DNA from: Streptomyces sp. NBC_01142
GTDB lineage: Bacteria; Actinomycetota; Actinomycetes; Streptomycetales; Streptomycetaceae
Direction of reading: 5' to 3'
Assembly: GCF_026341125.1 (NCBI RefSeq)
Contig: NZ_JAPEOR010000001.1
Location: 2,790,001-2,854,000, forward strand
DNA: 64,000 nt
Each line of letters begins with the position of its first letter. Position 1 is the first letter of the stretch. Position numbers and translations under genes: made by a program. Under the pieces are notes generated by a model that saw only the letters and a program-made list of their open reading frames with translations, was not told the DNA's origin and ran no database searches. Shown piece after piece: positions 1 to 64,000 of this stretch.

Positions 1-479
1 TCGGCCAACCCTTCGGCCCTTGTGTGGAGCCCGCGGCATTGCTGCCCGGCGCGCCCAGGGGATGAGCGGTTTCTTCACGACCCCGTGAGCGGAGGATCCT
101 GAACGGGGTCTTACGGTGCGCCATCAGGCCGAAGTCGGCAGAAGGACCCAATTGGCGGCTGCAACAGGGAGTTTGATGAAGCGTCAACGAGCCAAGGATC
201 TTGACAAGGACTCCCGGCCATCTCACGATTGAAACACGCATGACCCCTGTCAGTGAACTACAGGGAGCGGGTACCGATCAGAGCTCACAAGATCGGTTTG
301 GCCGAAAATGCCGAATCGCATCGCCTCGCCACATTTCACTAGTTGTCCTGAAGAGAACCGCCCTGGCGGACGTCTCCGGTGCGTTGATGTACCGGGCGGC
401 CAACATGAACACAACATCTGGCTCGGCGCGACGGCATGGCCTCGCACGGATGCATCAATCGCTAAAACGGGGAGCAGTC
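1..479. other. Non-coding stretch upstream of the mbtH-like gene
   Basis: No convincing gene is visible in the first 479 bases. The short frames here have no recognisable product and no good ribosome site. The stretch presumably carries the promoter for the cluster's left end. A possible sigma-70-like -35 box (TTGACA) is at 201-206. Confidence 0.4.
201..229 (+). promoter_or_regulatory. Possible promoter upstream of mbtH-like gene
   Basis: TTGACA at 201-206 is followed 17 bases later by CACGAT (224-229), a poor -10 match. It faces the MbtH-like gene but leaves a leader of about 240 bases. This is a weak call from sequence alone. Confidence 0.2.
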
Positions 480-689
480 ATGGCAGAAGTCAACGATGAG
501 ATCACTTACGTCGTGGTAGTGAACGGCGAGGAGCAGTATTCGATCTGGGTGTCCGGCCGTGAATTGCCGGACGGCTGGCGACAGGTCGGCGTGACGGGTA
601 CGAAGCAGGAATGTCTGTCCCATATTGAAGAAGTGTGGACTGACATGCGCCCCTTGAGCCTTCGCCGGTCGATGGCCCAGTCGCGGTAA
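480..689 (+). CDS. MbtH-like NRPS chaperone
   Basis: This small protein of 69 residues belongs to the MbtH family, cytosolic partners that bind NRPS adenylation domains and help them fold and activate amino acids. The family signature is visible: an N-terminal NDE, the block YSIW, a Pro-Asp-Gly-Trp segment near residue 30, and [10 protein letters not shown] near the C-terminus. The length matches the family. The ATG at 480 is preceded by GGGGAG at about 469-474. The same frame is open further upstream, but that part does not look like the family and was excluded. It stands alone ahead of the regulator and probably serves the A domains encoded downstream in trans. Confidence 0.93.
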
Positions 690-1233
690 CTGTTCCCTCG
701 ATTCTCCTGGTTGTGCCAGTGGAGATGTGAGCGGATACGGGCGAAATGCCCGGACTCCGAGGCGTTGTCGTCGAACGGGAACGCGGAGGCCGTGCGCCGC
801 TGGTGTTCCTCGGTGCGGTCCCGCAGCCGCCCCGGCCCGGACCACGGGGCGGGGCGCGTCGGGCGTCCTCGGCTGTCTTCGGCGCGGCGGCGCCGGCGGG
901 CGCACATCACGTGCAGCGGCTGCGGACGCCCCTCCGCCCGCACCCCGTACGCGTCCGCCGACTCCTTCTACGGCCCACCAGCCCTCCTCGCCCCGGCCCG
1001 ACTTGTGTCCGAACGCCGACGCGGCAACTTCGGCGCGGTCGTGCTGTGGGGAGGCATCGGCGCCGCCGGCTCCTCGTTCGCGGGCGGCGGCCGATCCGGG
1101 GTCGCGAGGGCACACCCATCGACCGCAGTGACCGATTTGTACCGCATCACCGCAGTTCACGAGTTGCCCTGAACAGTTGCAAAACAGCTAACAGGGTGCA
1201 TTTGAGCAGTTTGAGACAACGGGGAGATCAGCA
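690..1233. other. Intergenic stretch between mbtH-like gene and LAL regulator
   Basis: About 540 bases without a supported gene. Several overlapping frames are open on both strands because of the GC bias, but their translations are Arg/Ala/Pro-rich and resemble no family I recognise. The regulator's promoter probably lies in the last 100 bases. A ribosome site GGGGAG is at about 1220-1225. Confidence 0.4.
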
Positions 1234-4017
1234 TTGTCCGGCACAGCGATCGACCAGTGGTTCACCGGACGGCAGCGAGAATTGAACATCCTCGCGAAGG
1301 CAGTCCGTAATCTGCACAAGCGGCCCAGGCTCATCAAGATGCCCGGCGAAGCGGGCATCGGGAAAACCAGGCTGCTGACCGAATTCCTGGCGCTCGCGGC
1401 TGAGAATTCCGGCACGACCGTGATCGGCAGCACCGCCGCCGAGGACCAGCACGGCCCTTTCGACACACTGACATCGGTGCTCGGCACCCCGGCGCCCGGA
1501 GCCCCGGCAGCACCGCACCAGTCCCGCGCCCCGCTGGCGGAGCTCGCCGGACCGGGCGGACTGGTGCTGGTAGTCGATGACCTTCACGAGGCGACGCACG
1601 GGATCAACGTCGCTCTGGAGCAGTTACTGCGCCACCCACCGCTGACGAACCTGCTTGTGGTACTGGCCTACCGGTCTCGCGGTATCGCGAACCGACTGCT
1701 CGCCGCGCTGGGCACCGCGCAATCCCACTGGGACATCGAGGACCTCCCCCTGGGAGCGCTCGGCAGCGAGGCGGCCGAGCAGTTGTATCCGGAACATCTG
1801 TGCGGCCAGCATCAGATGACCCTGCACCAGCACAGCGGCGGCAACCCGCGCTATCTGCATCTCCTCATGGCGCTGTGCCAGGGCAAGAGCTGCCGTGGTG
1901 AGTCGATTCTGCGGGCGGGTATCGAGCTCCCGCACGAGGTCACCGCGCCGATCCTGATGGACCTGGACAGGCTGTCCGGCACTGCCCGGGTGGTCGCCCA
2001 GGCGGCAGCGGTGGTGGGTGATGCCTTCGATCTGGAACTGACCACGCTGGTCGCGGAACTGGACCGTGCGACCGTGCTCGTCGCGATCGACGAACTGCTG
2101 GCCTTCGACCTGGTCGAGGCGGAGAACGTGCCCGGCTGTTTCCGCTTCCGTCATCCGGTTCTCCGCGGTGTCGCCTACCGGTCGGCGCCGGACGGATGGC
2201 GGCTGGGCGCCCACGCCCGTGCCGTCGAGGCACTGCGCAGCCGGAACCAGCCGGCCGTCCGCATCGCCGAACACGTCGAGCGGGTGGGCGACGACGGCCC
2301 GGACAGCGTCGCCGTGCTGATCGCCGCGGGCCGGGCGATCGATCTGAGTGCTCCGGACACCGCGGCCTCCTGGTACCGCACCGCGTTGCGCCTGCTCGGC
2401 GACCGTCCGGAGCACCATGAGCAGCGCTTGGAGCTGCTGACCTCACTGGCTCGCGGCGCCATACTGACCGGACGGCTCGATGACGGCCGGGAAGCGCTGG
2501 ACCGCCGTGACGAGCTGCTCAAGGGCGGCATGGATGGCTCCGCCGGCGCCGCTGCGGCCGTGGAGTGCCGTGCGCAACTCGCCCTGTATGCCGGCCGGTA
2601 CACCGAAGCACGTGCGATGCTGCGGCTGGCCATCGCGCATGGGGACCCCGCGGCAAACGTGACGCGGCTGCGCCTGGCCCTGGCAGCCACCACCGTGTGG
2701 GACACCGGCTGGGAGTGGTCCGAGGACGCATTGCTCGGCGCGGCCGGCAGCGGCGATCACATGCTGCAAGTACTCGCGCTCGGCGTCCACGCCATTGCCT
2801 CGTTGGCCAAGGGCTCGTCCGTGGTGGCTCACCGCAGCGCCGGGGAAGCCGCACAGCTGATCGACCGGCAGCCCGACGATCAGCTGGCCCGCAGGCTCGA
2901 CGCGGTGTGCTACGTGGGCTGGGCGGAGATCCATCTCGAACGGTATGCGCAGGCCATCCGGCACTTCACCAGGGGGCTGGCCCTCAGCAGGCCCTACGGC
3001 CAGTGGCAGCCGATGGTGCCGCTGCTGGTCGGTCTCGGCACGGCGCATCTGCGCCGGGGGCACCTGGAGAGCGCCCAGGCGCAGGCCGAGCAGGCGATCC
3101 GGCTCGCGCAGAACCACGGCTGCGAAGACCTGCTGGCGATGGCGCTGACCCTCCGAGCGCAGATCGCCCTCGCCGTGGGAGCCACGCTGAACTCACTCGC
3201 GGACAGCCGGGCGGCGAGCAGTGCGGTGACCCCGGACAGCCCGAGGTGGAGGCAGGCCCGGCTGACGCAAGCCGCTGCACTGCTGGCGAACGGCCAACCC
3301 GCCGAATGTCTGGAGGCGGTCCTCGACGCGGGCGGCGGTGCCTCGCTCCTCGATCTGCCGCTCTGGGACCACCCGAGGGCGTACGACCTGATGAGCCGGG
3401 CAGAACTGGTCAGGGACCGCCCGGACGAAGCCCGGGTCCGGGCCGAGCAGGTGCGGATCTCCGCCGAGGCGCTCGGACTGCCCGGCGTCATCGGGCTGGC
3501 CGCCGCGGCGCTCGCCCGGGTCGCCGTCTGCCCGGCCGAGGCACTGGCCCATGCCCTGCGGGCCATCGACGCCGGGACGACGAACGACCAGCCACTGGAA
3601 GCGGGGAAGGGGCATCTCCTGGCGTCCCGTGCACTGCTGGCGTTGGGGGAACCCGCCAGAGCCGAGAAGCACCTGGACGCTGCGGAGTCGACGGCCGTCA
3701 GCAGCGGTGCGGGTGATCTGCTGCCGGCGGTGCGCGCGCTGCGGGCCGAGATGAGCGCCAGGGTACCGGCGGCCCCTGTGCCGCCGGAGGAGCAGTACAT
3801 GCTGAGCCAGCGGGAGTTCGAGATCGCCAACCTGGTCAGTCAGGGCAGGACGAACCGGCAGATCGCCCGGCAGCTCGAGGTCAGCCACAAGACCGTGGAA
3901 ACCCATCTGGGCCGGATTTTCACCAAGCTCAGTGTCTCCTCGCGGGCCGAGATCGCCAACATGGTCGGCCGGGCCTCTGTGATCGCCAGGCCCCGCCGGA
4001 CGGCCGCTGTTCGTTAG
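1234..4017 (+). CDS. LAL-type LuxR family transcriptional regulator (pathway-specific, TTA codon)
   Basis: This is a 927-residue regulator of the LAL (large ATP-binding LuxR) type. Near the N-terminus it has a Walker A motif, GEAGIGKT (residues about 38-45), and a Walker B-like VLVVDD (about 111-116). A long middle of helical TPR-like repeats follows. The C-terminal LuxR helix-turn-helix spans about residues 857-915 (LSQREFEIANLVSQG, then KTVETHLGRIFTKL). Size and layout are typical of activators in Streptomyces antibiotic clusters. The start is a TTG at 1234 with GGGGAG upstream. A TTA leucine codon lies at 1624-1626, so translation should need the bldA tRNA. A strong terminator follows directly. 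It is inferred to activate the NRPS cluster to its right. Confidence 0.93.
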   Translation: MSGTAIDQWFTGRQRELNILAKAVRNLHKRPRLIKMPGEAGIGKTRLLTEFLALAAENSGTTVIGSTAAEDQHGPFDTLTSVLGTPAPGAPAAPHQSRAPLAELAGPGGLVLVVDDLHEATHGINVALEQLLRHPPLTNLLVVLAYRSRGIANRLLAALGTAQSHWDIEDLPLGALGSEAAEQLYPEHLCGQHQMTLHQHSGGNPRYLHLLMALCQGKSCRGESILRAGIELPHEVTAPILMDLDRLSGTARVVAQAAAVVGDAFDLELTTLVAELDRATVLVAIDELLAFDLVEAENVPGCFRFRHPVLRGVAYRSAPDGWRLGAHARAVEALRSRNQPAVRIAEHVERVGDDGPDSVAVLIAAGRAIDLSAPDTAASWYRTALRLLGDRPEHHEQRLELLTSLARGAILTGRLDDGREALDRRDELLKGGMDGSAGAAAAVECRAQLALYAGRYTEARAMLRLAIAHGDPAANVTRLRLALAATTVWDTGWEWSEDALLGAAGSGDHMLQVLALGVHAIASLAKGSSVVAHRSAGEAAQLIDRQPDDQLARRLDAVCYVGWAEIHLERYAQAIRHFTRGLALSRPYGQWQPMVPLLVGLGTAHLRRGHLESAQAQAEQAIRLAQNHGCEDLLAMALTLRAQIALAVGATLNSLADSRAASSAVTPDSPRWRQARLTQAAALLANGQPAECLEAVLDAGGGASLLDLPLWDHPRAYDLMSRAELVRDRPDEARVRAEQVRISAEALGLPGVIGLAAAALARVAVCPAEALAHALRAIDAGTTNDQPLEAGKGHLLASRALLALGEPARAEKHLDAAESTAVSSGAGDLLPAVRALRAEMSARVPAAPVPPEEQYMLSQREFEIANLVSQGRTNRQIARQLEVSHKTVETHLGRIFTKLSVSSRAEIANMVGRASVIARPRRTAAVR

Positions 4018-4024
4018 AGGCTCC

Positions 4025-4065
4025 ATCGCCCGGGTGCCGGCACGCCTTGCCGGCACCCGGGCGAT
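4025..4065 (+). terminator. Terminator after LAL regulator
   Basis: A perfect 17-bp inverted repeat (arm ATCGCCCGGGTGCCGGC) closes a 7-base loop seven bases after the regulator's stop. There is no long T run, which is common in Streptomyces terminators. It insulates the regulator from the biosynthetic operon that starts at 4255. Confidence 0.8.
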
Positions 4066-4254
4066 CCATGCCCGTGGCAGCTCGGTTCGCGGCGTTCCCA
4101 CGCCATCGCGTGCTCGCCCGCCCGTGACAGTCAGGGTAATGACCGACAGGTCCGGCAGCTGCTGCGATGACAGTGTGGTTGACGAATCTGGTGACCGTCA
4201 CGACCCAGAACGGGCCCAACATCACAGCAGATTTCGAACCGACGGAGGGATGTA

Positions 4255-4998
4255 ATGGGGGCCTTCGGTGTGGCCGCGAGCAACTTCATGGGAAACCCGG
4301 TGGAAGGGCTTGCCGCGGCGACCGTTCGGCGCGGTTTCACGGTGTTGGAGGGAGCAAACCTTCGCCCGTTGCTGTCGGCAGACGAACTCGACGCATTCAG
4401 CCGGTTCTGGAACGACCTTCCGCTCGATGAAGCGCTGATCGACGGCGGAAAGTACCGGTACCGACGATATGGGCGGCTGCGAGTGGAGATCGGTGGCGAC
4501 GGCCCCGAATTCGAGGTGTTGCCGCACAAGACCTTCCGGCAGGACGGCATTCCGCTGTGGAAGGGCGCGGATCGCGAATTCGCGCCCATCGAGGAGAAGG
4601 CGCTGCTGCACCCCGGTATGACCGCGCTGGTCGGTTTCGACACCGAACTGGCCACCACGATCTCCGGACAGCGAAGCTGGGAGCTGGGGATCCACCAGAT
4701 CCGTATGGTCGCCCGCCGCGACGAGGTCGGTCTGCCGACGCCCGAGGGCCGGCACCGGGACGGTCATTGCTATATCGGAATGCATCTGATCCGCCGCGAG
4801 GACTGCATCGGCGGAGAATCCACGGTGTACCCCGAGAACGGTGAGGCGGCGCGTCTGACGCTGACCGATCCGCTGGACTCGATCTTTGTTGACGACCGGC
4901 TGGTCACCCACGAGGTGTCGCCGACGCAGGCGGTGAGCGAAACCGGCATCCGCGACATGCTGCTGGTCGACATCAATCCCCTCGGCGGCGGCGAATGA
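4255..4998 (+). CDS. Fe(II)/2-oxoglutarate dioxygenase, L-isoleucine dioxygenase (IDO)-like
   Basis: A 247-residue protein resembling the 2OG-Fe_Oxy_2 family (L-isoleucine 4-dioxygenase and relatives), which hydroxylate free aliphatic amino acids. The metal triad is visible: H167-x-D169 in HRDGH, and H219 in the THEVS segment. R233 is the likely 2-oxoglutarate anchor. The ATG at 4255 follows GGAGGG at 4244-4249. It is the first gene of a tightly coupled operon, and its stop overlaps the next start (ATGA). A role in hydroxylating a building block of the peptide, or the AmCP-derived amino acid, is inferred. The substrate cannot be read from the sequence. Confidence 0.82.
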   Translation: MGAFGVAASNFMGNPVEGLAAATVRRGFTVLEGANLRPLLSADELDAFSRFWNDLPLDEALIDGGKYRYRRYGRLRVEIGGDGPEFEVLPHKTFRQDGIPLWKGADREFAPIEEKALLHPGMTALVGFDTELATTISGQRSWELGIHQIRMVARRDEVGLPTPEGRHRDGHCYIGMHLIRREDCIGGESTVYPENGEAARLTLTDPLDSIFVDDRLVTHEVSPTQAVSETGIRDMLLVDINPLGGGE

Positions 4999-6170
4999 CC
5001 TGGCCGGCCCCCGGCGACGAGACCGAACTGTTGCGGGCCATGGTGGAGATCCCCTCCTTCTCCGGAGAGGAGGGGGAGCTGGCCGCCATGCTGGCCGAGC
5101 GCATGGCCGCAGCGGGTTTCGACACGCACGTCGACGCGGTCGGGAACGTGCACGGGGCGGTCGGCGATCCGGACGGCCCTGAAGTGATGCTGCTCGGGCA
5201 CATCGACACGGTGCGCGGATCGCTCCCCGTACGGCTGGACGGCGATGTTCTCTCCGGCCGGGGCTCGGTGGACGCGAAGGGCCCGCTGGCCACGATGATC
5301 TGCGCCGCCGCCAGACTCGCGGACAGCATCCCTGCGCGCCTCGTGGTGATCGGTGCCGCCGGCGAGGAAGCCACGTCCCACGGTGCCAGGCATCTGCTGC
5401 ATCTGCCGGCGCCCGACGCATTGATCATCGGTGAGCCCAGCGGGGTGCATTCCATCGGCATCGGTTACAAGGGCGTATTCCGCTTCCGGATGGACTTCAC
5501 CCAGCCCCCGGCCCACACCAGCTCCGACCAGGCGACCGCGGCCGAGGTCGCGTTCGAGTTCTGGAACGCGCTGACTGCCAGGCTGGCCGCGGACCACGCC
5601 GAGACCTCACCGCTGTTCGAGCGCGCGCTGCCGACGATCGTCGCCATGAGCGCGGATCTCGAACGGGCCGCCCTCGAGATCTCCTGCCGGATCCCCATCG
5701 GGTTCGACGTCGGAGCGTTCACGTCCTGGCTCAGTGACGGAGAAGGACGCCGGGTCACCGTGGTCGAGGAGGTGCCGGCCGTCCGCTCGGCCCGCACCGA
5801 CCCCGTGGTGCGGGCCATCAGCGCGGCCGTGTCCGCCCGCGGTGCGCGCGCCGTCCCGAAGCTGAAGCTCGGCACCTCGGACTGGAACGTGGTCGGACGG
5901 TACTGGCAGGTGCCGACCGCGGCGTACGGGCCGGGCAACTCCCGGCTTTGCCACAGTGTCGACGAACACATCGAGATACCCGAATACCTGGCCGCCATCG
6001 ATGTGTTGACCGATGCGTTGCCACGGCTCGTCGATTCGCTGCGCTCGATTCCGACACCCGGAGGCGCCGCGCGAGCGGGAAATGGAGCGTCAGATCGTGA
6101 CCGCAGAACGAAAGAAGCTGGCCGTACTCACCTCGAGAGTACGACTGGAGGAGCGGCTGCTCCTCGCTGA
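4995..6170 (+). CDS. LysK-like M20 peptidase releasing amino acid from carrier protein
   Basis: M20-family zinc carboxypeptidase most like LysK/ArgE-type [LysW]-amino acid hydrolases. These cut the isopeptide-like bond between the C-terminal Glu of the carrier protein and the attached amino acid. Metal-binding segments are visible: GHIDTV near residue 75, the SGRGSVDAKGP stretch near 95, and GAAGEEATS near 120 with the catalytic Glu. The core ends around residue 345 and is followed by a polar, low-complexity tail of about 45 residues. This tail overlaps the start of the next gene by about 74 bases, which is unusual; the rest of the operon overlaps by 4. In this cluster it should release the finished diamino acid from the LysW homologue at 14635. 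Confidence 0.85.
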   Translation: MTWPAPGDETELLRAMVEIPSFSGEEGELAAMLAERMAAAGFDTHVDAVGNVHGAVGDPDGPEVMLLGHIDTVRGSLPVRLDGDVLSGRGSVDAKGPLATMICAAARLADSIPARLVVIGAAGEEATSHGARHLLHLPAPDALIIGEPSGVHSIGIGYKGVFRFRMDFTQPPAHTSSDQATAAEVAFEFWNALTARLAADHAETSPLFERALPTIVAMSADLERAALEISCRIPIGFDVGAFTSWLSDGEGRRVTVVEEVPAVRSARTDPVVRAISAAVSARGARAVPKLKLGTSDWNVVGRYWQVPTAAYGPGNSRLCHSVDEHIEIPEYLAAIDVLTDALPRLVDSLRSIPTPGGAARAGNGASDRDRRTKEAGRTHLESTTGGAAAPR

Positions 6171-6978
6171 GCTGCGCAGGCGCAACATCGAGTTCGACCA
6201 GATCGACGCCCGGAAGTTCACCGTCCGGCTGAACAACCAGGAGCGTCTGCACCTGCCTTACGCGGGAGCGCTCAGCCGGGAGATCTCCCACACCAGGAAC
6301 TACTACGCCTGCCGACTGCTGGAGCATGCCGGAGTGCCGGTCGTGAACAGCTCCAGCGTCATCGGCCTGTGCGGCGACAAGCTGCTCACCACACTCGCTC
6401 TGCGGGACGGCGGCCTGCCCACGATCCGCGCTCTGGTCGGCCTGACTCCGGATCCGGTGCTGGAGGAGCTGGACGACTTCGGCTACCCGGCGGTGGTCAA
6501 GCCGCTCACGGGTTCCTGGGGCCGGCTGGCCGCGCGGATGCACGACCACGAGCAGGCCGAGGCACTGCTGGAGCACCGGGCCGCGCTGTCCGGACCGCAG
6601 CACCAGATCACGTACATCCAGGAGTATGTGGACAAGCCCGACCGCGACATCAAGGCCTATGTGTTCGGTGGCGAGGTGATCGGCGCGATCTACAAGGTGC
6701 GGCACGACCACTGGCGCACCAATACCGCGCGTGGCGGCCAGGCCGAGAACTGCCCGCTCACCGACGAACTGGTCAAGCTGCTGCAGGACACGGCGAACGC
6801 GATCGGCGAAGGTGTCCTGGGTGTGGACGTCATCGAGCACCGCGACGGCCGCCTCTTCGTCAACGAGGTCAACCACACGCCGGAGTTCCACGGTGCGATC
6901 GAGGTGCTCGGAGTGGATCTGGTCGGCGCGTACGTCGACTACGTGATCAGCCAGTTGAAGCTGTGGGGTGACCGGTGA
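6097..6978 (+). CDS. LysX-type ATP-grasp ligase (carrier protein-glutamate/aminoadipate ligase)
   Basis: ATP-grasp enzyme of the LysX/RimK family. It joins the amino group of an acidic amino acid to the C-terminal glutamate of a LysW-type carrier protein. The ATP-grasp features are clear: FGYPAVVKPLTGSWGRL in the middle and the metal-binding NEVNHTPEFHG near the C-terminus, the typical LysX signature. I chose GTG 6097 (product starts VTAERKK) because GGAG lies at 6084-6087; ATG 6082 is an alternative. The length, about 293 residues, fits the family. It belongs with the LysW, LysY and LysZ genes at 14635-16673. By analogy with vazabitide-type pathways the substrate is likely L-glutamate rather than aminoadipate, but this is inference. 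Confidence 0.88.
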   Translation: MTAERKKLAVLTSRVRLEERLLLAELRRRNIEFDQIDARKFTVRLNNQERLHLPYAGALSREISHTRNYYACRLLEHAGVPVVNSSSVIGLCGDKLLTTLALRDGGLPTIRALVGLTPDPVLEELDDFGYPAVVKPLTGSWGRLAARMHDHEQAEALLEHRAALSGPQHQITYIQEYVDKPDRDIKAYVFGGEVIGAIYKVRHDHWRTNTARGGQAENCPLTDELVKLLQDTANAIGEGVLGVDVIEHRDGRLFVNEVNHTPEFHGAIEVLGVDLVGAYVDYVISQLKLWGDR

Positions 6979-7310
6979 CCCGGTCCGTCGCGCTGGAGCT
7001 GACAGAACCGCTGCCCTGCCGCGGGCAGCTCGTCGACCTGCCCCACGGCCGGTACGACTGGCTGCGGATCGACCTGAGTGCCCCCGCGCAGCCGGAATCC
7101 GCCGAGACGGCCTGGCTGTACTACGAGCACGGCGTCGATCCCGAACGCTTCGTCGTGTCGGCGGCCGAGCCCGACCGGGTCTGGCTGCCGGTGCCGCGCC
7201 GGGACGTGCTGCTGGCTGTCCGGCTGCCCGACCGTCCAGAACTGGTCCTGAGCGCGATGGCCATGGTCGTTCCGCAGCGGGCGGCAGAAGAAGTGGGGGC
7301 GGGGACATGA
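6975..7310 (+). CDS. Small beta-rich protein, related to 11291-11878 product; candidate azabicycle-forming subunit
   Basis: An 111-residue protein that I cannot assign to a named family. It starts with GTG in a 4-bp overlap with the ligase gene and ends in a 4-bp overlap with the aminotransferase gene, so it is translated with them. Its segment CRGQLVDLPHGRYDW followed by WLYYEHG aligns with CRGQLVALPGGHYEW and ELHYADG in the 195-residue protein at 11291-11878. It looks like a shortened version of that beta-sandwich. In vazabitide and azinomycin biosynthesis a two-subunit enzyme (Vzb10/11, AziU3/U2) closes the aziridine. A pair of unusual small proteins among the DADH genes is therefore a reasonable candidate. 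This assignment is inference. Confidence 0.55.
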   Translation: MTRSVALELTEPLPCRGQLVDLPHGRYDWLRIDLSAPAQPESAETAWLYYEHGVDPERFVVSAAEPDRVWLPVPRRDVLLAVRLPDRPELVLSAMAMVVPQRAAEEVGAGT

Positions 7311-8614
7311 GCGATGCCGTCAAACTGGCCATGTTCGGCGGGAGCCGTACGGTTGGCAAGCAGGACGTCAGCAAAGCGCTGGTCGGCTGGCCGGTGGTGA
7401 CAGACCAGGAACAGGATGCGCTGCGCGGCGTCCTCGACCGTGGCCTGTTCACCTCCAACGACGCGGGCCGGGGCGAAGTCAGCGCATTGCAGCAGGAGTG
7501 GGCGCAGTACGTCGGCACCCAGTACTGCGCCGCTGTGGCGAACGGAACGGCGGCGCTGGAACTGTCGTTGGCGGCCCTGGACATCGAGCCGGGGTCGGAA
7601 GTCCTGGTGCCCGCACTGACCTTCATCGGCAGCGCGGCGCCGATCGTGCAGCGGCAACTGGTGCCGGTGTTCGTCGACATCGACCCGGTCACCTACACGA
7701 TGGACCCGGTCGCGGCCGAGAAGGCCGTCACCGGGCGGACCAGGGCGCTCATCGCCGTACACCTGCACGGACTGCCCTGCGACATGGGCGCGCTGCGGGC
7801 GCTGGCCGACAGGCACGGCCTGTATGTGATCGAGGACGCGGCGCAGGCCCAGGGTGCCGAATACGGCGGACGGCGGGCCGGATCGCTCGGTGACATCAAC
7901 GCGGTCAGCCTCAACGCGGTGAAGAACCTGCCGACCTGCGGCGAGGGCGGGCTGGTGACCACCAACGACGAGAACCTGCATGAACGTGTGGTGCTGCGCC
8001 GCCAGTTCGGCGAGGATCTGCGCCCCGGCCGCGAACGCGACTACATCTCACGGGTGCTCGCGGGCAACGAGAAGATGAGCGCGGTGCAAGCCGCCTTCAC
8101 CCGCTGTCAACTGAGCCGCCTCGACAGCGACTCGGCCGCGCGCGACCGGGTGGTGCGCCGCTTCCTCGGCAGGCTGAGCGCCCTGCCGGGGGTGATCGCG
8201 CCGACCTGCCCCGACGACCGCACCCACGCCTGGCACATCCTGCGGCTGCGCTTCGATCCGGCCGCCGCGGGATTCCCCGAGCTGCCGGCCGGCCAGTTCC
8301 GGGCGATGCTGCAGCGAGCGCTGCGTGCGGAGGGCGTGCCGCTGCAGTCCTACCAGATCGTGCCGTTGCCCGGACAGCCGGCATTCCAGCACCTGGGTGT
8401 GCCGATCGCCGACTACCAGGTCAGCATGGCGGTGATCGACGAATCGGTCACCCTGCAGCGCTGGCACCTGAATCCGAACTGCGGCCCGGTGCTGGATCTC
8501 TGCGCGAGTGCCTTCGAGAAGGTGTGGGCACGGCTGGACGAGCTGGCGCCGCTGGCCGCCGCGATGAACCACCGACCGCCCTGGCACCAGGTGATGAGCG
8601 GAGCGGCACGATGA
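7307..8614 (+). CDS. DegT/DnrJ/EryC1-family PLP aminotransferase
   Basis: A 435-residue PLP-dependent aminotransferase of the DegT/DnrJ/EryC1/StrS family, which usually transaminates keto sugars and related polyhydroxy ketones. Visible family features are FTSNDAGRGEV near the N-terminus, the VANGTAALELSL cofactor phosphate loop, IEDAAQAQGAEY with the PLP-ring aspartate, and the Schiff-base lysine K206 in NAVKNLPTCGEGG. It lies between the small beta-rich protein and the split transketolase, overlapping both by 4 bp. In DADH-type pathways this enzyme aminates the ketone created by the transketolase step, producing the second amino group. Confidence 0.88.
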   Translation: MSDAVKLAMFGGSRTVGKQDVSKALVGWPVVTDQEQDALRGVLDRGLFTSNDAGRGEVSALQQEWAQYVGTQYCAAVANGTAALELSLAALDIEPGSEVLVPALTFIGSAAPIVQRQLVPVFVDIDPVTYTMDPVAAEKAVTGRTRALIAVHLHGLPCDMGALRALADRHGLYVIEDAAQAQGAEYGGRRAGSLGDINAVSLNAVKNLPTCGEGGLVTTNDENLHERVVLRRQFGEDLRPGRERDYISRVLAGNEKMSAVQAAFTRCQLSRLDSDSAARDRVVRRFLGRLSALPGVIAPTCPDDRTHAWHILRLRFDPAAAGFPELPAGQFRAMLQRALRAEGVPLQSYQIVPLPGQPAFQHLGVPIADYQVSMAVIDESVTLQRWHLNPNCGPVLDLCASAFEKVWARLDELAPLAAAMNHRPPWHQVMSGAAR

Positions 8615-9450
8615 CCGCCCCGACCCAACGATCAGACGTCGCATGCGCCGACCGTGCCTACCGGGTCAGGGAACGCATCCTTCAGATGGGCGCGACCGAG
8701 CACGGGGCGCACATCGGCGGCAGCCTGTCGTGTACGGACGTACTCGTACACCTCTACACGGAGGTGCTGCGGCTGCGGCCGGCCGAACCCGAATGGCCGG
8801 ACCGTGACCGGTTCGTGCTCAGCAAGGGGCACGCCGCGCCTGCTCTCTACGCCGTGCTGGCAGAAGTCGGCATCATCGATCCGGACGAGCTGGAGACCTA
8901 CACCCAGCAGGGCAGCAGGCTCGCGGGACACCCGTTGCGCCGGCTGCCGGGGGTGGAGTTCCCCACGGGGTCACTGGGCCATGGCCTGTCCCTGGGCGCC
9001 GGCGTCGCGGTGGCGATGCGCCGACTCGGGCGTGACAGCCGGGCCTTCGTTCTCCTCGGTGACGGCGAACTGCAGGAGGGTTCGGTCTGGGAGGCGGCGA
9101 TGATGGCCTCCCAGTACCGGCTGGACAACCTGGTCGCGGTGGTGGACCGCAACGGTCTGCAGATCACCGGCGATACCGAGGACTGCATCGCGCTGGAGCC
9201 GCTGGCCGAGCGGTGGCGCAGCTTCGGCTGGAACGCCGTCGAGGTGGACGGGCACGATCACGCCGCCCTGCGAGCGGTCTTCGACGCACTGCCCGGCACA
9301 TCGGGCCGTCCGACGGTAGTGATCGCCAAAACCGTCAAGGGGCGCGGTGTCGCCCTGTTCGAAGGCAAGAAGAAGAGCCATTCCGTTCAGCTCACGCCGC
9401 GGCTGTACCAGCGTGCGAAGGCAGGCCTCAGAGCAGGTAGGCAGTCATGA
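8611..9450 (+). CDS. Transketolase, N-terminal (TPP-binding) subunit
   Basis: A 279-residue protein corresponding to the N-terminal half of transketolase, which binds the diphosphate of thiamine pyrophosphate. Visible motifs are HIGGSLSCTDVLVHLY, LSKGHAAPALYA, the GSLGHGLSLGAG loop, and the TPP motif GDGELQEGSVWEAAMMASQ ending near VVDRNGLQ. The pyrimidine-binding half is encoded by the next gene (4-bp overlap), so the active enzyme is a heteromer. Split transketolases occur in secondary metabolism. Here the enzyme is expected to transfer a two-carbon ketol unit to the carrier-bound semialdehyde produced by the LysY-type reductase. Confidence 0.92.
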   Translation: MTAPTQRSDVACADRAYRVRERILQMGATEHGAHIGGSLSCTDVLVHLYTEVLRLRPAEPEWPDRDRFVLSKGHAAPALYAVLAEVGIIDPDELETYTQQGSRLAGHPLRRLPGVEFPTGSLGHGLSLGAGVAVAMRRLGRDSRAFVLLGDGELQEGSVWEAAMMASQYRLDNLVAVVDRNGLQITGDTEDCIALEPLAERWRSFGWNAVEVDGHDHAALRAVFDALPGTSGRPTVVIAKTVKGRGVALFEGKKKSHSVQLTPRLYQRAKAGLRAGRQS

Positions 9451-10436
9451 ACGAACTGATCACCGACACCCCGGCGGCTCAGCAGGACTGGGCGGAGCGC
9501 TACGCGGTGCCCACCAGGGAGATGTACCGCCGCACACTGGTCGAGATGGCGCGGCTGGATCCCCGGATCTTCTGTGTCGACTCGGACATGGGCGGGCTGG
9601 AGGACCGGTTCGGGGAGCTGCTTCCGGACCAGTACGTCAACGTGGGCATTGCCGAGGCGAACCTGATGGGCGTGTCCGCCGGGCTGGCCCACTCCGGGCT
9701 GCTGCCCTACGCCAACACCATCTCCAGCTTCGCCGCGAGCAGGGCATGCGAGCAGGTGAAGATCGATGTGGCCGGCAACAACCTGCCTGTCCGCATCGTG
9801 GTGACGCATGCGGGGGTGTCCGCCGGGCACTACGGGCCGACGCACCACGCCGTCGAGGACATCGCGATCATCAGGACGCTGCCCAACATGACGATCGTCG
9901 TGCCGTGCGACGCCGCGGAGACCGAGGCCGCTGTTCACGCGACGGCCGATCTGCCGGGCCCGTTGTTCCTGCGGCTCGGCCGGGCGACGACACCGATGGT
10001 CAACACCGAACCGTACGAATTCCGGCTCGGCGAAGCCCGCCTGCTGCGGGACGGCGATGACGTCACCGTCGTCGCCACAGGGCCGTATCCCGTGGTGATG
10101 GCCCTGGAGGCCGCGGAACTCCTGGCGCAGCAGGGGTATTCCACGCGGGTGCTGAACATGCACACGGTCAAACCGCTCGATGTGGCGGCGCTCGGGCGCG
10201 CGGCCCGTCAGACCAGAGGGCTGGTCACCGTGGAAGACCATGTGCGGGTCGGCGGGCTGGGAGCAGCCGTCTGTGAGGCCGTCGCGGAGGACCACCCGTG
10301 CCCGGTCCGCCGCATCGGAGTGCCGGACGGGTACCTCGACTTCGTCGCCGACGAGCGAAACCTGCTGGAGCACGCGGGGGTGGGCCCCGAGCGGATCGCG
10401 GCTGCTGCCCTTGAGATTGCCCGGTCGCCGGGGTGA
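9447..10436 (+). CDS. Transketolase, C-terminal (pyrimidine-binding) subunit
   Basis: A 329-residue partner of the preceding gene: the pyrimidine-binding plus C-terminal domains of a transketolase or DXS-like enzyme. Visible features are FCVDSDMGGLEDRFGE, the catalytic-glutamate segment YVNVGIAEANLMGVSAGLAHSG, the THAGVSAGHYGPTHHAVEDIAI loop in the middle, and a transketolase C-terminal domain from about residue 200. The start ATG at 9447 overlaps the stop of the N-subunit. It ends 5 bp before the 3' end of an opposing GNAT gene, closing the first rightward operon. Confidence 0.92.
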   Translation: MNELITDTPAAQQDWAERYAVPTREMYRRTLVEMARLDPRIFCVDSDMGGLEDRFGELLPDQYVNVGIAEANLMGVSAGLAHSGLLPYANTISSFAASRACEQVKIDVAGNNLPVRIVVTHAGVSAGHYGPTHHAVEDIAIIRTLPNMTIVVPCDAAETEAAVHATADLPGPLFLRLGRATTPMVNTEPYEFRLGEARLLRDGDDVTVVATGPYPVVMALEAAELLAQQGYSTRVLNMHTVKPLDVAALGRAARQTRGLVTVEDHVRVGGLGAAVCEAVAEDHPCPVRRIGVPDGYLDFVADERNLLEHAGVGPERIAAAALEIARSPG

Positions 10437-10441
10437 CCCGG

Positions 10442-11296
10442 TCAGCTCGGCCGTACGGGCCGCTGTCGTACGGGCTGCTGTCGTACCGCGGTACTCCGCC
10501 ACCACGCCAGCAGCGCGGGATGGAGCAGCCTCGGTCCGCAGAAAGCGGCAATCCCGGTCGCGGGCCGGCCGAAGAACAGTTCGTCCCGGCCCACCTGATC
10601 CGCCTCCTCGGCCAGCGCGTCCCGGACCCGGGCGAGTTCGGCCGGCCCGGCGGCGGGCCAGAAGTCGGCACCCAGTGGCGTCCGGTGGCAACCCGCGTCC
10701 GGCACCCCTTCGCCGGAGATCAACCGCAGACGGCAGACGGTTCCCGTGGGCACCGCCAGCCAGTCGAGCAGCAGACCGGGTCTGGCGGGGGGAGCGTCGT
10801 GCGGGACGGGGGCGGGGGCCTCGCGGAGATCTCGCTCCATCCGCACCTCGGACAGCGGCTTGTCGCCGGCCGGGAAGTGTCGCACGGTGCGGTACCCGAC
10901 ACGTGCGTAGAACGCCGGATTGCCCCGTTCCACAACGGCGTCCAGAACCACCCGGGACGCGCCGGCGGCCAGGGCGTCGGCCTCCAGCCGGCGCAGCAGG
11001 CGGCGGGCGGTCCCGGAGTGCCGGGACGACGGCGAGACGGCCAGTCGCCGGACCTCCCAGCTGTCCGGCGCGTTCCGGACGGCCCGGACGGTGCCCACGA
11101 TCTCGCCCGACACCTGGGCAACCCAGAGCAGTTGCCCGGCGGACAGGTCGTGGAACAGCTCGGCGGAATCCGCCAGGGCGCCGTCCGCGGTCGGCAGGCC
11201 GGGCAGGAGATCCCCTGATGAATAGGCCGCCCGGATGATTTCTGAAACCGTCTCGGCCATTTCTCGGGAAACGGAACTTATGAGGTTCGCGTGCAT
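10442..11296 (-). CDS. GNAT-family N-acetyltransferase with C-terminal extension
   Basis: A leftward gene of up to 284 residues. The N-terminal 150 residues form a GNAT acetyltransferase: acetyl-CoA-binding block VRRLAVSPSSRHSGTARRLLRRLE and C-terminal motif ERGNPAFYARVGYRTV. The remaining 130 residues, including two GRPATG/ADFWPA-type segments, match no domain I recognise. The start is uncertain. ATG 11296 overlaps the divergent gene at 11291, while ATG 11260 would leave a gap. It is the only leftward gene in this part of the cluster. Self-resistance by acetylating the product or a reactive amine intermediate is plausible but unproven; it could also be a tailoring enzyme. Confidence 0.75.
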   Translation of the reverse strand: MHANLISSVSREMAETVSEIIRAAYSSGDLLPGLPTADGALADSAELFHDLSAGQLLWVAQVSGEIVGTVRAVRNAPDSWEVRRLAVSPSSRHSGTARRLLRRLEADALAAGASRVVLDAVVERGNPAFYARVGYRTVRHFPAGDKPLSEVRMERDLREAPAPVPHDAPPARPGLLLDWLAVPTGTVCRLRLISGEGVPDAGCHRTPLGADFWPAAGPAELARVRDALAEEADQVGRDELFFGRPATGIAAFCGPRLLHPALLAWWRSTAVRQQPVRQRPVRPS

Positions 11297-11878
11297 CCAC
11301 AAATGATAAGCACTGTCATTGACATTTCTGAAGCCTGTAACAATCTCGGTATCGGAAAGTCGGGGGCCGGTGAGGATTACGGCTTCAACATCTGGCGCAA
11401 CACTTTCCCGGCCGAGGACCTGCCCGCGCCGGGATCCACCGTGGCGGTGGACGGCGTCGATTTCGAGTTCCCGCCGCGCGAGACCGGAAAGGGCGACAAC
11501 ATCCGCTGCCGCGGGCAGCTGGTCGCACTGCCCGGTGGCCACTACGAGTGGATCTATCTGCTGGGCGCGGCCGAGCGGCGGACCGAGGACGAGGTGGAAC
11601 TCCACTACGCCGACGGTGCAGCACGCACCGAGTGGCTGCGGATGTCGGACTTCTGGCCCGAGACCGACTCCTGGTTCGGCGAGCCGGAGGCGTTCCGCGC
11701 CACCGGGCTGCGCTACCCCCGGCACACCCAGGCCGGGCACCGGCCGGTGATCTGGCAACAGCGCATCCCGGTGACCGTACCGGGGGCCCTGACCGCGCTG
11801 CGGCTGCCCGACAACCCGGCCATGCACGTGTTCGCACTCACCGCAGTGACGGATCCGGGGGTTCGTCATGCGCGTTGA
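11291..11878 (+). CDS. Stand-alone beta-sandwich (carbohydrate-binding-like) protein; candidate azabicycle-forming subunit
   Basis: A 195-residue protein. Its pattern (SEACNNLGIG..., VDGVDFEFPP, GDNIRCRGQLVALPGG, LHYADG, LPDNPAMHVFALT) resembles the galactose-binding-like beta-sandwich found at the ends of many actinobacterial glycoside hydrolases. Here it occurs alone, with no catalytic glycosidase. It shares a clear stretch with the 111-residue protein at 6975-7310. GTG 11291 has GAGG at 11282-11285; ATG 11303 is the alternative start. The 3' end overlaps the BtrH-like gene by 11 bp. With its smaller relative it may form the heteromer that closes the aziridine by sulfate elimination (Vzb10/11, AziU3/U2 type). 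That function is inferred from context. Confidence 0.6.
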   Translation: MHPQMISTVIDISEACNNLGIGKSGAGEDYGFNIWRNTFPAEDLPAPGSTVAVDGVDFEFPPRETGKGDNIRCRGQLVALPGGHYEWIYLLGAAERRTEDEVELHYADGAARTEWLRMSDFWPETDSWFGEPEAFRATGLRYPRHTQAGHRPVIWQQRIPVTVPGALTALRLPDNPAMHVFALTAVTDPGVRHAR

Positions 11879-12916
11879 ACTGAAGCCCGTCGAGTACTGG
11901 CGGCACGAACTCGGGCACTGCCTGCACACCACCGCAGGGGTGCTGCTGGCTCAGCGGGGCATGGACCCGGTGGCTGTACTCGGAGCCGCCTGGGGTTTTC
12001 ACTACCCCGGTGATCTGCGGCGGGAGGAGTACTACCTGCCGGGATACGCCGACTCGCTGTTCAGCGGTCTGGCGCCCCACCACGGGATCCGGTCGCGATG
12101 GCACCGGCCGGCCGACGCCGATCAGGGCTGGCTGCAGGTCCGGGCCGAGCTGGCCGCCGGGAACACGGTCGCGGTCGCCGCGGACAACTTCCATCTGCCC
12201 TTCCGGCCCGCGTACCGGGACGTGCACACCAACCACCTCCTCGTCGTCTACGGATTCGACGACGAAGCGGCAGAGGTGCTGGTGGCGGACCCGGTGCCGC
12301 CGGCCTTCCAGGGCGCCATCCCGCTGGACGAGTTCACCGCGGCCCGCGATTCCGGCAACCCGGTCACGCACGATCGCGACATGTTCTTCACCGCAAACCC
12401 GATCGGCAACCGGTGGCTGGAGCTCGAGGTGACCTCGCCGCAGCCCCGGTTCGAGCCGGATTTCGTCCGGCACGTACTCACCGAGAACCTGCGCGCGTTC
12501 ACCGATCCGGCAGATCCGGCCACATCGGGACTGCCCGGGCTGCGCACCTTCCTGGCCGGTTCGTGGGACCGGATCGAGACCATGCCCGAGGTGGTGGACG
12601 AGGTGTTCATCGTGGCAGGGCCCGTGCTGGCGGTGACCGGCCTGCACGCGGCATTTCTGGAACTGGCCGGACGGCGCTTCGCCGATGCCCGTCTGCTCGA
12701 ACTGTCCAGGCGGGTGGACGCGGTGGCGCACCACTGGTCGGCGCTGCGGATCGCGGTGGCCACGGCGCGCGCAGAGCGTGCCGCCGCCGTACCCGCGCTG
12801 CGCCGGCGGACCACCCGGCTGCTCTCGGAGTACGAACGCGTCCTCGAGGCGATGACCGTCCACCTGTCGGGGGTTTCCCCTACTGTCCGCGTGCCTGAGA
12901 TTTCGCGAGCCTCTAG
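11868..12916 (+). CDS. BtrH N-terminal domain-like protein, 3' end interrupted by IS1380-family element
   Basis: About 349 native residues. The first 190 resemble the BtrH_N domain of butirosin BtrH, a cysteine acyltransferase that moves an acyl group from a carrier protein to an amine. The segment ELGHCLHTTAGVLL contains the likely nucleophilic Cys, and NHLLVVYGFDDEAAEVLVADP a likely catalytic His/Asp. The IS joins at codon 350. Joining the flanks without the IS gives only Arg-Cys-stop (TGA at 14603-14605), so the gene lost essentially nothing. The same frame now runs through antisense IS sequence to a stop at 13995-13997, which would add about 359 foreign residues. A role in transferring the azabicyclic acid, or in release from the carrier protein, is inferred. 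Confidence 0.7.
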
Positions 12917-12933
12917 CCTCGCTGTTTCGGTTG
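12913..12933. repeat. Left target duplication (CTAG) and left inverted repeat of the IS
   Basis: CTAG at 12913-12916 is the target-site copy. Bases 12917-12933 are the left terminal repeat, matching the right end at 15 of 17 positions. Confidence 0.85.
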
Positions 12934-14594
12934 GGGGTGATGAGGCGTCGCTGATCGTCAGCTGTCGGGTGGGCGAGTGTTTTCTCTGCTCGGGCATGGC
13001 GGAGTCCCGGCGCGGGGGTCGGGTTCTCCGAGGTCTTTCGGGTCGTGGGCGGGCTGGGGGTTACCGGTCAGCCGGCGGGTCGGGGCAGTGCGGCGAGGCG
13101 ATGGAATGCCGTGGCGAGTTCGTCTCTCCAGGGCCAGGTCGCCGATATCCGCAAGCGCAGACGCCGACCGCCGCGGGTGAGGCGTGCGGCGACGTGCAGC
13201 AGCCGGTAGCGGAGCTTCTTCGGCTCGGCAGACGCGAGTTCACCGTCCAGCAGCAGGACGCGCATCCAGGCCAGCAGGTCGATCGCCGCAAGGCTGAGTT
13301 CGAGCCAGGCGGCATTGACGTTGAAGTCGCGGGAGGGGAAGCGGCCGAAGCCGGTGGTCTTGCCGCACCGGATGTGGTCCTCGACGCGTGCATGGCCGCG
13401 GTGACGGACCTCCAGGAACTGGGCGGATCCACCACCGGGGGAAGGGGTGTCGGTGAGGAACACCTGATGCCGCAGGCCCTCGTCCTGGTCGAACAGGGAC
13501 AACTGGGCTCCGGGGTGCGGCCGCTCCCGGCGCACGATGATGCGGGTGCCGGCCGGGTAGCCGTCCAGGTCGACCATGCCGGTCAGCTCGGCGACCTCGG
13601 CCCCGGCACGCAGTGTCCCGTCCTGGTCCAGGGCGGGATGCCAGAGACGGCTGGGCATGGCCCGGATAGCGCGTCGGACCGGCTCGGTGATGGCGTATCC
13701 GACCGAGAAGAAGGTACGGATTCCTCGTTTGCGCAGGTCGCGGACGTGGGCGAGGAAGGCTTTTGCGGATCCGGCGCCGTCGGTGCGGATGAGGAGGTCG
13801 GTGCCGTGCCGGTGGGCTTCGGGGATCTGCCCGAGCGCCTGGTCGAGCACCGTGATGTGGTCGCTCGCGGTGTTGGCGCCGGCATTCCCGGGCCGCAGCC
13901 GGCCGGACAGTGCCTCGCCGGTGTTGGCGAGGAAGCACAGCAGCGGGTGGAACCCGAAGCCGCCCTTGTAGGTGGGTGCGGCCTGCGCTTTCTCTGAGTG
14001 GCAGGCGATCAGCGTGGCATCGAGATCCAGGACCAGACCGGGCAGCAAGCGCCCCGCGGTGCGGACTGCGGGTATGCCCTCACCGTGTTCGGCGGCCTGC
14101 AGCCAGGCGACTTCCCGGGCCTGGGCGCGAGCAGAAGCCAGCGAGGCGAGGGCGGTCTCGTCGACGTCGGCGAGCAGCCGCCAGGCCGTCGGTGTCGAGG
14201 CGATCGGGCCGAACACCCCTACCTGGTCCCGTAGCACGGCCAGGTCCGCGATGGCCTCACCGCCGTCGGCGAGCATCACCGCCAGGTCGGTGGCGATCCG
14301 GCCGGGGTCATGTCCCGTCCCGCGCGGTCGAAGCGGCCTGAGCGCGGCGGAGTACGCGGCGGTCAACCCCGTGGCATCGGCGAGATCCGCCAGCAGCCGT
14401 GCCCCGGCATGACCGACCACCCCCGAACCATCGGCGCTGACATGGATCTTGGGACGCAACCCGATACCCTGCACGTAGAAAGTGCCCTCCGCCTGGACCG
14501 ACAGAACCCCTCAGCAAGGTTCATCGTCCCAGGTCAGGAAGGCACTTTCGCGTTTCCGCCGCAACAGCCGCCGTATTCAAGCGAAACGGCGAGG
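12917..14594 (-). mobile_element. IS1380-family insertion sequence, complete (1678 bp)
   Basis: The ends are imperfect inverted repeats: CCTCGCTGTTTCGGTTG at the left and, read inward, CCTCGCCGTTTCGCTTG at the right (15 of 17 match). They are flanked by a direct duplication of CTAG at 12913-12916 and 14595-14598. CC-starting repeats, a 4-bp target duplication and one long transposase gene fit the IS1380 family. The transposase frame is intact, and near-perfect ends plus an intact duplication point to a recent insertion. It separates the left biosynthetic operon from the LysW-LysY-LysZ-NRPS operon. Confidence 0.9.
13068..14474 (-). CDS. IS1380 family transposase
   Basis: A 468-residue DDE transposase of the IS1380/IS4-like group. 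It reads leftward from a GTG at 14474 inside the insertion element. Visible family features include LVLDLDATLIACHSEKAQAA followed by TYKGGFGFHPLLCFLANTGE around residues 165-205, TDGAGSAKAFL near 255 and RVEDHIRCGKTTGFGRFPSR near the C-terminus. No frameshift or stop interrupts it, so the element may still be active. Rightward frames inside this gene are shadows. Confidence 0.93.
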   Translation of the reverse strand: MQGIGLRPKIHVSADGSGVVGHAGARLLADLADATGLTAAYSAALRPLRPRGTGHDPGRIATDLAVMLADGGEAIADLAVLRDQVGVFGPIASTPTAWRLLADVDETALASLASARAQAREVAWLQAAEHGEGIPAVRTAGRLLPGLVLDLDATLIACHSEKAQAAPTYKGGFGFHPLLCFLANTGEALSGRLRPGNAGANTASDHITVLDQALGQIPEAHRHGTDLLIRTDGAGSAKAFLAHVRDLRKRGIRTFFSVGYAITEPVRRAIRAMPSRLWHPALDQDGTLRAGAEVAELTGMVDLDGYPAGTRIIVRRERPHPGAQLSLFDQDEGLRHQVFLTDTPSPGGGSAQFLEVRHRGHARVEDHIRCGKTTGFGRFPSRDFNVNAAWLELSLAAIDLLAWMRVLLLDGELASAEPKKLRYRLLHVAARLTRGGRRLRLRISATWPWRDELATAFHRLAALPRPAG

Positions 14595-14598
14595 CTAG
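14578..14598. repeat. Right inverted repeat of the IS and right target duplication (CTAG)
   Basis: Bases 14578-14594 are the right terminal repeat. CTAG at 14595-14598 repeats the bases at 12913-12916. Removing the IS and one CTAG restores a continuous frame ending at TGA 14603-14605, 29 bases before the LysW start. Confidence 0.85.
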
Positions 14599-14634
14599 GT
14601 GTTGAACGAATGACCTTCAGGCGGAGGTAGAAAA

Positions 14635-14802
14635 TTGATCGTGGCCTGTCCCGAATGTGTCGCGAACGTAGAATTCGCGGAAAAGCCCGAGCTCAACGAG
14701 ATCATCGAATGCGGTGACTGTGCTGGTGAACTCGAGGTCATTTCGGTCGACCCGCTGGTAGTCGCAGTGGCGCCGGAGGTCGAGGAGGACTGGGGCGAGT
14801 GA
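14635..14802 (+). CDS. LysW-like amino-group carrier protein (AmCP)
   Basis: A 55-residue carrier protein. Two zinc-binding pairs are visible, C5-P-E-C8 and C26-G-D-C29. The middle is acidic, and the C-terminus EDWGE is the hallmark of LysW, whose terminal Glu gamma-carboxylate receives the amino group of the substrate. The start is TTG 14635 with GGAGG at 14623-14627, and the stop overlaps the next gene (GTGA). The protein masks the amino group and serves as a handle for LysX, LysZ, LysY and LysK homologues, all encoded in this window. LysW proteins outside lysine/arginine synthesis mark secondary metabolism such as vazabitide and azinomycin. The IS lies only 40 bp upstream and may affect its expression. 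Confidence 0.93.
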   Translation: MIVACPECVANVEFAEKPELNEIIECGDCAGELEVISVDPLVVAVAPEVEEDWGE

Positions 14803-15821
14803 CCAGTGTGGGGATTGTGGGCGGGGCCGGTTATATCGGAGGCGAGCTGCTCCGGATCATCTCCGGGCACCCGGAGCTCGAGATCACCGCAGTCACTTCC
14901 TCCCGGCTGGCCGGTCGACGGGTGGACGGCAATCATCCGAACCTGCGCGGCAGGGTGGACCTCGCCTACATCTCCCCCGACCGGCTGCCCGAATGCGACG
15001 TACTGTTCCTGACGAGCTCATCGGTGGCCGACGTGGAGCAGCGAAGCTCACTCGTGGCCCGAGCCAAGATCGTCTACGACCTCAGCCCGGATCTGCGCCT
15101 CGCTGATCCCGATCGCTATCGCGAGCACTACGGCGAGCATCTTGCGCCGGAGTTGCTCGGCAAGGCGGTCATCGGCCTGCCGGAGCTGTACCGCGAGTCA
15201 TTGCGCACCGCCGACACGGTCAGCGTGCCCGGATGCATGGCCACGGCCGCCATCCTGGCCCTGCGCCCGCTTGCCGGCGCAGGACTGCTCGAGTCGCGCG
15301 TCACCGTGGACGGCCGGGTCGGCTCCAGCGGCTCGGGCGCCTCCGCGGGAGAGCTGAATCTGCATGCCGAGCGCAGTGGCGTGCTCCGGGTGTTCGCCCC
15401 GCTCAACCATCGGCACCAGGCCGAGATCTCCCAGTCGACCGGCCTGGATGTGCGGATGACGGCCACCGGGGTGGACGCCGTGCGCGGGGTGCAGGTGCTG
15501 TGCCGGGCAACGGTGAGCCGTGAGGTCACCGAGGCGGAAGTACGCGGCGCCTATCGCGCCAGCTACGCCGAGGAACCGTTCGTCCGGGTGATCACCCAGA
15601 AGCGCGGCAACTACCGGCTTCCGGAGCCGAAGATCCTTCTCGGCTCCAACTACTGCGACGTGGGGTTCGCACTGGACCCGGCCAGTGGTCAGATGCTGCT
15701 CATCGGCGCACTCGACAACCTGGTCAAGGGCGGTGCCGGCAACGCCGTGCAGAGCTTGAACATCCGGATGGGCTGGGACGAGTCGCTCGGACTCGAATTC
15801 CCCGGTCTGCATCCGGCGTAA
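14799..15821 (+). CDS. LysY/ArgC-type carrier protein-bound acyl phosphate reductase
   Basis: A 340-residue NADPH-dependent semialdehyde dehydrogenase of the ArgC/LysY family. It reduces the carrier-bound gamma- or delta-acyl phosphate to the aldehyde. The N-terminal Rossmann motif GIVGGAGYIGGELLRI, the catalytic C146 in VSVPGCMATAA and the HRHQAEI segment with the catalytic His are visible. GTG 14799 overlaps the carrier protein's stop. Placement directly after a LysW gene and before a kinase argues for carrier-bound rather than N-acetylated substrate. The semialdehyde is the expected acceptor for the split transketolase. Confidence 0.9.
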   Translation: MTSVGIVGGAGYIGGELLRIISGHPELEITAVTSSRLAGRRVDGNHPNLRGRVDLAYISPDRLPECDVLFLTSSSVADVEQRSSLVARAKIVYDLSPDLRLADPDRYREHYGEHLAPELLGKAVIGLPELYRESLRTADTVSVPGCMATAAILALRPLAGAGLLESRVTVDGRVGSSGSGASAGELNLHAERSGVLRVFAPLNHRHQAEISQSTGLDVRMTATGVDAVRGVQVLCRATVSREVTEAEVRGAYRASYAEEPFVRVITQKRGNYRLPEPKILLGSNYCDVGFALDPASGQMLLIGALDNLVKGGAGNAVQSLNIRMGWDESLGLEFPGLHPA

Positions 15822-15830
15822 GGGAGCCTG

Positions 15831-16673
15831 ATGACTGACGAGATCACGGTGGTCAAATGCGGCGGCGGGCTCTCGCTCGACCATGAGGCCATCTGCCGCG
15901 ACCTGGCGGCGCTGCCGGCCGGACGGGCGGTTCTGGTGCACGGAGGTGCCGCCGAACTCGACCTGCTGGCCGGCCGGCTCGGCGTACCGCAGCGTCGGCT
16001 GACCACGCCGAGCGGCTCGTCGAGCCGGTACACCGACCCCGCCACCCTTGAGGTGCTGCTGATGGCGCTGGCGGGCAAGGTCAAGCCTGCCCTGGTGGCC
16101 TCGCTGGCCAGGCACGGCGCCCGTCCGGTGGGACTGACGGGCATGGACGCCCGCTTGGTGACGGCCAAGCGCACCGCCACGCACAGAGCGGTGCTGTCCG
16201 GCCGCAAGGTCGTGATCCGTGACGACCACAGCGGAAGGATCCGTACGGTGGACCCTTCCCTCCTGGTCACCCTGCTGGACGCGGGATGCCTGCCCGCCGT
16301 CTCGCCGCCCGCCATCGGGGAGGACGGCGAGGCGGTCAACGTCGATGCGGACCGAGCCGCGGCGGCGATAGCGGGTGCGCTGGCGCGGAGCCGGCCGGTA
16401 CGGCTGGTCCTGCTGACCGCCGCACCGGGGGTGCTTCGCGATCCGGCCGACGAGAGTTCGCTGATGCCGGAGATCACCGTGTCCGAGGAGCCGTCCGGTG
16501 ATGCGGCGATCATGGGCGGGATGACCGCGAAGCTGCAGGCCGCCCATGACGCACTGGTCGCCGGGGTGGGCACCGTGGTGATCGCCGACGGCCGCGTCGC
16601 CCACCCGGTGCGCGACGCGCTCGCCGGCGCCGGAACCACGGTCAAGAGAGTCGCAACCGTCGGGAGCCTGTGA
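15831..16673 (+). CDS. LysZ/ArgB-type carrier protein-bound glutamate/aminoadipate kinase
   Basis: A 280-residue amino acid kinase of the acetylglutamate kinase fold. It phosphorylates the side-chain carboxylate of the carrier-bound amino acid, using ATP. Visible features are VVKCGGGLSLD near the N-terminus, VLVHGGAAELDLLAGRLG, PSGSSSRYTDPATLEVLLMALAG with the substrate-binding Arg, and GGMTAKLQAAHDAL near residue 225. The ATG at 15831 has GGGAG at 15822-15826. It ends in a 1-bp overlap with the NRPS start, so carrier-protein chemistry and peptide assembly are cotranscribed. Confidence 0.9.
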   Translation: MTDEITVVKCGGGLSLDHEAICRDLAALPAGRAVLVHGGAAELDLLAGRLGVPQRRLTTPSGSSSRYTDPATLEVLLMALAGKVKPALVASLARHGARPVGLTGMDARLVTAKRTATHRAVLSGRKVVIRDDHSGRIRTVDPSLLVTLLDAGCLPAVSPPAIGEDGEAVNVDADRAAAAIAGALARSRPVRLVLLTAAPGVLRDPADESSLMPEITVSEEPSGDAAIMGGMTAKLQAAHDALVAGVGTVVIADGRVAHPVRDALAGAGTTVKRVATVGSL

Positions 16674-19600
16674 TGTCGAATCCATCGAATACCGGCGGGA
16701 AGAGCCTGGCCGAGACGCGCAGGAGTCTGCTCGCGCTGAGGGAACGTCAACGCGCAGGAGTGCGCGGCACGGGCGAGCAGGTGGTCCCGGTGAGCCGCGA
16801 CCGGGCACTGCCGCTCTCGTACACCCAGCAACGGCTGTGGTTCCTCGATCAGCTGGCGCCGGGCACGTCGGTCTACAACGCCCCGGTCATCCTGTCGCTC
16901 CGTGCCGATCTCGATGAGCGGGCCCTGGGCAGGGCGCTGAACGCGTTGACGGACCGGCACGAGATCCTGCGCACCCGGTATCCGCTGCGCGACGGTGTGC
17001 CCTACCAGGACATGGCCCAGCCCGGGAACGCGGTACCGCTCCCGGTGACGGATCTGACCGGGGCGGACGAGCAAGAGGTCCGTGATCTCGTCTTCGGGCT
17101 GGCCCAGGCGCCGTTCGATCTCGAGAACGGTCCGGTCCTGCGCGCGCATCTGGTCAGAGTCGGGGCCCGTGAGCACGTGCTCGTCCTGGCCCTGCACCAC
17201 ATCGCCAGCGACGGCTGGTCGATGCCCATCGTGGTGGGCGAACTGTTCCAGCTCTACCGGGCGGAACTCACCGGCGAACCGGCAGGGCTGCCCGAACTCA
17301 CGGTGCAGTACGCCGACTATGCCGTCTGGCAACGCGGAAGGATGACCGGGGCGGTGCTGGACGACCATCTGGCTTACTGGAAGCGGCAGTTGGCGGATCT
17401 GCCCACACTGGACCTGCCGACGGACCGGGCCCGCCCGGCCGTGCCCTCGCAGGCGGGCGCGGCCACGGACTGCCTGCTGCCCCTGGACCTGCGCGCGAAC
17501 CTCAACCAGCTCGCCAGGGCCGAGCGGGTCACCCTGCTCACCGTGGTCCTGTCCGCTTTCATGGTGATGCTCGACCGCTACACCGGCCAGGACGACATCG
17601 TCGTCGGGTCGGTGTTCTCCGGGCGTGAGCGTCCCGAGATCGAGCCGCTGATCGGTTTCTTCGCCAACACGGTGGTGCTGCGCTGCTCCACGGCAGGGGA
17701 CCCCACGTTCCGGGAACTGCTGGCGCGAGCCAACGAAACGGTGCTCGGAGCCCACTTCCACCAGGAGCTGCCCTTCGGCCGACTGGTCGACGAGCTCCGC
17801 CCCGAGCGTGACCCGAGCCGTAATCCGCTGTTCCAGACGTCCTTCACTCTCCAGCACGCCGGCGTCGAATCGGCACAGATCGCCGGCGTCGACGTCGAGG
17901 CGTACCCCCTGGAGGGGGACACCGCGCGGTTCGACCTTGCCGTCCAGCTCACGGAAATCCCGGAAGGCATCCGGCTGTGGGCGGAGTACTCCACCGACCT
18001 GTTCGACGCCGACCGGATCGAGCGCCTCTTCGGTCACTATGCACAGATCCTGGATGCAGTGGTGGCCGATCCGGACCTCCGCCTGAGCCGGCTGCCGATG
18101 CTCACCGAGCCGGAACGCGACCGGCTGACCGAAGTCAGCGGCAGGACCGCGCCCGTGCCGGAGGGATGCCTGCACGAACTGTTCGAGTCGGTGGCGGACA
18201 CATCGCCGGACGCTGTGGCGACATCCTTCGACGGTCACCGGCTCACCTACCGCGAGCTGGACGACCGGGCCAACCGGCTGGCGTGGGCGCTGCAAGCCGT
18301 CGGCGTCGGCCCGGAGACCGTGGTCGGTGTGCTGCTCGACCGCGGCCCGGAACTGCCCACCGCGTTCTTCGGCGTCCAGAAGGCGGGCGGTGCCTATCTG
18401 CCCCTCGACCCGGACCACCCGGCCGGCCGCTGGGAGACCGGACTGACCGAGGCGCGCTGCGAGATCGTGGTGACCACCAGCGACCGGGCAGGCGAGCTGC
18501 CGCCCGGAGTCACCGCGGTCTGCGTGGACGACCCCGCGCTCGGTCAGCACTCCACAAAGCGGCCGCGTTCCGGCGTCGGACCGGGCAACCTCGCCTACAT
18601 GATCTTCACGTCGGGTTCCACCGGCAAGCCCAAAGGGGTCCAGGTGGAACACCGGAGCATCGTCAACTTCACCCGGGCGAGCATCGAGATGTTCCGGCTC
18701 GGCGTGGGGGACAGGGTTCTGCAGTTCGCGAACCCCTCGTACGACGTCAGCCTGTTCGACTTCTTCAGCGCCTTGTGCTCCGGCGCGCAGCTGGTACAGG
18801 CGTCCAAGGCGACCCTGCTGGACCCCGAACGTCTGGCCGGGCTGATGCGCGAGGAGGGGGTCACCGTCACCGACCTGCCCCCGGCCGTGCTGGGACTGCT
18901 GGACGCCGATACGTTCCCGGCGCTGAGAGCTCTGTTCGTGGGGCTCGAGGCGTTCCCCGGCGAGCTGGTGAACCGGTGGAACATTCCGGGGCGGGAGTTC
19001 CACAACGGCTACGGTCCGACCGAGGCCACCGTGGCCTGCATCGACTATCTCTGCCCCGACGGCACGTACGCCGCCATGCCCCCCATCGGCACGCCGATGG
19101 CGAACTACCAGGCGCATGTGCTGGACCGGTACGGCAACCCGGTGCCGGTCGGCGTGCCCGGTGAGCTGTTCATCGGCGGTGTGGGAGTGGCCCGCGGATA
19201 CGCGCATCAACCCGGGCTGACCGCGGAGCGCTTCGTGCCCGATCCGTTCGGCGAGCCCGGTGCGCGGCTGTACCGGACAGGGGACCTGGTGCGCCGTCAG
19301 GCCGACGGCAACCTGTACTTCCTCGGCCGGGTGGACAACCAGATCAAGATTCGCGGCCTGCGCGTGGAACCGGGTGAGATCGAGCACGCGGTGGAGACGC
19401 ACTCCGCGGTCGCCGAGGCCGTGGTCGTCGCGTGGGGCTCCGGTGCCGAGGCAAGCCTGGTGTGCTATCTGTCCACGGCGCCCGGCCGTGAGGCGGAGCC
19501 CGAAGATCTGCGGCGCTACCTGGTCGACCGGTTGCCGGCCCATCTGGTGCCTGCCATGTTCGTGGTACTGCCCGAACTGCCGAGGGCGAGCAGCGGCAAG

Positions 19601-19948
19601 CTGGACCGCAAGCGGCTGCCGGAACCGGGCAAGGCAGCGGCGCGCCAGGCCGTGGCGCCCTCCACGCAGACAGAACTGATGCTCGCCGAGATCTGGCGTG
19701 AACTGCTCGACGAGACGCTGGAGATCGACGTACACGACAGCTTCTTCTCCGTCGGCGGCAACTCGCTGAAGGTGACGCAGCTGGCGTCCCGGATCCGCGG
19801 TGTGTTCGGTGTGGAGGTGGACCTGCGGGACCTGTTCGTACGGTCCACCATCGCGGAGCTCGCCGAGCTGATCGAAGCGAGTGAGCTGGACGACGCGTCC
19901 GAGGACGAGCTGGCGACCCTGCTTGCGCAACTCGAGGAGACCCCGTGA
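16673..19948 (+). CDS. NRPS, one module: C-A-T
   Basis: A 1091-residue peptide synthetase. The condensation domain starts near residue 45 and has the intact motif HHIASDGWS (H175, H176, D180). The adenylation domain runs from about 520 with FTSGSTGKPKG near 645, YGPTEAT near 780 and RTGDL near 865. The T domain carries the phosphopantetheine Ser in GGNSL at S1031. My manual reading of the ten specificity positions is D-V-F-D-F-G-G-V-A-K, which matches no code I know. There is no epimerase or thioesterase, so the chain must pass to another protein. ATG 16673 is preferred over GTG 16670. Confidence 0.93.
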   Translation: MSNPSNTGGKSLAETRRSLLALRERQRAGVRGTGEQVVPVSRDRALPLSYTQQRLWFLDQLAPGTSVYNAPVILSLRADLDERALGRALNALTDRHEILRTRYPLRDGVPYQDMAQPGNAVPLPVTDLTGADEQEVRDLVFGLAQAPFDLENGPVLRAHLVRVGAREHVLVLALHHIASDGWSMPIVVGELFQLYRAELTGEPAGLPELTVQYADYAVWQRGRMTGAVLDDHLAYWKRQLADLPTLDLPTDRARPAVPSQAGAATDCLLPLDLRANLNQLARAERVTLLTVVLSAFMVMLDRYTGQDDIVVGSVFSGRERPEIEPLIGFFANTVVLRCSTAGDPTFRELLARANETVLGAHFHQELPFGRLVDELRPERDPSRNPLFQTSFTLQHAGVESAQIAGVDVEAYPLEGDTARFDLAVQLTEIPEGIRLWAEYSTDLFDADRIERLFGHYAQILDAVVADPDLRLSRLPMLTEPERDRLTEVSGRTAPVPEGCLHELFESVADTSPDAVATSFDGHRLTYRELDDRANRLAWALQAVGVGPETVVGVLLDRGPELPTAFFGVQKAGGAYLPLDPDHPAGRWETGLTEARCEIVVTTSDRAGELPPGVTAVCVDDPALGQHSTKRPRSGVGPGNLAYMIFTSGSTGKPKGVQVEHRSIVNFTRASIEMFRLGVGDRVLQFANPSYDVSLFDFFSALCSGAQLVQASKATLLDPERLAGLMREEGVTVTDLPPAVLGLLDADTFPALRALFVGLEAFPGELVNRWNIPGREFHNGYGPTEATVACIDYLCPDGTYAAMPPIGTPMANYQAHVLDRYGNPVPVGVPGELFIGGVGVARGYAHQPGLTAERFVPDPFGEPGARLYRTGDLVRRQADGNLYFLGRVDNQIKIRGLRVEPGEIEHAVETHSAVAEAVVVAWGSGAEASLVCYLSTAPGREAEPEDLRRYLVDRLPAHLVPAMFVVLPELPRASSGKLDRKRLPEPGKAAARQAVAPSTQTELMLAEIWRELLDETLEIDVHDSFFSVGGNSLKVTQLASRIRGVFGVEVDLRDLFVRSTIAELAELIEASELDDASEDELATLLAQLEETP

Positions 19949-21108
19949 CGAGTTCCGCTCCACCGGCCGTCCTGGAACAGGAGACCTTCCGTCAGGAGGT
20001 GCGGCGCTTCTTCGCCGGCGACGAGGTCCGCCGCACGCTCAAGACCGTCGCCGGCCATCGGCCCGACGAGGAGGCCGCCCGGCTGGATCTCTACCGCCTT
20101 CTCGGCGAACGCGGATGGCTGGCCCCGAACTGGCCGGTCGAATACGGCGGTCTCGGCCTGGGTGCCAGGGAAGCCGCGGTGGTGACCGAGGAGATGACGC
20201 TGGCCGGGGTGCCCGACGACGTGCACGTCCTCAGCATCGACATCGTCGGGATGTTCCTGGTGAAGGCGGGCACGGAAGAGCAGAAGCGCAGGCACCTGCC
20301 CGCGCTGGCCCGTGGCGAACAGACGGCCAGCGTGCTGTTCACCGAACCGGAAGCCGGTTCGGACCTGTCCGCGCTGCGCACCAGGGCGGAGCCCGACCAG
20401 GACGGATGGCGGCTGTACGGCACCAAGGTCTTCAACATGAAGTCCCAGTTCGCCGACGTCGCGCTGTGCGCCGCCCGTACCACCGACGGAGCGGTCGGGA
20501 TGCACGGCATCACCCTGTTCCTGCTGCCGCTGCGCTCACCCGGCGTGCACATCGAACCGGTGCCGAGCATGCAGAACGACCAGTTCAACCTGGTGGTGAT
20601 CGACGGTGTCCGGCTCACCGCCGCGGATGTCGTCGGCCGGGTGGACGACGGCTGGTGGATGCTGAACGACCTGCTCCAACTGGAGCGCACGGGCATCGAC
20701 TTCCACGGCAAGGCGCGGCGGCTGCTCGATCTGATCATCCGTCGGGCCGCCGCCACCGGCAGGCTGACGGACCCGGTGTACGCCGTTCAGCTGGTCGAAC
20801 TCGACGCCAAGTTGCGGGCCGGCCACGCGATGGCCTGGCAGATGGTCCGCAACCTCGCCGACGACAAGCCTGATCCGGTCGCTTCGGCGATGTCCAAGTG
20901 GTACGTGAGCGAGCAGTTCCGCCCCATCCTGCAGGCCGGCATGGAGATCGAGGGGGCGGGCGGCGTGTTGTCCAGCTGGGACGCAGAGGCGCCCGCCGAA
21001 GGCCTGCTGGAGGCGAACCACCGGCTGGGACCGGCGCACCGGCTGGCGTCCGGGACCTCCGAGATCATGCTCTACCTGATCGCGACCAACGGTTTGGGCC
21101 TGTTGTGA
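19945..21108 (+). CDS. Acyl-CoA dehydrogenase-like flavoprotein (subunit 1)
   Basis: A 387-residue FAD-dependent acyl-CoA dehydrogenase-type protein. The core N-terminal, middle (SVLFTEPEAGSDLSALRTRA) and C-terminal domains (ASGTSEIMLYLIATNGLGLL) are all visible. GTG 19945 overlaps the NRPS stop and the gene's own stop overlaps a second dehydrogenase. Paired acyl-CoA dehydrogenase genes often form a heteromer. Directly behind a C-A-T module, the pair may desaturate a carrier-bound aminoacyl group to a dehydroamino acid. Azinomycin and similar compounds have such a double bond next to the azabicycle, but the link is inferred. Confidence 0.85.
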   Translation: MTSSAPPAVLEQETFRQEVRRFFAGDEVRRTLKTVAGHRPDEEAARLDLYRLLGERGWLAPNWPVEYGGLGLGAREAAVVTEEMTLAGVPDDVHVLSIDIVGMFLVKAGTEEQKRRHLPALARGEQTASVLFTEPEAGSDLSALRTRAEPDQDGWRLYGTKVFNMKSQFADVALCAARTTDGAVGMHGITLFLLPLRSPGVHIEPVPSMQNDQFNLVVIDGVRLTAADVVGRVDDGWWMLNDLLQLERTGIDFHGKARRLLDLIIRRAAATGRLTDPVYAVQLVELDAKLRAGHAMAWQMVRNLADDKPDPVASAMSKWYVSEQFRPILQAGMEIEGAGGVLSSWDAEAPAEGLLEANHRLGPAHRLASGTSEIMLYLIATNGLGLL

Positions 21109-22193
21109 ACCTCACCGAACTGTTCCACGAGGAGCTGAACCCTGTCCTGCGCCGTCTCGGGGCCAGGGCCAAGGGCGCCGGGCAGGAACTGCCGGACGAG
21201 GAGGACAGTGCCGTCCGGCACAGCGTGTGGTCCACGCTCGCCGAACTGGGAGGGCTGCGTCCCGCGTTGGCGCCCCGGCTGGGAGGACCGGCCGACGCGA
21301 TGGCGGGGCTGGTGGAGACAGCCGAGCTCATGGGGCCCGCGCTCTACCAGAGCCCGTTCCTGGACACCATGATCGCAGCCGACCTGCTGGCCGGCGACGG
21401 CCGGCACGACCCGCTGCTGGCCGAGATCGCGGCGGGGCACCGGACCATCGCGCTCGCTGTGCGCGAGCAGGGCACGGACGAGCCGTCCGTGCCCCGGCCC
21501 ATCGCACTCGACGCAGACCGCGGCGTGGTCGGTGGAACGCGCCGCTTCGTGGCCTTCGCGGCGGAGGTGGATTTCCTGCTCGTGATCGGCGAGCCCGGAC
21601 ACGCGCTGGTGCCCGTGGAGCAGCCGGGCGTGGTGCTGCACCGGCATGACGACATCGGCCGCGGAGATCTGTACCGGGTCACGTTCGACGCAGCGGAAAC
21701 AGTCGCCGACGGAGTACTGGCACCGGGGCCGCGATACCCCGCTGCCCTGGCGCGAGGACGGCTCCTTCAGGCGGCCTATCTGGCCGGCCTGTCGCGCGGC
21801 GCCCTGGAACTCACGGTCGAGCGGCTGAAGAAGCGCACTGCGTTCGACCGCCCGCTGGCCAAACAGCAGGCGCCGGCCTACCGGCTGGCGGCGATGGCCG
21901 CCGAAGCGACGGCCGTGATGAGTCTGGTGCGCGCCGTGGCCGGGGACGCGGACTCAGGGGCGGATATCCGCCTCGCCTCGGCACAGGCCCTGTTTCTCTC
22001 CGCGGACCTGGCCCGTCAGGTCAGCGCCGAGGCGGTCCACCTGCACGGTGCCGCGGGCCTGACGGAGGAACACGACGTGTCCGTTTTCTACCGGCGGGCC
22101 GCTGTGGACGCCGTGCGGCTCGGCACCCCTACGCAGCTTCGCCGGGAAGCGGCCCAGCTCCTCGCCGCCGCGTACGACTCGACCACGGAGTGA
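21105..22193 (+). CDS. Acyl-CoA dehydrogenase-like flavoprotein (subunit 2)
   Basis: A 362-residue relative of acyl-CoA dehydrogenases, more divergent than its neighbour. The N-terminal helical domain, a middle domain rich in beta strands and a C-terminal helical domain (ARGRLLQAAYLAGLSRGALELT, then QVSAEAVHLHGAAGLTEEHDVSVFYRRA) can be followed. The start is GTG 21105 in a GTGA overlap. Such divergent partners typically support flavin binding or regulation in a heteromeric enzyme with the preceding gene. The substrate is not readable; a T-domain- or CoA-bound aminoacyl group is inferred from position. Confidence 0.82.
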   Translation: MNLTELFHEELNPVLRRLGARAKGAGQELPDEEDSAVRHSVWSTLAELGGLRPALAPRLGGPADAMAGLVETAELMGPALYQSPFLDTMIAADLLAGDGRHDPLLAEIAAGHRTIALAVREQGTDEPSVPRPIALDADRGVVGGTRRFVAFAAEVDFLLVIGEPGHALVPVEQPGVVLHRHDDIGRGDLYRVTFDAAETVADGVLAPGPRYPAALARGRLLQAAYLAGLSRGALELTVERLKKRTAFDRPLAKQQAPAYRLAAMAAEATAVMSLVRAVAGDADSGADIRLASAQALFLSADLARQVSAEAVHLHGAAGLTEEHDVSVFYRRAAVDAVRLGTPTQLRREAAQLLAAAYDSTTE

Positions 22194-23539
22194 CCATGAG
22201 TACCTCGTCCGCCGTCGATCCGGTCCCCCTGCTGCAGGATCTGATCCGGATCAACACCACCAACCCGCCCGGCAACGAGATCGCCTGTGCCCAGTATCTG
22301 GTCGAGCGGCTCGCCCACCGGGACGACCTGGACATCAAGATCGTGGGCCGGAGCCGGGACCGGGCCAACCTGATCGTCCGGTTCCCCGGCCGGGGCATCG
22401 CCCCGCCGCTGCTGCTGCACGGACACTCCGACGTGGTACCCGTCTCCGGCCAGGACTGGCAACACCCGCCCTTCGAGGCCACGTTGGTGGACGGAGAGGT
22501 ATGGGGCCGCGGTTCGATCGACATGAAGGGCGGCCTGGCGATGATGCTGTCGTCGCTGGCACGCCTGCACCAAGCCGGAGAACGGCCGCCCGGTGATGTC
22601 GTGCTGGCCGTGGTCGCGGACGAGGAGCACGGCAGCCTGGCCGGCGCCCGTTGGCTGGTCAGGGAGCACCCGGAGCTGTTCGCCGGGATCCGCTGTGCGA
22701 TCGGCGAGGAGGGCGGCGCCGGAATCGAGCTCGGCGGGCGGCGGTTCCACCCGATCGTCGTCGCGGAGAAGCGTGCCTGCTGGTTCCGGGCGACGCTGCG
22801 CGGCCCCGGCGGGCACGCCTCCAGACTCACACCGCCCGGTACGCCCATGGAACAGCTCGGCCGGCTGCTCACCGCGCTGACCGGGGTACGGCTGCCGAGG
22901 CACCAGGAGCCCGCCGCCTACCGCATGCTGACCGAGCTGGCCGGCGCCCTGCCGGAGCCGCTTTCCGCGGCGATGCGCGGGATCAGGGACGACAACGACG
23001 GCGACGCGCCACCGGCCGGTCTGCCGATGTCACAGGCACTGCAGATCGACTCGCTGCTGCGCAACACCGTGAACCCGACGATCGTGCGGACGAGCGACAA
23101 GATCAATGTGGTGCCGGCCGAAATCACCGTCGACCTGGACGGCCGGATTCTGCCGGGAGCCCACACCAGGGAGGAATTCCTCTCCGAACTGCGCGCGCTG
23201 ACAGGCCCCGACCTGCCGCTGGATTTGCTGGTGGAAGGCCTCCAGGTCGTCCAGGACCGGATCGAGGAGCCCGAGTTCGGCGGGTTCTACGAGACGTTGG
23301 CGGACATCACCCGCAAGGCAGACCCGGACGCCGTCCCCCTGCCGATGATGTCGCCCGCATCCACCGACGCCGGATTCTTCGCCCAGCTGGGCATCCGCTG
23401 TTACGGCTGGCTGCCGATGAAGCTGCCGGCCGGCAGCGACCACCGCACACTGCTGCACTCCGCCAACGAGCGCATTCCGGTCGAGGCGCTGGAGTTCGGC
23501 ACCGAGTGCCTGACGTCGCTGCTGCGCGACTACCGGTAG
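22190..23539 (+). CDS. M20 family peptidase (ArgE/DapE type)
   Basis: A 449-residue zinc peptidase of the M20 family. The metal-binding segments are visible: LLHGHSDVVPV near residue 84, VWGRGSIDMKGG near 105, VVADEEHGS near 145 with the catalytic Glu, and an intact lid domain with GGHAS. A C-terminal His segment (AGSDHRTLLHSANERIP) completes the site. It is translationally coupled to the dehydrogenases (GTG 22190; ATG 22196 possible). It is larger than and distinct from the LysK-like enzyme at 4995. It may cleave an acylamino acid or an N-terminal cap from the peptide, but no substrate can be assigned. Confidence 0.85.
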   Translation: MTMSTSSAVDPVPLLQDLIRINTTNPPGNEIACAQYLVERLAHRDDLDIKIVGRSRDRANLIVRFPGRGIAPPLLLHGHSDVVPVSGQDWQHPPFEATLVDGEVWGRGSIDMKGGLAMMLSSLARLHQAGERPPGDVVLAVVADEEHGSLAGARWLVREHPELFAGIRCAIGEEGGAGIELGGRRFHPIVVAEKRACWFRATLRGPGGHASRLTPPGTPMEQLGRLLTALTGVRLPRHQEPAAYRMLTELAGALPEPLSAAMRGIRDDNDGDAPPAGLPMSQALQIDSLLRNTVNPTIVRTSDKINVVPAEITVDLDGRILPGAHTREEFLSELRALTGPDLPLDLLVEGLQVVQDRIEEPEFGGFYETLADITRKADPDAVPLPMMSPASTDAGFFAQLGIRCYGWLPMKLPAGSDHRTLLHSANERIPVEALEFGTECLTSLLRDYR

Positions 23540-23573
23540 CCACCGGGCATTCATTCCCCATGCAGGAGCCATG

Positions 23574-25184
<1,611 letters not shown>

Positions 25185-25216
25185 AGGATCTCGCGGCGGC
25201 GGTCCGAGGCGGCGAC

Positions 25217-26461
25217 TCAGAGCCGCCGCAGGTTCCAGATGGTCCGGTTGGCAACCGGGAGCACCGACGCCAGCAGCACGATCGGGGCCAGCCAGAGTGT
25301 GGTGCGTCCGCCGAGCGTGTCCACCATGACACCGGCGATCACGGCGCCGATGGGGATGGTCCCGAAGTTCATCAACCGGTAGGTGGCGTTCATCCTCGCG
25401 TGCAACTCGGGCGGTGTGACCTTCTGACGCACCGTCACAGCGATCACGCTGCCGGCGGCGGAGCCGCCGAAGCCGAAGAAGAAACCGATGGACGCCGACC
25501 AGAAGACGGCGGTGTCCGGACCGGTGATCGCGGGCAGCAGGAAATAGGCGTTGGTGGAGAAGAACAGGGCGACGAGCAGGGCGGGGCCGTATCCGATCCT
25601 GTTGAACAGCACGGGCACGCCGATCGCGCCGCAGATGGCGCCGACCCCGCCGATCACCGTCACCATGCCGAAGGCAAATGTGCCCATGTCGAGGTCACGG
25701 ATGAAGTGCATCAGGAAGGCCACGTTGATCAACGACCCGCCGGCGTTGTAGATCGCGGCGTGCAGGGCGATGGCGCGCACCGGCGGGTTGCCGAACACCG
25801 ATCTGAGTCCGTCGGCGAGCTCGCGGCGCAGATTCCGCTCGGCCGTCGGCGGCTCGGCCACCTTCTCCCGGTGGCGTACCCGCATCAGCGCCACCGCGGA
25901 TATCAGATAGCTCAGGGAGTCCAGGAACAGCACGCTGGCCGCTCCGAAGAGACCCGCCAGCCAGCCTCCGGTGCCCGGCCCCATCGTCGCGCTGATCGCC
26001 TGGTCCGTGGTGAGCTTGCTGTTGGCCGACCCGAGCTGTTCGGGCGGGACGAGACGTGGCAGATACGACTTGGCCGCGATGTCGTACACGACGCTCAGGG
26101 ATCCGACGAGTACGGCGACCAGATACACGTGGGCGAGCGACAGCCGGCCCAGCACCGCGCCCACCGGAACCGTGACCACCAGCGCGAAGCGGGCGAGGTC
26201 CGCGGCGATCATCACGGGGCGACGGTCCCGGCGTTCCTGCCATACCCCGACGAACAGCGGAAGAGCGAAGAACGGGAGGGTGTACAGCGCCTCCAGCAGC
26301 CCTATCTGGGTGCCGGAGGCGTGCAGGGTGCTCACCATCACCAGCGGAAGAGCGAAGAGGGTCATCTCGGACCCGAGCTGGGAGACGAGATCGCCGGTCC
26401 AGAACAGGCGGAAGTCCCGGTGCCGGAGGAGGCTGCCTTCTGCGGTCCCGGTCGACGTCAT
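25217..26461 (-). CDS. MFS transporter (multidrug/antibiotic efflux type)
   Basis: A 414-residue membrane protein of the major facilitator superfamily with about twelve hydrophobic segments. After a short cytoplasmic N-terminus it begins RDFRLFWTGDLVSQLGSEM, typical of MFS_3/enterobactin-exporter-like efflux proteins, and has a central loop (about residues 195-215). The start ATG overlaps the stop of the VOC gene by 4 bp, so the two are coupled. Export of the peptide or self-protection is the likely role. Confidence 0.88.
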   Translation of the reverse strand: MTSTGTAEGSLLRHRDFRLFWTGDLVSQLGSEMTLFALPLVMVSTLHASGTQIGLLEALYTLPFFALPLFVGVWQERRDRRPVMIAADLARFALVVTVPVGAVLGRLSLAHVYLVAVLVGSLSVVYDIAAKSYLPRLVPPEQLGSANSKLTTDQAISATMGPGTGGWLAGLFGAASVLFLDSLSYLISAVALMRVRHREKVAEPPTAERNLRRELADGLRSVFGNPPVRAIALHAAIYNAGGSLINVAFLMHFIRDLDMGTFAFGMVTVIGGVGAICGAIGVPVLFNRIGYGPALLVALFFSTNAYFLLPAITGPDTAVFWSASIGFFFGFGGSAAGSVIAVTVRQKVTPPELHARMNATYRLMNFGTIPIGAVIAGVMVDTLGGRTTLWLAPIVLLASVLPVANRTIWNLRRL

Positions 26462-26919
26462 GGCCGCCCGGCTGACTCGGCTGACTCGGCTGCCTTCCTT
26501 TCGGCCTCCTTCTCCGCGTTGTACGCGCGTTCGGCCGCCGCGTGTTCCGCCGCGTTGCCCTCGACGCAGAACTCGTTCCCGGCCGGATCCGCCATCACCA
26601 CCCAGCCCCTGCCGTTCGGCTTGCGCCGGTCGTCGACAATGGTCGCGCCGAGGGCCGACAGACGCTCGACCTCCAGGTCCCGCGGCTGCTCCGGTCCCAG
26701 GTCGAAGTGCACCCTGTTCTTGAGTGTCTTCTTCTCCGGCACGCGCACGAACAGCAGGGTCGGCCGGCCGTCGGGCACCGTCAGGCACACCTCGTCGTCA
26801 CCCGGCCCGTCCTCCGGATCCACCGGATGGCCGAGTACCTCACTCCAGAACCCGGCCAGCTCGTAGGGCTCGTGCGGGTCCGCACAGTCGAGGGTGATGT
26901 GCCGGATGAGGGACCTCAA
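26458..26919 (-). CDS. VOC (glyoxalase/bleomycin-resistance) family protein
   Basis: A 153-residue vicinal-oxygen-chelate fold protein with two beta-alpha-beta-beta-beta units: IRHITLDCADPHEPYELAGFW at the N-terminus, then RVHFDLG and WVVMADPAGNEFCVEG. The C-terminal 30 residues are Ala/Glu-rich. It starts with TTG 26919, preceded by a GGAG-containing site, and is coupled to the exporter gene. Members of this fold sequester or modify drugs, so binding of the reactive azabicycle product is a plausible self-resistance role. An enzymatic role is also possible. Confidence 0.8.
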   Translation of the reverse strand: MRSLIRHITLDCADPHEPYELAGFWSEVLGHPVDPEDGPGDDEVCLTVPDGRPTLLFVRVPEKKTLKNRVHFDLGPEQPRDLEVERLSALGATIVDDRRKPNGRGWVVMADPAGNEFCVEGNAAEHAAAERAYNAEKEAERKAAESAESAGRP

Positions 26920-26947
26920 GCTGATCTCCAGGGTCGGGAGGCGGTGT

Positions 26948-28039
26948 TCAGATCAGGGCACGGCCGTGGCCGCCGAACCGGCGGCCCGCGGAACTCCGCA
27001 GATCCGCCGTCACGTTGATGCGGCGCAGCCAGCGGTCGGTGCCGTCGTAACGGGCCTGGAAGGGCCGCCGCCCGTGCACCGCCCGCTTGTTGTCTATGAT
27101 CAACAGCTCCCCGCTGTCCAGCGCAACATCTTTCATCCGTGCCTCAAAAGCGCTGATGACGGCCTCAAGTGCCTGCTCTGCGGGGGCGTCGTCGAGTTCA
27201 CGCTGCATGAACGCGGGGTCGATCCGTACGTACGGCGTGTCCGGATCACCGCTGAGGATCGAGATCCGCTCCGGCTCCTGGTTCATCCGCCGGATCCGCT
27301 GGAAGGCCGCCGCCTGACTGCTGTTCGCGTCGATGCCGGTGGTCTCGGAGTTGAACTGGGCGGTGTGCGACTCATCGGGCAGGATGACGAACCGCTCCTC
27401 GAAGAGGATCTTCCCGTGCTCGTCGTCGATCTCCAGACCCTCGACCGGCGCGAACATGGTCGGCACCGCATCCGGATTGCGCAGGCAGAGCAGCATGATC
27501 CAGTCGGCGCGGTTGGGATGGAACGCGTCCTCGTTGTGCCACTCCAGCAATGTGGTGGAACTGGAGCCCAGTTGCTCCTCCTCGTGTCCCGCGATGGGGA
27601 ACACGTCGAGGACCAACTTGCCGCGCTGCTGGGAAAGGTAGGAGAAGGGGTCGCCGAGCAGCGAGCCGACCAGCAGCAGGATCGCGGTCGCCGTGGTCAC
27701 CTCCGCGCCGTCGGGCTCCGCCGTGTAGTCACCCGGAGTCGTGCCGACGGCATCCTCGTCCACCGGCAGGCCGGACAGCACCAGACCGCCGTTGGGCCGG
27801 CCGGTCAACCGGAACTCGTTCAACACCACCCGCAGGCGCTCCGGCATCCGGTGCGCGTACAGGGAGATCTCGCCCAGCAGCCGCTCCAGCTCGTCCGGTT
27901 CCTCTGCGCCGAACTCCCTGACGAAGGTCTCGGCGAGCGCGCGCACCTCGGTGCGTTCGGACGGCGTGAGCCGCAGATAGGGAATGCCGTCATGCCAGCT
28001 CAGCGCGGCCTCGGAGTTCTGTGCCTGGGTCCCGCCCAC
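26948..28039 (-). CDS. Fe(II)/2-oxoglutarate oxygenase, VioC/clavaminate synthase-like amino acid hydroxylase
   Basis: A 363-residue TauD-fold oxygenase of the clavaminate synthase/VioC group, which hydroxylates C-beta of free arginine and similar amino acids. The facial triad is present as H168-x-E170 (in LEWHNEDAFHP) and H322 (AVHGRRPF), with arginines in the following YDGTDRWLRRI for 2-oxoglutarate. The positions H168/E170 coincide with those I recall for VioC. GTG 28039 follows a strong AGGGAGGAAATC site. It is the first gene of a leftward group with the VOC protein and exporter. Beta-hydroxylation of a guanidino or other amino acid destined for an NRPS is the likely task. Confidence 0.85.
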   Translation of the reverse strand: MGGTQAQNSEAALSWHDGIPYLRLTPSERTEVRALAETFVREFGAEEPDELERLLGEISLYAHRMPERLRVVLNEFRLTGRPNGGLVLSGLPVDEDAVGTTPGDYTAEPDGAEVTTATAILLLVGSLLGDPFSYLSQQRGKLVLDVFPIAGHEEEQLGSSSTTLLEWHNEDAFHPNRADWIMLLCLRNPDAVPTMFAPVEGLEIDDEHGKILFEERFVILPDESHTAQFNSETTGIDANSSQAAAFQRIRRMNQEPERISILSGDPDTPYVRIDPAFMQRELDDAPAEQALEAVISAFEARMKDVALDSGELLIIDNKRAVHGRRPFQARYDGTDRWLRRINVTADLRSSAGRRFGGHGRALI

Positions 28040-28212
28040 GATTTCCTCCCTGGCCGCGGATCATGCTGTCTCTTGGGATAAAGCATCGGTACAGAGAATG
28101 TGCGATGCGGCGTGACGGACACAGTCAGGAGGAATCCCTACGGCTTGCGGACGTGCCGTCCTGACAGGATCGACCGTCCCAGCACCGCCGAGCGCACGGG
28201 GGAGACGAGAAG
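28040..28212. promoter_or_regulatory. Divergent promoter region between oxygenase and A-domain genes
   Basis: These 173 bases separate two divergently read genes and must carry promoters for both directions. I see no clear operator palindrome or good -10/-35 pair. The oxygenase ribosome site (complement of TTTCCTCCCT) occupies the left edge. Confidence 0.4.
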
Positions 28213-29772
28213 GTGGACGACGATATCCAGCGGGAATGGAACGACACCGCCGAGGACTATCCGGACATCGCCGGTCTGTGCGTGCACCAGTCCTTCGAGC
28301 GCTGGGTGGACGTCCGGCCGTCGATGGCGGCGGCCCGGTTCGAGGGCGAGGAGCTCAGCTATCTCGAGCTGAACCGGCGTGCCAACCAGCTGGCCCGCCA
28401 CCTGCACCGGCTCGGCATCGGCCCGGAATCGGTGGTCGGGGTCCTGCTGGAGCGCGGCCTCGGCCTTCCGGTGGCTCTGCTGGGCATTCTCAAGTCGGGC
28501 GCGGCGTATCTGCCGCTGGACGTCCAGCACCCGGCGAGCCGGCTGGGATACCTGGTCGAGGACGCCGGCTGCGAGGTGGTGGTGACCACCGGCGCGCCGG
28601 CCGCAGGGCTGCCCGACGACATCCTGCCGGTCTGCCTGGACGACCCCGCGGTCTCGGCCGCGCTGGCCGGTCTGCCGGACGGCAATCCCGACTGTCCGGT
28701 GCACCCGGACAACCTGGCCTATCTGCTGTACACCTCCGGTTCCACCGGTCCGCCGAAGGGCACACTCATCCAGCACGGATCGGTGGTCAACATGGCGGAG
28801 TACTGCCGTCAGGCGTACCGCCTCGAACCGCCGGACCGGATCCTGCAGTTCGCGAACCCGAGCTTCGACGTGAGCGTCTTCGACTTCTTCGCCGCGTTGT
28901 GCAACGGGATCACCCTGGTCCAGGGGGCGAGGCTGACCCTGCTCGATCCTCGGGCGCTCACCGAGCTGATCCGTGCGGAACGGGTCACCGTGATGGACAT
29001 CCCGCCCGCCGTGGCGCGACTGCTGGACCCGGCCGGGCTGCCGGACCTGCGCATGGCGAACATCGGCGGTGAGGCCCTGCCGGGCGAGCTGGCCGACCGC
29101 TTCCAGGCGCCGCATCGGCAGGTGCACAACACCTACGGGCCGACGGAGGTGACCGTCACCTCGACCGACTACCGGTGTCCGCCCGATCTGCACGACAGCA
29201 GACCACCGATCGGAAAGCCCATCGCCAACCTTCGGGCCTATGTGATGGACACGGAGGGCAACCCGGTACCCCTGGGTGAACCGGGGGAGCTGATGATGGG
29301 CGGGATCGGGGTCGGCCGGGGCTACCACAGACGCCCGGCACTGACCGCGGAGAAGTTCGTGCCGGACCCGTTCGGCCCGCCGGGCACCCGGCTGTACCGC
29401 ACCGGTGATCTGGTCCGCCGGCGTCCGGACGGGAACCTGGAGTTCCTCGATCGCATCGACACCCAGCTGAAGGTGAACGGCCACCGGGTCGAGCCGGGAG
29501 AGGTCGAGGCCGCGTTGTGCGAGCATCCCGGCATCGGCGCCGCGCTGGTCGATCTGACCGGCGGAGGCGCCGATCGCACGCTGGTCGCCTTCCTGGTGCC
29601 GCCGGACGGTGCGACGGCACCGTCGATCGAGGAGGTCCGGGCGCATCTGCGCGGACAGCTGCCCTCGTACATGATCCCCGGCCGGGTCATTGTGCTGGAC
29701 GCTCTGCCGCTGACCCCGAACGGCAAGGTCGATCGGGGTCAGCTGCGGAGCGTGGCGGCCGGCCGGAGCTGA
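28213..29772 (+). CDS. Free-standing NRPS adenylation domain
   Basis: A 519-residue adenylation enzyme with no C or T domain. It activates an amino acid as AMP ester and loads a T domain in trans. Core motifs are present: LLYTSGSTGPPKG near residue 172, YGPTEVTV near 310, YRTGDL near 395, and NGKVDRGQL at the C-terminus with the A10 lysine. My reading of the pocket is D-V-F-D-N-G-T-V-T-K, which I cannot match to a known amino acid. It complements the A-less C-T protein at 23574. GTG 28213 has GGGGAG about 10 bases upstream. It ends against the opposing sulfotransferase gene. Confidence 0.9.
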   Translation: MDDDIQREWNDTAEDYPDIAGLCVHQSFERWVDVRPSMAAARFEGEELSYLELNRRANQLARHLHRLGIGPESVVGVLLERGLGLPVALLGILKSGAAYLPLDVQHPASRLGYLVEDAGCEVVVTTGAPAAGLPDDILPVCLDDPAVSAALAGLPDGNPDCPVHPDNLAYLLYTSGSTGPPKGTLIQHGSVVNMAEYCRQAYRLEPPDRILQFANPSFDVSVFDFFAALCNGITLVQGARLTLLDPRALTELIRAERVTVMDIPPAVARLLDPAGLPDLRMANIGGEALPGELADRFQAPHRQVHNTYGPTEVTVTSTDYRCPPDLHDSRPPIGKPIANLRAYVMDTEGNPVPLGEPGELMMGGIGVGRGYHRRPALTAEKFVPDPFGPPGTRLYRTGDLVRRRPDGNLEFLDRIDTQLKVNGHRVEPGEVEAALCEHPGIGAALVDLTGGGADRTLVAFLVPPDGATAPSIEEVRAHLRGQLPSYMIPGRVIVLDALPLTPNGKVDRGQLRSVAAGRS

Positions 29773-29778
29773 CCGGGG

Positions 29779-30510
29779 TCAGGCCACCACCAGACGCTCC
29801 TTGAACAGTGCCTGGTAGAACGGCTCGTGCCGGGCACTGAAGTCCGCCAGCATGGCGTTGTTCCGGACGGTGGCGGCGTACTCGGTGGACTTGGCGGTGA
29901 AGCCGGAGCTGTTGCTCACCTCGGTGTGCCAGCGGTCGGAGCGCTCCCACTCGGCGCGCTTGCCCGGCTGCCAGTTCAGCGCCTCCGGCCGCGAGGGCAG
30001 CCCCACCGCGGCGCAGTAGGCGGCCACGGTCTCCACCGGCCGCCGCACGAGATCCTCGGAGTCCAGGACCACCGGACGGTCGCCCTTGTCGCACGCCGCC
30101 CGGTAGAGCTCGTACATCTGCTCCAGGCCGATGTCCTTCGCGGTCATGTCCTGCTTGAGGGCGTAGTACGACGCCGCGATCTCGTCCGGATGCCGGATCA
30201 GAAAGGTGTGCCGGGCCTCGCGCAGAAAGCGCGCGTCCTCGAGCACCGAGGGGTAGCGGTAGTCGGTGGTGTCCTTGAAGAACACCCGCTGCCGCTCGGA
30301 CAGCGTCCGCATCGCCTCGATCAGCTCCTGGTCGGAGCGCACGACCTTGTCGTCGACCGTGGTCTCACCGAAGTCGACGAGATTGCAGAAGGGCTCGTGC
30401 AGCGTGGCCAGGTCACCACGCTCCACCATCGACCGGAAGAAGGCGGTCGACCGGGCTCGGGGTGCACTCCACAGGGCGATCACACGAGGGATGTTCTGAC
30501 CGTCGTTCAT
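29779..30510 (-). CDS. PAPS-dependent sulfotransferase
   Basis: A 243-residue sulfotransferase family protein. The phosphosulfate-binding loop is visible at the N-terminus (WSAPRARSTAFFRSM, residues about 14-28), and the 3'-phosphate-binding region near residue 108 reads FLIRHPDEIAASYY. It follows an M28 peptidase gene in the same direction with a 9-bp gap. In vazabitide-type pathways a hydroxyl of the DADH-derived acid is sulfated and the sulfate is then displaced by the neighbouring amine to form the aziridine. A sulfotransferase in a cluster with the DADH genes fits that step well. It could alternatively sulfate the final peptide. Confidence 0.85.
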   Translation of the reverse strand: MNDGQNIPRVIALWSAPRARSTAFFRSMVERGDLATLHEPFCNLVDFGETTVDDKVVRSDQELIEAMRTLSERQRVFFKDTTDYRYPSVLEDARFLREARHTFLIRHPDEIAASYYALKQDMTAKDIGLEQMYELYRAACDKGDRPVVLDSEDLVRRPVETVAAYCAAVGLPSRPEALNWQPGKRAEWERSDRWHTEVSNSSGFTAKSTEYAATVRNNAMLADFSARHEPFYQALFKERLVVA

Positions 30511-30519
30511 AGAGGTTCC

Positions 30520-32826
30520 TCACACGTTGATCGTTCGGATGCCGATGCCCTGGCCGAACCCGGAGGGCGTCCAGGCGATCGTGGCGGGGCGCGGCGACTT
30601 GAGGGCCGAGGCCGGTACTTCGGCCGCATAGGCCAGCAGCCGCAGCGGCACCGGCGAGTCGCCGCGCAGCCGCAGCACCACCTCGAAGCCGCCTGCGGGA
30701 GCGACGAGGTGACAACCCCATTTCCAGGGAGTCGACGTCTGCCTGTTGCGCCCGCCCGGCAGCCGCTTCCCGTCCACCGTGACGTCGACCAGTTGCGTCC
30801 TGCGGGCGTCCGCGTAGAACGACAGCGCGGTCGCCGTCGCGCGATCGGCGCTCAGCCGCAGCCGTACCTCGCGGATGTCGCCGGAGCGCCGCTGCTGAAG
30901 CACCTTCGCCTGCGGCACCGGTGTGGTGCCACCGGACGCGGGGCCCTTGCGGTAGCCCCCGGGCTGGATGAGCGCGGGAATCCGCTCTTCCACGGAGGTC
31001 TTCGGGCCCGGCGCGTGCTGCCTGACCCAGGGTTCACCGGAGTCGGCGTCGCTGTACCAGGAGTCGGCACCGGTGTCCGCGTCATGCACATAGAACAGAC
31101 CGGCCTGGGCGGGGTGGTGAGCGTCGACGCCGTCCGCGGCGGCACCGACTCCGACCAGGGCGCCTCCCAGCAGCGCACCAGCGGCCAGGGCCACCGGCAC
31201 CAGCCGCCGCCGGGGGAGCGGCAGCAGTCCGGGCAGCGCGGGCAGAAGCAGCAGCACGACGACCGCGAGAGCCGCGCCGGAGAACGCCAGCCCGAGAGTC
31301 GGGAACAGCACCGCGGTCAGCGGCAGGAGCAGCACGACGGACGGCACCGCGGCGGCGGATAGGGCCACCGGCTGCCAGGGCGACTCGTCCGCCAGCCGCA
31401 GGGCAACGGCGAGCCCCAGTACGCCGATCAGGGTGGGCCAGAGGAACAGGTAGGACGCACCCGGCAACAGGAAGGCGGTCAGCAGGGCAAGGCCGGCGAA
31501 CCAGCACAGGACCCCGGCTCCGACGGTGAAGGCGTCGCGCCGGCGGCGCATCCACAGCAGCCAGAACAGACAGGCCACGGCGGTGAGCACGATCAGTCCG
31601 GTGATCGCCGGGCCCGGGCGGTACGGATCGCCGAACTGGAACGCGTCGTAGTGCGGCCGCAGCACTACGAGTACCTGCCAGCCGAGAAAGCCCAGCGCCA
31701 CCGAACCGACCAGCGGAAGCGGAAGCGTCCCTGCGACCAGCGCGACGCCGCGTACCCGGACGGCGCCGCGCCTGCGGGCGAACCAGATCAGTACCGCCGC
31801 TGCGGCCGAGCCGAGGACGGCCAGTGCCGTACCGAGCCCTTGCGGATAGCTCACCAGCAAGCCGAACACCGTGAAGTAGGTGCTGTCGCCGGCCTCCGGC
31901 ACGGAGAGGTCGCCGCCGCTCAGTTTCCTGGTCGCCGCCAGCACGGTGGAACCCATGTCCTGCAGCGTTTCCAGTCGCTGGTTGGCCAGATTGTCCAGCT
32001 CCATGTCGTAGCGGGCCGAGCCGGCGACCACCGCGAAGTTCATCCCGGTGAAGCCGGCCTTCTGGAAGACCGTGAAGTCGGTGTCGTTCGGCAGGAGCCG
32101 GTAGATCTCGTCGGAGGTGGACGTGGCGAAGGGAGTGCGGTCGGACAGCGACGACAGGAAGGCAGCGTTGCCCTCGCCTGTCTCGAACATCACCAGCCGT
32201 CCCTTGGTGCCCCTCGCCTCCAGATTGAGGATCACGGTGTTCTTCGGATCCCCGGCGAGGGCCGAGTCGGTGAAGCCCTTGGCGCCGAGTGACCCAGGTT
32301 CCTCGCCGTCGGTGATCAGCAGTTCCACGGTGTTGCGCGGGGCCGGACCCGACTTCAGCGCTCTTGCGACCTCCAGGACGGTGGCCACACCCATGCCGTC
32401 GTCGGTCGCGCCGGGCCCGGTGAAGACCGAGTCGTAGTGGGCGACGATCAGCACGCGCCCTGTGCCGCCCGTGCCCGGGACGGTCGCATGGACGTTGCTG
32501 ACCCGCCCGGCCACCGAGGCGTGATCCGGATAACTGTCGGCCGCGGTCACCTGCTGGACCTTCGGTTGCAGGCCCAACGCGCGGAGCTGCTCGACCAGAT
32601 ACGCGCGGACCTCGGCGTTTGCGGCCGACCCCATCGGCCGCGGCCGGGTCGCGATCCGCTCAATGTGCGGACGGGCACGTTCCGCGGAGAATTCGCCGGC
32701 CGGCGCGTCGAGACCGGCCGGGTCAGGACTGCGCAACGGCAGCAGCGCCAGAGCCCCGAGGACAACGAGCCCCAGCATCAGCAACAAGGTGCCGAGCCTG
32801 GCGCGCGGCATGCGCTTGGTCAGCAA
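30520..32826 (-). CDS. Membrane-bound M28 family peptidase with polytopic domain
   Basis: A 768-residue integral membrane metallopeptidase. An N-terminal membrane segment (about 11-30) leads to an extracytoplasmic M28 domain with visible zinc ligands in VAHYDSVFTGPGATDDG, ITDGEEPGSLG and PNDTDFTVF. About seven to nine hydrophobic segments follow (about 335-580), then a C-terminal extracytoplasmic domain of about 185 residues. This layout resembles ER metallopeptidase 1. TTG 32826 has GGGAGG 5 bases upstream. In clusters with an acyl-AMP ligase starter, such peptidases remove an N-acyl cap after export (saframycin-type prodrug logic). That role is inferred here from the FAAL module at 40234. 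Confidence 0.85.
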   Translation of the reverse strand: MLTKRMPRARLGTLLLMLGLVVLGALALLPLRSPDPAGLDAPAGEFSAERARPHIERIATRPRPMGSAANAEVRAYLVEQLRALGLQPKVQQVTAADSYPDHASVAGRVSNVHATVPGTGGTGRVLIVAHYDSVFTGPGATDDGMGVATVLEVARALKSGPAPRNTVELLITDGEEPGSLGAKGFTDSALAGDPKNTVILNLEARGTKGRLVMFETGEGNAAFLSSLSDRTPFATSTSDEIYRLLPNDTDFTVFQKAGFTGMNFAVVAGSARYDMELDNLANQRLETLQDMGSTVLAATRKLSGGDLSVPEAGDSTYFTVFGLLVSYPQGLGTALAVLGSAAAAVLIWFARRRGAVRVRGVALVAGTLPLPLVGSVALGFLGWQVLVVLRPHYDAFQFGDPYRPGPAITGLIVLTAVACLFWLLWMRRRRDAFTVGAGVLCWFAGLALLTAFLLPGASYLFLWPTLIGVLGLAVALRLADESPWQPVALSAAAVPSVVLLLPLTAVLFPTLGLAFSGAALAVVVLLLLPALPGLLPLPRRRLVPVALAAGALLGGALVGVGAAADGVDAHHPAQAGLFYVHDADTGADSWYSDADSGEPWVRQHAPGPKTSVEERIPALIQPGGYRKGPASGGTTPVPQAKVLQQRRSGDIREVRLRLSADRATATALSFYADARRTQLVDVTVDGKRLPGGRNRQTSTPWKWGCHLVAPAGGFEVVLRLRGDSPVPLRLLAYAAEVPASALKSPRPATIAWTPSGFGQGIGIRTINV

Positions 32827-32964
32827 GGTCCCTCCCAGGTATTCCGTTCATCCTCCCCGCCGCGGAGGGTCGCGAGTCTGTCGGTCATTTGCCCGACTGC
32901 CGGGTACACGCGGGCCATCCGCACCCTGTGACAGCGGACTTTTTGCACGGCGGAGGGGAGCTGT

Positions 32965-35900
32965 ATGCGCCAGGACCTTCGGCAGAGGCTTGCACGGCTG
33001 ACCCCCGAGCAGCGGGAGCGATTGCTTCAGGACATGCGCACGGAGAGGGTGAAGCGCCGCGCCGAGGATGTGATCCGCCCGGTGGACCGGGACCGGCCGC
33101 TCCCGCTGTCGTTCGCCCAGGCGCGCATGTGGTTCCTCGACCAGCTCGCTCCCGGGCTGCCGCTCTACAACACGCCGCTCGCGATGAGGCTGCGCGGTCC
33201 GCTCGACCGCCGGGCTCTGATCGAGGCCCTGAACGCGGTGGCGGCCCGGCACGAGGTACTGCGCACGCGCTACGTGGGCACTGAGGACGGCCCACGTCAG
33301 GTGATCGACCCCGCCGGACCCGTGGCGCTGGAGACACTGGAACTCGGCGCCTGCGACGAAGCCGAACGCGGACCGCGGGCCCTGAAGGTGGCCGCCGCGG
33401 CAGGATCCCGGCCGTTCGACCTCGCCCGTGGCCCGCTGGTGCGGGGCACACTGGCCAGGTTCACCGACGACGATCACGTCTTTGTGCTCGCGATGCACCA
33501 CATCGTGCTTGATTCGTGGTCGGTCCCGTTGCTGATGCGCGAGCTCTCGGAGTGCTACCTGGCCATCAAGGCCGGTTTCCGGCCGGCGCAGGACCCTCTG
33601 CCGGTGCAGTGTGCCGACTACGCGATCTGGCAGCGTGAACGGCTCTCCGGCGGTGGTGCGGACGCTGACCTCGACTACTGGCGGCACAGGCTCGCCGACC
33701 TGACCGTACTCGAGTTCCCCACCGACAGGCCGCGGCCGGTCGATCGCACCTGGCTCGGGGAGAACATCACCGCCGAGTACCCGGCCGAGCTGCAACGCGG
33801 TCTCACCGCGCTGGCCGATCGCGCCCAGGTCCGGCTGCTGCCGGTCATGGTGGCGGGCTTCTCCGCGTTGCTGTCCCGGTACACCAACCAGCACGACATC
33901 GCGCTCGGTTCGGTGTTCACGGGTCGCAGCCGGCCCGAGATCGAGCCGCTGATCGGCTACTTCGCCAACACCGTCGTCCTGCGCACCGACACCTCCGGCG
34001 ATCCCAGCTTCCTCGCATTGCTCGCCAGGGCCGACGACGCGGTGCTCGGCGCCCATTCCCACCAGGACCTGCCCTTCGACCAGCTCGTCGAGAACCTCGG
34101 CATCGAGCGGGACCCGGCCCGCAATCCGCTCTTCCAGTTCGCGCTGTACCAGGCGGATGCGGACCGGAGCGGATCACGGCTGGGCGATGTGCGGGTCGAC
34201 GAGCTGCCGGTCGATCTGGGCGCCTCCCGGTTCGACGTCGGCCTGGGGTTCTCGGAGCTGCCGGCCGGGGGCCTGCACCTGAACATGGAGTTCTCCAGCG
34301 AGCTCTTCGACCGCCCTCGGACGGCCCGCCTGCTCGACCACTACCGGCGGGTGCTGGCCTCCGCGGTCGCCCGGCCGGACTCCCCGCTCAGCGAACTCGA
34401 GGTGATGTCGCCCGCAGAGCGCGAGCAGGTCGTGGTGCGGTGGAACGACACCGGCCGCGACTGGTCGGTACGTACCGTCTGCGATGCCTTCCAGGCCACC
34501 GTGGCCACGGCGGGTGATGCACCCGCGCTCGGCTTCGGGGACCTCGAGCTGTCCTTCGCCGAGCTCAACGCCAGGGCGAACCGCCTTGCACACTTCTTGA
34601 TCTCTCGTGGTGCCGGTCCTGAGCGCAGGGTGGCGCTCGCCATGGGACGCAACGACCACCTGGTGGTGAGCATCCTGGCGGTGCTCAAGTCCGGTGCCGC
34701 CTATATGCCGGTGGATCTGGAGTATCCGGCCGAGCGGATCGCGTTCATGCTGGCCGACACGGATCCGGTGCTCCTGGTCACCACGGCGGTCGACGAGTCG
34801 TACATCCCGGACGCAACCGCAACCGCAACCGCAACCGGAACCGGAACCGGAACCGGGATCGAGCGGATCGTGCTCGACTCCGAGGAGACGTCTCAGGCAC
34901 TGCGGAACTGCCCGGCGACCGACCCCACCGACGCCGACCGGATCGCCGCCCTCGATCCGGCCCATCCCGCGTACGTCCTCTACACCTCCGGTTCCAGCGG
35001 GAAGCCGAAGGGCGTGATCGTCGAGCACCGCTGTCTGGTGAACCTGCTGGACAGCCAGCGGCGCCGTGTGTACGACCCGGCGACGGCAGCACTGGGCCGG
35101 CCGCTGCGCACCGCCCACGTGCTCGCGCTGTCCTTCGACGGATCGTGGGAAGGCATGCTCTGGATGCTGGCCGGGCACTCGTTGTACCTCGTGGACGACG
35201 AGACCAGGCGCGATCCCGCGGCCACCGCCCGGCTGATGATCGAACGACGGGTGGACGCCATGACGTCCACTCCGTCCTTCGCGGAACAGCTGATCGGCGG
35301 CGGGGTGCTCGACGACGAAGCGCACTGTCCTTCGGTGCTTTCGTTCGGCGGCGAGCAGATCAGCGAGTGGATGTGGCAGCGGCTGCGGACGACTCCGGGA
35401 CTGCGGGCCTTCAATGTGTACGGTCCGACCGAGGCCACCGTGCTCGCCACGATCGCCGACTTCGCAGACTCCGGGCACCCGGTCATCGGCCGCCCGGTGG
35501 ACAACGTACGGGCCTACGTCCTCGACTCGCGGCTGCGGCCGCTGCCCATCGGGGTCCCCGGCGAGCTGTTCCTGGCCGGTGCCGGGGTGGCGCGCGGCTA
35601 TCTGAACCAGCCGGGCCTGACCGCCGACCGGTTCCTGCCGGATCCGGCAGGCGGGCCCGGAACGCGGATGTACCGCACCGGTGATCGCGCGCGGTGGAAC
35701 GCGGAAGGGAACCTGGAGTTCCTGGGACGCAATGACGATCAGGTCAAGATCCGCGGCTTCCGGATCGAGCTCGGAGAGATCGAGACCGCCCTGGTCGCCC
35801 ACGAGGGAGTTGCCCAGGCGACCGTGACGACTTTCGCCGCCGACGGCGCACAGGACGAGCGGCTGGTCGCCTATGTCGTCCCGCAGCCGGGCACCGTCCT

Positions 35901-38900
35901 GGAGCAGGCCGCTCTGCGCGCCCACATCGTGGAGACCCTGCCCGAGCACATGATGCCGGCCGCGATCATCGAGTTGCCGGCGCTGCCGCTGACGGTCAAC
36001 GACAAGCTGGACCACAAGGCACTCCCGGCACCGGACTTCGCTCGTGCACCCGACTCCCGGCCTCCGCGGACCGAGCGGGAACGGATGCTCTGCGAGCTGT
36101 TCGCGGACCTCCTCGGCCTGCCCGAGGTCGGCATGGACGACAACTTCTTCCAGCTCGGCGGGCATTCGCTGCTGGCCACCCGGCTGATCAGCAAGGTCCG
36201 GTCCGTGTTCGGCGTGGAGCTGCCGGTGCGCAGCCTGTTCGAGGCGCCGACGGCGGCCGGCCTGCTCGGACGGGTCGACGCCGCGCGCGGTGCCAGGGAG
36301 CCCGTACGGCCGATGCCGCGCCCGGACCGGATCCCGCTGTCGTACGGGCAGCGCCGGCTCTGGGTGCTCAACCAGCTCGACACCGCCGGCGCGGCCTACA
36401 ACATGCCGATGGCGCTGCGGCTCTCGGGAGCACTGGACCGCCCCGCCCTGCAAGCGGCGCTGGCGGATGTGGTGGCCAGGCACGAGGTGCTTCGCACCGT
36501 TCTGCCCGAAATCGATGGCGAGCCGTACCAGCGGATCGTGGACATGCCGGCCGCAGAGCCGGTCATCCCGACGCGGACGGCCCGGGCCACCGAGCTTCCC
36601 GAGCTGATCAGCGACGCGGCCGGACAAGGGTTCGACCTGACGGTGGACCTGCCGCTGCGGCCGCACCTGTACCAACTCGGGCCCGACGAGCACGTGCTGG
36701 TCCTGGTGATCCATCACATCGCCGGCGACGCCTGGTCGGCCGTCCCGCTGGCACGGGATCTCTCCCTCGCCTATGTGGCGCGCACCGGCGGCACGGCCCC
36801 GGACTGGACGCCGTTGCCGGTGCAGTACGCGGACTACGCGTTGTGGCAGCGTGAACTCATCGGTGCGGAAGCCGATCCGGACAGCGTGGCAGCACAGCAG
36901 CTGGCCTACTGGTCGCGGACGCTCGCGGGCCTGCCCGAGGAGCTCACGCTTCCGACCGACCGGCCACGGCCGGTCGCGACCGGCTACCAGGGAGAGCTGG
37001 TCGACCTGAACATCGACGGGGAGCTGCACGCCAGACTCCTCGATGTGGCCCGCTCCCACGACGTGACCCTCTTCATGGTGTTGCAGGCCGCGCTGGCGGG
37101 ATTGCTGACCCGGCTCGGCGCGGGTGACGACATCCCCATCGGCACGCCCGTCGCGGGACGGACCGACGAGACCCTCGACGACCTGATCGGTTTCTTCCTC
37201 AACACGCTGGTACTGCGGACCGACACGTCCAACGACCCGACGTTCAGCGATCTGCTGGCACGCGTGCGGGAGACGGATCTCACGGCGTACGCACATCAGG
37301 ATGTGCCCTTCGAACAGCTCGTGGACAGGCTCAAGCCGGCGCGGTCGCTGGCGCGTCACCCGCTGTTCCAGGTGAGTCTGATGCTGCACAACAACGAGGA
37401 GGCACGGTTCGAGCTTCCCGGGCTGAGGATCGGCCTCGAACCGGTCGGCACGCGCACCACCAAGTTCGACCTGACGCTCTCGGTGTCCGAGAGCCGGGAC
37501 ACGGCGGGTGCGCCTTCCGGGATCAGCGGCGTCCTGGACTTCGCGACCGATCTGTTCGACCGGGTGACAGTCGAGGCGATGGCGGGGTGGCTCGTCGGGT
37601 TCCTGGACGCGGTCGCCGCCGACCCCGGTCTGCGGATCGGAGCCGTCGATCTGCTCGATGCCGAAGAACGCCGTACGCAGTTGGTTCGCTGGAACGACAC
37701 CGAGGCCGAGGTGCCGCAGAACCGGTGGCTGACCGACCTGTTCGAGGAGCAGGCCGCGCGGACCCCGGACGCAACAGCGGTGCGCTCCGGCGACACCGCT
37801 CTCACCTACCGTGAGCTGAACACGAGGGCCAACCGGCTGGCACGCCGGCTGCTGCCGGCCGGCGTCGGCGCGGAACCGATGATCGCTCTGCTTCTTCCGC
37901 GTGGCGTCGACCTGTTGGCCGGTCTTCTGGCGGTGCTGAAGTCGGGAGCCGCCTACATTCCGCTCGACGCCGGGTACCCCGCGGACCGCATCGACCACAT
38001 GCTGACCGATGCGGCCCCGGCGCTTGTCCTGACCACGACCGAGTACGCGGGCCTCCTGCCGCGGGACGTTCCCGCGCTCTGCCTCGACGCGGCCGACGAC
38101 ATCCACCGGCTGCCGGGGGAGAACCTGACCGACCAGGAACTTCCGGGCGGCCGGAATCCGGAGCATGCCGCGTACGTCATCTACACGTCAGGTTCCACGG
38201 GCCGGCCCAAGGGCGTCGTGATCTCCCACGGCGCGCTGCTGAACCTGCTGCTCGCCATGCGGGACACGACCCGGATCGGATGCGAGGACGTCCTGGTGGC
38301 GGTGACGACCATCGCGTTCGACATCGCGACCGTGGAGATGTACCTGCCGCTGCTCGTCGGCGGAAGCATCGTCATCGCCGACCATGACGTCGTGCGGGAT
38401 CCGGTGGAGCTGCCGAAGCTCCTCGCGGACAGTGGCGCCACGATCATGCAGGCCACCCCTTCGCTCTACCAGGCCATGGTGACGGCGGACCCCGGCGCGT
38501 TCCGGGGCATGTCGTTGCTGGTCGGCGGGGAGGCGCTGCCGGCAGATCTCGCCGGCCGTCTCACGGCTGTGGCCGAGCGGGTCGTCAACTGCTACGGCCC
38601 GACCGAGACGACCGTCTGGTCGTCACTCAAGACGCTCACCGGCACTGCGGGGACGCCGTCGATCGGCACTCCGGTCTCCAACACCCGGATGTACGTCCTC
38701 GACGACGCTCTGCGTCCGGTGCCCGTCGGTGTCCCCGGCAGGCTCTACATTGCGGGTGACGGCGTGGCCCGCGGATATCTCCACCAGCCCGCCCTGACCG
38801 CGGAGCGGTTCGTCGTGAACCCGTTCGGGCCCGCCGGTTCCCGGATGTACGACACGGGCGACCAGGCCAGGTGGACCAGGGACGGTGAGCTCCACTTCCT

Positions 38901-40194
38901 CGGCCGGGCCGACCACCAGGTGAAACTCCGCGGCTTCCGGATCGAACCGGGCGAGATCCAGGCGGTTCTGAGCCGGCACGCGAGCGTCGCCGAGGCCGTG
39001 GTGATCCTCCGCGAGGACCGGCCGGGGGTCGAACACCTGGTGGGATACGTCGTCGCGGCTCCCGATGCCGAGGTCGACCTGGACCGGCTGCGTGCTCATG
39101 CGCACCTGGCGTTGCCGGACTACATGGTTCCCGCCGCGCTGGTCGTCCTGCCGGAGCTGCCGCTCACTCCCAATCGCAAGCTCGACCGCAAGGCGTTGCC
39201 CGCGCCGGAGTTCACCTCGGGCGGCCGTCAGCCGCGAACCATCGCGGAGCGTGCCCTGTGCGCGTTGTTCGCGGAGGTCCTGGGTGTCGCCGAGGTCGGT
39301 ATCGACGACGACTTCTTCGCACTCGGCGGGCATTCGCTGCTGGCGGCACGGCTCGCCGGCCGGGCGCGCCGGGAGCTGGGCGTGGAGGTCACGATTCGTG
39401 CCCTGTTCGAGGCGCCGACGGTCGCCGGGCTGTCGGATCGATCGCGCGGCGGCGACCGGGCCGGCGAATTCCCCGTCCTGCTGCGGCTCCGGGCAGGCGG
39501 CTCCGACGCACCGCTCTTCTGCGTACACCCGGCGGCGGGCATCAGCTGGGGCTACGTCGGGCTGCTGCGTCACCTGGATCCGGACCGGGCCGTCTACGGG
39601 CTCCAGTCCAGAGGACTCACCGAGCACGGCTGGAAGCCGGCGAGCACGGCGGACATGGCATCCCAGTACATCGAAGAGATCCGCAAGGTGCAGCCCGAAG
39701 GCCCGTACCACCTGCTGGGGTGGTCGTTCGGCGGTCTCGTCGCGCACGACATCGCGGTCCGGCTCCAGGAGGACGGTCAGCAGGTCGCCTCCCTCACGAT
39801 GCTGGACAGCTATCCCTTCATCGACGATGCCGGACCGGTGCAGTACGACGATCCGGAACTCCTGGCGGCCGTGGCCGGCTCGCTCGGATACGAGTCGGCC
39901 GCCGAGGGGCTGCTGGCCGACTTCGGGGACGACGGCGTTCAGGCACTGGCCAAGGTCTTCGCCGACAACGTGAACCTGCAACGGCACTTCGCACCCCGGG
40001 TGTTCGACGGTGACGTGCTGTTCTTCGCCGCCACGGAGGAACGCCCCCCGGGGTCGCCCGAGGCCGCGGCATGGCAGCCGTTCGTGACCGGACGCATCGA
40101 GATTCACCCGATCGCCGAGGCCCACGGGGCGCTGACCCGGCCGATCCCGATGGCGGAGATCGGACCGGTGCTCTCCGTCCGGCTGAAGCCATGA
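32965..40194 (+). CDS. NRPS, two modules with terminal thioesterase: C-A-T-C-A-T-TE
   Basis: A 2409-residue synthetase that probably ends the assembly line. First condensation domain: HHIVLDSWS at about H178, with Ser in place of the usual Gly after Asp. A1 core TSGSSGKPKG near 674, T1 Ser S1068. Second condensation domain HHIAGDAWS at about H1250, A2 core TSGSTGRPKG near 1741, T2 Ser S2124. The type I thioesterase has S2254 in GWSFGG, D2281 and H2387. The pocket readings are tentative: A1 D-G-E-S-S-G-V-V-L-K, A2 D-I-V-Q-L-G-C-V-W-K, the latter weakly glycine-like. A short in-frame hexamer repeat is embedded in A1. GGAGGGGAG precedes ATG 32965. Confidence 0.95.
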   Translation: MRQDLRQRLARLTPEQRERLLQDMRTERVKRRAEDVIRPVDRDRPLPLSFAQARMWFLDQLAPGLPLYNTPLAMRLRGPLDRRALIEALNAVAARHEVLRTRYVGTEDGPRQVIDPAGPVALETLELGACDEAERGPRALKVAAAAGSRPFDLARGPLVRGTLARFTDDDHVFVLAMHHIVLDSWSVPLLMRELSECYLAIKAGFRPAQDPLPVQCADYAIWQRERLSGGGADADLDYWRHRLADLTVLEFPTDRPRPVDRTWLGENITAEYPAELQRGLTALADRAQVRLLPVMVAGFSALLSRYTNQHDIALGSVFTGRSRPEIEPLIGYFANTVVLRTDTSGDPSFLALLARADDAVLGAHSHQDLPFDQLVENLGIERDPARNPLFQFALYQADADRSGSRLGDVRVDELPVDLGASRFDVGLGFSELPAGGLHLNMEFSSELFDRPRTARLLDHYRRVLASAVARPDSPLSELEVMSPAEREQVVVRWNDTGRDWSVRTVCDAFQATVATAGDAPALGFGDLELSFAELNARANRLAHFLISRGAGPERRVALAMGRNDHLVVSILAVLKSGAAYMPVDLEYPAERIAFMLADTDPVLLVTTAVDESYIPDATATATATGTGTGTGIERIVLDSEETSQALRNCPATDPTDADRIAALDPAHPAYVLYTSGSSGKPKGVIVEHRCLVNLLDSQRRRVYDPATAALGRPLRTAHVLALSFDGSWEGMLWMLAGHSLYLVDDETRRDPAATARLMIERRVDAMTSTPSFAEQLIGGGVLDDEAHCPSVLSFGGEQISEWMWQRLRTTPGLRAFNVYGPTEATVLATIADFADSGHPVIGRPVDNVRAYVLDSRLRPLPIGVPGELFLAGAGVARGYLNQPGLTADRFLPDPAGGPGTRMYRTGDRARWNAEGNLEFLGRNDDQVKIRGFRIELGEIETALVAHEGVAQATVTTFAADGAQDERLVAYVVPQPGTVLEQAALRAHIVETLPEHMMPAAIIELPALPLTVNDKLDHKALPAPDFARAPDSRPPRTERERMLCELFADLLGLPEVGMDDNFFQLGGHSLLATRLISKVRSVFGVELPVRSLFEAPTAAGLLGRVDAARGAREPVRPMPRPDRIPLSYGQRRLWVLNQLDTAGAAYNMPMALRLSGALDRPALQAALADVVARHEVLRTVLPEIDGEPYQRIVDMPAAEPVIPTRTARATELPELISDAAGQGFDLTVDLPLRPHLYQLGPDEHVLVLVIHHIAGDAWSAVPLARDLSLAYVARTGGTAPDWTPLPVQYADYALWQRELIGAEADPDSVAAQQLAYWSRTLAGLPEELTLPTDRPRPVATGYQGELVDLNIDGELHARLLDVARSHDVTLFMVLQAALAGLLTRLGAGDDIPIGTPVAGRTDETLDDLIGFFLNTLVLRTDTSNDPTFSDLLARVRETDLTAYAHQDVPFEQLVDRLKPARSLARHPLFQVSLMLHNNEEARFELPGLRIGLEPVGTRTTKFDLTLSVSESRDTAGAPSGISGVLDFATDLFDRVTVEAMAGWLVGFLDAVAADPGLRIGAVDLLDAEERRTQLVRWNDTEAEVPQNRWLTDLFEEQAARTPDATAVRSGDTALTYRELNTRANRLARRLLPAGVGAEPMIALLLPRGVDLLAGLLAVLKSGAAYIPLDAGYPADRIDHMLTDAAPALVLTTTEYAGLLPRDVPALCLDAADDIHRLPGENLTDQELPGGRNPEHAAYVIYTSGSTGRPKGVVISHGALLNLLLAMRDTTRIGCEDVLVAVTTIAFDIATVEMYLPLLVGGSIVIADHDVVRDPVELPKLLADSGATIMQATPSLYQAMVTADPGAFRGMSLLVGGEALPADLAGRLTAVAERVVNCYGPTETTVWSSLKTLTGTAGTPSIGTPVSNTRMYVLDDALRPVPVGVPGRLYIAGDGVARGYLHQPALTAERFVVNPFGPAGSRMYDTGDQARWTRDGELHFLGRADHQVKLRGFRIEPGEIQAVLSRHASVAEAVVILREDRPGVEHLVGYVVAAPDAEVDLDRLRAHAHLALPDYMVPAALVVLPELPLTPNRKLDRKALPAPEFTSGGRQPRTIAERALCALFAEVLGVAEVGIDDDFFALGGHSLLAARLAGRARRELGVEVTIRALFEAPTVAGLSDRSRGGDRAGEFPVLLRLRAGGSDAPLFCVHPAAGISWGYVGLLRHLDPDRAVYGLQSRGLTEHGWKPASTADMASQYIEEIRKVQPEGPYHLLGWSFGGLVAHDIAVRLQEDGQQVASLTMLDSYPFIDDAGPVQYDDPELLAAVAGSLGYESAAEGLLADFGDDGVQALAKVFADNVNLQRHFAPRVFDGDVLFFAATEERPPGSPEAAAWQPFVTGRIEIHPIAEAHGALTRPIPMAEIGPVLSVRLKP
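34813..34854. repeat. Hexanucleotide tandem repeat inside an NRPS A domain
   Basis: Four copies of GCAACC (34813-34836) are followed by three of GGAACC (34837-34854). They encode alternating Ala-Thr then Gly-Thr between the A2 and A3 core motifs, a surface loop. The unit is a multiple of three, so changes in copy number keep the frame. Confidence 0.9.
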
Positions 40195-40233
40195 CGATCA
40201 AGTTCTTCACTCACAGACGGAGCGGGGCTGTAC

Positions 40234-43200
40234 GTGTTCATTGATCTTCCTTCCGTGGTGCGCGGACATGCCGGCCTGCGAGGCTCGGCGCAGGCGCTGA
40301 CCTTCGCTCCGACGACGCTGGGGACGCCGAGGACCGATCTGACGTTCGGACAGGTGGACGACAGATCGCGTGCGGTGGCGGGCGTGCTTCAGCAGCGGCT
40401 CGGTCCCGGCGACCGTGTACTGATCATCATTCCGACCGCGCCCGAGTTCGTGCCGGCCTTCCTGGGATGCCTCGCGGCCGGCGTCATCGCGGTCCCGCTG
40501 CCCCTGCCGGTCGACGAGTCCTCCACCCAACGGGTGTTGAACGTGGCCAAGGACTGCTCGGCCACCGCCGTCCTTTCGATGTCCCCGGTCCGCCAGTACC
40601 TGGGCGACACCCCCTTCATGCAGCAGCTCGATCCTTCGATCGCCTGGATCGACGTCGATCTTGTCGACGAGGGGGAGTCCTCGGGGTGGTCGCAGTGCGG
40701 CATCGCGCCGGAAGACGTGGCCTTCCTGCAGTACACGTCGGGTTCGACGAAGGCTCCGCGCGGCGTGGTCGTTTCGCACGGCAGCCTCATGCACAACGAA
40801 GCCGCCATCCAGAAGTGCTTCGGAGTCACCCCGGACTCGACCAGCGTCAGCTGGCTGCCTCTGCACCACGACATGGGATTGATCGGCGGTCTGCTGCAGC
40901 CGCTGTACACGGGCTCCCGCGCCGTCATCCTCGATCCACTGTCCTTCCTGCAACGGCCCGCCTCGTGGCTGGAGGCGATCTCCGAGGAGAAGGCCCAGAT
41001 CAGTGGCGGACCCAACTTCGCCTACGACCTGTGCGTACGGAAGATCACCGAAGAGGAGAAGGCACGGCTCGACCTGAGTTCATGGCGGCTTGCCTTCAAC
41101 GGGGCGGCCCCCGTCTCGCCGCGGAGCCTGCGGTCGTTCACCGAGACCTTCGGCGAGGTGGGATTCCGGTCCCCGACACACACGCCCTGCTACGGCCTGG
41201 CCGAGGTGACGCTGCTCGTGGCGAGCGCCGAGGCGACCGTGGACTGCGAGAGCCGCTCGTTCTCCGTCGAATCCCTGGAACAGGGCCTGGCGCTCGAGGA
41301 GAAGGCACCGGACGCGGGACGTGAGCTGGTCTCCTACCGACTGCTCGAACATGCCTCCGTGCGTGTGGTCGATCCCGGCGACAGGCGACCGCTTGCCGAG
41401 GGGCACATCGGCGAGATCTGGGTGGACAGCGACAGCAACGGATCGGGCTACTGGGGCGACTCTGCCGGAAGCCTCTCCGCCTTCGGCGCCACGGTGGCCG
41501 GGGACGAATCGGCCACCTATGTGCGTACCGGGGACCTCGGCTTCCTCCACCGGGGCCGACTCCATGTGACCGGGCGGATGAAGGACCTGGTCATTCATCG
41601 GGGCCGCAACCTCCACCCGGAGGACCTCGAGGTCGACGTGGCCGCGAGCAGCCCGTCGCTCAGGCCGGGTTGTGGCGCGATCTTCAGTGTGGACGGCGAC
41701 GGCGAGGAGGCAATGGTCGTCTGCCAGGAGGTTCGTACGGGCACTCCGCAGGAGCAGTACCCGGAGCTGGTGCGCGGGATCAGGGAGGTGCTCTCCCGTC
41801 GGTACGGAGTCTCTGCCCGGACGATTGCGCTGGTGCCGGCAGGCGCGATCATCAAGACGTCCAGCGGCAAGGTCCAGCGCTACACGGCCAGGACGAAGTT
41901 CCTGGCGGACACACTGCCCGTGCTGTGGTCCGAGACCTCGGACGCCGGGCCGGACGGAACAGTGCGGATGTCCGACCTGATCAGCGCCCACACCTTCCAA
42001 GAGGCGGACGGAGCAGACCGGATAGACCTCCTCACGCGCGCCATCCGCGCGTATCTCCAGCAGGTGCTCGGCGCGGACGAGCCGCTGGACGAATGGGCGT
42101 CGCCCACCTCACTGGGTGTGGATTCGCTGACGGCGGTGCAGCTGCAGCACGAGATCGAGAACCTGCTCGGGGTGCGGCTCCGCCCGAGCCTGGTGCTGCG
42201 GGCGGAATCGATCGCGGAGCTGGCCGAGACCGCGCTGGAGCACACCGCGCGGCCGACGAGCCCGGCCCCCGGCCCCGGCCGAGAGGATTACGAACTGACA
42301 GAGACGCAGCGCGCGCTGTGGTTCCTCCAGCGCACGTCGCCCGACAGTTACGCCTACAACGTCACCCGCGCCTTCAGCCTGACGGGCGACGTCGACATCG
42401 AGCGGCTGTCCGCCGCGCTCAACGCGGTGGTCCGCCGGCACGCCAACCTGCGGCTGTCCCTGCGGACGGTCGACGGCAGCCCGACCGCACACGTCGAGCC
42501 CGAGTGGGACGTGCGACCGGAGATCGTTGACGCGCGGTCATGGACGGAGGACCAGGTACAGGACTGGATCGCTGATCTGGCCACGAGGCCCTTCGTTCTC
42601 GAACAGGACAGGTTGATCCGGGCGGCGGTCGTCCGCCGGGAGGACTGCCACCTCCTGGTGCTGTCGCTGCATCACATCGTGTGTGATCTGACCTCGCTGG
42701 CCATCATTCTCGGGCAGTTCAAGGAGGCGTACGGTCCGGCTCCGGTCCGGGACGAGAGCGAGGATCCCGGCCTGTCGCCGTCCGCGCTGGAGCGTGCGGC
42801 ACTCGCCGACCGGGGTGAGGAGCTCACTGCCTACTGGAAGGAACAGCTCGCGGGAGACCTGCCCGTGCTGGAGCTTCCCTCCAGCACCCGGAGCAGGGGG
42901 CACGCGGGCGCCACCGCCTCCTTCGAGGGTTCCCGGGAGCTGTTGTCCGCACTGACGCGGATCGCCCGGGACGAGGGGCTGACTCTGCACAACGTGCTGC
43001 TTGCCAGCTTCCAGGTGCTGCTGCACCGCGTGAGCGGGCAGTCCGACGTGGTGGTCGGCGTGCCGGTGGCGGGCCGGACGCATCAGGAACTCGCCTCCCA
43101 CGTCGGCTACTTGGTCAACGTGCTGCCGATCCGGTCGGGATTCGGTTCCGGCATCGGCTTCGGGGAATTCGCGTCCACGGCGCACCAGCGGATGCTGGAC

Positions 43201-45531
43201 GCCCTGGACCACCAGGACCTGCCTTTCCCCGTCATGACACAGCAGATCAACCCCGATCGCACCGCCGGTGCGCCGCCGATCTTCCAGGCGATGTTCAGCC
43301 ACTACTCCGCCGCGCTGCCCGGCGGCCGGTCGGTGGCGGGAGCGGTTCTGGGCGATCCGTCCTCGGTGCTGGATCTGGACGGTGTCACCCTGCGCGGCTA
43401 CGCAGTCCCGGACCCCACGGCCCAGTCGGACATCTCACTGAACGTGGCCGAGTTCCATGACTCCCTGCACTTCGGATTGCAGTTCGACACCGCGCTGGTG
43501 CCGCGTGCGCAGGCGGAGCAGTTCATGGTGGCCTACAAGGCGCTGCTGAGTGCTGTCGCGGCGGATCCGCAGGCCGACGTGGCCAGGCTCCCCCTGGTGG
43601 ACTCCGACGGCGTGAAGGACCTGATCGCGACCGGTACCGGACCTCGTACTCCCCGCGAGGAGCACTACCTGGCGACCTTCGAACGGCAGGTGGTACGTAC
43701 ACCGGAGGCTCTGGCAGTCGACGACGGCACCGATCGGCTGAGCTATGCCGAGCTCAACGGGCGGGCGAATCACGTCGCGGAGCAATTGCGGGAGGCGGGC
43801 ATCGGCTCCGAAGCGAACGTCGTGATGTGCGCCGGCCGCACGGCCGACTTCCTGGTGGCGCTGCTCGGCATCCACAAAGCAGGCGCCTGCTACGTACCGA
43901 TCAGCCAGACGGAGGCGCCACGGCGCGTCGCGGACATGATGGCCACCCTCGGCGCCCGCGGGGTCATCGCGGACGGGAAGGGCCAGGCCCTCGTGGACCG
44001 GGCGCTCACCGAACGGGACGACATCGACCGGCCTCAGGTGTTCGCCATCGACGAGCTGTGCGACGGCCGTACCGAGCAGAACCCGCTGTGCTCCACCCCG
44101 ATGATCGGCAGCGCGTACATCATTCACACGTCGGGATCCACCGGCGTACCGAAAGCCGCGATCGTGACGATGGGGGGAATGACCAATCACCTCTGGCAGA
44201 TGATCGAGCATTTCGGCATCGAGTCGCACGACTGTATCGGCCAGACGGCGCCCGCCACGTTCGACATCTCTGTGTGGCAATTCCTTTCGCCTCTGATGGT
44301 GGGCGCCAGGCTCCGGATCGTCGACGATTCGCGTGTCATGTCGCCGGCGAAGCTCAGGGATTCGATCGTCGAGAGCAGAATGAGTCTCATGGAGGTCGTG
44401 CCTGTCGTGGTGGCGGCGCTGCTGGAGGCCGGTATTCAGCACGAGTCCCACGCTCTTCGTGCGATGATCTCCGGCGGCGAGGCGTTGAGCTGGGAAACCG
44501 CTCGGCAGTGGCTTTCCGAATGCCCGACCGTTGACCTCTACAACGCTTATGGGCCGACCGAGTGCGCCGACGACGTCAGCATCTATCAGGTGACCGAGGA
44601 TTCTGATCAGTCTCGGCCGGTGTCGATCGGAAAGCCGCTGGCCAATATGACCGTATATATCCTCGACAATGAACTCGGGCTGGTGCCGAAGGGCATGGTG
44701 GGTTCATTGTGGGTCGGCGGGCTGGGCGTCGGACGCGGATATCTGGGAAACCCGGGCCGTACGGCCGAGGCCTTCATTCCCGACCCCTTCGGCGAACCGG
44801 GGGCCCGCCTCTATCGCACGGGTGATCTGGCGCGGTTCACCGTCGATGACGACCTCGAGTACATGGGACGCGTCGACCGGCAGATCAAGATGCGCGGTCT
44901 GCGCATCGAGCCCGGCGAGGTGGAGGCCATGCTGCGGCAGGTCCCGGGCGTTGCCGACGCGGTGGCGAAGGTGCATCGGACCCGGCAGGGCATGTCCCTG
45001 GTCGCCTACCTCGTAATGGAGGGCGAGGGCGAATCGAGACAGCTCGTGGCAGGGGAGTACGAGCACATCAGGCTGGCGCTGACCGACCGGCTGCCCAGGC
45101 ACATGATCCCGACGGTGTTCGTGCGCGTCGGGGATCTGCCGCGGCTCAGCAACGGAAAGATCAACTATGGCGCCCTCGACTACGAGCCCGTCGAGTCCTC
45201 CAGTGAGATGAGCGCCGAGCTGCTGAGCGATCCCACCGTTGCCGCGGTCAGATCGATCTGGAGTGAGCTTCTCGACCATGAGGCGCTTGCGTGGCAGGAC
45301 AATTTCTTCCTGCTCGGCGGCCATTCACTGCTGGCGCTGAGAATGATCGACAAAGTGGGCCAGGATCTGTCCGTCGACCTGGAGATCGATGCGGTGTTCG
45401 CCAATCCGACCCTGAACGAGTTTGTGGAGGCGGTGCGCCATGCAAAGCCTCGCTCGCATGCGGTAACCCCCATCTCGAAGATTTCCCGAGTTCCGGTCGG
45501 CGGCCGGCGTATGCATCGATCAGAGCCTTAA
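40234..45531 (+). CDS. Hybrid starter protein: fatty acyl-AMP ligase-ACP-C-A-T
   Basis: A 1765-residue protein. Residues 1-575 are a fatty acyl-AMP ligase (QYTSGSTKAPRG near 166, LPLHHDMGLIGG, and the FAAL-type ending KTSSGKVQRY). An ACP follows with S631 in GVDSLT. A condensation domain (HHIVCDLTS, about H813), an adenylation domain (HTSGSTGVPKA near 1298, YGPTECADD) and a T domain with S1698 in GGHSL complete one amino acid module. It therefore loads a fatty acid and joins it to the first residue. The pocket reads D-I-W-V-I-G-A-D-D-K; the two acidic positions suggest a basic or amino-bearing substrate, but this is tentative. GTG 40234 lies 39 bp after the preceding NRPS stop. Confidence 0.94.
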   Translation: MFIDLPSVVRGHAGLRGSAQALTFAPTTLGTPRTDLTFGQVDDRSRAVAGVLQQRLGPGDRVLIIIPTAPEFVPAFLGCLAAGVIAVPLPLPVDESSTQRVLNVAKDCSATAVLSMSPVRQYLGDTPFMQQLDPSIAWIDVDLVDEGESSGWSQCGIAPEDVAFLQYTSGSTKAPRGVVVSHGSLMHNEAAIQKCFGVTPDSTSVSWLPLHHDMGLIGGLLQPLYTGSRAVILDPLSFLQRPASWLEAISEEKAQISGGPNFAYDLCVRKITEEEKARLDLSSWRLAFNGAAPVSPRSLRSFTETFGEVGFRSPTHTPCYGLAEVTLLVASAEATVDCESRSFSVESLEQGLALEEKAPDAGRELVSYRLLEHASVRVVDPGDRRPLAEGHIGEIWVDSDSNGSGYWGDSAGSLSAFGATVAGDESATYVRTGDLGFLHRGRLHVTGRMKDLVIHRGRNLHPEDLEVDVAASSPSLRPGCGAIFSVDGDGEEAMVVCQEVRTGTPQEQYPELVRGIREVLSRRYGVSARTIALVPAGAIIKTSSGKVQRYTARTKFLADTLPVLWSETSDAGPDGTVRMSDLISAHTFQEADGADRIDLLTRAIRAYLQQVLGADEPLDEWASPTSLGVDSLTAVQLQHEIENLLGVRLRPSLVLRAESIAELAETALEHTARPTSPAPGPGREDYELTETQRALWFLQRTSPDSYAYNVTRAFSLTGDVDIERLSAALNAVVRRHANLRLSLRTVDGSPTAHVEPEWDVRPEIVDARSWTEDQVQDWIADLATRPFVLEQDRLIRAAVVRREDCHLLVLSLHHIVCDLTSLAIILGQFKEAYGPAPVRDESEDPGLSPSALERAALADRGEELTAYWKEQLAGDLPVLELPSSTRSRGHAGATASFEGSRELLSALTRIARDEGLTLHNVLLASFQVLLHRVSGQSDVVVGVPVAGRTHQELASHVGYLVNVLPIRSGFGSGIGFGEFASTAHQRMLDALDHQDLPFPVMTQQINPDRTAGAPPIFQAMFSHYSAALPGGRSVAGAVLGDPSSVLDLDGVTLRGYAVPDPTAQSDISLNVAEFHDSLHFGLQFDTALVPRAQAEQFMVAYKALLSAVAADPQADVARLPLVDSDGVKDLIATGTGPRTPREEHYLATFERQVVRTPEALAVDDGTDRLSYAELNGRANHVAEQLREAGIGSEANVVMCAGRTADFLVALLGIHKAGACYVPISQTEAPRRVADMMATLGARGVIADGKGQALVDRALTERDDIDRPQVFAIDELCDGRTEQNPLCSTPMIGSAYIIHTSGSTGVPKAAIVTMGGMTNHLWQMIEHFGIESHDCIGQTAPATFDISVWQFLSPLMVGARLRIVDDSRVMSPAKLRDSIVESRMSLMEVVPVVVAALLEAGIQHESHALRAMISGGEALSWETARQWLSECPTVDLYNAYGPTECADDVSIYQVTEDSDQSRPVSIGKPLANMTVYILDNELGLVPKGMVGSLWVGGLGVGRGYLGNPGRTAEAFIPDPFGEPGARLYRTGDLARFTVDDDLEYMGRVDRQIKMRGLRIEPGEVEAMLRQVPGVADAVAKVHRTRQGMSLVAYLVMEGEGESRQLVAGEYEHIRLALTDRLPRHMIPTVFVRVGDLPRLSNGKINYGALDYEPVESSSEMSAELLSDPTVAAVRSIWSELLDHEALAWQDNFFLLGGHSLLALRMIDKVGQDLSVDLEIDAVFANPTLNEFVEAVRHAKPRSHAVTPISKISRVPVGGRRMHRSEP

Positions 45532-45545
45532 ATCAGACGAGCCGA

Positions 45546-45585
45546 CTCTGTCGTTCCCCTCGATCTATTTCGGCGAACGGCAGAG
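45546..45585 (+). terminator. Probable terminator after the NRPS operon
   Basis: Arms at 45546-45556 (CTCTGTCGTTC) and 45575-45585 pair over 11 bp with one G-U. They close an 18-base loop and are followed by TTTGT. It lies 14 bases after the NRPS stop. Confidence 0.5.
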
Positions 45586-45620
45586 TTTGTGCTGCAAAGA
45601 AACGGCTCAAATATTATGGC

Positions 45621-45650
45621 TTGAGCGCAAAGCGCGGTTGTGTTTAGATA
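45621..45650 (+). promoter_or_regulatory. Probable promoter of the small peptide operon
   Basis: TTGAGC (45621-45626) and TAGATA (45645-45650) are separated by 18 bases within an unusually AT-rich patch. They lie about 50 bases ahead of the peptide start. Confidence 0.45.
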
Positions 45651-45701
45651 AATGGGCAAGTTCGGTCCGTGCCCAAGACGGCACCTTCATCGGGAGTGCA
45701 T

Positions 45702-45797
45702 ATGCAGAACACCGAAACGCAGACCCCCGCTTTCGAGCTCCTCCTCGAGGACGAGTACGAGGCTCCGCAGTACTGCCTGATTCCCAACTGCGCCTGA
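45702..45797 (+). CDS. Small peptide, candidate ribosomal peptide precursor
   Basis: A 31-codon gene with a good ribosome site (GGGAG at 45692-45696, 5 bases before ATG 45702). The N-terminal half is polar and acidic (ELLLEDEYEAP near residues 12-22) and resembles a leader. The C-terminus is YCLIPNCA, with two cysteines four residues apart and a terminal Ala. A strong hairpin follows the stop, and a SagB-type dehydrogenase gene comes next, an arrangement typical of modified peptide precursors. I recognise no known precursor family. No YcaO, lanthionine or radical SAM enzyme is nearby, so the modification cannot be named. The call rests on context, ribosome site and composition. Confidence 0.6.
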   Translation: MQNTETQTPAFELLLEDEYEAPQYCLIPNCA

Positions 45798-45810
45798 AAC
45801 ACATAACCAT

Positions 45811-45841
45811 CCGCCGCCCGATGCCCCGCATCGGGCGGCGG
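45811..45841 (+). terminator. Strong hairpin (terminator/attenuator) between peptide gene and SagB-type gene
   Basis: A perfect 14-bp stem (arm CCGCCGCCCGATGC) has a 3-base loop and is followed by GTCTTTCTC. It starts 13 bases after the peptide stop. Such partial terminators commonly keep precursor transcripts more abundant than those for the modifying enzymes. Confidence 0.85.
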
Positions 45842-45863
45842 GTCTTTCTCCCGAGGGGGACTG

Positions 45864-46976
45864 ATGCGGCTACGCGTCTCGCGCCTGACCGTCTTCACCT
45901 GCAGGAACGGGCAGCTCGTCTGTGACGATCCGGTCAATCACCGCCAGTTCGCTCTGCGCCCCGCGGTGTGGGGCCTGTTGCCGCACTACTCGGCATGGTC
46001 GGAGCCCCGCGAGGGGGACGCGGACCTGGTGAAGCAACTCCTGGCGGCGGGCCTCCTGATCGAGGAGGGCTCGCCGGAGCACCGCCGTGAGGACGAGCTC
46101 GGCACGTGGCGGACCTGGGGCACCGCCGCGACCTACTTCCATCTGGCGTCCCGTACTCACGACGGCGAGCGCTTCGTCTCCGCGGCCGAGGACACCGTCC
46201 GGCTGCGGCAGAAGGGGGAGCAGGAGCCGCAACCCGAGCCGTTCAAGCGCTACCCCTCGCCGGCGATCCCGCTGCCCGACCCCGCTCCGCTGCCGATGGA
46301 CCTGGCACAGGCGCTGCGGCGGCGCCGTACGACCCGGAGGTTCGCTGCGGACGAGCCGGTGAGCCTCATCCAGCTCAGCACCATGCTCCACTGGGCCGCG
46401 GGCGTCCAGCATCAGGTCGATCTCCCCGGCTTCGGCGTCTCGCTGCTCAAGGCGAGCCCGTCCGGGGGATCACGTCACCCGGTCGAGATCTACCCGGTCG
46501 TCCGCGACGTGGCGGGCGTGCGGCCGGGGATCTACCACTACGCCCCGGACATCCACGCCCTGGAACCGCTCCCCGTGGACGCCCCCACCGACGAGGAGAT
46601 TCTCCACTGGTGCGGCGACCAGAGCTTCGTGGCCAGGGCTCCGGTCCTGTTCATGTACTCGGCGGTGCTCGAGCGTTCATCGTGGAAGTACCCGATGAGC
46701 AGGACGTACCGCGCGCTGTTCGCCGATCTCGGGCATGTGAGCCAGACGGCCTATCTCACAGGTACGGCACTGGGACTTGGGGTGTTCTTCACCGCCGCGA
46801 TCCGGGACGAGACCGTGGAGAAGGTCCTCGACCTGGACTGGAACGTGGAGATCCCGATGGGCGTCACCGGCTTCGGGGTCCCGGATCCGGAAGAGGCCGA
46901 GCGGCAGGCAGGGATGCTGGAGGGAGGGGAGATCGCGTTCTCCTACCCCCGTGACGAGTGGGACGGGCTGGGATGA
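45864..46976 (+). CDS. SagB-type flavin-dependent dehydrogenase (nitroreductase fold)
   Basis: A 370-residue protein. An N-terminal winged-helix-like part of about 100 residues (RLTVFTCRNGQLVCDDP..., ending in a helical acidic stretch) precedes a SagB/ThcOx nitroreductase domain of about 220 residues that binds FMN. The domain shows the LRRRRTTRRFAADEPVSL start, KASPSGGSRHPVEIYPV, and a C-terminal TGFGVPDPEEAERQ. In known pathways SagB enzymes oxidise azolines made by YcaO proteins; no YcaO gene is present, so its substrate may differ. ATG 45864 follows GAGGGGGA. It is coupled to the next gene by an ATGA overlap. Confidence 0.85.
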   Translation: MRLRVSRLTVFTCRNGQLVCDDPVNHRQFALRPAVWGLLPHYSAWSEPREGDADLVKQLLAAGLLIEEGSPEHRREDELGTWRTWGTAATYFHLASRTHDGERFVSAAEDTVRLRQKGEQEPQPEPFKRYPSPAIPLPDPAPLPMDLAQALRRRRTTRRFAADEPVSLIQLSTMLHWAAGVQHQVDLPGFGVSLLKASPSGGSRHPVEIYPVVRDVAGVRPGIYHYAPDIHALEPLPVDAPTDEEILHWCGDQSFVARAPVLFMYSAVLERSSWKYPMSRTYRALFADLGHVSQTAYLTGTALGLGVFFTAAIRDETVEKVLDLDWNVEIPMGVTGFGVPDPEEAERQAGMLEGGEIAFSYPRDEWDGLG

Positions 46977-47857
46977 GCCGGGTCCGTGTGGACGTCGCCC
47001 GGGTACGGAAGAACATCGCCGCGTTCCACTCCCGGGCAGCGGTTCCGGTACGAGCCCATGTCAAGGGGCATCGAACGGTCGAGATCGCCCGTATGCAGCA
47101 GGAGGCGGGCGCCTGCGGGATCGCGGTGACGCGGCCACAGTTGGCCCGTCCCTTTGTCGCGGCGGGGTTCGAGGACATCGTCGCGGCCTGGCCCTGGCGC
47201 GATCCGTCCGTGCTGGACCGGTTCGCCGGGCTCGCCGCGGACTGCCGCTTGTCCGTGCACGTCGACGACGTCGAGACGGTCGAGATCCTGAGCCGGGCCG
47301 CGCGCCGGCACGGCGTGCGAGTCGGAGTCCGCGTACAGGTGGATCGCACGACCGATGTGGAGGCAATCGCCCGCGCCGTGGAGAGCACGAGGGAGCTGAC
47401 GCTGGACGGAGTGGTCGGCTATCAGGCGCTCCTGAGTGCCGAGGATGCCCTGGATCGGTCGGCATCGGCTCGGGAACAGGCTCAGCACCTGGTGGAGAGC
47501 GCGGACCGGCTCCGTTCCGGTGGGCTGCCCTGTCCGGTAGTGGCGTTCGGCGGCACTCCGTCGGTGGACGCTCTCGTCCCGGGCATCACCGAGCTGGGAG
47601 CGGGCGCATACCCGCTGGGCGATGCCGGGCTGGTAGCGCTCGGCCTGCACGAACTGGACGACATCGCGGTCACGGTCGACCCCGCGGATGCCGAGCTCAT
47701 GGCCGACTGCGGGCAGCCCTGGCATCCGCAGCCGTGGGTCGGACGAGGCGACGAGCTGGTGCCGTCTCACATCTGCCCCCTCGTGCTTCGCGTACCGCTG
47801 CTCCACACCAGCACCGGTGAGAGCTGGCCCGTCCTCGGCCGGGAAGATCTCCAGTGA
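46973..47857 (+). CDS. PLP-dependent protein of D-threonine aldolase/alanine racemase N-terminal fold
   Basis: A 294-residue type III-fold PLP enzyme related to D-threonine aldolase and D-serine dehydratase. The N-terminal segment VRAHVKGHRTVEIARMQQEAG has the conserved Schiff-base lysine in the H-x-K pattern. The barrel continues through GVRVGVRVQVDRTTDVE and FGGTPSV to GAGAYPLGDAGLV. The usual family length is about 370-400, so the C-terminal beta domain is short. It is translationally coupled to the SagB-type gene and to the exporter. A role on a D-amino acid, on a beta-hydroxy amino acid, or directly on the peptide is possible; none can be chosen from the sequence. Confidence 0.75.
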   Translation: MSRVRVDVARVRKNIAAFHSRAAVPVRAHVKGHRTVEIARMQQEAGACGIAVTRPQLARPFVAAGFEDIVAAWPWRDPSVLDRFAGLAADCRLSVHVDDVETVEILSRAARRHGVRVGVRVQVDRTTDVEAIARAVESTRELTLDGVVGYQALLSAEDALDRSASAREQAQHLVESADRLRSGGLPCPVVAFGGTPSVDALVPGITELGAGAYPLGDAGLVALGLHELDDIAVTVDPADAELMADCGQPWHPQPWVGRGDELVPSHICPLVLRVPLLHTSTGESWPVLGREDLQ

Positions 47858-49077
47858 TCAGCAAGCTCGACGTCCTGCGGGTGCGCGACTTCCGCTGGTT
47901 CTTCCTGGGCAGCCTCGCCTCGCTGATCGGTGACTTCATGGCGCCGGTCGCGCTGGCGTTCGCCGTACTGTCCATCGGCGGGCCGGAGGACCTCGGCCTG
48001 GTGCTCGCCGCCCGCGTCCTCCCGCTGGTGGCGTTCATGCTGATCGGCGGCGTGATCGCGGATCGGCTCCCGCGCCGGACGGTGATGCTCTGGGCGGACG
48101 TGGTCCGCGCGGGCAGCCAGGGTGTGCTGGCCGTCCTGCTGCTGACCGGTTCGGCGAACGTCTGGCAGCTGGTCGTGCTGCAGATGGTGCACGGAACGGC
48201 TTCGGCGCTCTTCATGCCCGCGGTCACCGGCTTGGTCCAGCAGACGGTGCCCGAGGAGCGGCTGCAGGAGGCCAACTCGTTGACGAGCCTGGCCCGGGCC
48301 TCCGGGAACGTGGCCGGCCCCGTGCTGGCGGGTCTGCTGGTGGCCTTCGCCGGTGCCGGCTGGGCCATCGCGGTCGACGCGGCAACCTTCGCCCTCAGCG
48401 CGCTGTGCCTGGGATTCCTGCCGAGGGCCGTCGTCCCCGCCCGGCTGTCGGCCCGCGCGATGCTGGACGATCTGCGCGAGGGATGGCGGGAGTTCACGGC
48501 TCGCCGTTGGGTGTGGACGATCGTGGCCACGGCCTCGCTGGCCAATATGTTCCAGGCCGCCTACGCGGTGCTCGGCCCCGTCGTCGCGGACGACCAGCTC
48601 GGCGGCGCCGTCGGCTGGGGCCTGATCATGGCGAGCTTCGGTGCCGGAGCCGTCTGCGGCGGTCTGGTCACTCTCTGGCTGAAGACCCGCTTCCCCCTCA
48701 GAACGGGAGTTTTCGCGGTCTCTCTCTTCTCGGCCCCGATCCTGGCGCTGGCTCTCCAGCTCCCCGTCCCCGTCGTGGCGTTGGCGGCCTTCCTCGGCGG
48801 CTGCGGCCTGATGGTCTTCAACACCCTGTGGGAGACGACCCTGCAGAGCAACGTCCCCGCCGACCGGCTGTCCCGCGTCAGTGCCTACGAGTGGCTGGGC
48901 TCCATGGCCTGCCAACCCCTCGGCATGGTGATCATCCCCGTCGTCGCGGCAAGCACCGGCCCCCAACCGGTCCTGTGGACGTGCGGAATTGCCATGCTCG
49001 TCATGTTCCTCTCCCTCATGCTCATCCGCGACGTCCGGGAAATCCCCTCCGCCACCACAGCCAAGGTCCAGATCTAG
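47854..49077 (+). CDS. MFS transporter (exporter of the small peptide operon)
   Basis: A 407-residue major facilitator protein with about twelve hydrophobic segments. It begins RVRDFRWFFLGSLASLIGDF and carries DRLPRRTVMLWADVVRAG after the second segment, the typical MFS cytoplasmic loop. GTG 47854 overlaps the preceding stop by 4 bp, making it the last gene of a four-gene unit that begins at the small peptide. It resembles the exporter at 25217 in type, but its coupling ties it to the peptide operon. It likely exports the processed product. Confidence 0.88.
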   Translation: MISKLDVLRVRDFRWFFLGSLASLIGDFMAPVALAFAVLSIGGPEDLGLVLAARVLPLVAFMLIGGVIADRLPRRTVMLWADVVRAGSQGVLAVLLLTGSANVWQLVVLQMVHGTASALFMPAVTGLVQQTVPEERLQEANSLTSLARASGNVAGPVLAGLLVAFAGAGWAIAVDAATFALSALCLGFLPRAVVPARLSARAMLDDLREGWREFTARRWVWTIVATASLANMFQAAYAVLGPVVADDQLGGAVGWGLIMASFGAGAVCGGLVTLWLKTRFPLRTGVFAVSLFSAPILALALQLPVPVVALAAFLGGCGLMVFNTLWETTLQSNVPADRLSRVSAYEWLGSMACQPLGMVIIPVVAASTGPQPVLWTCGIAMLVMFLSLMLIRDVREIPSATTAKVQI

Positions 49078-49083
49078 GGAGGT

Positions 49084-49482
49084 TCAGCCGGACTCGACCA
49101 CCTCGTGACCGGCAGCACGCAATGCGACACAGGCATCGGCCATCCGTACGCGGGGAACCAGGACGAGATCACTGTGGAAAGTTGACGAAACGAAGACCGG
49201 GACCGCCGCGGCCGCGAGGGGACCGATCACGGCTGCCAGCATGCCGGGCAGGTCCAGACCGTGGGCGACGTCCCCGTAGAACCCGGCCCAACGGTCCTGG
49301 GGGCTCGCGGTTGCTGTGCTCGGCTCCCCGGGCCCCCGCGCCTCGCGCACCACGGTGAGTCCTTCCGGAGCACGGAGCAGGGCATACCAGGAGTCGTCCG
49401 TCGGCAGCTGTCCGTCGGCCAGATGCTCGATGGTGAAGTCGACGGACAGTATCCGCAGGCGCTGAACCGGAGGTGTGATCAT
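49084..49482 (-). CDS. ACT domain-containing protein
   Basis: A 132-residue protein with ACT-like alpha/beta halves: VQRLRILSVDFTIEHLADG at the N-terminus, then SWYALLRAPEGLTVV, and a second half GMLAAVIGPLAAAAVPVFVSSTFHSDLVLVP. This is the layout of small two-ACT proteins that sense amino acids. ATG 49482 was preferred over longer frames because the family begins near there; the ribosome site is weak. It faces the exporter gene, with 6 bp between the stops. It does not appear connected to the peptide operon and is probably a resident chromosomal gene. Confidence 0.7.
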   Translation of the reverse strand: MITPPVQRLRILSVDFTIEHLADGQLPTDDSWYALLRAPEGLTVVREARGPGEPSTATASPQDRWAGFYGDVAHGLDLPGMLAAVIGPLAAAAVPVFVSSTFHSDLVLVPRVRMADACVALRAAGHEVVESG

Positions 49483-49640
49483 GCTGCACTCTAACGTTGC
49501 CCCACTGCCCGGACGACGGTGAACTCCCGTACTCCGAACGCTGGATGGGCGTTCCGCATCCCCTCCGCAGGGCGGCCCGCCCCTCGCTCTGCGCAACCCG
49601 CACACCCGTCAACCCCCACGCTCGAAAGGCAGGACCACCG

Positions 49641-50924
49641 GTGACGCGATCAAACGGAGAAGCCCCCGGAGCCGGCCAGGACCGTCCCTGGATGAACACC
49701 CTCCGCCGTGGCCGGGTCCCCGGACCCCGGCTGTCCCAGCAGCGCGTGGTGGACGACACCGGGACGAGCACCCGGAGCGTGCACGCCGGAACCTACGAGG
49801 ACCCGGTCACCGGAGCCGTCGGCACCCCAGTCTTTCAGACCAGTACGTTCACCTTCACCGAGGACACCTACGAGGCGTTCGACCAGGGCCACATCAGGGA
49901 CGTCCCGATCTACGGCCGGTACGGCAGTCCCAACCAGTGGGTCGTACAGGAGAAGCTCGCGTCGCTGGAGAACGCCGAGAGCGCCGTGCTGTTCTCCTCG
50001 GGCATGGCGGCGATCACGACGACGCTGCTCGCCCTCACCAATCGTGGCGGCCACATCGTCTCCTCGCGGGATGTCTACGGCGGCACCTTCAATCTGCTGC
50101 GCGAGGACATGCACCAGCTCGGACGCGAGGTCACCTTCACCGACCCGGTCGACATCGATGCCATCCGAGCGGCCGTCCGTGACAACACCCAGGTCCTGTT
50201 CTTCGAGACCCTGACCAACCCGCTGCTGAAGGCGGCGCCGCTCGTGGAGCTGGGCCGGCTCGCGCGGGAGAAGAACCTCCTGCTGGTCGTGGACGGCACC
50301 TTCCTGCCGCCGGTCTGCCTGCGTGCCCTGGAGCACGGCGCACACATCGTCATCCACAGCGCGACCAAGTACCTCAACGGTCACAGCGATGTGACGGCGG
50401 GCGTCGCGGCGGGTCCGCGCAAGTACGTCGACCGGATCTGGGCCCAGCTGCTGAAGTTCGGCGGCTCGCTGGACGCGATGATGTGCTTCCTGCTGGAGCG
50501 TGGCCTGAAGACGCTGGCGCTCCGGATGCGCCAGCACAGCGAGAGCGCCGTCGCCATCGCCGAGTTCCTCGCCGGCCACTCCGCGGTGCACCGGGTCCAC
50601 CACCCCTCCCGCCCCGACTACCCCTACACCTGGCTGCACGAGATGCGCCCCGACGGCTTCGGCGGGATGGTCGCCTTCGAGCTGGGCGGCGGCGACGAAG
50701 CAGCGCTCAAGCTCATGGACCGGCTGCGCATCCCGGTGGTCGCCACCAGCCTCGGCGGCGTGGAGTCCCTGATCAGCCTGCCGTTCAACACCTCGCACAG
50801 TTTCCTCACCGAGCGTCAGCGCGCCGAGGTGGGGATCGCTCCGGGCCTGGTGCGGTTCTCGGTCGGCATCGAGGACACCAGCGACCTCGTCACCGATCTC
50901 GACCAGGCGCTCAGCAGCCTCTGA
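49641..50924 (+). CDS. Cystathionine gamma-synthase/lyase family PLP enzyme
   Basis: A 427-residue Cys/Met metabolism PLP enzyme. The fold is complete: TRSVHAGTYEDPVTGAVGTPVFQTSTF, YGRYGSPNQWVVQEKLASLE, the cofactor-binding SSGMAAITTTLLAL, and the Schiff-base lysine in IHSATKYLNGHSD near residue 245. Family members cleave or build cystathionine, or degrade methionine and homocysteine; the substrate class cannot be separated by eye. GTG 49641 has AGGA 8 bases upstream. It is followed closely by the OsmC-like gene, so the pair may handle sulfur compounds together. Confidence 0.85.
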   Translation: MTRSNGEAPGAGQDRPWMNTLRRGRVPGPRLSQQRVVDDTGTSTRSVHAGTYEDPVTGAVGTPVFQTSTFTFTEDTYEAFDQGHIRDVPIYGRYGSPNQWVVQEKLASLENAESAVLFSSGMAAITTTLLALTNRGGHIVSSRDVYGGTFNLLREDMHQLGREVTFTDPVDIDAIRAAVRDNTQVLFFETLTNPLLKAAPLVELGRLAREKNLLLVVDGTFLPPVCLRALEHGAHIVIHSATKYLNGHSDVTAGVAAGPRKYVDRIWAQLLKFGGSLDAMMCFLLERGLKTLALRMRQHSESAVAIAEFLAGHSAVHRVHHPSRPDYPYTWLHEMRPDGFGGMVAFELGGGDEAALKLMDRLRIPVVATSLGGVESLISLPFNTSHSFLTERQRAEVGIAPGLVRFSVGIEDTSDLVTDLDQALSSL

Positions 50925-50948
50925 TCCGCACGGAAAGGAACCAGCAGC

Positions 50949-52082
50949 ATGCGCAACGGGCTGAACATCACCGGGGTCTCGGAGATGGTGCACGAGATCC
51001 GGGAGTACCCCGCGGAGGCCATCGCCGCCTTTGCCGTGCAGGCACCGGCAGGTGCCTCGGCCCCGGGCACCGTCACCTCCCGCACGCTCACGGCGCGCAA
51101 CGGCACCGTGCGAATGGCCCGCGACTTCCGGCTTGCCCACCGGTTCGCGCTCACCCCTGACGGCTCGGACGCACCACCCCCCACGCCGTACGAGTCGGCG
51201 CTCGCCTCACTCGGCGCCTGCGTCCTGGTGACCACCGTCAACGGCTACACCGCACGCGGTGTCACGCTCGGCGGAATCTCCGTCACGGTCCGGGCCGAGC
51301 TGGCGCTCGACGACACGGGGCGGCCGGCCGCGGGCCGGCCGCTCGAGAACATCCGGTGGCGCTGCGACGTCGACTGTGACGCGGACGTGGACACGGCCCG
51401 CTCGATCAACCGGTTGGTCACCGCGTTCAGCCCCAACCACCGGATATTCCTGGACGAGGCCCCCTTCGACTCGGTCGGTGTCACACTCCCCGACGGCCGT
51501 ACAACGCCCGTCACCCTCCCGCCGCCCGCCATCTCGTCGGACTTCCGCTCGTCGGACTTCCGCACCACCTGCTCCCTCGAGGCAACCGTGACCTGGGAGT
51601 ACGGCTCCGAGGGCCGCTACAGCACCGCCGTCCGCGCCGACGGCGTACGCCATGAGTCGGGGCCCTGGCCGGTGGACCAGGCGAAGCAGATGCTGGGCAT
51701 CGACCGGGCGCCCAACTCCCAGGAGATCCTGCTCGCCGCCCTGTGCGCCGAGCTGACTGCCCTGCTGTCCGGCGAACGCATCCCGGTCCGACTGCGGGCC
51801 GAGGGGCGACTCGACACCCGCGGCATGCTCAACGTCACCCGCGAGGCACCGAGCCGCTTCCACGGTCTGGCTCTCCAAGCCGCCGTACCAGACTCCACGA
51901 TCGGTGCCACGGCGCTGACCACGGCGCTGACCACGGCATTGTCCCGGTCGGTACTTGTGGCCACCCTCGCCGCTCCACGAGCCGTAGATGTCGCACTATG
52001 GCTCGGCGGCGAACGCGTGGTGTCCGTGAACAGCACCACCGCGGACGCCGAAGCTGTCCGCGACGAACTCACACAGCGCTGA
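50949..52082 (+). CDS. OsmC family protein, two-domain
   Basis: A 377-residue protein. The N-terminal half is OsmC-like (PPTPYESALASLGACVLVTTVNGYTARG, then ISVTVRAELALDD), with one visible thiol. The second half (about 200-377) repeats the beta-strand-plus-helix pattern (NSQEILLAALCAELTALL) less clearly. OsmC proteins reduce organic hydroperoxides through two cysteines; here the second catalytic Cys is not evident, so activity is uncertain. It lies 24 bp downstream of the PLP enzyme gene and is followed by a strong terminator, making a two-gene operon. Confidence 0.75.
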   Translation: MRNGLNITGVSEMVHEIREYPAEAIAAFAVQAPAGASAPGTVTSRTLTARNGTVRMARDFRLAHRFALTPDGSDAPPPTPYESALASLGACVLVTTVNGYTARGVTLGGISVTVRAELALDDTGRPAAGRPLENIRWRCDVDCDADVDTARSINRLVTAFSPNHRIFLDEAPFDSVGVTLPDGRTTPVTLPPPAISSDFRSSDFRTTCSLEATVTWEYGSEGRYSTAVRADGVRHESGPWPVDQAKQMLGIDRAPNSQEILLAALCAELTALLSGERIPVRLRAEGRLDTRGMLNVTREAPSRFHGLALQAAVPDSTIGATALTTALTTALSRSVLVATLAAPRAVDVALWLGGERVVSVNSTTADAEAVRDELTQR

Positions 52083-52117
52083 CGCGCCACCGCCTCGTCG
52101 CGAACTTCGATCCTTCG

Positions 52118-52150
52118 AAACGGTCCGCCGGATGTTCCGGCGGACCGTTT
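52118..52150 (+). terminator. Terminator after OsmC-like gene
   Basis: A perfect 15-bp stem (arm AAACGGTCCGCCGGA) with a TGT loop, followed by a pyrimidine-rich stretch. It is 35 bases after the stop. Confidence 0.88.
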
Positions 52151-52209
52151 CCTCCGTTCCTTGGTTGTCTGCCTGGGTGAGCCGTGTCTCACCCGGGCGG
52201 TGCCGCTTG

Positions 52210-52231
52210 TCTATGCAACGAGTTGCATAGA
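52210..52231. promoter_or_regulatory. Perfect palindromic operator next to PadR remnant
   Basis: Two 10-base arms, TCTATGCAAC and its exact complement, are separated by GA. The site is immediately followed by the remains of a PadR-type regulator and lies about 330 bp ahead of an acyl-CoA dehydrogenase gene. It is likely the regulator's own operator. Confidence 0.75.
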
Positions 52232-52492
52232 AGGATCGCCTGGGACGACCCGGCCGCGCTGATCCGCGAGGTCGGGCGGCACCATCAGGCGCACACCGAC
52301 CGGCTCGCGCACTGTCTCGCGGGGGGAGCAGCGTGACGTCACCCGAGGCCTCCGGAACGTCCGGCGCCGGGGGAGCTCCGGCACGTCGTGCTGCGCGGCG
52401 GCATCGCGTACGAGCGGATGACGCCCGCTCGGCTCGACGACGTACTCGCCACCCTCCACCGGCTCTCCCGAGCGCTGAACCGGCGCCGGCGA
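52232..52492 (+). pseudogene. PadR-family regulator remnant (N-terminus deleted, internal stop)
   Basis: The frame from 52232 encodes WDDPAALIREVGRHHQAHTDRLAHCL, then a TGA at 52334-52336. The same frame later gives ELRHVVLRGGIAYERMTPA and LDDVLATLHRL. Both parts resemble the C-terminal helical effector domain of PadR regulators. The N-terminal winged helix is missing: the remnant abuts the palindrome, as if a deletion removed it. No start codon or intact protein remains. The adjacent dehydrogenase gene may have been its target and may now be unregulated. Confidence 0.6.
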
Positions 52493-52562
52493 GCCTCCCG
52501 TCCGCCCCGAGCACTCCCCTCACCACTCAACCCGCACCCTCAAGCCGGAAAGGCGAACATCC

Positions 52563-54281
52563 ATGGCCGACCCGCTTCTGTTCAACCCGCGCACCTACGA
52601 CCCGGCGCACTTCGACCCCGAGACCCGCAGGCTGCTGCGCGCCACCGTCGACTGGTTCGAGGACCGCGGCAAGCGCAGGCTGATCGAGGACTACCGCTCC
52701 CGTGCCTGGCTGGCGGACTTCCTCGCGTTCTCCGCCAAGGAAGGGCTGTTCGCGACCTTCCTCACCCCGGCCTCCGCCGCCGGGCAGCAGGACACGCGCT
52801 GGGACACCGCCCGGATCGCCGCTCTCAACGAGATCTTCGGCTTCTACGGGCTCGACTACTGGTACGCGTGGCAGGTCACCATCCTCGGTCTCGGCCCGGT
52901 CTGGCAGAGCGACAACGCTGCTGCTCGCACCCGAGCGGCGGAACTCCTCTCCCAGGGCGAGGTGTTCGCCTTCGGTCTGTCCGAGAAGGCCCACGGCGCC
53001 GACATCTACTCCACCGACATGCTGCTGGAGCCCGACGGCGACGGTGGCTTCCGGGCCAGTGGCTCCAAGTACTACATCGGCAACGGCAACGCTGCCGGGC
53101 TCGTCTCCGTCTTCGGCCGCCGCACCGACATCGAGGGCCCGGACGGCTACGTCTTCTTCGCCGCCGACAGTCGCCACCCGGCGTACCGGCTCGTGAAGAA
53201 CGTCGTCGACTCCTCGAAGTACGTCAGCGAGTTCCGCCTCGACAACTACCCGGTCGGTCCGGACGACGTACTGCACACCGGCCGCGCTGCCTTCGACGCC
53301 GCCCTCAACACCGTCAACGTCGGCAAGTTCAATCTCTGCACCGCCTCGATCGGCATCTGCGAGCACGCGATGTACGAGGCCGTCACTCACGCACACAACC
53401 GCATCCTCTACGGCCGCCCCGTCACCGCCTTCCCGCACGTGCGCCGCGAACTGACCGACGCATACGTCCGCCTCGTCGGGATGAAGCTGTTCAGCGACCG
53501 AGCCGTCGACTACTTCCGCTCCGCCGGCCCCGACGACCGCCGCTACCTGCTCTTCAACCCGATGACGAAGATGAAGGTGACCACCGAGGGCGAGAAGGTC
53601 ATCGACCTGATGTGGGACGTCATCGCCGCCAAGGGCTTTGAGAAGGACACCTACTTCGCCCAGGCCGCCACCGAGATCCGGGGGCTGCCGAAGCTGGAGG
53701 GCACGGTCCACGTCAACCTCGCGCTGATCCTCAAGTTCATGCGCAACCATCTGCTGGACCCGGCCGAGTACGCACCCGTGCCGACCCGCCTCGACGCCGC
53801 CGACGACGCATTCCTCTTCCAGCAGGGACCGGCCCGCGGCCTGGGCTCCGTACGCTTCCACGACTGGCGCACCGCCTACGACGCGTATGCCCATGTGCCC
53901 AATGTCGGACGCTTCCGGGAGCAGGCGGACGCGCTGTGCGAGTTCGTCACCACCGCAGCCCCGGGCGAGGAGCAGAGCCGCGACCTCGACCTTCTTCTCG
54001 CCGTCGGCCAGCTGTTCGCGCTGGTCGTCCACGGTCAGCTGATCCTGGAGCAGGCGCACCTGACCGGGCTCGACGAGGACGTGCTCGACGAACTGTTCGC
54101 CGTCCTCGTACGCGACTTCTCCGCGCACGCCGTCGAGCTGCACGGCAAGGACTCCGCCACCGCGGAACAGCAGCGCTGGGCGCTGGACGCGGTCCGGCGT
54201 CCGGTCGTCGAGGACGCCCGTTCGGCGCGCGTCTGGGAGCGTGTCGAGGCACTGTCCGGGGCGTACGAGATGGCGCCGTAA
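52563..54281 (+). CDS. Acyl-CoA dehydrogenase family protein
   Basis: A 572-residue FAD-dependent acyl-CoA dehydrogenase-type protein. Residues about 140-215 form the middle domain (FAFGLSEKAHGADIYSTD, SGSKYYIGNGNAAGLVSVF). The C-terminal helical domain runs to about 420 (VGKFNLCTASIGICEHAMYEA, VTTEGEKVIDLMWDVIAAKGFEKDTY) and is followed by an extra helical region of about 150 residues. It is larger than the NRPS-associated pair and unlike them. The ATG at 52563 has GGAAAGG upstream. Its place beside the PadR remnant suggests it was controlled by that regulator. Substrate unknown. Confidence 0.85.
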   Translation: MADPLLFNPRTYDPAHFDPETRRLLRATVDWFEDRGKRRLIEDYRSRAWLADFLAFSAKEGLFATFLTPASAAGQQDTRWDTARIAALNEIFGFYGLDYWYAWQVTILGLGPVWQSDNAAARTRAAELLSQGEVFAFGLSEKAHGADIYSTDMLLEPDGDGGFRASGSKYYIGNGNAAGLVSVFGRRTDIEGPDGYVFFAADSRHPAYRLVKNVVDSSKYVSEFRLDNYPVGPDDVLHTGRAAFDAALNTVNVGKFNLCTASIGICEHAMYEAVTHAHNRILYGRPVTAFPHVRRELTDAYVRLVGMKLFSDRAVDYFRSAGPDDRRYLLFNPMTKMKVTTEGEKVIDLMWDVIAAKGFEKDTYFAQAATEIRGLPKLEGTVHVNLALILKFMRNHLLDPAEYAPVPTRLDAADDAFLFQQGPARGLGSVRFHDWRTAYDAYAHVPNVGRFREQADALCEFVTTAAPGEEQSRDLDLLLAVGQLFALVVHGQLILEQAHLTGLDEDVLDELFAVLVRDFSAHAVELHGKDSATAEQQRWALDAVRRPVVEDARSARVWERVEALSGAYEMAP

Positions 54282-54323
54282 CAACCGAGCGACCGAGTCG
54301 TCCGCCCCCCCCGGGGACGACAG

Positions 54324-54352
54324 CCGGCCCGACGTCGCGCACGTCGGGCCGG
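54324..54352. terminator. Bidirectional hairpin between convergent genes
   Basis: A perfect 12-bp stem (arm CCGGCCCGACGT) with loop CGCGC. It lies between the dehydrogenase stop and the 3' end of the leftward SDR gene, with no T run. Confidence 0.65.
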
Positions 54353-54468
54353 GCCCGCGGCGACTGCCGTCGGCGTACCGGCAAACTGGCCGTGCACTAG
54401 GGCAACGAGCGCACCGAGTGCAGTAGCTGATGAGGTCACCGACGGGTGCTCCCGCCAAGGGCGAAGGC

Positions 54469-55242
54469 TCACAGGCCGGAGCCGCCAGTCGCGTCGATCA
54501 CCTTGCCGGTGACCCAGCGTGCGTCGTCAGAGGCGAGGAAGGCCACTATGTCGGCGACGTCTTCCGGTCGGCCGACCCTGCCCAGTGCTGCCAGCGAGGC
54601 CGCATGGGCTTCGGCCTCCGGGTTGCCGCGCAGCCAGCCGGCGTTGACGTCCGTGTCGATGATCCCGGGGGCGACCGAGTTCGCTGTGATGCCCCGGGCG
54701 CCCAGTTCCTTGGCGAGGTTGAGGGTGAAGTTGTCCAGGGCACTCTTGGTGGCGCCGTAGGCGATGGCCTCCGGCATGGCGAGGTGGGCCGCGCCGCTGG
54801 AGATGTTGATGATCCGGCCGGCGTTGCGCAGTCGCTTCAGCCCCTCTTGCACGATGAAGAACGGTGCTCGCACGTTCACGGCGAAGACCTCGTCGAAGCC
54901 GTCCTCGGTCAGTGACGTCAGGTCCGCACTGCGTCCTATGCCGGCGTTGTTGACGATGATGTCAACGGTCGGCTCGGACGCGTGGTGGGGAACCTGGGCG
55001 TCGAAGGTGGACCACAAGGCGGTGGCGTCGCCGCGACGGCCCAGCTGTGCCTGGAGGGCGAAGGCCCGGCCGCCGTCCTTTCGGATGCGCTCCACGACGT
55101 CGCGCGCCGCGCTCTCGTCGCGGGCGTAGGTCAGTGCGACAACAGCGCCGTCCTGGGCAAGCCGCGTCGCGACGGCCCGCCCGATGCCCCTGCTGCCGCC
55201 GGTGACCAGTGCGATCTTTCCTTCAAGTCGCCGCATACCCAT
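54469..55242 (-). CDS. Short-chain dehydrogenase/reductase (SDR)
   Basis: A 257-residue classical SDR. The cofactor motif TGGSRGIGRAVA is near residue 15. NNAGIG follows, and the catalytic set reads NISSGAAHLAMPEAIAYGATKSAL, with Ser, Tyr-x3-Lys in place. The C-terminal SVAPGIIDTDVNAGW and VTGKVIDATGGSGL are typical of 3-oxoacyl-reductase-like members using NAD(P)H. ATG 55242 was chosen for its GAAAGG site; a longer frame reaches into the operator. It is divergent from a TetR gene across a large inverted repeat and is likely repressed by it. The substrate cannot be inferred. Confidence 0.9.
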   Translation of the reverse strand: MGMRRLEGKIALVTGGSRGIGRAVATRLAQDGAVVALTYARDESAARDVVERIRKDGGRAFALQAQLGRRGDATALWSTFDAQVPHHASEPTVDIIVNNAGIGRSADLTSLTEDGFDEVFAVNVRAPFFIVQEGLKRLRNAGRIINISSGAAHLAMPEAIAYGATKSALDNFTLNLAKELGARGITANSVAPGIIDTDVNAGWLRGNPEAEAHAASLAALGRVGRPEDVADIVAFLASDDARWVTGKVIDATGGSGL

Positions 55243-55268
55243 GGTGGTTGGTCGCCTTTCATTTGTTG

Positions 55269-55315
55269 AGTGATCGACCAAGAAAGAAGCTAGCACGATT
55301 TCTTGGTCGGTCACT
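55269..55315. promoter_or_regulatory. TetR operator in SDR/TetR divergent promoter
   Basis: Two 17-base arms (left AGTGATCGACCAAGAAA) form an inverted repeat with one mismatch and a 13-base spacer. It covers the space between the two divergent genes, so one bound regulator could control both. Confidence 0.8.
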
Positions 55316-55329
55316 CTAAAATGGGGTGC

Positions 55330-55989
55330 ATGACTGAGACGCCCAAGCGCGGCCGCCCGCGCACCTTCGACCGCGCAGCGGCGCTGACCGCGGCCACGCG
55401 CCTGTTCTGGGAGCGAGGCTATGAAGGCGTCTCCATCGGCGAGTTGACCGATGCGATGGGGATCCGCTCAGGGAGCCTGTACGCGGCCTTCGGCGACAAG
55501 AAGTCCCTGTTCGAAGAAGTGGTCGACACCTATGGCCGGTCACCCGTCGGCGGCTTCGCCGGCGTGGCGCTCCGCGAGGAGTCCACCGCATACGGGGCGT
55601 TCGCACGCATCCTCCGGGAGGCCGCGGTCATCTACCCGGACCCCGCGCACCCGGCCGGCTGCCTGGCCATCAGTGCCGCAACCAACGTCACTCCGCAGGA
55701 CGCGGAGGTGCAGGTATTCCTCCGCAAACTGCGCAACAAGAACGTGGACGGGTTCGAGGCCCGGCTGCGCAAGGCGCAGCAGGCGGGCGAGCTGCCCGCC
55801 GAGGCCAGCCCTCGGGCATTGGCTGACTACTTCGCCGCAGTCCTCCAGGGGCTCTCGCATCGAGCCCAGGACGGCGCCACTGCCCCCCAACTGGCCGCGG
55901 CGGCCGAGCTGGCCCTGGCGGCCTGGCCCGGGCGCAATGCTGATCGGTTCGCCCACCCGGACCGGCAAGATCGCGAACTACAGCTGTAG
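55330..55989 (+). CDS. TetR family transcriptional regulator
   Basis: A 219-residue repressor. The N-terminal helix-turn-helix is typical: RPRTFDRAAALTAATRLFWERGYEGVSIGELTDAMGIRSGSLYAAFGDKKSLF occupies residues 10-62 in three consecutive pieces. The C-terminal ligand domain (HPAGCLAISAATNVTPQDAEV, then ALADYFAAVLQGLSHRAQDGA) resembles the TetR_C group that often controls neighbouring SDRs. ATG 55330 is chosen; ATG 55321 is possible, while the frame's first start lies inside the operator. It probably represses itself and the divergent SDR gene and is released by a small ligand. Confidence 0.9.
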   Translation: MTETPKRGRPRTFDRAAALTAATRLFWERGYEGVSIGELTDAMGIRSGSLYAAFGDKKSLFEEVVDTYGRSPVGGFAGVALREESTAYGAFARILREAAVIYPDPAHPAGCLAISAATNVTPQDAEVQVFLRKLRNKNVDGFEARLRKAQQAGELPAEASPRALADYFAAVLQGLSHRAQDGATAPQLAAAAELALAAWPGRNADRFAHPDRQDRELQL

Positions 55990-56220
55990 TACTAGGCGTC
56001 GGGCCCGTGGCTGCGTAGGCTTGGCTCGGCCTCGTGAGGTGAGGTGGAAGGCGCGTTCGGCCTCCGCACTCGCCTGGCGAGGCATCAACAGAGTCAGCGA
56101 TCGGTCAGCGTGCGTCGTGAAGTGCGACGAGAGCTGCCCGGGTGTGCAAGACATCATTGGGTAAGGAAATGCCCCTGACCTGCAATGGCAGGCGGGGAGC
56201 TGATAACCGGGAGCACCTCA
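55990..56220. other. Intergenic stretch before panD
   Basis: About 230 bases with no supported gene. GGGAG near the right end (56208-56212) serves the panD start. I see no clear terminator or promoter. Confidence 0.4.
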
Positions 56221-56640
56221 GTGTTGCGTACCATGTTCAAGTCCAAGATCCACCGGGCCACCGTGACCCAGGCCGACCTGCACTACGTCGGATCCGTCAC
56301 GGTCGACGCCGCCCTGATGGAAGCCGCCGATCTGCTGCCCGGCGAGCTCGTCCACATCGTTGACATCACCAACGGCGCCCGGCTGGAGACGTACGTCATC
56401 GAGGGCGAACGCGGCTCCGGCGTCATCGGCATCAACGGCGCGGCCGCCCATCTGGTGCACCCCGGCGATCTGGTGATCCTCATCAGTTATGCGCAGGTCG
56501 ACGACACCGAGGCGCGCTCGCTGGTGCCGAGTGTCGTCCATGTCGACGCGGACAACCGTATCGTCGCCCTCGGCTCGGACGCCTCCGAGCCGGTGCCCGG
56601 CAGCGGCACCGCACGCAGCCCGCACGCCGTCACCGTATGA
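56221..56640 (+). CDS. panD: Aspartate 1-decarboxylase precursor
   Basis: A 139-residue proenzyme that self-cleaves between Gly24 and Ser25 (YVGS) to make the pyruvoyl cofactor, then decarboxylates L-aspartate to beta-alanine for pantothenate. The family pattern is unmistakable: [20 protein letters not shown], then [21 protein letters not shown], and [21 protein letters not shown]. With GTG 56221 the product begins MLRT like other actinomycete PanD proteins; ATG 56233 is the alternative. A GNAT gene follows at once. In other bacteria GNAT-like proteins (PanZ/PanM) promote PanD maturation, but the one here is of another type. Confidence 0.95.
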
Positions 56641-56663
56641 CCCGCTCGAAGGAGACAGGTGCC

Positions 56664-57008
56664 ATGCCGGAGCTCGCGATCCGTGACGACCGGGCGAACG
56701 GCCTCCTCGAGGCGTACGAGGGCGGCCAAGTCGTCGGCCGTATCGCCTACTTCACCCTCGACGGCACCCCGGCCGCCCTGGTCGCCGTGCACACCGTCGT
56801 CGAGCCGGAGCACGAGGGCAAGGGCATTGCGGGCGCGCTGGTGCGGGAGTTCTACGCGAGGGCGGGGCGCGAGGGCGTCCCCGTCGTGCCGCTGTGCCCG
56901 TACGCCGCCAAGTGGGCCGCGCGGCACCCGGACGAGGCCCCCGAGGCCCCGGCCGAGCCGGTGCGCGCGGCGGAGCAGCAGCTGAAGGCACATCCGCAGC
57001 TCGGGTGA
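56664..57008 (+). CDS. Small GNAT-like N-acetyltransferase (YjdJ type)
   Basis: A 114-residue protein with the short GNAT fold of the YjdJ/YidJ group: VVGRIAYFTLDG, VHTVVEPEHEGKGIAGALVREF with the acetyl-CoA loop, and PLCPYAAKWAARHPD, a signature of this group. A C-terminal tail of about 20 residues follows. ATG 56664 has AAGGAG at 56648-56653; the frame also opens at 56637, overlapping panD. It is cotranscribed with panD. A substrate is not known for this group. Confidence 0.88.
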   Translation: MPELAIRDDRANGLLEAYEGGQVVGRIAYFTLDGTPAALVAVHTVVEPEHEGKGIAGALVREFYARAGREGVPVVPLCPYAAKWAARHPDEAPEAPAEPVRAAEQQLKAHPQLG

Positions 57009-57036
57009 CCGGGGGCGTGGCGCGGGCATCCTGGTC

Positions 57037-57650
57037 ATGCCGGCGCTGCTGCCCACCTCCCCGGTCCACATCCCGGTCTTCAACGCCCTGCGGGACGAGG
57101 ACCACCCGGCTCTCGAGCTGCGGCATCTCATGGACGAGACTCTGCTCGCCCGGGCCCGGCAGGAGGGCCCCAGGCGGTCGCCCCCGCGGTCGCGGCCCTG
57201 CTCGCCGAGGCTGTCGCCGCGGGCGCGCGTGCCGTGTTGTGCACCTGCTCGACGATCGGGGCGTCGCGGAAGAGAGTGCGGCCGGTGTCGGCGCACCCGT
57301 ACTGCGGGCTGATCGTCCGATGGCCGCAGCGGCCGCCCGCGAGCGCCGGGATCGTGATGGTCGCGGCCGTGCACAGCACCCTGGAGCCGACGGTCGCGCT
57401 CATCCGGGATAGAGGCGGCGGGCCGCGGCGCCGAGCTGCGCACGCTGCTGGTCGAGGGCGCCTGCGAGTGCTTCGAGGCGGGCGACCGCGACGGCTGTCT
57501 GACGGCAGCGGCAGCCGCGGTGGACACGGTGTGCGACGCGGACGTCATCGTTCTGGCCCAGGCGTCGATGGCGGATGGGGCCGCGCGTACGACCGCCGCG
57601 CTCCCGGTGCTCCCGAGCCCCCGGCCGGGCTCCTGGCAGCGGCCGGGCCG
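57037..57650 (+). pseudogene. Aspartate/glutamate racemase family protein, multiply frameshifted
   Basis: Continuous family-like sequence can be followed only by changing frame at least four times. Pieces include SPVHIPVFNALRDEDHPALE and LRHLMDETLLARAR at the start, LCTCSTIG near 57240, GVAEESAAGVGAPVLRADRP in another frame, MVAAVHSTLEPTVALIRD near 57360-57410, and CDADVIVLAQASMADGAART near 57535-57595. These are ordered as in an Asp/Glu racemase. The number of shifts argues for a decayed gene, although sequencing errors could add some. It is orphaned between a GNAT gene and a proline-rich small gene. Confidence 0.75.
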
Positions 57651-57745
57651 GCATCGTACGGATCATGACGCGTGGATCCGGCGCGCGTGGGCACGCGCCT
57701 CGGGAGACATTGGGAACGCACGACTGTGAACCCTGGAGGCCCGGC

Positions 57746-57946
57746 ATGACCCATCCCCCCGTACCGCCTTCGCCCATCCCCTCTCCGGGGCCGCCCGGAC
57801 CCGATCCGGGCCCGCTGCCCGGTCCGGTGCCGACTCCTTCACCGCCGCCGGGACCCGCGCCGGACCCCATTCCGAACCCGCCGGGACCCGGCCCCACCCC
57901 CGTCCCGCCGCCGGAGCCGGAGCCCGCGCCGGGCCCCGCGAGCTGA
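57746..57946 (+). CDS. Small proline-rich protein
   Basis: A 66-residue protein that is nearly half proline, with many Pro-Gly and Pro-Asp steps and no Cys or aromatic residues. There is no signal peptide. ATG 57746 has a good CTGGAGG site at 57732-57738, which is the main support for it being expressed. Similar small proline-rich hypothetical genes are frequent in Streptomyces. No function can be assigned. Confidence 0.5.
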   Translation: MTHPPVPPSPIPSPGPPGPDPGPLPGPVPTPSPPPGPAPDPIPNPPGPGPTPVPPPEPEPAPGPAS

Positions 57947-57989
57947 TCAGCGTCGCGACAGACCGCTGATCAGCCGCCCGGAGCCCTGA

Positions 57990-59432
57990 TCAGCCGGTGT
58001 TCACCTCCGAGCGGTCGCCGCCCCAGAGGGTGTGGAACGACCCCTCCCGGTCGGTCCGCCGGTAGGTGTGCGCACCGAAGTAGTCACGCTGGCCCTGGGT
58101 GAGCGCCGCGGGCAGCCGCTCGGCACGCAGGGCGTCGTAGTACGCGAGGGCCGCCGAGAAGCCCGGCGTCGGGACGCCCTGCCGGGCAGCTGCCGCGACC
58201 ACCTCGCGCCAGTCGTCCTGGGCCGCGCCGATCTCCTCGGCGAACTGCTTGTCCGCCAGCAGACTCGGCAGATCGGGCCGTGCGTCGTACGCAGCACGGA
58301 TCCGGTCCAGGAACGCCGCCCTGATGATGCACCCGGCCCGCCAGATCGCAGCCACCGAACCGGCGTCGATGTCCCAGTCGTACGCCTCGCTGCCCGCCTG
58401 GATCTGGTGGAAGCCCTGCGTGTACGACACGATCTTGGACGCGTACAGCGCCTGCTCCACCCGGTCGGCGAAACGCGCCGCCTCCGCCTCGCCCAGCGGC
58501 TGCACCTTCGGGCCCGGCAGCGACCGCGAGGCGTCACGCAGATCCGCATGGCCCGACAGCGAGCGGGCGAAGACCGCCTCCGCGATACCGGAGACCGGCA
58601 CACCCAGATCGAGCGCGATCTGCACGGTCCAGCGGCCCGTGCCCTTCTGCTCCGCCTGGTCGGTGACGATGTCGACAAAGGGCTTTCCGGTCGCCGCGTC
58701 CGTGTGCGCGAGCACCTCCGCCGTGATCTCGATCAGATACGAGTCGAGCCGGCCGGTGTTCCAGGTACGGAAGGTCTCCGCGATCTGCGCCGGGGAGTAG
58801 CCCGCTACCGAGCGCAGCAGGTGGTACGCCTCGGCGATCAGCTGCATATCGGCGTACTCGATGCCGTTGTGCACCATCTTCACGAAGTGGCCCGCGCCGT
58901 CGGGGCCGATGTGCGCCACGGTGGGCGTGCCGTCGGGCGCCTTGGCGGCGATCTTCTCCAGCAGTGGGCCGAGCGAGGCGTACGACTTTGCCGAGCCGCC
59001 CGGCATGATGCTCGGCCCGTGCAGCGCACCCTCCTCGCCGCCCGAGATCCCCACGCCCACAAAGTGGATACCGCGCTCCCGCAGCTCCTTCTCGCGCCGC
59101 CGGGTGTCGGCGAAGTGGGCGTTGCCGCCGTCGATGATGACGTCGCCCTCCTCCAGCAGCGGCGCGAACTCCTGGATCACGGCGTCCGTGGGATCGCCCG
59201 CCTTGACCATGATGACCAGGCGGCGCGGGCGCTCCAGAGCCGCGACGAACTCCTCGGCCGACTCGGCCGCGACGAACGTGCCCTCGTCGCCGAACTCCTC
59301 GACCAGGGTGCGCGTCTTGGCGGCCGTGCGGTTGTGCACCGCCACCGTGAAGCCGTTGCGGGCGAAGTTACGGGCGAGATTGCGGCCCATCACCGCGAGC
59401 CCCGTGACGCCGATCTGGGCTGTTCCACTCAT
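57990..59432 (-). CDS. gnd: 6-phosphogluconate dehydrogenase, decarboxylating
   Basis: A 480-residue enzyme converting 6-phosphogluconate to ribulose 5-phosphate and CO2 with NADP+ in the pentose phosphate pathway. The N-terminal Rossmann segment GVTGLAVMGRNLARNFARNG, GGNAHFADTRRREKEL, the catalytic block VGVGISGGEEGALHGPSIMPGG, HNGIEYADMQLIAEAY, and the all-helical C-terminal domain to GAHTYRRTDREGSFHTLW are all present. The length fits the dimeric long form. It reads away from a DeoR-type regulator; the divergent spacing of about 400 bp suggests separate control. Confidence 0.97.
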   Translation of the reverse strand: MSGTAQIGVTGLAVMGRNLARNFARNGFTVAVHNRTAAKTRTLVEEFGDEGTFVAAESAEEFVAALERPRRLVIMVKAGDPTDAVIQEFAPLLEEGDVIIDGGNAHFADTRRREKELRERGIHFVGVGISGGEEGALHGPSIMPGGSAKSYASLGPLLEKIAAKAPDGTPTVAHIGPDGAGHFVKMVHNGIEYADMQLIAEAYHLLRSVAGYSPAQIAETFRTWNTGRLDSYLIEITAEVLAHTDAATGKPFVDIVTDQAEQKGTGRWTVQIALDLGVPVSGIAEAVFARSLSGHADLRDASRSLPGPKVQPLGEAEAARFADRVEQALYASKIVSYTQGFHQIQAGSEAYDWDIDAGSVAAIWRAGCIIRAAFLDRIRAAYDARPDLPSLLADKQFAEEIGAAQDDWREVVAAAARQGVPTPGFSAALAYYDALRAERLPAALTQGQRDYFGAHTYRRTDREGSFHTLWGGDRSEVNTG

Positions 59433-59835
59433 AGGTGTGCTCCTGGATGTCCGTCGGAAAATCCCATGTCCGCCCCTACGGATACGTACAGGCGGATCAA
59501 GCTATTCAAGCCATTCATGGATCTTCAAGTCCTCCCCAGCGTTCCGCATTCCGGGCCCCGGGAATCCTGCCCGCAGGCTCCATCCTGTCCGGCCGCGGGC
59601 GGAGATCGGACGCCGCCGGACCGCCAATCGGGCAGTGCCGTATGCCACAGCAAGCGTGTACGTCCGCCCGACCAGCATCGACACCATCACTGAAACGGGC
59701 ACGAACGGGCACAGCAGATACCACGAAGAGCCTGGTCGAGGGGCCTTCCTTGCTTGTACAAACGACGCATGGGCCCGAACGGACGCCGGGCCCGCGGCAG
59801 AAACAGAGCACAGAGCACAAGCAGGGAAGTGTGCC
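59433..59835. promoter_or_regulatory. Divergent promoter region between gnd and deoR-type gene
   Basis: About 400 bases without a supported gene, carrying promoters for both directions. A short palindrome TTGTACAA lies at 59754-59761. A patch poorer in GC around 59495-59525 is probably the gnd promoter region. Confidence 0.45.
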
Positions 59836-60597
59836 GTGGACACCGAGGAACGCCGACGGGGAATTCTCGAGACGGCCCGACGGGACGGGTCGGTCGACGT
59901 CAACCGGCTGGCCGATCGGTTCCGGGTGGCCAAGGAGACCATCAGGCGGGATCTGCACGCGCTCGAGGAGCACGGTCTGGTCCGGCGCACACACGGCGGG
60001 GCGTACCCCGTCGAGAGCGCCGGCTTCGAGACCACGCTCGCGATGCGGACCACCCGCCATGTGCCACAGAAGTCGCGGATCGCGGCGGCCGCCGCCGATC
60101 TGCTCGGGGACGCGGAGACGGTCTTCGTCGACGAGGGCTTCACCCCGCAGCTCGTCGCCGAGGCACTGCCGAGGGGCCGGACACTGACCGTGGTCACCGC
60201 ATCCCTGGCGGTGGCGACCGTTCTCGCCGACAGCGAGAAGATCGCCGTACTTCTGCTCGGCGGCCGTGTCCGCGGCGGCACCATGGCCACGGTCGACCAC
60301 TGGGCCACCCGGATGCTCGCCGACTTCGTCATCGATCTGGCGTACGTCGGCGCGAACGGCATCTCCCGCGAGTACGGACTGACCACGCCGGATCCGGCGG
60401 TCAGCGCAGTCAAGGCACAGGCCATGCGCAGCGCACGCCGACGGGTGTTCGCAGGCGTCCATACGAAGTTCGGCGCGGTGAGCTTCTGCCGCTTCGCCGA
60501 CGTCGGCGACTTCGATGCCGTCGTCACCGACACCGGCCTCCCCTCGGCCGAGGCCCAGCGCTACTCCCTCCTCGGCCCGCAGGTCATCCGAGTCTGA
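59836..60597 (+). CDS. DeoR family transcriptional regulator
   Basis: A 253-residue regulator. The N-terminal DeoR helix-turn-helix reads RRRGILETARRDGSVDVNRL then FRVAKETIRRDLHALEEHGL, followed by RRTHGGAYP. The C-terminal sugar-phosphate-binding domain (ADSEKIAVLLLGGRVRGGTMA, then FVIDLAYVGANGISREYGLT) is typical. GTG 59836 has AGGGAAG 6 bases upstream. It sits 118 bp ahead of the ABC importer genes and is probably their regulator, responding to a phosphorylated sugar or polyol. Confidence 0.92.
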   Translation: MDTEERRRGILETARRDGSVDVNRLADRFRVAKETIRRDLHALEEHGLVRRTHGGAYPVESAGFETTLAMRTTRHVPQKSRIAAAAADLLGDAETVFVDEGFTPQLVAEALPRGRTLTVVTASLAVATVLADSEKIAVLLLGGRVRGGTMATVDHWATRMLADFVIDLAYVGANGISREYGLTTPDPAVSAVKAQAMRSARRRVFAGVHTKFGAVSFCRFADVGDFDAVVTDTGLPSAEAQRYSLLGPQVIRV

Positions 60598-60715
60598 CCA
60601 CGCCCGCTTCTCTCCCCCGCCTCGCAGCATCCCCAGGCCCCGCAGCGGTCCCGGGGGCGGGCCGGTCATGCCCCGACACCGAACACCGAGCCGCTACGAC
60701 TGATCAGGAGAACTC

Positions 60716-62074
60716 ATGCCCCTCCAGCGACGACGACGTGGAATCCGCGTGCGTATGGGCGCGGGCACGGTTGCGACGGCACTCCTCGCCGGGTGCGCCG
60801 GAGCCGGCGGCACCTCCTTCGGAGGGGGTGACGCACTGAACGTACTGATGGTGAACAACCCGCAGATGGTGGAGCTGCAGAAGCTGACCGCGGACCACTT
60901 CACCAAGGAGACCGGAATCAAGGTCAACTTCACCGTGCTCCCGGAGAACGACGTCCGCGACAAGATCAGCCAGGACTACTCCAACCAGGCGGGCCAGTAC
61001 GACGTCGCCACCATCAGCAATTTCGAGGTGCCGTTCTTCGCGAAGAACGGCTGGCTGCACGCACTCGACGAGTACGCCGACGCCGATACCGCCTTCGATC
61101 AGCAGGACATCCTCGAGCCGCTGCGGGAGTCGCTGACCGCGAAGGACGGAAAGCTCTACGCCGAGCCCTTCTACGGCGAGTCGTCCTTCCTCATGTACCG
61201 CAAGGACGTCTTCGCGAAGAAGGGGCTGACCATGCCCCCGAAACCCACCTGGCGGCAGGTCGCCGGCCTCGCCGCCGAAGCGGACGGGGCGGAGCGCGGC
61301 ATGAAGGGGATCTGTCTGCGCGGACTGCCAGGCTGGGGCGAGGTCATCGCCCCCCTCACCACCGTCGTCAACACGATGGGAGGCACCTGGTTCACCGAGG
61401 ACTGGCAGCCGAAGCTCACCTCTGCCGAGTTCAGGAAGGCCACCACGTTCTACGTCGATCTGGTGCGCCGGCACGGGGAGCTGGGCGCACCGCAGTCCGG
61501 GTACGCCGAGTGCCTCAACAACATGACTCAGGGCAAGACCGCGATGTGGTACGACGCCACCGCCGGCGCCGGATCGCTGGAGGCGTCCGGATCCCCGGTG
61601 AAGGGAAAGATCGGGTACGTGCCGGCGCCGGTGGAGCGCACCAAGAGCTCCGGCTGGCTCTACACCTGGGCCTGGGGCATGCAGAAGGCCTCCAAGAAGT
61701 CCGGCGACGCCTGGAAGTTCATCTCCTGGGCCTCCGGCAAGGAGTACGAGGCACTGGTCGGCGAGAAGAGCGGCTGGGCCAATGTGCCGGCGGGCAAACG
61801 GGCATCCACCTACGCCAACGCCGAGTACCGCAAGGCAGCGGGGGCGTTCGCGGACGTCACCGAGCAGGCCATCTCCAGCGCCGATCCGCAGAACCCCGGC
61901 ACCCAGCCCCGCCCGACCACCGGCATCCAGTTCGTCGGCGTACCCGAATTCACCGATCTCGGCACCAAGGTCGCGCAGGAGATCAGTGCCGCCATCGCCG
62001 GCCGCCAGTCCGTGGACAAGGCCCTCGCGGCCTCCCAGAAGCTGGCCGAGAAGGTCGCCAAGGAGTACCGATGA
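60716..62074 (+). CDS. ABC transporter substrate-binding lipoprotein (sugar/polyol)
   Basis: A 452-residue extracytoplasmic binding protein of the type 1 family. A signal peptide ends in a lipobox, LLAGC, with the lipidated Cys at position 27. The mature part shows NVLMVNNPQMVELQKLTADHF and a C-terminal helical end. ATG 60716 follows GGAG. The genes for two permeases and a zinc alcohol dehydrogenase follow with 4-bp overlaps, the arrangement of mannitol/sorbitol uptake operons. A polyol substrate is therefore inferred. No ATPase gene is seen in the window, so a shared ATPase such as MsiK may power the system. Confidence 0.9.
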   Translation: MPLQRRRRGIRVRMGAGTVATALLAGCAGAGGTSFGGGDALNVLMVNNPQMVELQKLTADHFTKETGIKVNFTVLPENDVRDKISQDYSNQAGQYDVATISNFEVPFFAKNGWLHALDEYADADTAFDQQDILEPLRESLTAKDGKLYAEPFYGESSFLMYRKDVFAKKGLTMPPKPTWRQVAGLAAEADGAERGMKGICLRGLPGWGEVIAPLTTVVNTMGGTWFTEDWQPKLTSAEFRKATTFYVDLVRRHGELGAPQSGYAECLNNMTQGKTAMWYDATAGAGSLEASGSPVKGKIGYVPAPVERTKSSGWLYTWAWGMQKASKKSGDAWKFISWASGKEYEALVGEKSGWANVPAGKRASTYANAEYRKAAGAFADVTEQAISSADPQNPGTQPRPTTGIQFVGVPEFTDLGTKVAQEISAAIAGRQSVDKALAASQKLAEKVAKEYR

Positions 62075-63033
62075 CCACATCGATCAGCAGACCAGCACTG
62101 TCGCGCCGCCCCGCCGTGATGCGGACCGGGAAGAGCGGCAGGGCACGCCAGTGGGCCACCCGTGCCCCGCTGCTGCCCGCCCTCGTCTTCCTGATCGCGG
62201 TCACCCAGCTGCCGTTCGTGGCAACCCTGGTGATCTCGCTCTTCGACTGGAACTCGCTCAGCCCCGACAAGCGTCACTTCACAGGCCTGTCCAACTACGC
62301 CTCCGTCGTCACCGACCCCGCGCTGCGCGACTCCGTCATCACCACGGTCGTGCTCACCACGAGCGTCGTCCTCGCCACCGTGGTCCTGGGCCTGCTCTTC
62401 GCCCTGCTCCTGGACCGCACCTTCTTCGGGCGGGGCATGGTGCGCACCCTGCTCATCACCCCCTTCCTGATCGTGCCGGTCTCCGCGGCGCTGCTGTGGA
62501 AGCACGCGCTCTACAACCCGGAGTACGGACTGCTGAACGGCACGCTCACCTGGCTGGGCGACCTGTTCGGCATCGAGAGCATGTCCCAGCCGGACTGGAT
62601 CTCCGGGATGCCGCTGATCGCCGTCGAAGCGGCGCTGGTGTGGCAGTGGACGCCCTTCATGATGCTGATCCTGCTCGCGGGGCTGCAGAGCCGGCCCGCC
62701 GAGATGATCGAGGCCGCACGACTGGACGGGGCGAGCAGCTGGCAGACCTTCCGCTATCTGACCCTGCCGCATCTGCGCCGCTACCTCGAACTCGGCGTAC
62801 TGCTGGGCTCCGTGTACATCGTGCAGAACTTCGACGCGGTGTTCACCATCACCGCCGGCGGGCTCGGCACGGCCAACCTTCCCTACACGATCTACGAGAC
62901 CTTCTACCGAGCCCACGAGTACGGGCTGGCGTCCGCCGCGGGAGTCGTCGTGGTGATCGGCACCATGGTCATCGCCACCTTCGCTCTCCGGGTGGTCTCC
63001 TCCCTCTTCCGTGAGGAGGCGAACCGCGCATGA
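62071..63033 (+). CDS. ABC transporter permease, subunit 1 (sugar/polyol)
   Basis: A 320-residue inner membrane permease of the MalF type with six hydrophobic segments after a basic N-terminus of about 30 residues. The ATPase-contacting loop EAARLDGASSWQTFRYLTLPHL is present around residues 210-231. ATG 62071 overlaps the stop of the binding protein gene. With the following permease it forms the channel of the importer. Confidence 0.93.
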   Translation: MTTSISRPALSRRPAVMRTGKSGRARQWATRAPLLPALVFLIAVTQLPFVATLVISLFDWNSLSPDKRHFTGLSNYASVVTDPALRDSVITTVVLTTSVVLATVVLGLLFALLLDRTFFGRGMVRTLLITPFLIVPVSAALLWKHALYNPEYGLLNGTLTWLGDLFGIESMSQPDWISGMPLIAVEAALVWQWTPFMMLILLAGLQSRPAEMIEAARLDGASSWQTFRYLTLPHLRRYLELGVLLGSVYIVQNFDAVFTITAGGLGTANLPYTIYETFYRAHEYGLASAAGVVVVIGTMVIATFALRVVSSLFREEANRA

Positions 63034-63935
63034 GCGCTTCCACCGCACCTTCCACACCGTCCCCCGTCGCAGCGACCGGTCGGACGCCCCAACTGCCGCC
63101 CGCCGCACGCAGGGCCGCACGGCGCTCGGCCGCCCTGGGAGTCATCGCCTGGATCGTCGGGCTCGGCTTCTGTCTGCCCGCCCTGTGGATGGTGCTGACC
63201 TCTTTGCACTCGGAGGCGGACGCGGCCACCAACCCGCCCTCGTTCGCCGCGTCGCTGACGCTGGACGGTTACCGCCAGTTCTTCGGCGGCGGAGGCGGGC
63301 CGACCCCCTGGCCGCCCCTGGTCAACTCCCTGTCCGCATCACTGTTCTCCACCGCCTTGGTGCTCGTCCTCGCGCTCCCGGCCGCGTACGCGCTCTCCAT
63401 CCGGCGGGTCCGCAAGTGGACCGACGTGATGTTCTTCTTCCTCTCCACCAAGATGCTGCCGGTCGTCGCGGGCCTGCTGCCCGTCTATCTGTTCGCGAAG
63501 AACGCCGGGATGCTCGACAACATCTGGCTGCTCGTCCTCCTCTACACCTCGATGAACCTGCCGATCGCGGTGTGGATGATGCAGTCCTTCCTCGCGGACG
63601 TGCCGGTCTCCATCATCGAAGCAGCCCAGGTGGACGGCGCCAGGCTGCCCACCGTCCTGACCCGGGTCGTCGCGCCGGTAGCCGGCCCCGGGATCGCGGC
63701 CACCGCGCTGATCTGCTTCATCTTCAGCTGGAACGAGCTGCTCTTCGCCCGGGTGCTCACCGGCGTGGTCGCCCAGACCGCACCCGTCTACCTGACCGGA
63801 TTCGTCACCAGCCAGGGGCTGTTCCTCGCCCAGCTGTGTGCCGCGTCCGTCGTCGTGTCCCTGCCGGTGCTCGTCGCCGGCTACGCCGCCCAGGACAAGC
63901 TTGTCCAGGGCCTCTCCCTTGGAGCTGTGAAATGA
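63030..63935 (+). CDS. ABC transporter permease, subunit 2 (sugar/polyol)
   Basis: A 301-residue permease of the MalG type. A polar N-terminus of about 35 residues is followed by six hydrophobic segments, with the EAAQVDGARLPTVLTRVVAPV coupling loop near residue 195. ATG 63030 overlaps the preceding stop, and its own stop overlaps the dehydrogenase start. It pairs with the first permease. Confidence 0.93.
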   Translation: MSASTAPSTPSPVAATGRTPQLPPAARRAARRSAALGVIAWIVGLGFCLPALWMVLTSLHSEADAATNPPSFAASLTLDGYRQFFGGGGGPTPWPPLVNSLSASLFSTALVLVLALPAAYALSIRRVRKWTDVMFFFLSTKMLPVVAGLLPVYLFAKNAGMLDNIWLLVLLYTSMNLPIAVWMMQSFLADVPVSIIEAAQVDGARLPTVLTRVVAPVAGPGIAATALICFIFSWNELLFARVLTGVVAQTAPVYLTGFVTSQGLFLAQLCAASVVVSLPVLVAGYAAQDKLVQGLSLGAVK

Positions 63936-64000
63936 GGGCAGCGATCGTCGAAGCCCCCGGCAAGGTCTCCGTCACGACGGTCCCCGACCCCAGCCCGGGA
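63932..64000 (+). CDS. Zinc-dependent alcohol dehydrogenase, 5' part (cut by window end)
   Basis: Only 23 codons are visible. They start with ATG 63932 in a 4-bp overlap with the permease gene. The translation MRAAIVEAPGKVSVTTVPDP is typical of the N-terminus of medium-chain zinc dehydrogenases such as sorbitol or other polyol dehydrogenases. This fits a polyol uptake and oxidation operon. The rest lies beyond the window. Confidence 0.75.
   Translation, partial: MRAAIVEAPGKVSVTTVPDPSPG

Follow-up and report, generated by a model that had tools for sequence, protein, structure and literature searches.

A putative LysW-carrier gene cluster for aziridine-containing acyl peptides in Streptomyces sp. 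NBC_01142

The 64,000-nucleotide stretch of Streptomyces sp. NBC_01142 DNA analysed in this work (hereafter the window) contains an NRPS cluster of about 51 kb, extending from approximately 1.2 to 52.1 kb, which we propose with good confidence would build a 1-azabicyclo[3.1.0]hexane (aziridine) amino acid on a LysW carrier and put it into a fatty-acylated peptide. Besides five A domains, one of them free-standing, the cluster contains a FAAL starter, paired acyl-CoA-dehydrogenase-fold proteins, and VioC-like and SagB-like enzymes (Table 1). The main reading is based on gene content, homology, conservation and co-occurrence, from which the chemical steps in this strain are inferred, as are the assembly order and the functions suggested for OG2, the GNAT protein, the second M20 hydrolase, the dehydrogenase pair, and the VioC-like and SagB-like proteins. 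A Pfam scan of 39 window ORFs detected no ketosynthase, so that the iterative type I PKS that supplies the naphthoate of azinomycin has no counterpart among them.

Table 1. Features of the cluster, in order of position in the window
Feature	Coordinates	Strand	Evidence
LuxR-type (AAA/TPR/GerE) regulator, probable cluster regulator	1234..4017	+	Pfam GerE, AAA_16; 62% identical and in same place in S. apocyni
OG2, PF10014 2OG-Fe(II) oxygenase; proposed azabicycle-chain hydroxylation	4255..4998	+	PF10014 176 bits
LysK-type M20 hydrolase	4995..6170	+	NF003367 ([LysW]-lysine hydrolase) 327 bits, below 363 cut-off
LysX-type ATP-grasp ligase	~6082..6978	+	TIGR02144 292 bits over 275.6; PDB LysX match; start inferred
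DegT/DnrJ/EryC1 aminotransferase	~7307..8614	+	PF01041 292 bits; start inferred
Transketolase, thiamine-diphosphate-binding half	~8611..9450	+	PF00456; NF004559; start inferred
Transketolase, pyrimidine-binding and C-terminal half	9447..10436	+	PF02779, PF02780
GNAT acetyltransferase	10442..11260	-	PF00583 47 bits
AziU2 homologue (aziridine synthase subunit)	11291..11878	+	PDB 8gs1_A Azi28 E 3.4e-42, 7wuw_A AziU2 E 4e-42
AziU3 homologue (aziridine synthase subunit)	11868..12916	+	PDB 8gs1_B Azi29 E 2.8e-64, 7wuw_C AziU3 E 6e-64
IS element, 1,678 bp	12917..14594		PF13701 transposase; inverted ends; CTAG on both sides
Transposase of IS	13068..14474	-	PF13701, E 1.2e-59, profile 5-434 of 435
LysW-type amino-group carrier protein	14635..14802	+	55 aa; C-terminus EEDWGE; start inferred as TTG
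LysY-type (ArgC-like) reductase	14799..15821	+	best match ArgC, TIGR01850 310 bits over 233.6
LysZ-type kinase	15831..16673	+	NF010659 [LysW]-aminoadipate kinase 250 bits over 223
NRPS C-A-T (N1), proposed loader of aziridine amino acid	16670..19948	+	Pfam; A-domain signature DVFD..GVA
Acyl-CoA-dehydrogenase-fold protein 1	19945..21108	+	Pfam
Acyl-CoA-dehydrogenase-fold protein 2	21105..22193	+	Pfam, NCBIfam; start inferred
Second M20 hydrolase	22190..23539	+	PF01546
A-less NRPS C-T protein	23571..25184	+	PF00668 and PF00550 only
MFS exporter	25217..26492	-	PF07690/PF05977; start inferred
VioC/GntD-like 2OG oxygenase	26948..28039	-	NF041363 392.8 bits over 345; PDB arginine beta-hydroxylases, CmnC
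Free-standing adenylation protein	28213..29772	+	code DVFDNGTVT
Sulfotransferase, proposed DADH O-sulfation	29779..30510	-	PF19798 66.8 bits
M28 peptidase-like protein	30520..32826	-	PF04389
NRPS C-A-T-C-A-T-TE	32965..40194	+	codes DGETSGVVL, DIVQLGCVW
FAAL-T-C-A-T starter NRPS	40234..45531	+	A code DIWEIGADD; FAAL then T and C domains
SagB-like nitroreductase-fold dehydrogenase	45864..46976	+	TIGR03605 119 bits over 78.4; TIGR04511 202.5, below 240
Alanine-racemase-fold PLP protein	46958..47857	+	PF01168
Second MFS exporter	47854..49077	+	PF05977
Methionine gamma-lyase / cystathionine gamma-synthase-like PLP enzyme	49497..50924	+	PF01053; all named equivalogs below cut-off
OsmC-like protein	50949..52082	+	PF02566; last gene found common to S. 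apocyni

The carrier-protein pathway and its extension to an aziridine

An earlier note on this DNA had placed LysK-, LysX-, LysW-, LysY- and LysZ-type genes, a split transketolase and a DegT aminotransferase at 4255-16673, and all of these were found there. The LysW-type protein matches PDB LysW 3wwl over its full length (E 3.5e-13) and has the C-terminal glutamate expected of an amino-group carrier protein, the LysK-type protein also scores 262.9 against the 163.1 cut-off of the broader TIGR01902, and the transketolase and aminotransferase accompany the AmCP genes both here and in relatives. In the proposed pathway LysX would ligate glutamate to LysW, LysZ and LysY would activate the side chain and then bring it to the semialdehyde by reduction, two carbons would be added by the split transketolase, the DegT enzyme would transaminate, and LysK would release 2,6-diamino-5,7-dihydroxyheptanoate (DADH).

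The interpretation of these genes as an AmCP-type pathway of secondary metabolism, also proposed in the earlier note, is supported by the co-occurrence of LysX and AziU3 across the genus. A strong AziU3 homologue (E <= 1e-48) is present in 28 of 392 same-genus genomes, the window's own included, and every one of the 28 also has a LysX homologue (E <= 1e-50), on the same contig and within 22 kb in 26 cases. When the window's own LysX is excluded, five of the six matches that are at least 59% identical lie within 7 kb of AziU3. Of 80 loci fetched, most have much of the set next to an AziU3 homologue, which argues that the grouping is not due to chance. It is true that LysY scores best as ArgC, as would be expected if a primary lysine or arginine locus adjoined an unrelated NRPS cluster, but the genome has a separate ArgC-like gene elsewhere (its only other LysY/ArgC match, 37% identical and on a different contig) and the core co-occurs with AziU2/U3, the transketolase and the sulfotransferase; an origin of this kind is exceedingly improbable.

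The earlier note had missed the AziU2 and AziU3 homologues, the sulfotransferase, the GNAT protein and a complete IS element. Because AziU2/AziU3 homologues and a sulfotransferase are present, the pathway very likely goes beyond DADH to an aziridine. The AziU2 homologue has no Pfam or NCBIfam match. The AziU3 homologue shares 82% identity with a protein of 351 aa from Streptomyces sp. 21So2-11. A sulfotransferase match was obtained in all 18 relatives' genomes searched, and in each of the 15 wide neighbourhoods examined, some of them chosen from sulfotransferase coordinates, the gene has other cluster genes next to it. GNAT homologues occur in 26 of the 80 fetched loci, all within the window's AziU3 clade. 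The sulfotransferase would sulfate DADH and AziU2/AziU3 would close the aziridine through sulfate elimination; published work on DADH, sulfation and AziU3/U2 (PMC9570651; PMC12559475) speaks for this course. The GNAT protein and the second M20 hydrolase probably add and then remove an N-acyl group.

It is quite improbable that DADH is made and the final product keeps no aziridine. One such product is s56-p1, an AmCP product with a hydrazone, and 16 of the 44 LysX matches in the genus at E <= 1e-50 represent AmCP genes with no strong AziU3 homologue beside them, but this cluster has AziU2, AziU3 and the sulfotransferase, all of which recur with the core.

The assembly line and its starter

The aziridine product would be loaded by N1, whose signature was recovered in eight of the nine sequence sets examined (in one of the eight as DVFD..GIA), the ninth being a set that does not cover N1. 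The A-less module reported in the earlier note corresponds to the C-T protein, which may receive its amino acid from the free-standing A protein encoded nearby, and the code DIVQLGCVW is one that we take to be Gly-like. The fatty acyl starter NRPS reported in the same note is borne out by matches to named PDB FAALs such as FadD23 (E 2.1e-85), and the FAAL, with a predicted fatty-acid substrate, would start the lipopeptide.

An alternative is that the azabicycle is made, but that the FAAL-like domain loads something other than a fatty acid or that a separate compound comes from the FAAL-NRPS line, in which case there would be no azabicycle lipopeptide. Substrates are not predictable here, genes are found on both strands and may be parts of adjacent clusters, and the two best PDB matches to the domain carry the names polyketide synthase and saframycin synthetase; the named FAALs nevertheless follow, at the E value given above and below it. 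A FAAL homologue (37-64% identity), moreover, accompanies the azabicycle core in 10 of the 13 wide neighbourhoods that represent the AziU3 clade of the window, a clade of 31 rows, although VioC- and SagB-like genes do so in few, and on this evidence we regard the alternative as unlikely.

An eleventh FAAL-bearing genome is that of Amycolatopsis coloradensis (39%, in the separately fetched locus L017). The core occurs without a FAAL in one azinomycin-like, one vazabitide-like and one Herbidospora locus, and in the two wide neighbourhoods outside the window's AziU3 clade the best FAAL match is 26% or there is none. S. olivoreticuli, which belongs to the clade, has the core but neither FAAL nor OG2, and the clade as a whole is therefore not marked by a FAAL. 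The window cluster and its relatives probably form a family that would make aziridine lipopeptides.

The insertion element in the AziU3 gene

The IS element, which is presumably IS1380-like, lies inside 4255-16673 and interrupts the AziU3 homologue in its last codons. Three copies in the genome are 99-100% identical over the full length, the window's own included, and three more are 82% identical. Since the element lets the AziU3 frame run on, for about 360 codons to position 13997, and separates AziU3 from lysW, production in this isolate is doubtful, and its AziU3 copy may be impaired.

That the insertion has stopped or crippled the pathway, leaving the cluster impaired in this isolate, is a serious possibility, though one that we hold at somewhat below even. 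The matching ends, the flanking CTAG and the near-identical copies elsewhere in the genome favour it, as do the extension of the frame and the spacing of the genes: in six of the ten wide clade neighbourhoods that show both genes, 75-118 nt separate the end of the U3 match from that of the LysW match, compared to about 1.7 kb in the window. On the other hand, about 349 codons precede the IS, while the closest homologue has 351 aa and the AziU3 tail is poorly conserved, and the other four neighbourhoods have gaps of 231 nt, 616 nt, about 11 kb and about 35 kb, which means that U3 and lysW need not be closely linked everywhere.

Related clusters and closure of the azabicycle

The cluster is not unique: a nearly collinear one is present in S. 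apocyni TRM 66233, where each of the 31 window genes tested, LuxR through OsmC, has a homologue at 51-83% identity, and parts of one are matched on two contigs of S. niveus NRRL 2466. The S. apocyni cluster differs in that it has no IS between U3 and LysW, in that one A domain is Asn-like where that of the window is Gly-like, and in that the methionine-gamma-lyase/OsmC pair lies at the opposite end, the lyase-like homologue there being 82% identical. To our knowledge, no product has been described for these two clusters or for the other relatives.

The earlier note had not recognised the combination of genes in any described cluster, and the combination does differ in gene content from the two loci used for comparison. 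The azinomycin cluster (PDB 7wuw, 8gs1) was compared via Streptomyces sp. NRRL S-340. The U3 of this strain shares 94% identity with the PDB chain but 44% with the window's protein, over 86% of the latter, and sits on a different deep branch. This locus shares LysW/X/Y/Z/K, the split transketolase, DegT, AziU2, AziU3, the sulfotransferase and the first dehydrogenase-fold protein, with OG2 and the second dehydrogenase as partial matches, whereas a KS-AT-DH-KR PKS, a P450, a C-A-T-reductase NRPS, an A-T protein and an AlkZ-like glycosylase are found there, and its 80 kb contain no FAAL above 26% and no VioC, SagB, M28, GNAT or second-M20 match. The stand-in for vazabitide A was the S. olivoreticuli locus, a region from another strain of the species having scored 76 for vazabitide A in one report (PMC12472026). 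It shares the AmCP set, AziU2/U3 (U3 50% identical, on another branch of the same AziU3 clade), the sulfotransferase, GNAT, the second M20 hydrolase, both dehydrogenase-fold proteins and an N1-like NRPS at 50%, but the 60 kb examined contain no OG2, FAAL, VioC, M28 or SagB match. Ficellomycin also contains a DADH-type azabicycle, and is a short peptide without an acyl chain.

The AlkZ-like matches of the genome all lie outside the window, in contrast to the azinomycin-like locus, and this was counted against the main reading; AlkZ-like genes are recorded in five ficellomycin/vazabitide-like clusters in one survey (PMC9040887).

The two different 2OG oxygenases claimed in the earlier note were confirmed as OG2 and the VioC/GntD-like protein. 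Among the PDB relatives of OG2 is L-isoleucine-4-hydroxylase 6lnh (E 1.1e-9), closer ones being named just 2OG-Fe dioxygenase. OG2 and both dehydrogenase-fold proteins occur, weakly conserved, in all four loci of the azinomycin branch, whereas in the 38 loci with full flanks among the 46 other loci OG2 occurs in two and the second dehydrogenase in five. Their presence in azinomycin-like loci suggests an azinomycin-type azabicycle in the window product. The tie to azinomycin-type chemistry is thin, because the S-340 matches are partial (OG2, 36% over 55% of the protein; second dehydrogenase, 32% over residues 226-349, short of E 1e-20) and the first dehydrogenase is common in the remaining loci too (25 of the 38). 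A ring oxygen would be introduced by OG2. The two acyl-CoA-dehydrogenase-fold proteins, which possibly form one hetero-oligomer, would desaturate the carrier-bound unit, and this would let the ring nitrogen close onto C3 to give an azinomycin-type azabicyclohexylidene-glycine.

We are evenly divided on a broader proposal: that an undescribed class of aziridine lipopeptides (azinomycin-type azabicycles from a LysW carrier joined to an acyl-peptide, in Streptomyces, Goodfellowiella, Saccharopolyspora, Winogradskya, Nocardia, Nonomuraea, Nocardiopsis and Amycolatopsis) exists in which the PF10014 oxygenase and the paired acyl-CoA-dehydrogenase-fold complex, working on the aziridine amino acid while it is bound to a carrier, close the bicycle and make the exocyclic double bond, a step still unexplained for azinomycin. 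Dehydroamino-acid formation (dehydrogenation) in azinomycin is called unanswered in a 2023 review (PMC10880069). OG2 and the dehydrogenase-fold pair are concrete candidates for this step, and the comparison makes the question testable. Few aziridine natural products are known, and they are reactive; if the proposal is true, a family combining the azabicycle with a lipid tail would broaden the class and could hint at membrane-linked targets besides DNA. Relatives without the IS occur in named strains, which are direct starting points.

Pathway genes and their possible disruption

The earlier note had proposed a carrier-protein (AmCP) pathway to the DADH-type azabicycle precursor, and the gene set on which that proposal rested (LysK, LysX, LysW, LysY and LysZ types, a split transketolase and a DegT-family aminotransferase) is present in the gene map of the window (C1:2790001-2854000 of a 10.1 Mb genome), which was built from open reading frames, codon-position G+C, and Pfam and NCBIfam scans. 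The LysW gene lies below the size limit of the initial open reading frame scans. Absent from that list were homologues of the azinomycin proteins AziU2 and AziU3 and a sulfotransferase; the AziU2 homologue has no match at all in the Pfam and NCBIfam family scans.

Features of the cluster, with the signature codes of its adenylation (A) domains
Feature	Position	Evidence or character
GNAT	10.4-11.3 kb, gap between transketolase and AziU2	Pfam
AziU2 homologue, 195 aa	11291-11878	PDB matches Azi28 (E 3.4e-42), AziU2 (E 4e-42)
AziU3 homologue, BtrH_N protein	start 11868	PDB matches Azi29 (E 2.8e-64), AziU3 (E 6e-64)
IS element, 1,678 bp	12917-14594	inverted ends; 21-nt arms including CTAG at both sides
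LysW	14635-14802	C-terminus EEDWGE; whole-length match to PDB LysW
Sulfotransferase	29779-30510	PF19798
N1 (C-A-T NRPS), A domain		DVFD..GVA; retained in relatives covering N1
Free A protein		DVFDNGTVT
N2 (C-A-T-C-A-T-TE NRPS), A domains		DGETSGVVL, DIVQLGCVW
N3 (FAAL-T-C-A-T starter), A domain		DIWEIGADD

The original AziU3/U2 paper appeared in JACS in 2022. One paper assigns AziU3/U2 the function of an aziridine synthase that works via sulfate displacement (PMC12559475), and another recounts a route from DADH through sulfation to the aziridine (PMC9570651). A DADH pathway that stops short of the aziridine is thought unlikely here because both AziU2 and AziU3 homologues are present. A sulfotransferase homologue occurs in all 18 genomes searched and lies near other cluster genes in 15 wide neighbourhoods, some of which were picked by the sulfotransferase coordinates themselves. 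Within the flanks of AziU3-centred loci it is found in 4/4 loci of the azinomycin branch, in 34/38 of the remaining group and in only 2/23 of the window's clade, where it is further off.

The gap gene between transketolase and AziU2 was considered as an unrelated gene, a reading that was rejected in favour of a recurrent GNAT: homologues occur in 26 of 80 loci (the best 80 of 82), and all 26 belong to the window's AziU3 clade, which comprises 30 of these loci.

The IS element lies within the final codons of the gene for the AziU3 homologue, after about 349 of them, and the frame stays open into the element to 13997; the closest homologue is 351 aa long and the tail is variable. AziU3 activity and lysW transcription may be impaired in this isolate. 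The genome carries three near-identical copies including that of the window, together with three at 82%, and the element has probably moved recently, because the two further copies are full length at 99%.

Phylogeny and the question of primary metabolism

A tree of AziU3 alone, with 82 rows, splits deeply. The azinomycin AziU3 of the PDB groups with four loci, among them that of Streptomyces sp. NRRL S-340, whose U3 is 94% identical to it, and the window falls in the other deep clade (31 rows, support 100/100), one branch of which includes S. olivoreticuli. The 46 loci outside these two groups do not form a well-supported clade (90/38).

A primary lysine or arginine locus, which the earlier note had named as the finding that would undo its novelty claim if the closest relatives all lay there, was rejected on the co-occurrence of AziU3 with LysX and on the second LysY/ArgC match of the window's genome, which has 37% identity and lies on a different contig. 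An AziU3-alignment scan of named genomes gave the loci compared here, the best 80 of 82 confirmed. In a separate sample of 392 same-genus genomes a strong AziU3 homologue (E <= 1e-48) is found in 28, the window's own included, and the next best genome reaches only 5.6e-10. LysX at E <= 1e-50 is present in all 28, within 22 kb of AziU3 on one contig in 26 and on other contigs in the two others, which are fragmented assemblies. A strict link between the genes is contradicted by the 16 of 44 LysX matches at E <= 1e-50 that lack an adjoining strong AziU3, and the genus therefore has other AmCP systems. LysX homologues of this kind, with 45-59% identity, occur in genomes G265, G353, G028 and G187 and in 12 further matches. 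A weak BtrH-type match (E 2.9e-6) about 5.5 kb past the window end, at C1:2859526-2860026, is probably an unrelated BtrH_N protein.

The azinomycin azabicycle has an additional oxygen on its ring as well as an exocyclic double bond. The 2OG oxygenase OG2 (4255-4998) and both acyl-CoA-dehydrogenase-fold proteins (19945-21108 and 21105-22193) are found in 4/4 azinomycin-branch loci; among the 38 full-flank loci of the other 46 (8 left out) the counts are 2 for OG2, 25 for the first dehydrogenase and 5 for the second, and in the window's clade, where 23 loci have full flanks and 7 were set aside, the counts are 15 for OG2 and 14 for the dehydrogenase pair. L-isoleucine-4-hydroxylase is among the more distant PDB relatives of OG2, and C4 hydroxylation by OG2 would fit this kinship without being shown by it. 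The azinomycin dehydro step is counted as unanswered in a 2023 review (PMC10880069).

Extent of the cluster and its assembly lines

Each of the 31 window genes tested, LuxR through OsmC, has a homologue in the cluster of S. apocyni TRM 66233, which was read over 73.5 kb; identities range from 51 to 83% and the order is nearly the same. The LysZ match there is split in two pieces, and the methionine-gamma-lyase/OsmC pair stands at the opposite end from that in the window. Three window genes beyond 52.1 kb have no match above 60 bits in these 73.5 kb, which suggests, on this comparison of sequences, a cluster boundary near that point.

The A-domain signatures were read at motif positions taken from GrsA rather than from a predictor, in 9 of 13 sequences. 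S. apocyni has DLTTVGEVG, which we take to be Asn-like, where the second A domain of the window's N2 (38185) has its presumably Gly-like code, so that a domain swap is possible within clusters that are otherwise nearly collinear. The HHxxxD motif is intact in all five condensation domains of the window.

Of the 15 wide neighbourhoods, 13 lie within the window's AziU3 clade, and a FAAL homologue (37-64% identity) is found in 10 of these 13. The other three are S. olivoreticuli (60 kb), S. niveus NRRL 2466, whose cluster parts as read are spread over two contigs and whose 20-kb piece stops short of the FAAL position, and Amycolatopsis coloradensis, whose 60-kb piece excludes AziU3 and whose AziU3 locus has a 39% FAAL match. 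For Saccharopolyspora indica we infer the linkage of FAAL and AziU3, which lie on separate contigs. In the S. flavotricini locus (L096-L099, 80 kb) AziU2/U3, LysW, LysY, LysZ, NRPS, dehydrogenases, GNAT and FAAL are retained; LysX, LysK, DegT, transketolase and OG2 have no match in these 80 kb, and half of the pathway is either lost or encoded elsewhere.

Relation to described clusters

The novelty claimed in the earlier note holds against the azinomycin and vazabitide stand-ins, from which the window differs, but not in the sense of a unique cluster, since that of S. apocyni is nearly collinear. The azinomycin-like S-340 locus has a KS-AT-DH-KR PKS, a P450, a C-A-T-reductase NRPS, an A-T protein and an AlkZ-like glycosylase, which agrees with the description of the azinomycin cluster in PMC9570651. 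It shares with the window the AmCP set, AziU2/U3, the sulfotransferase and the first dehydrogenase-fold protein, whereas its OG2 match covers 55% of the length, its second dehydrogenase match is partial, VioC, SagB, M28, GNAT and second M20 matches are lacking from its 80 kb, and no FAAL match exceeds 26%. AlkZ-like matches in the window's genome comprise three near full length (C1:2157807, C1:841793 and C2:2160540) and one partial (C3); all lie outside the window, with none inside. The S. olivoreticuli locus, the stand-in for the vazabitide cluster (BGC0001818), lacks OG2, FAAL, VioC, M28 and SagB matches in its 60 kb; in a different strain of this species a region is given a score of 76 for vazabitide A (PMC12472026).

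A described azabicycle lipopeptide, or this cluster, was not found in a literature search that was thin on subscription journals, judged most papers by title and opening lines of the abstract, and so gives weak evidence of absence. According to PMC11205464, a vazabitide cluster occurs in a set of Antarctic Streptomyces strains; because one of these strains, Streptomyces sp. 21So2-11, holds the closest AziU3 homologue of the window, clusters like the present one may have been filed under "vazabitide". When a vazabitide-like cluster whose NRPS genes are altered was transferred to another host, the product was not the expected one (PMC12690601), which is a caution for the chemistry predicted here. 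The pathway is of a known kind; the predicted coupling of an azabicycle to a lipopeptide, and the family of clusters that would encode it, appear to be new.
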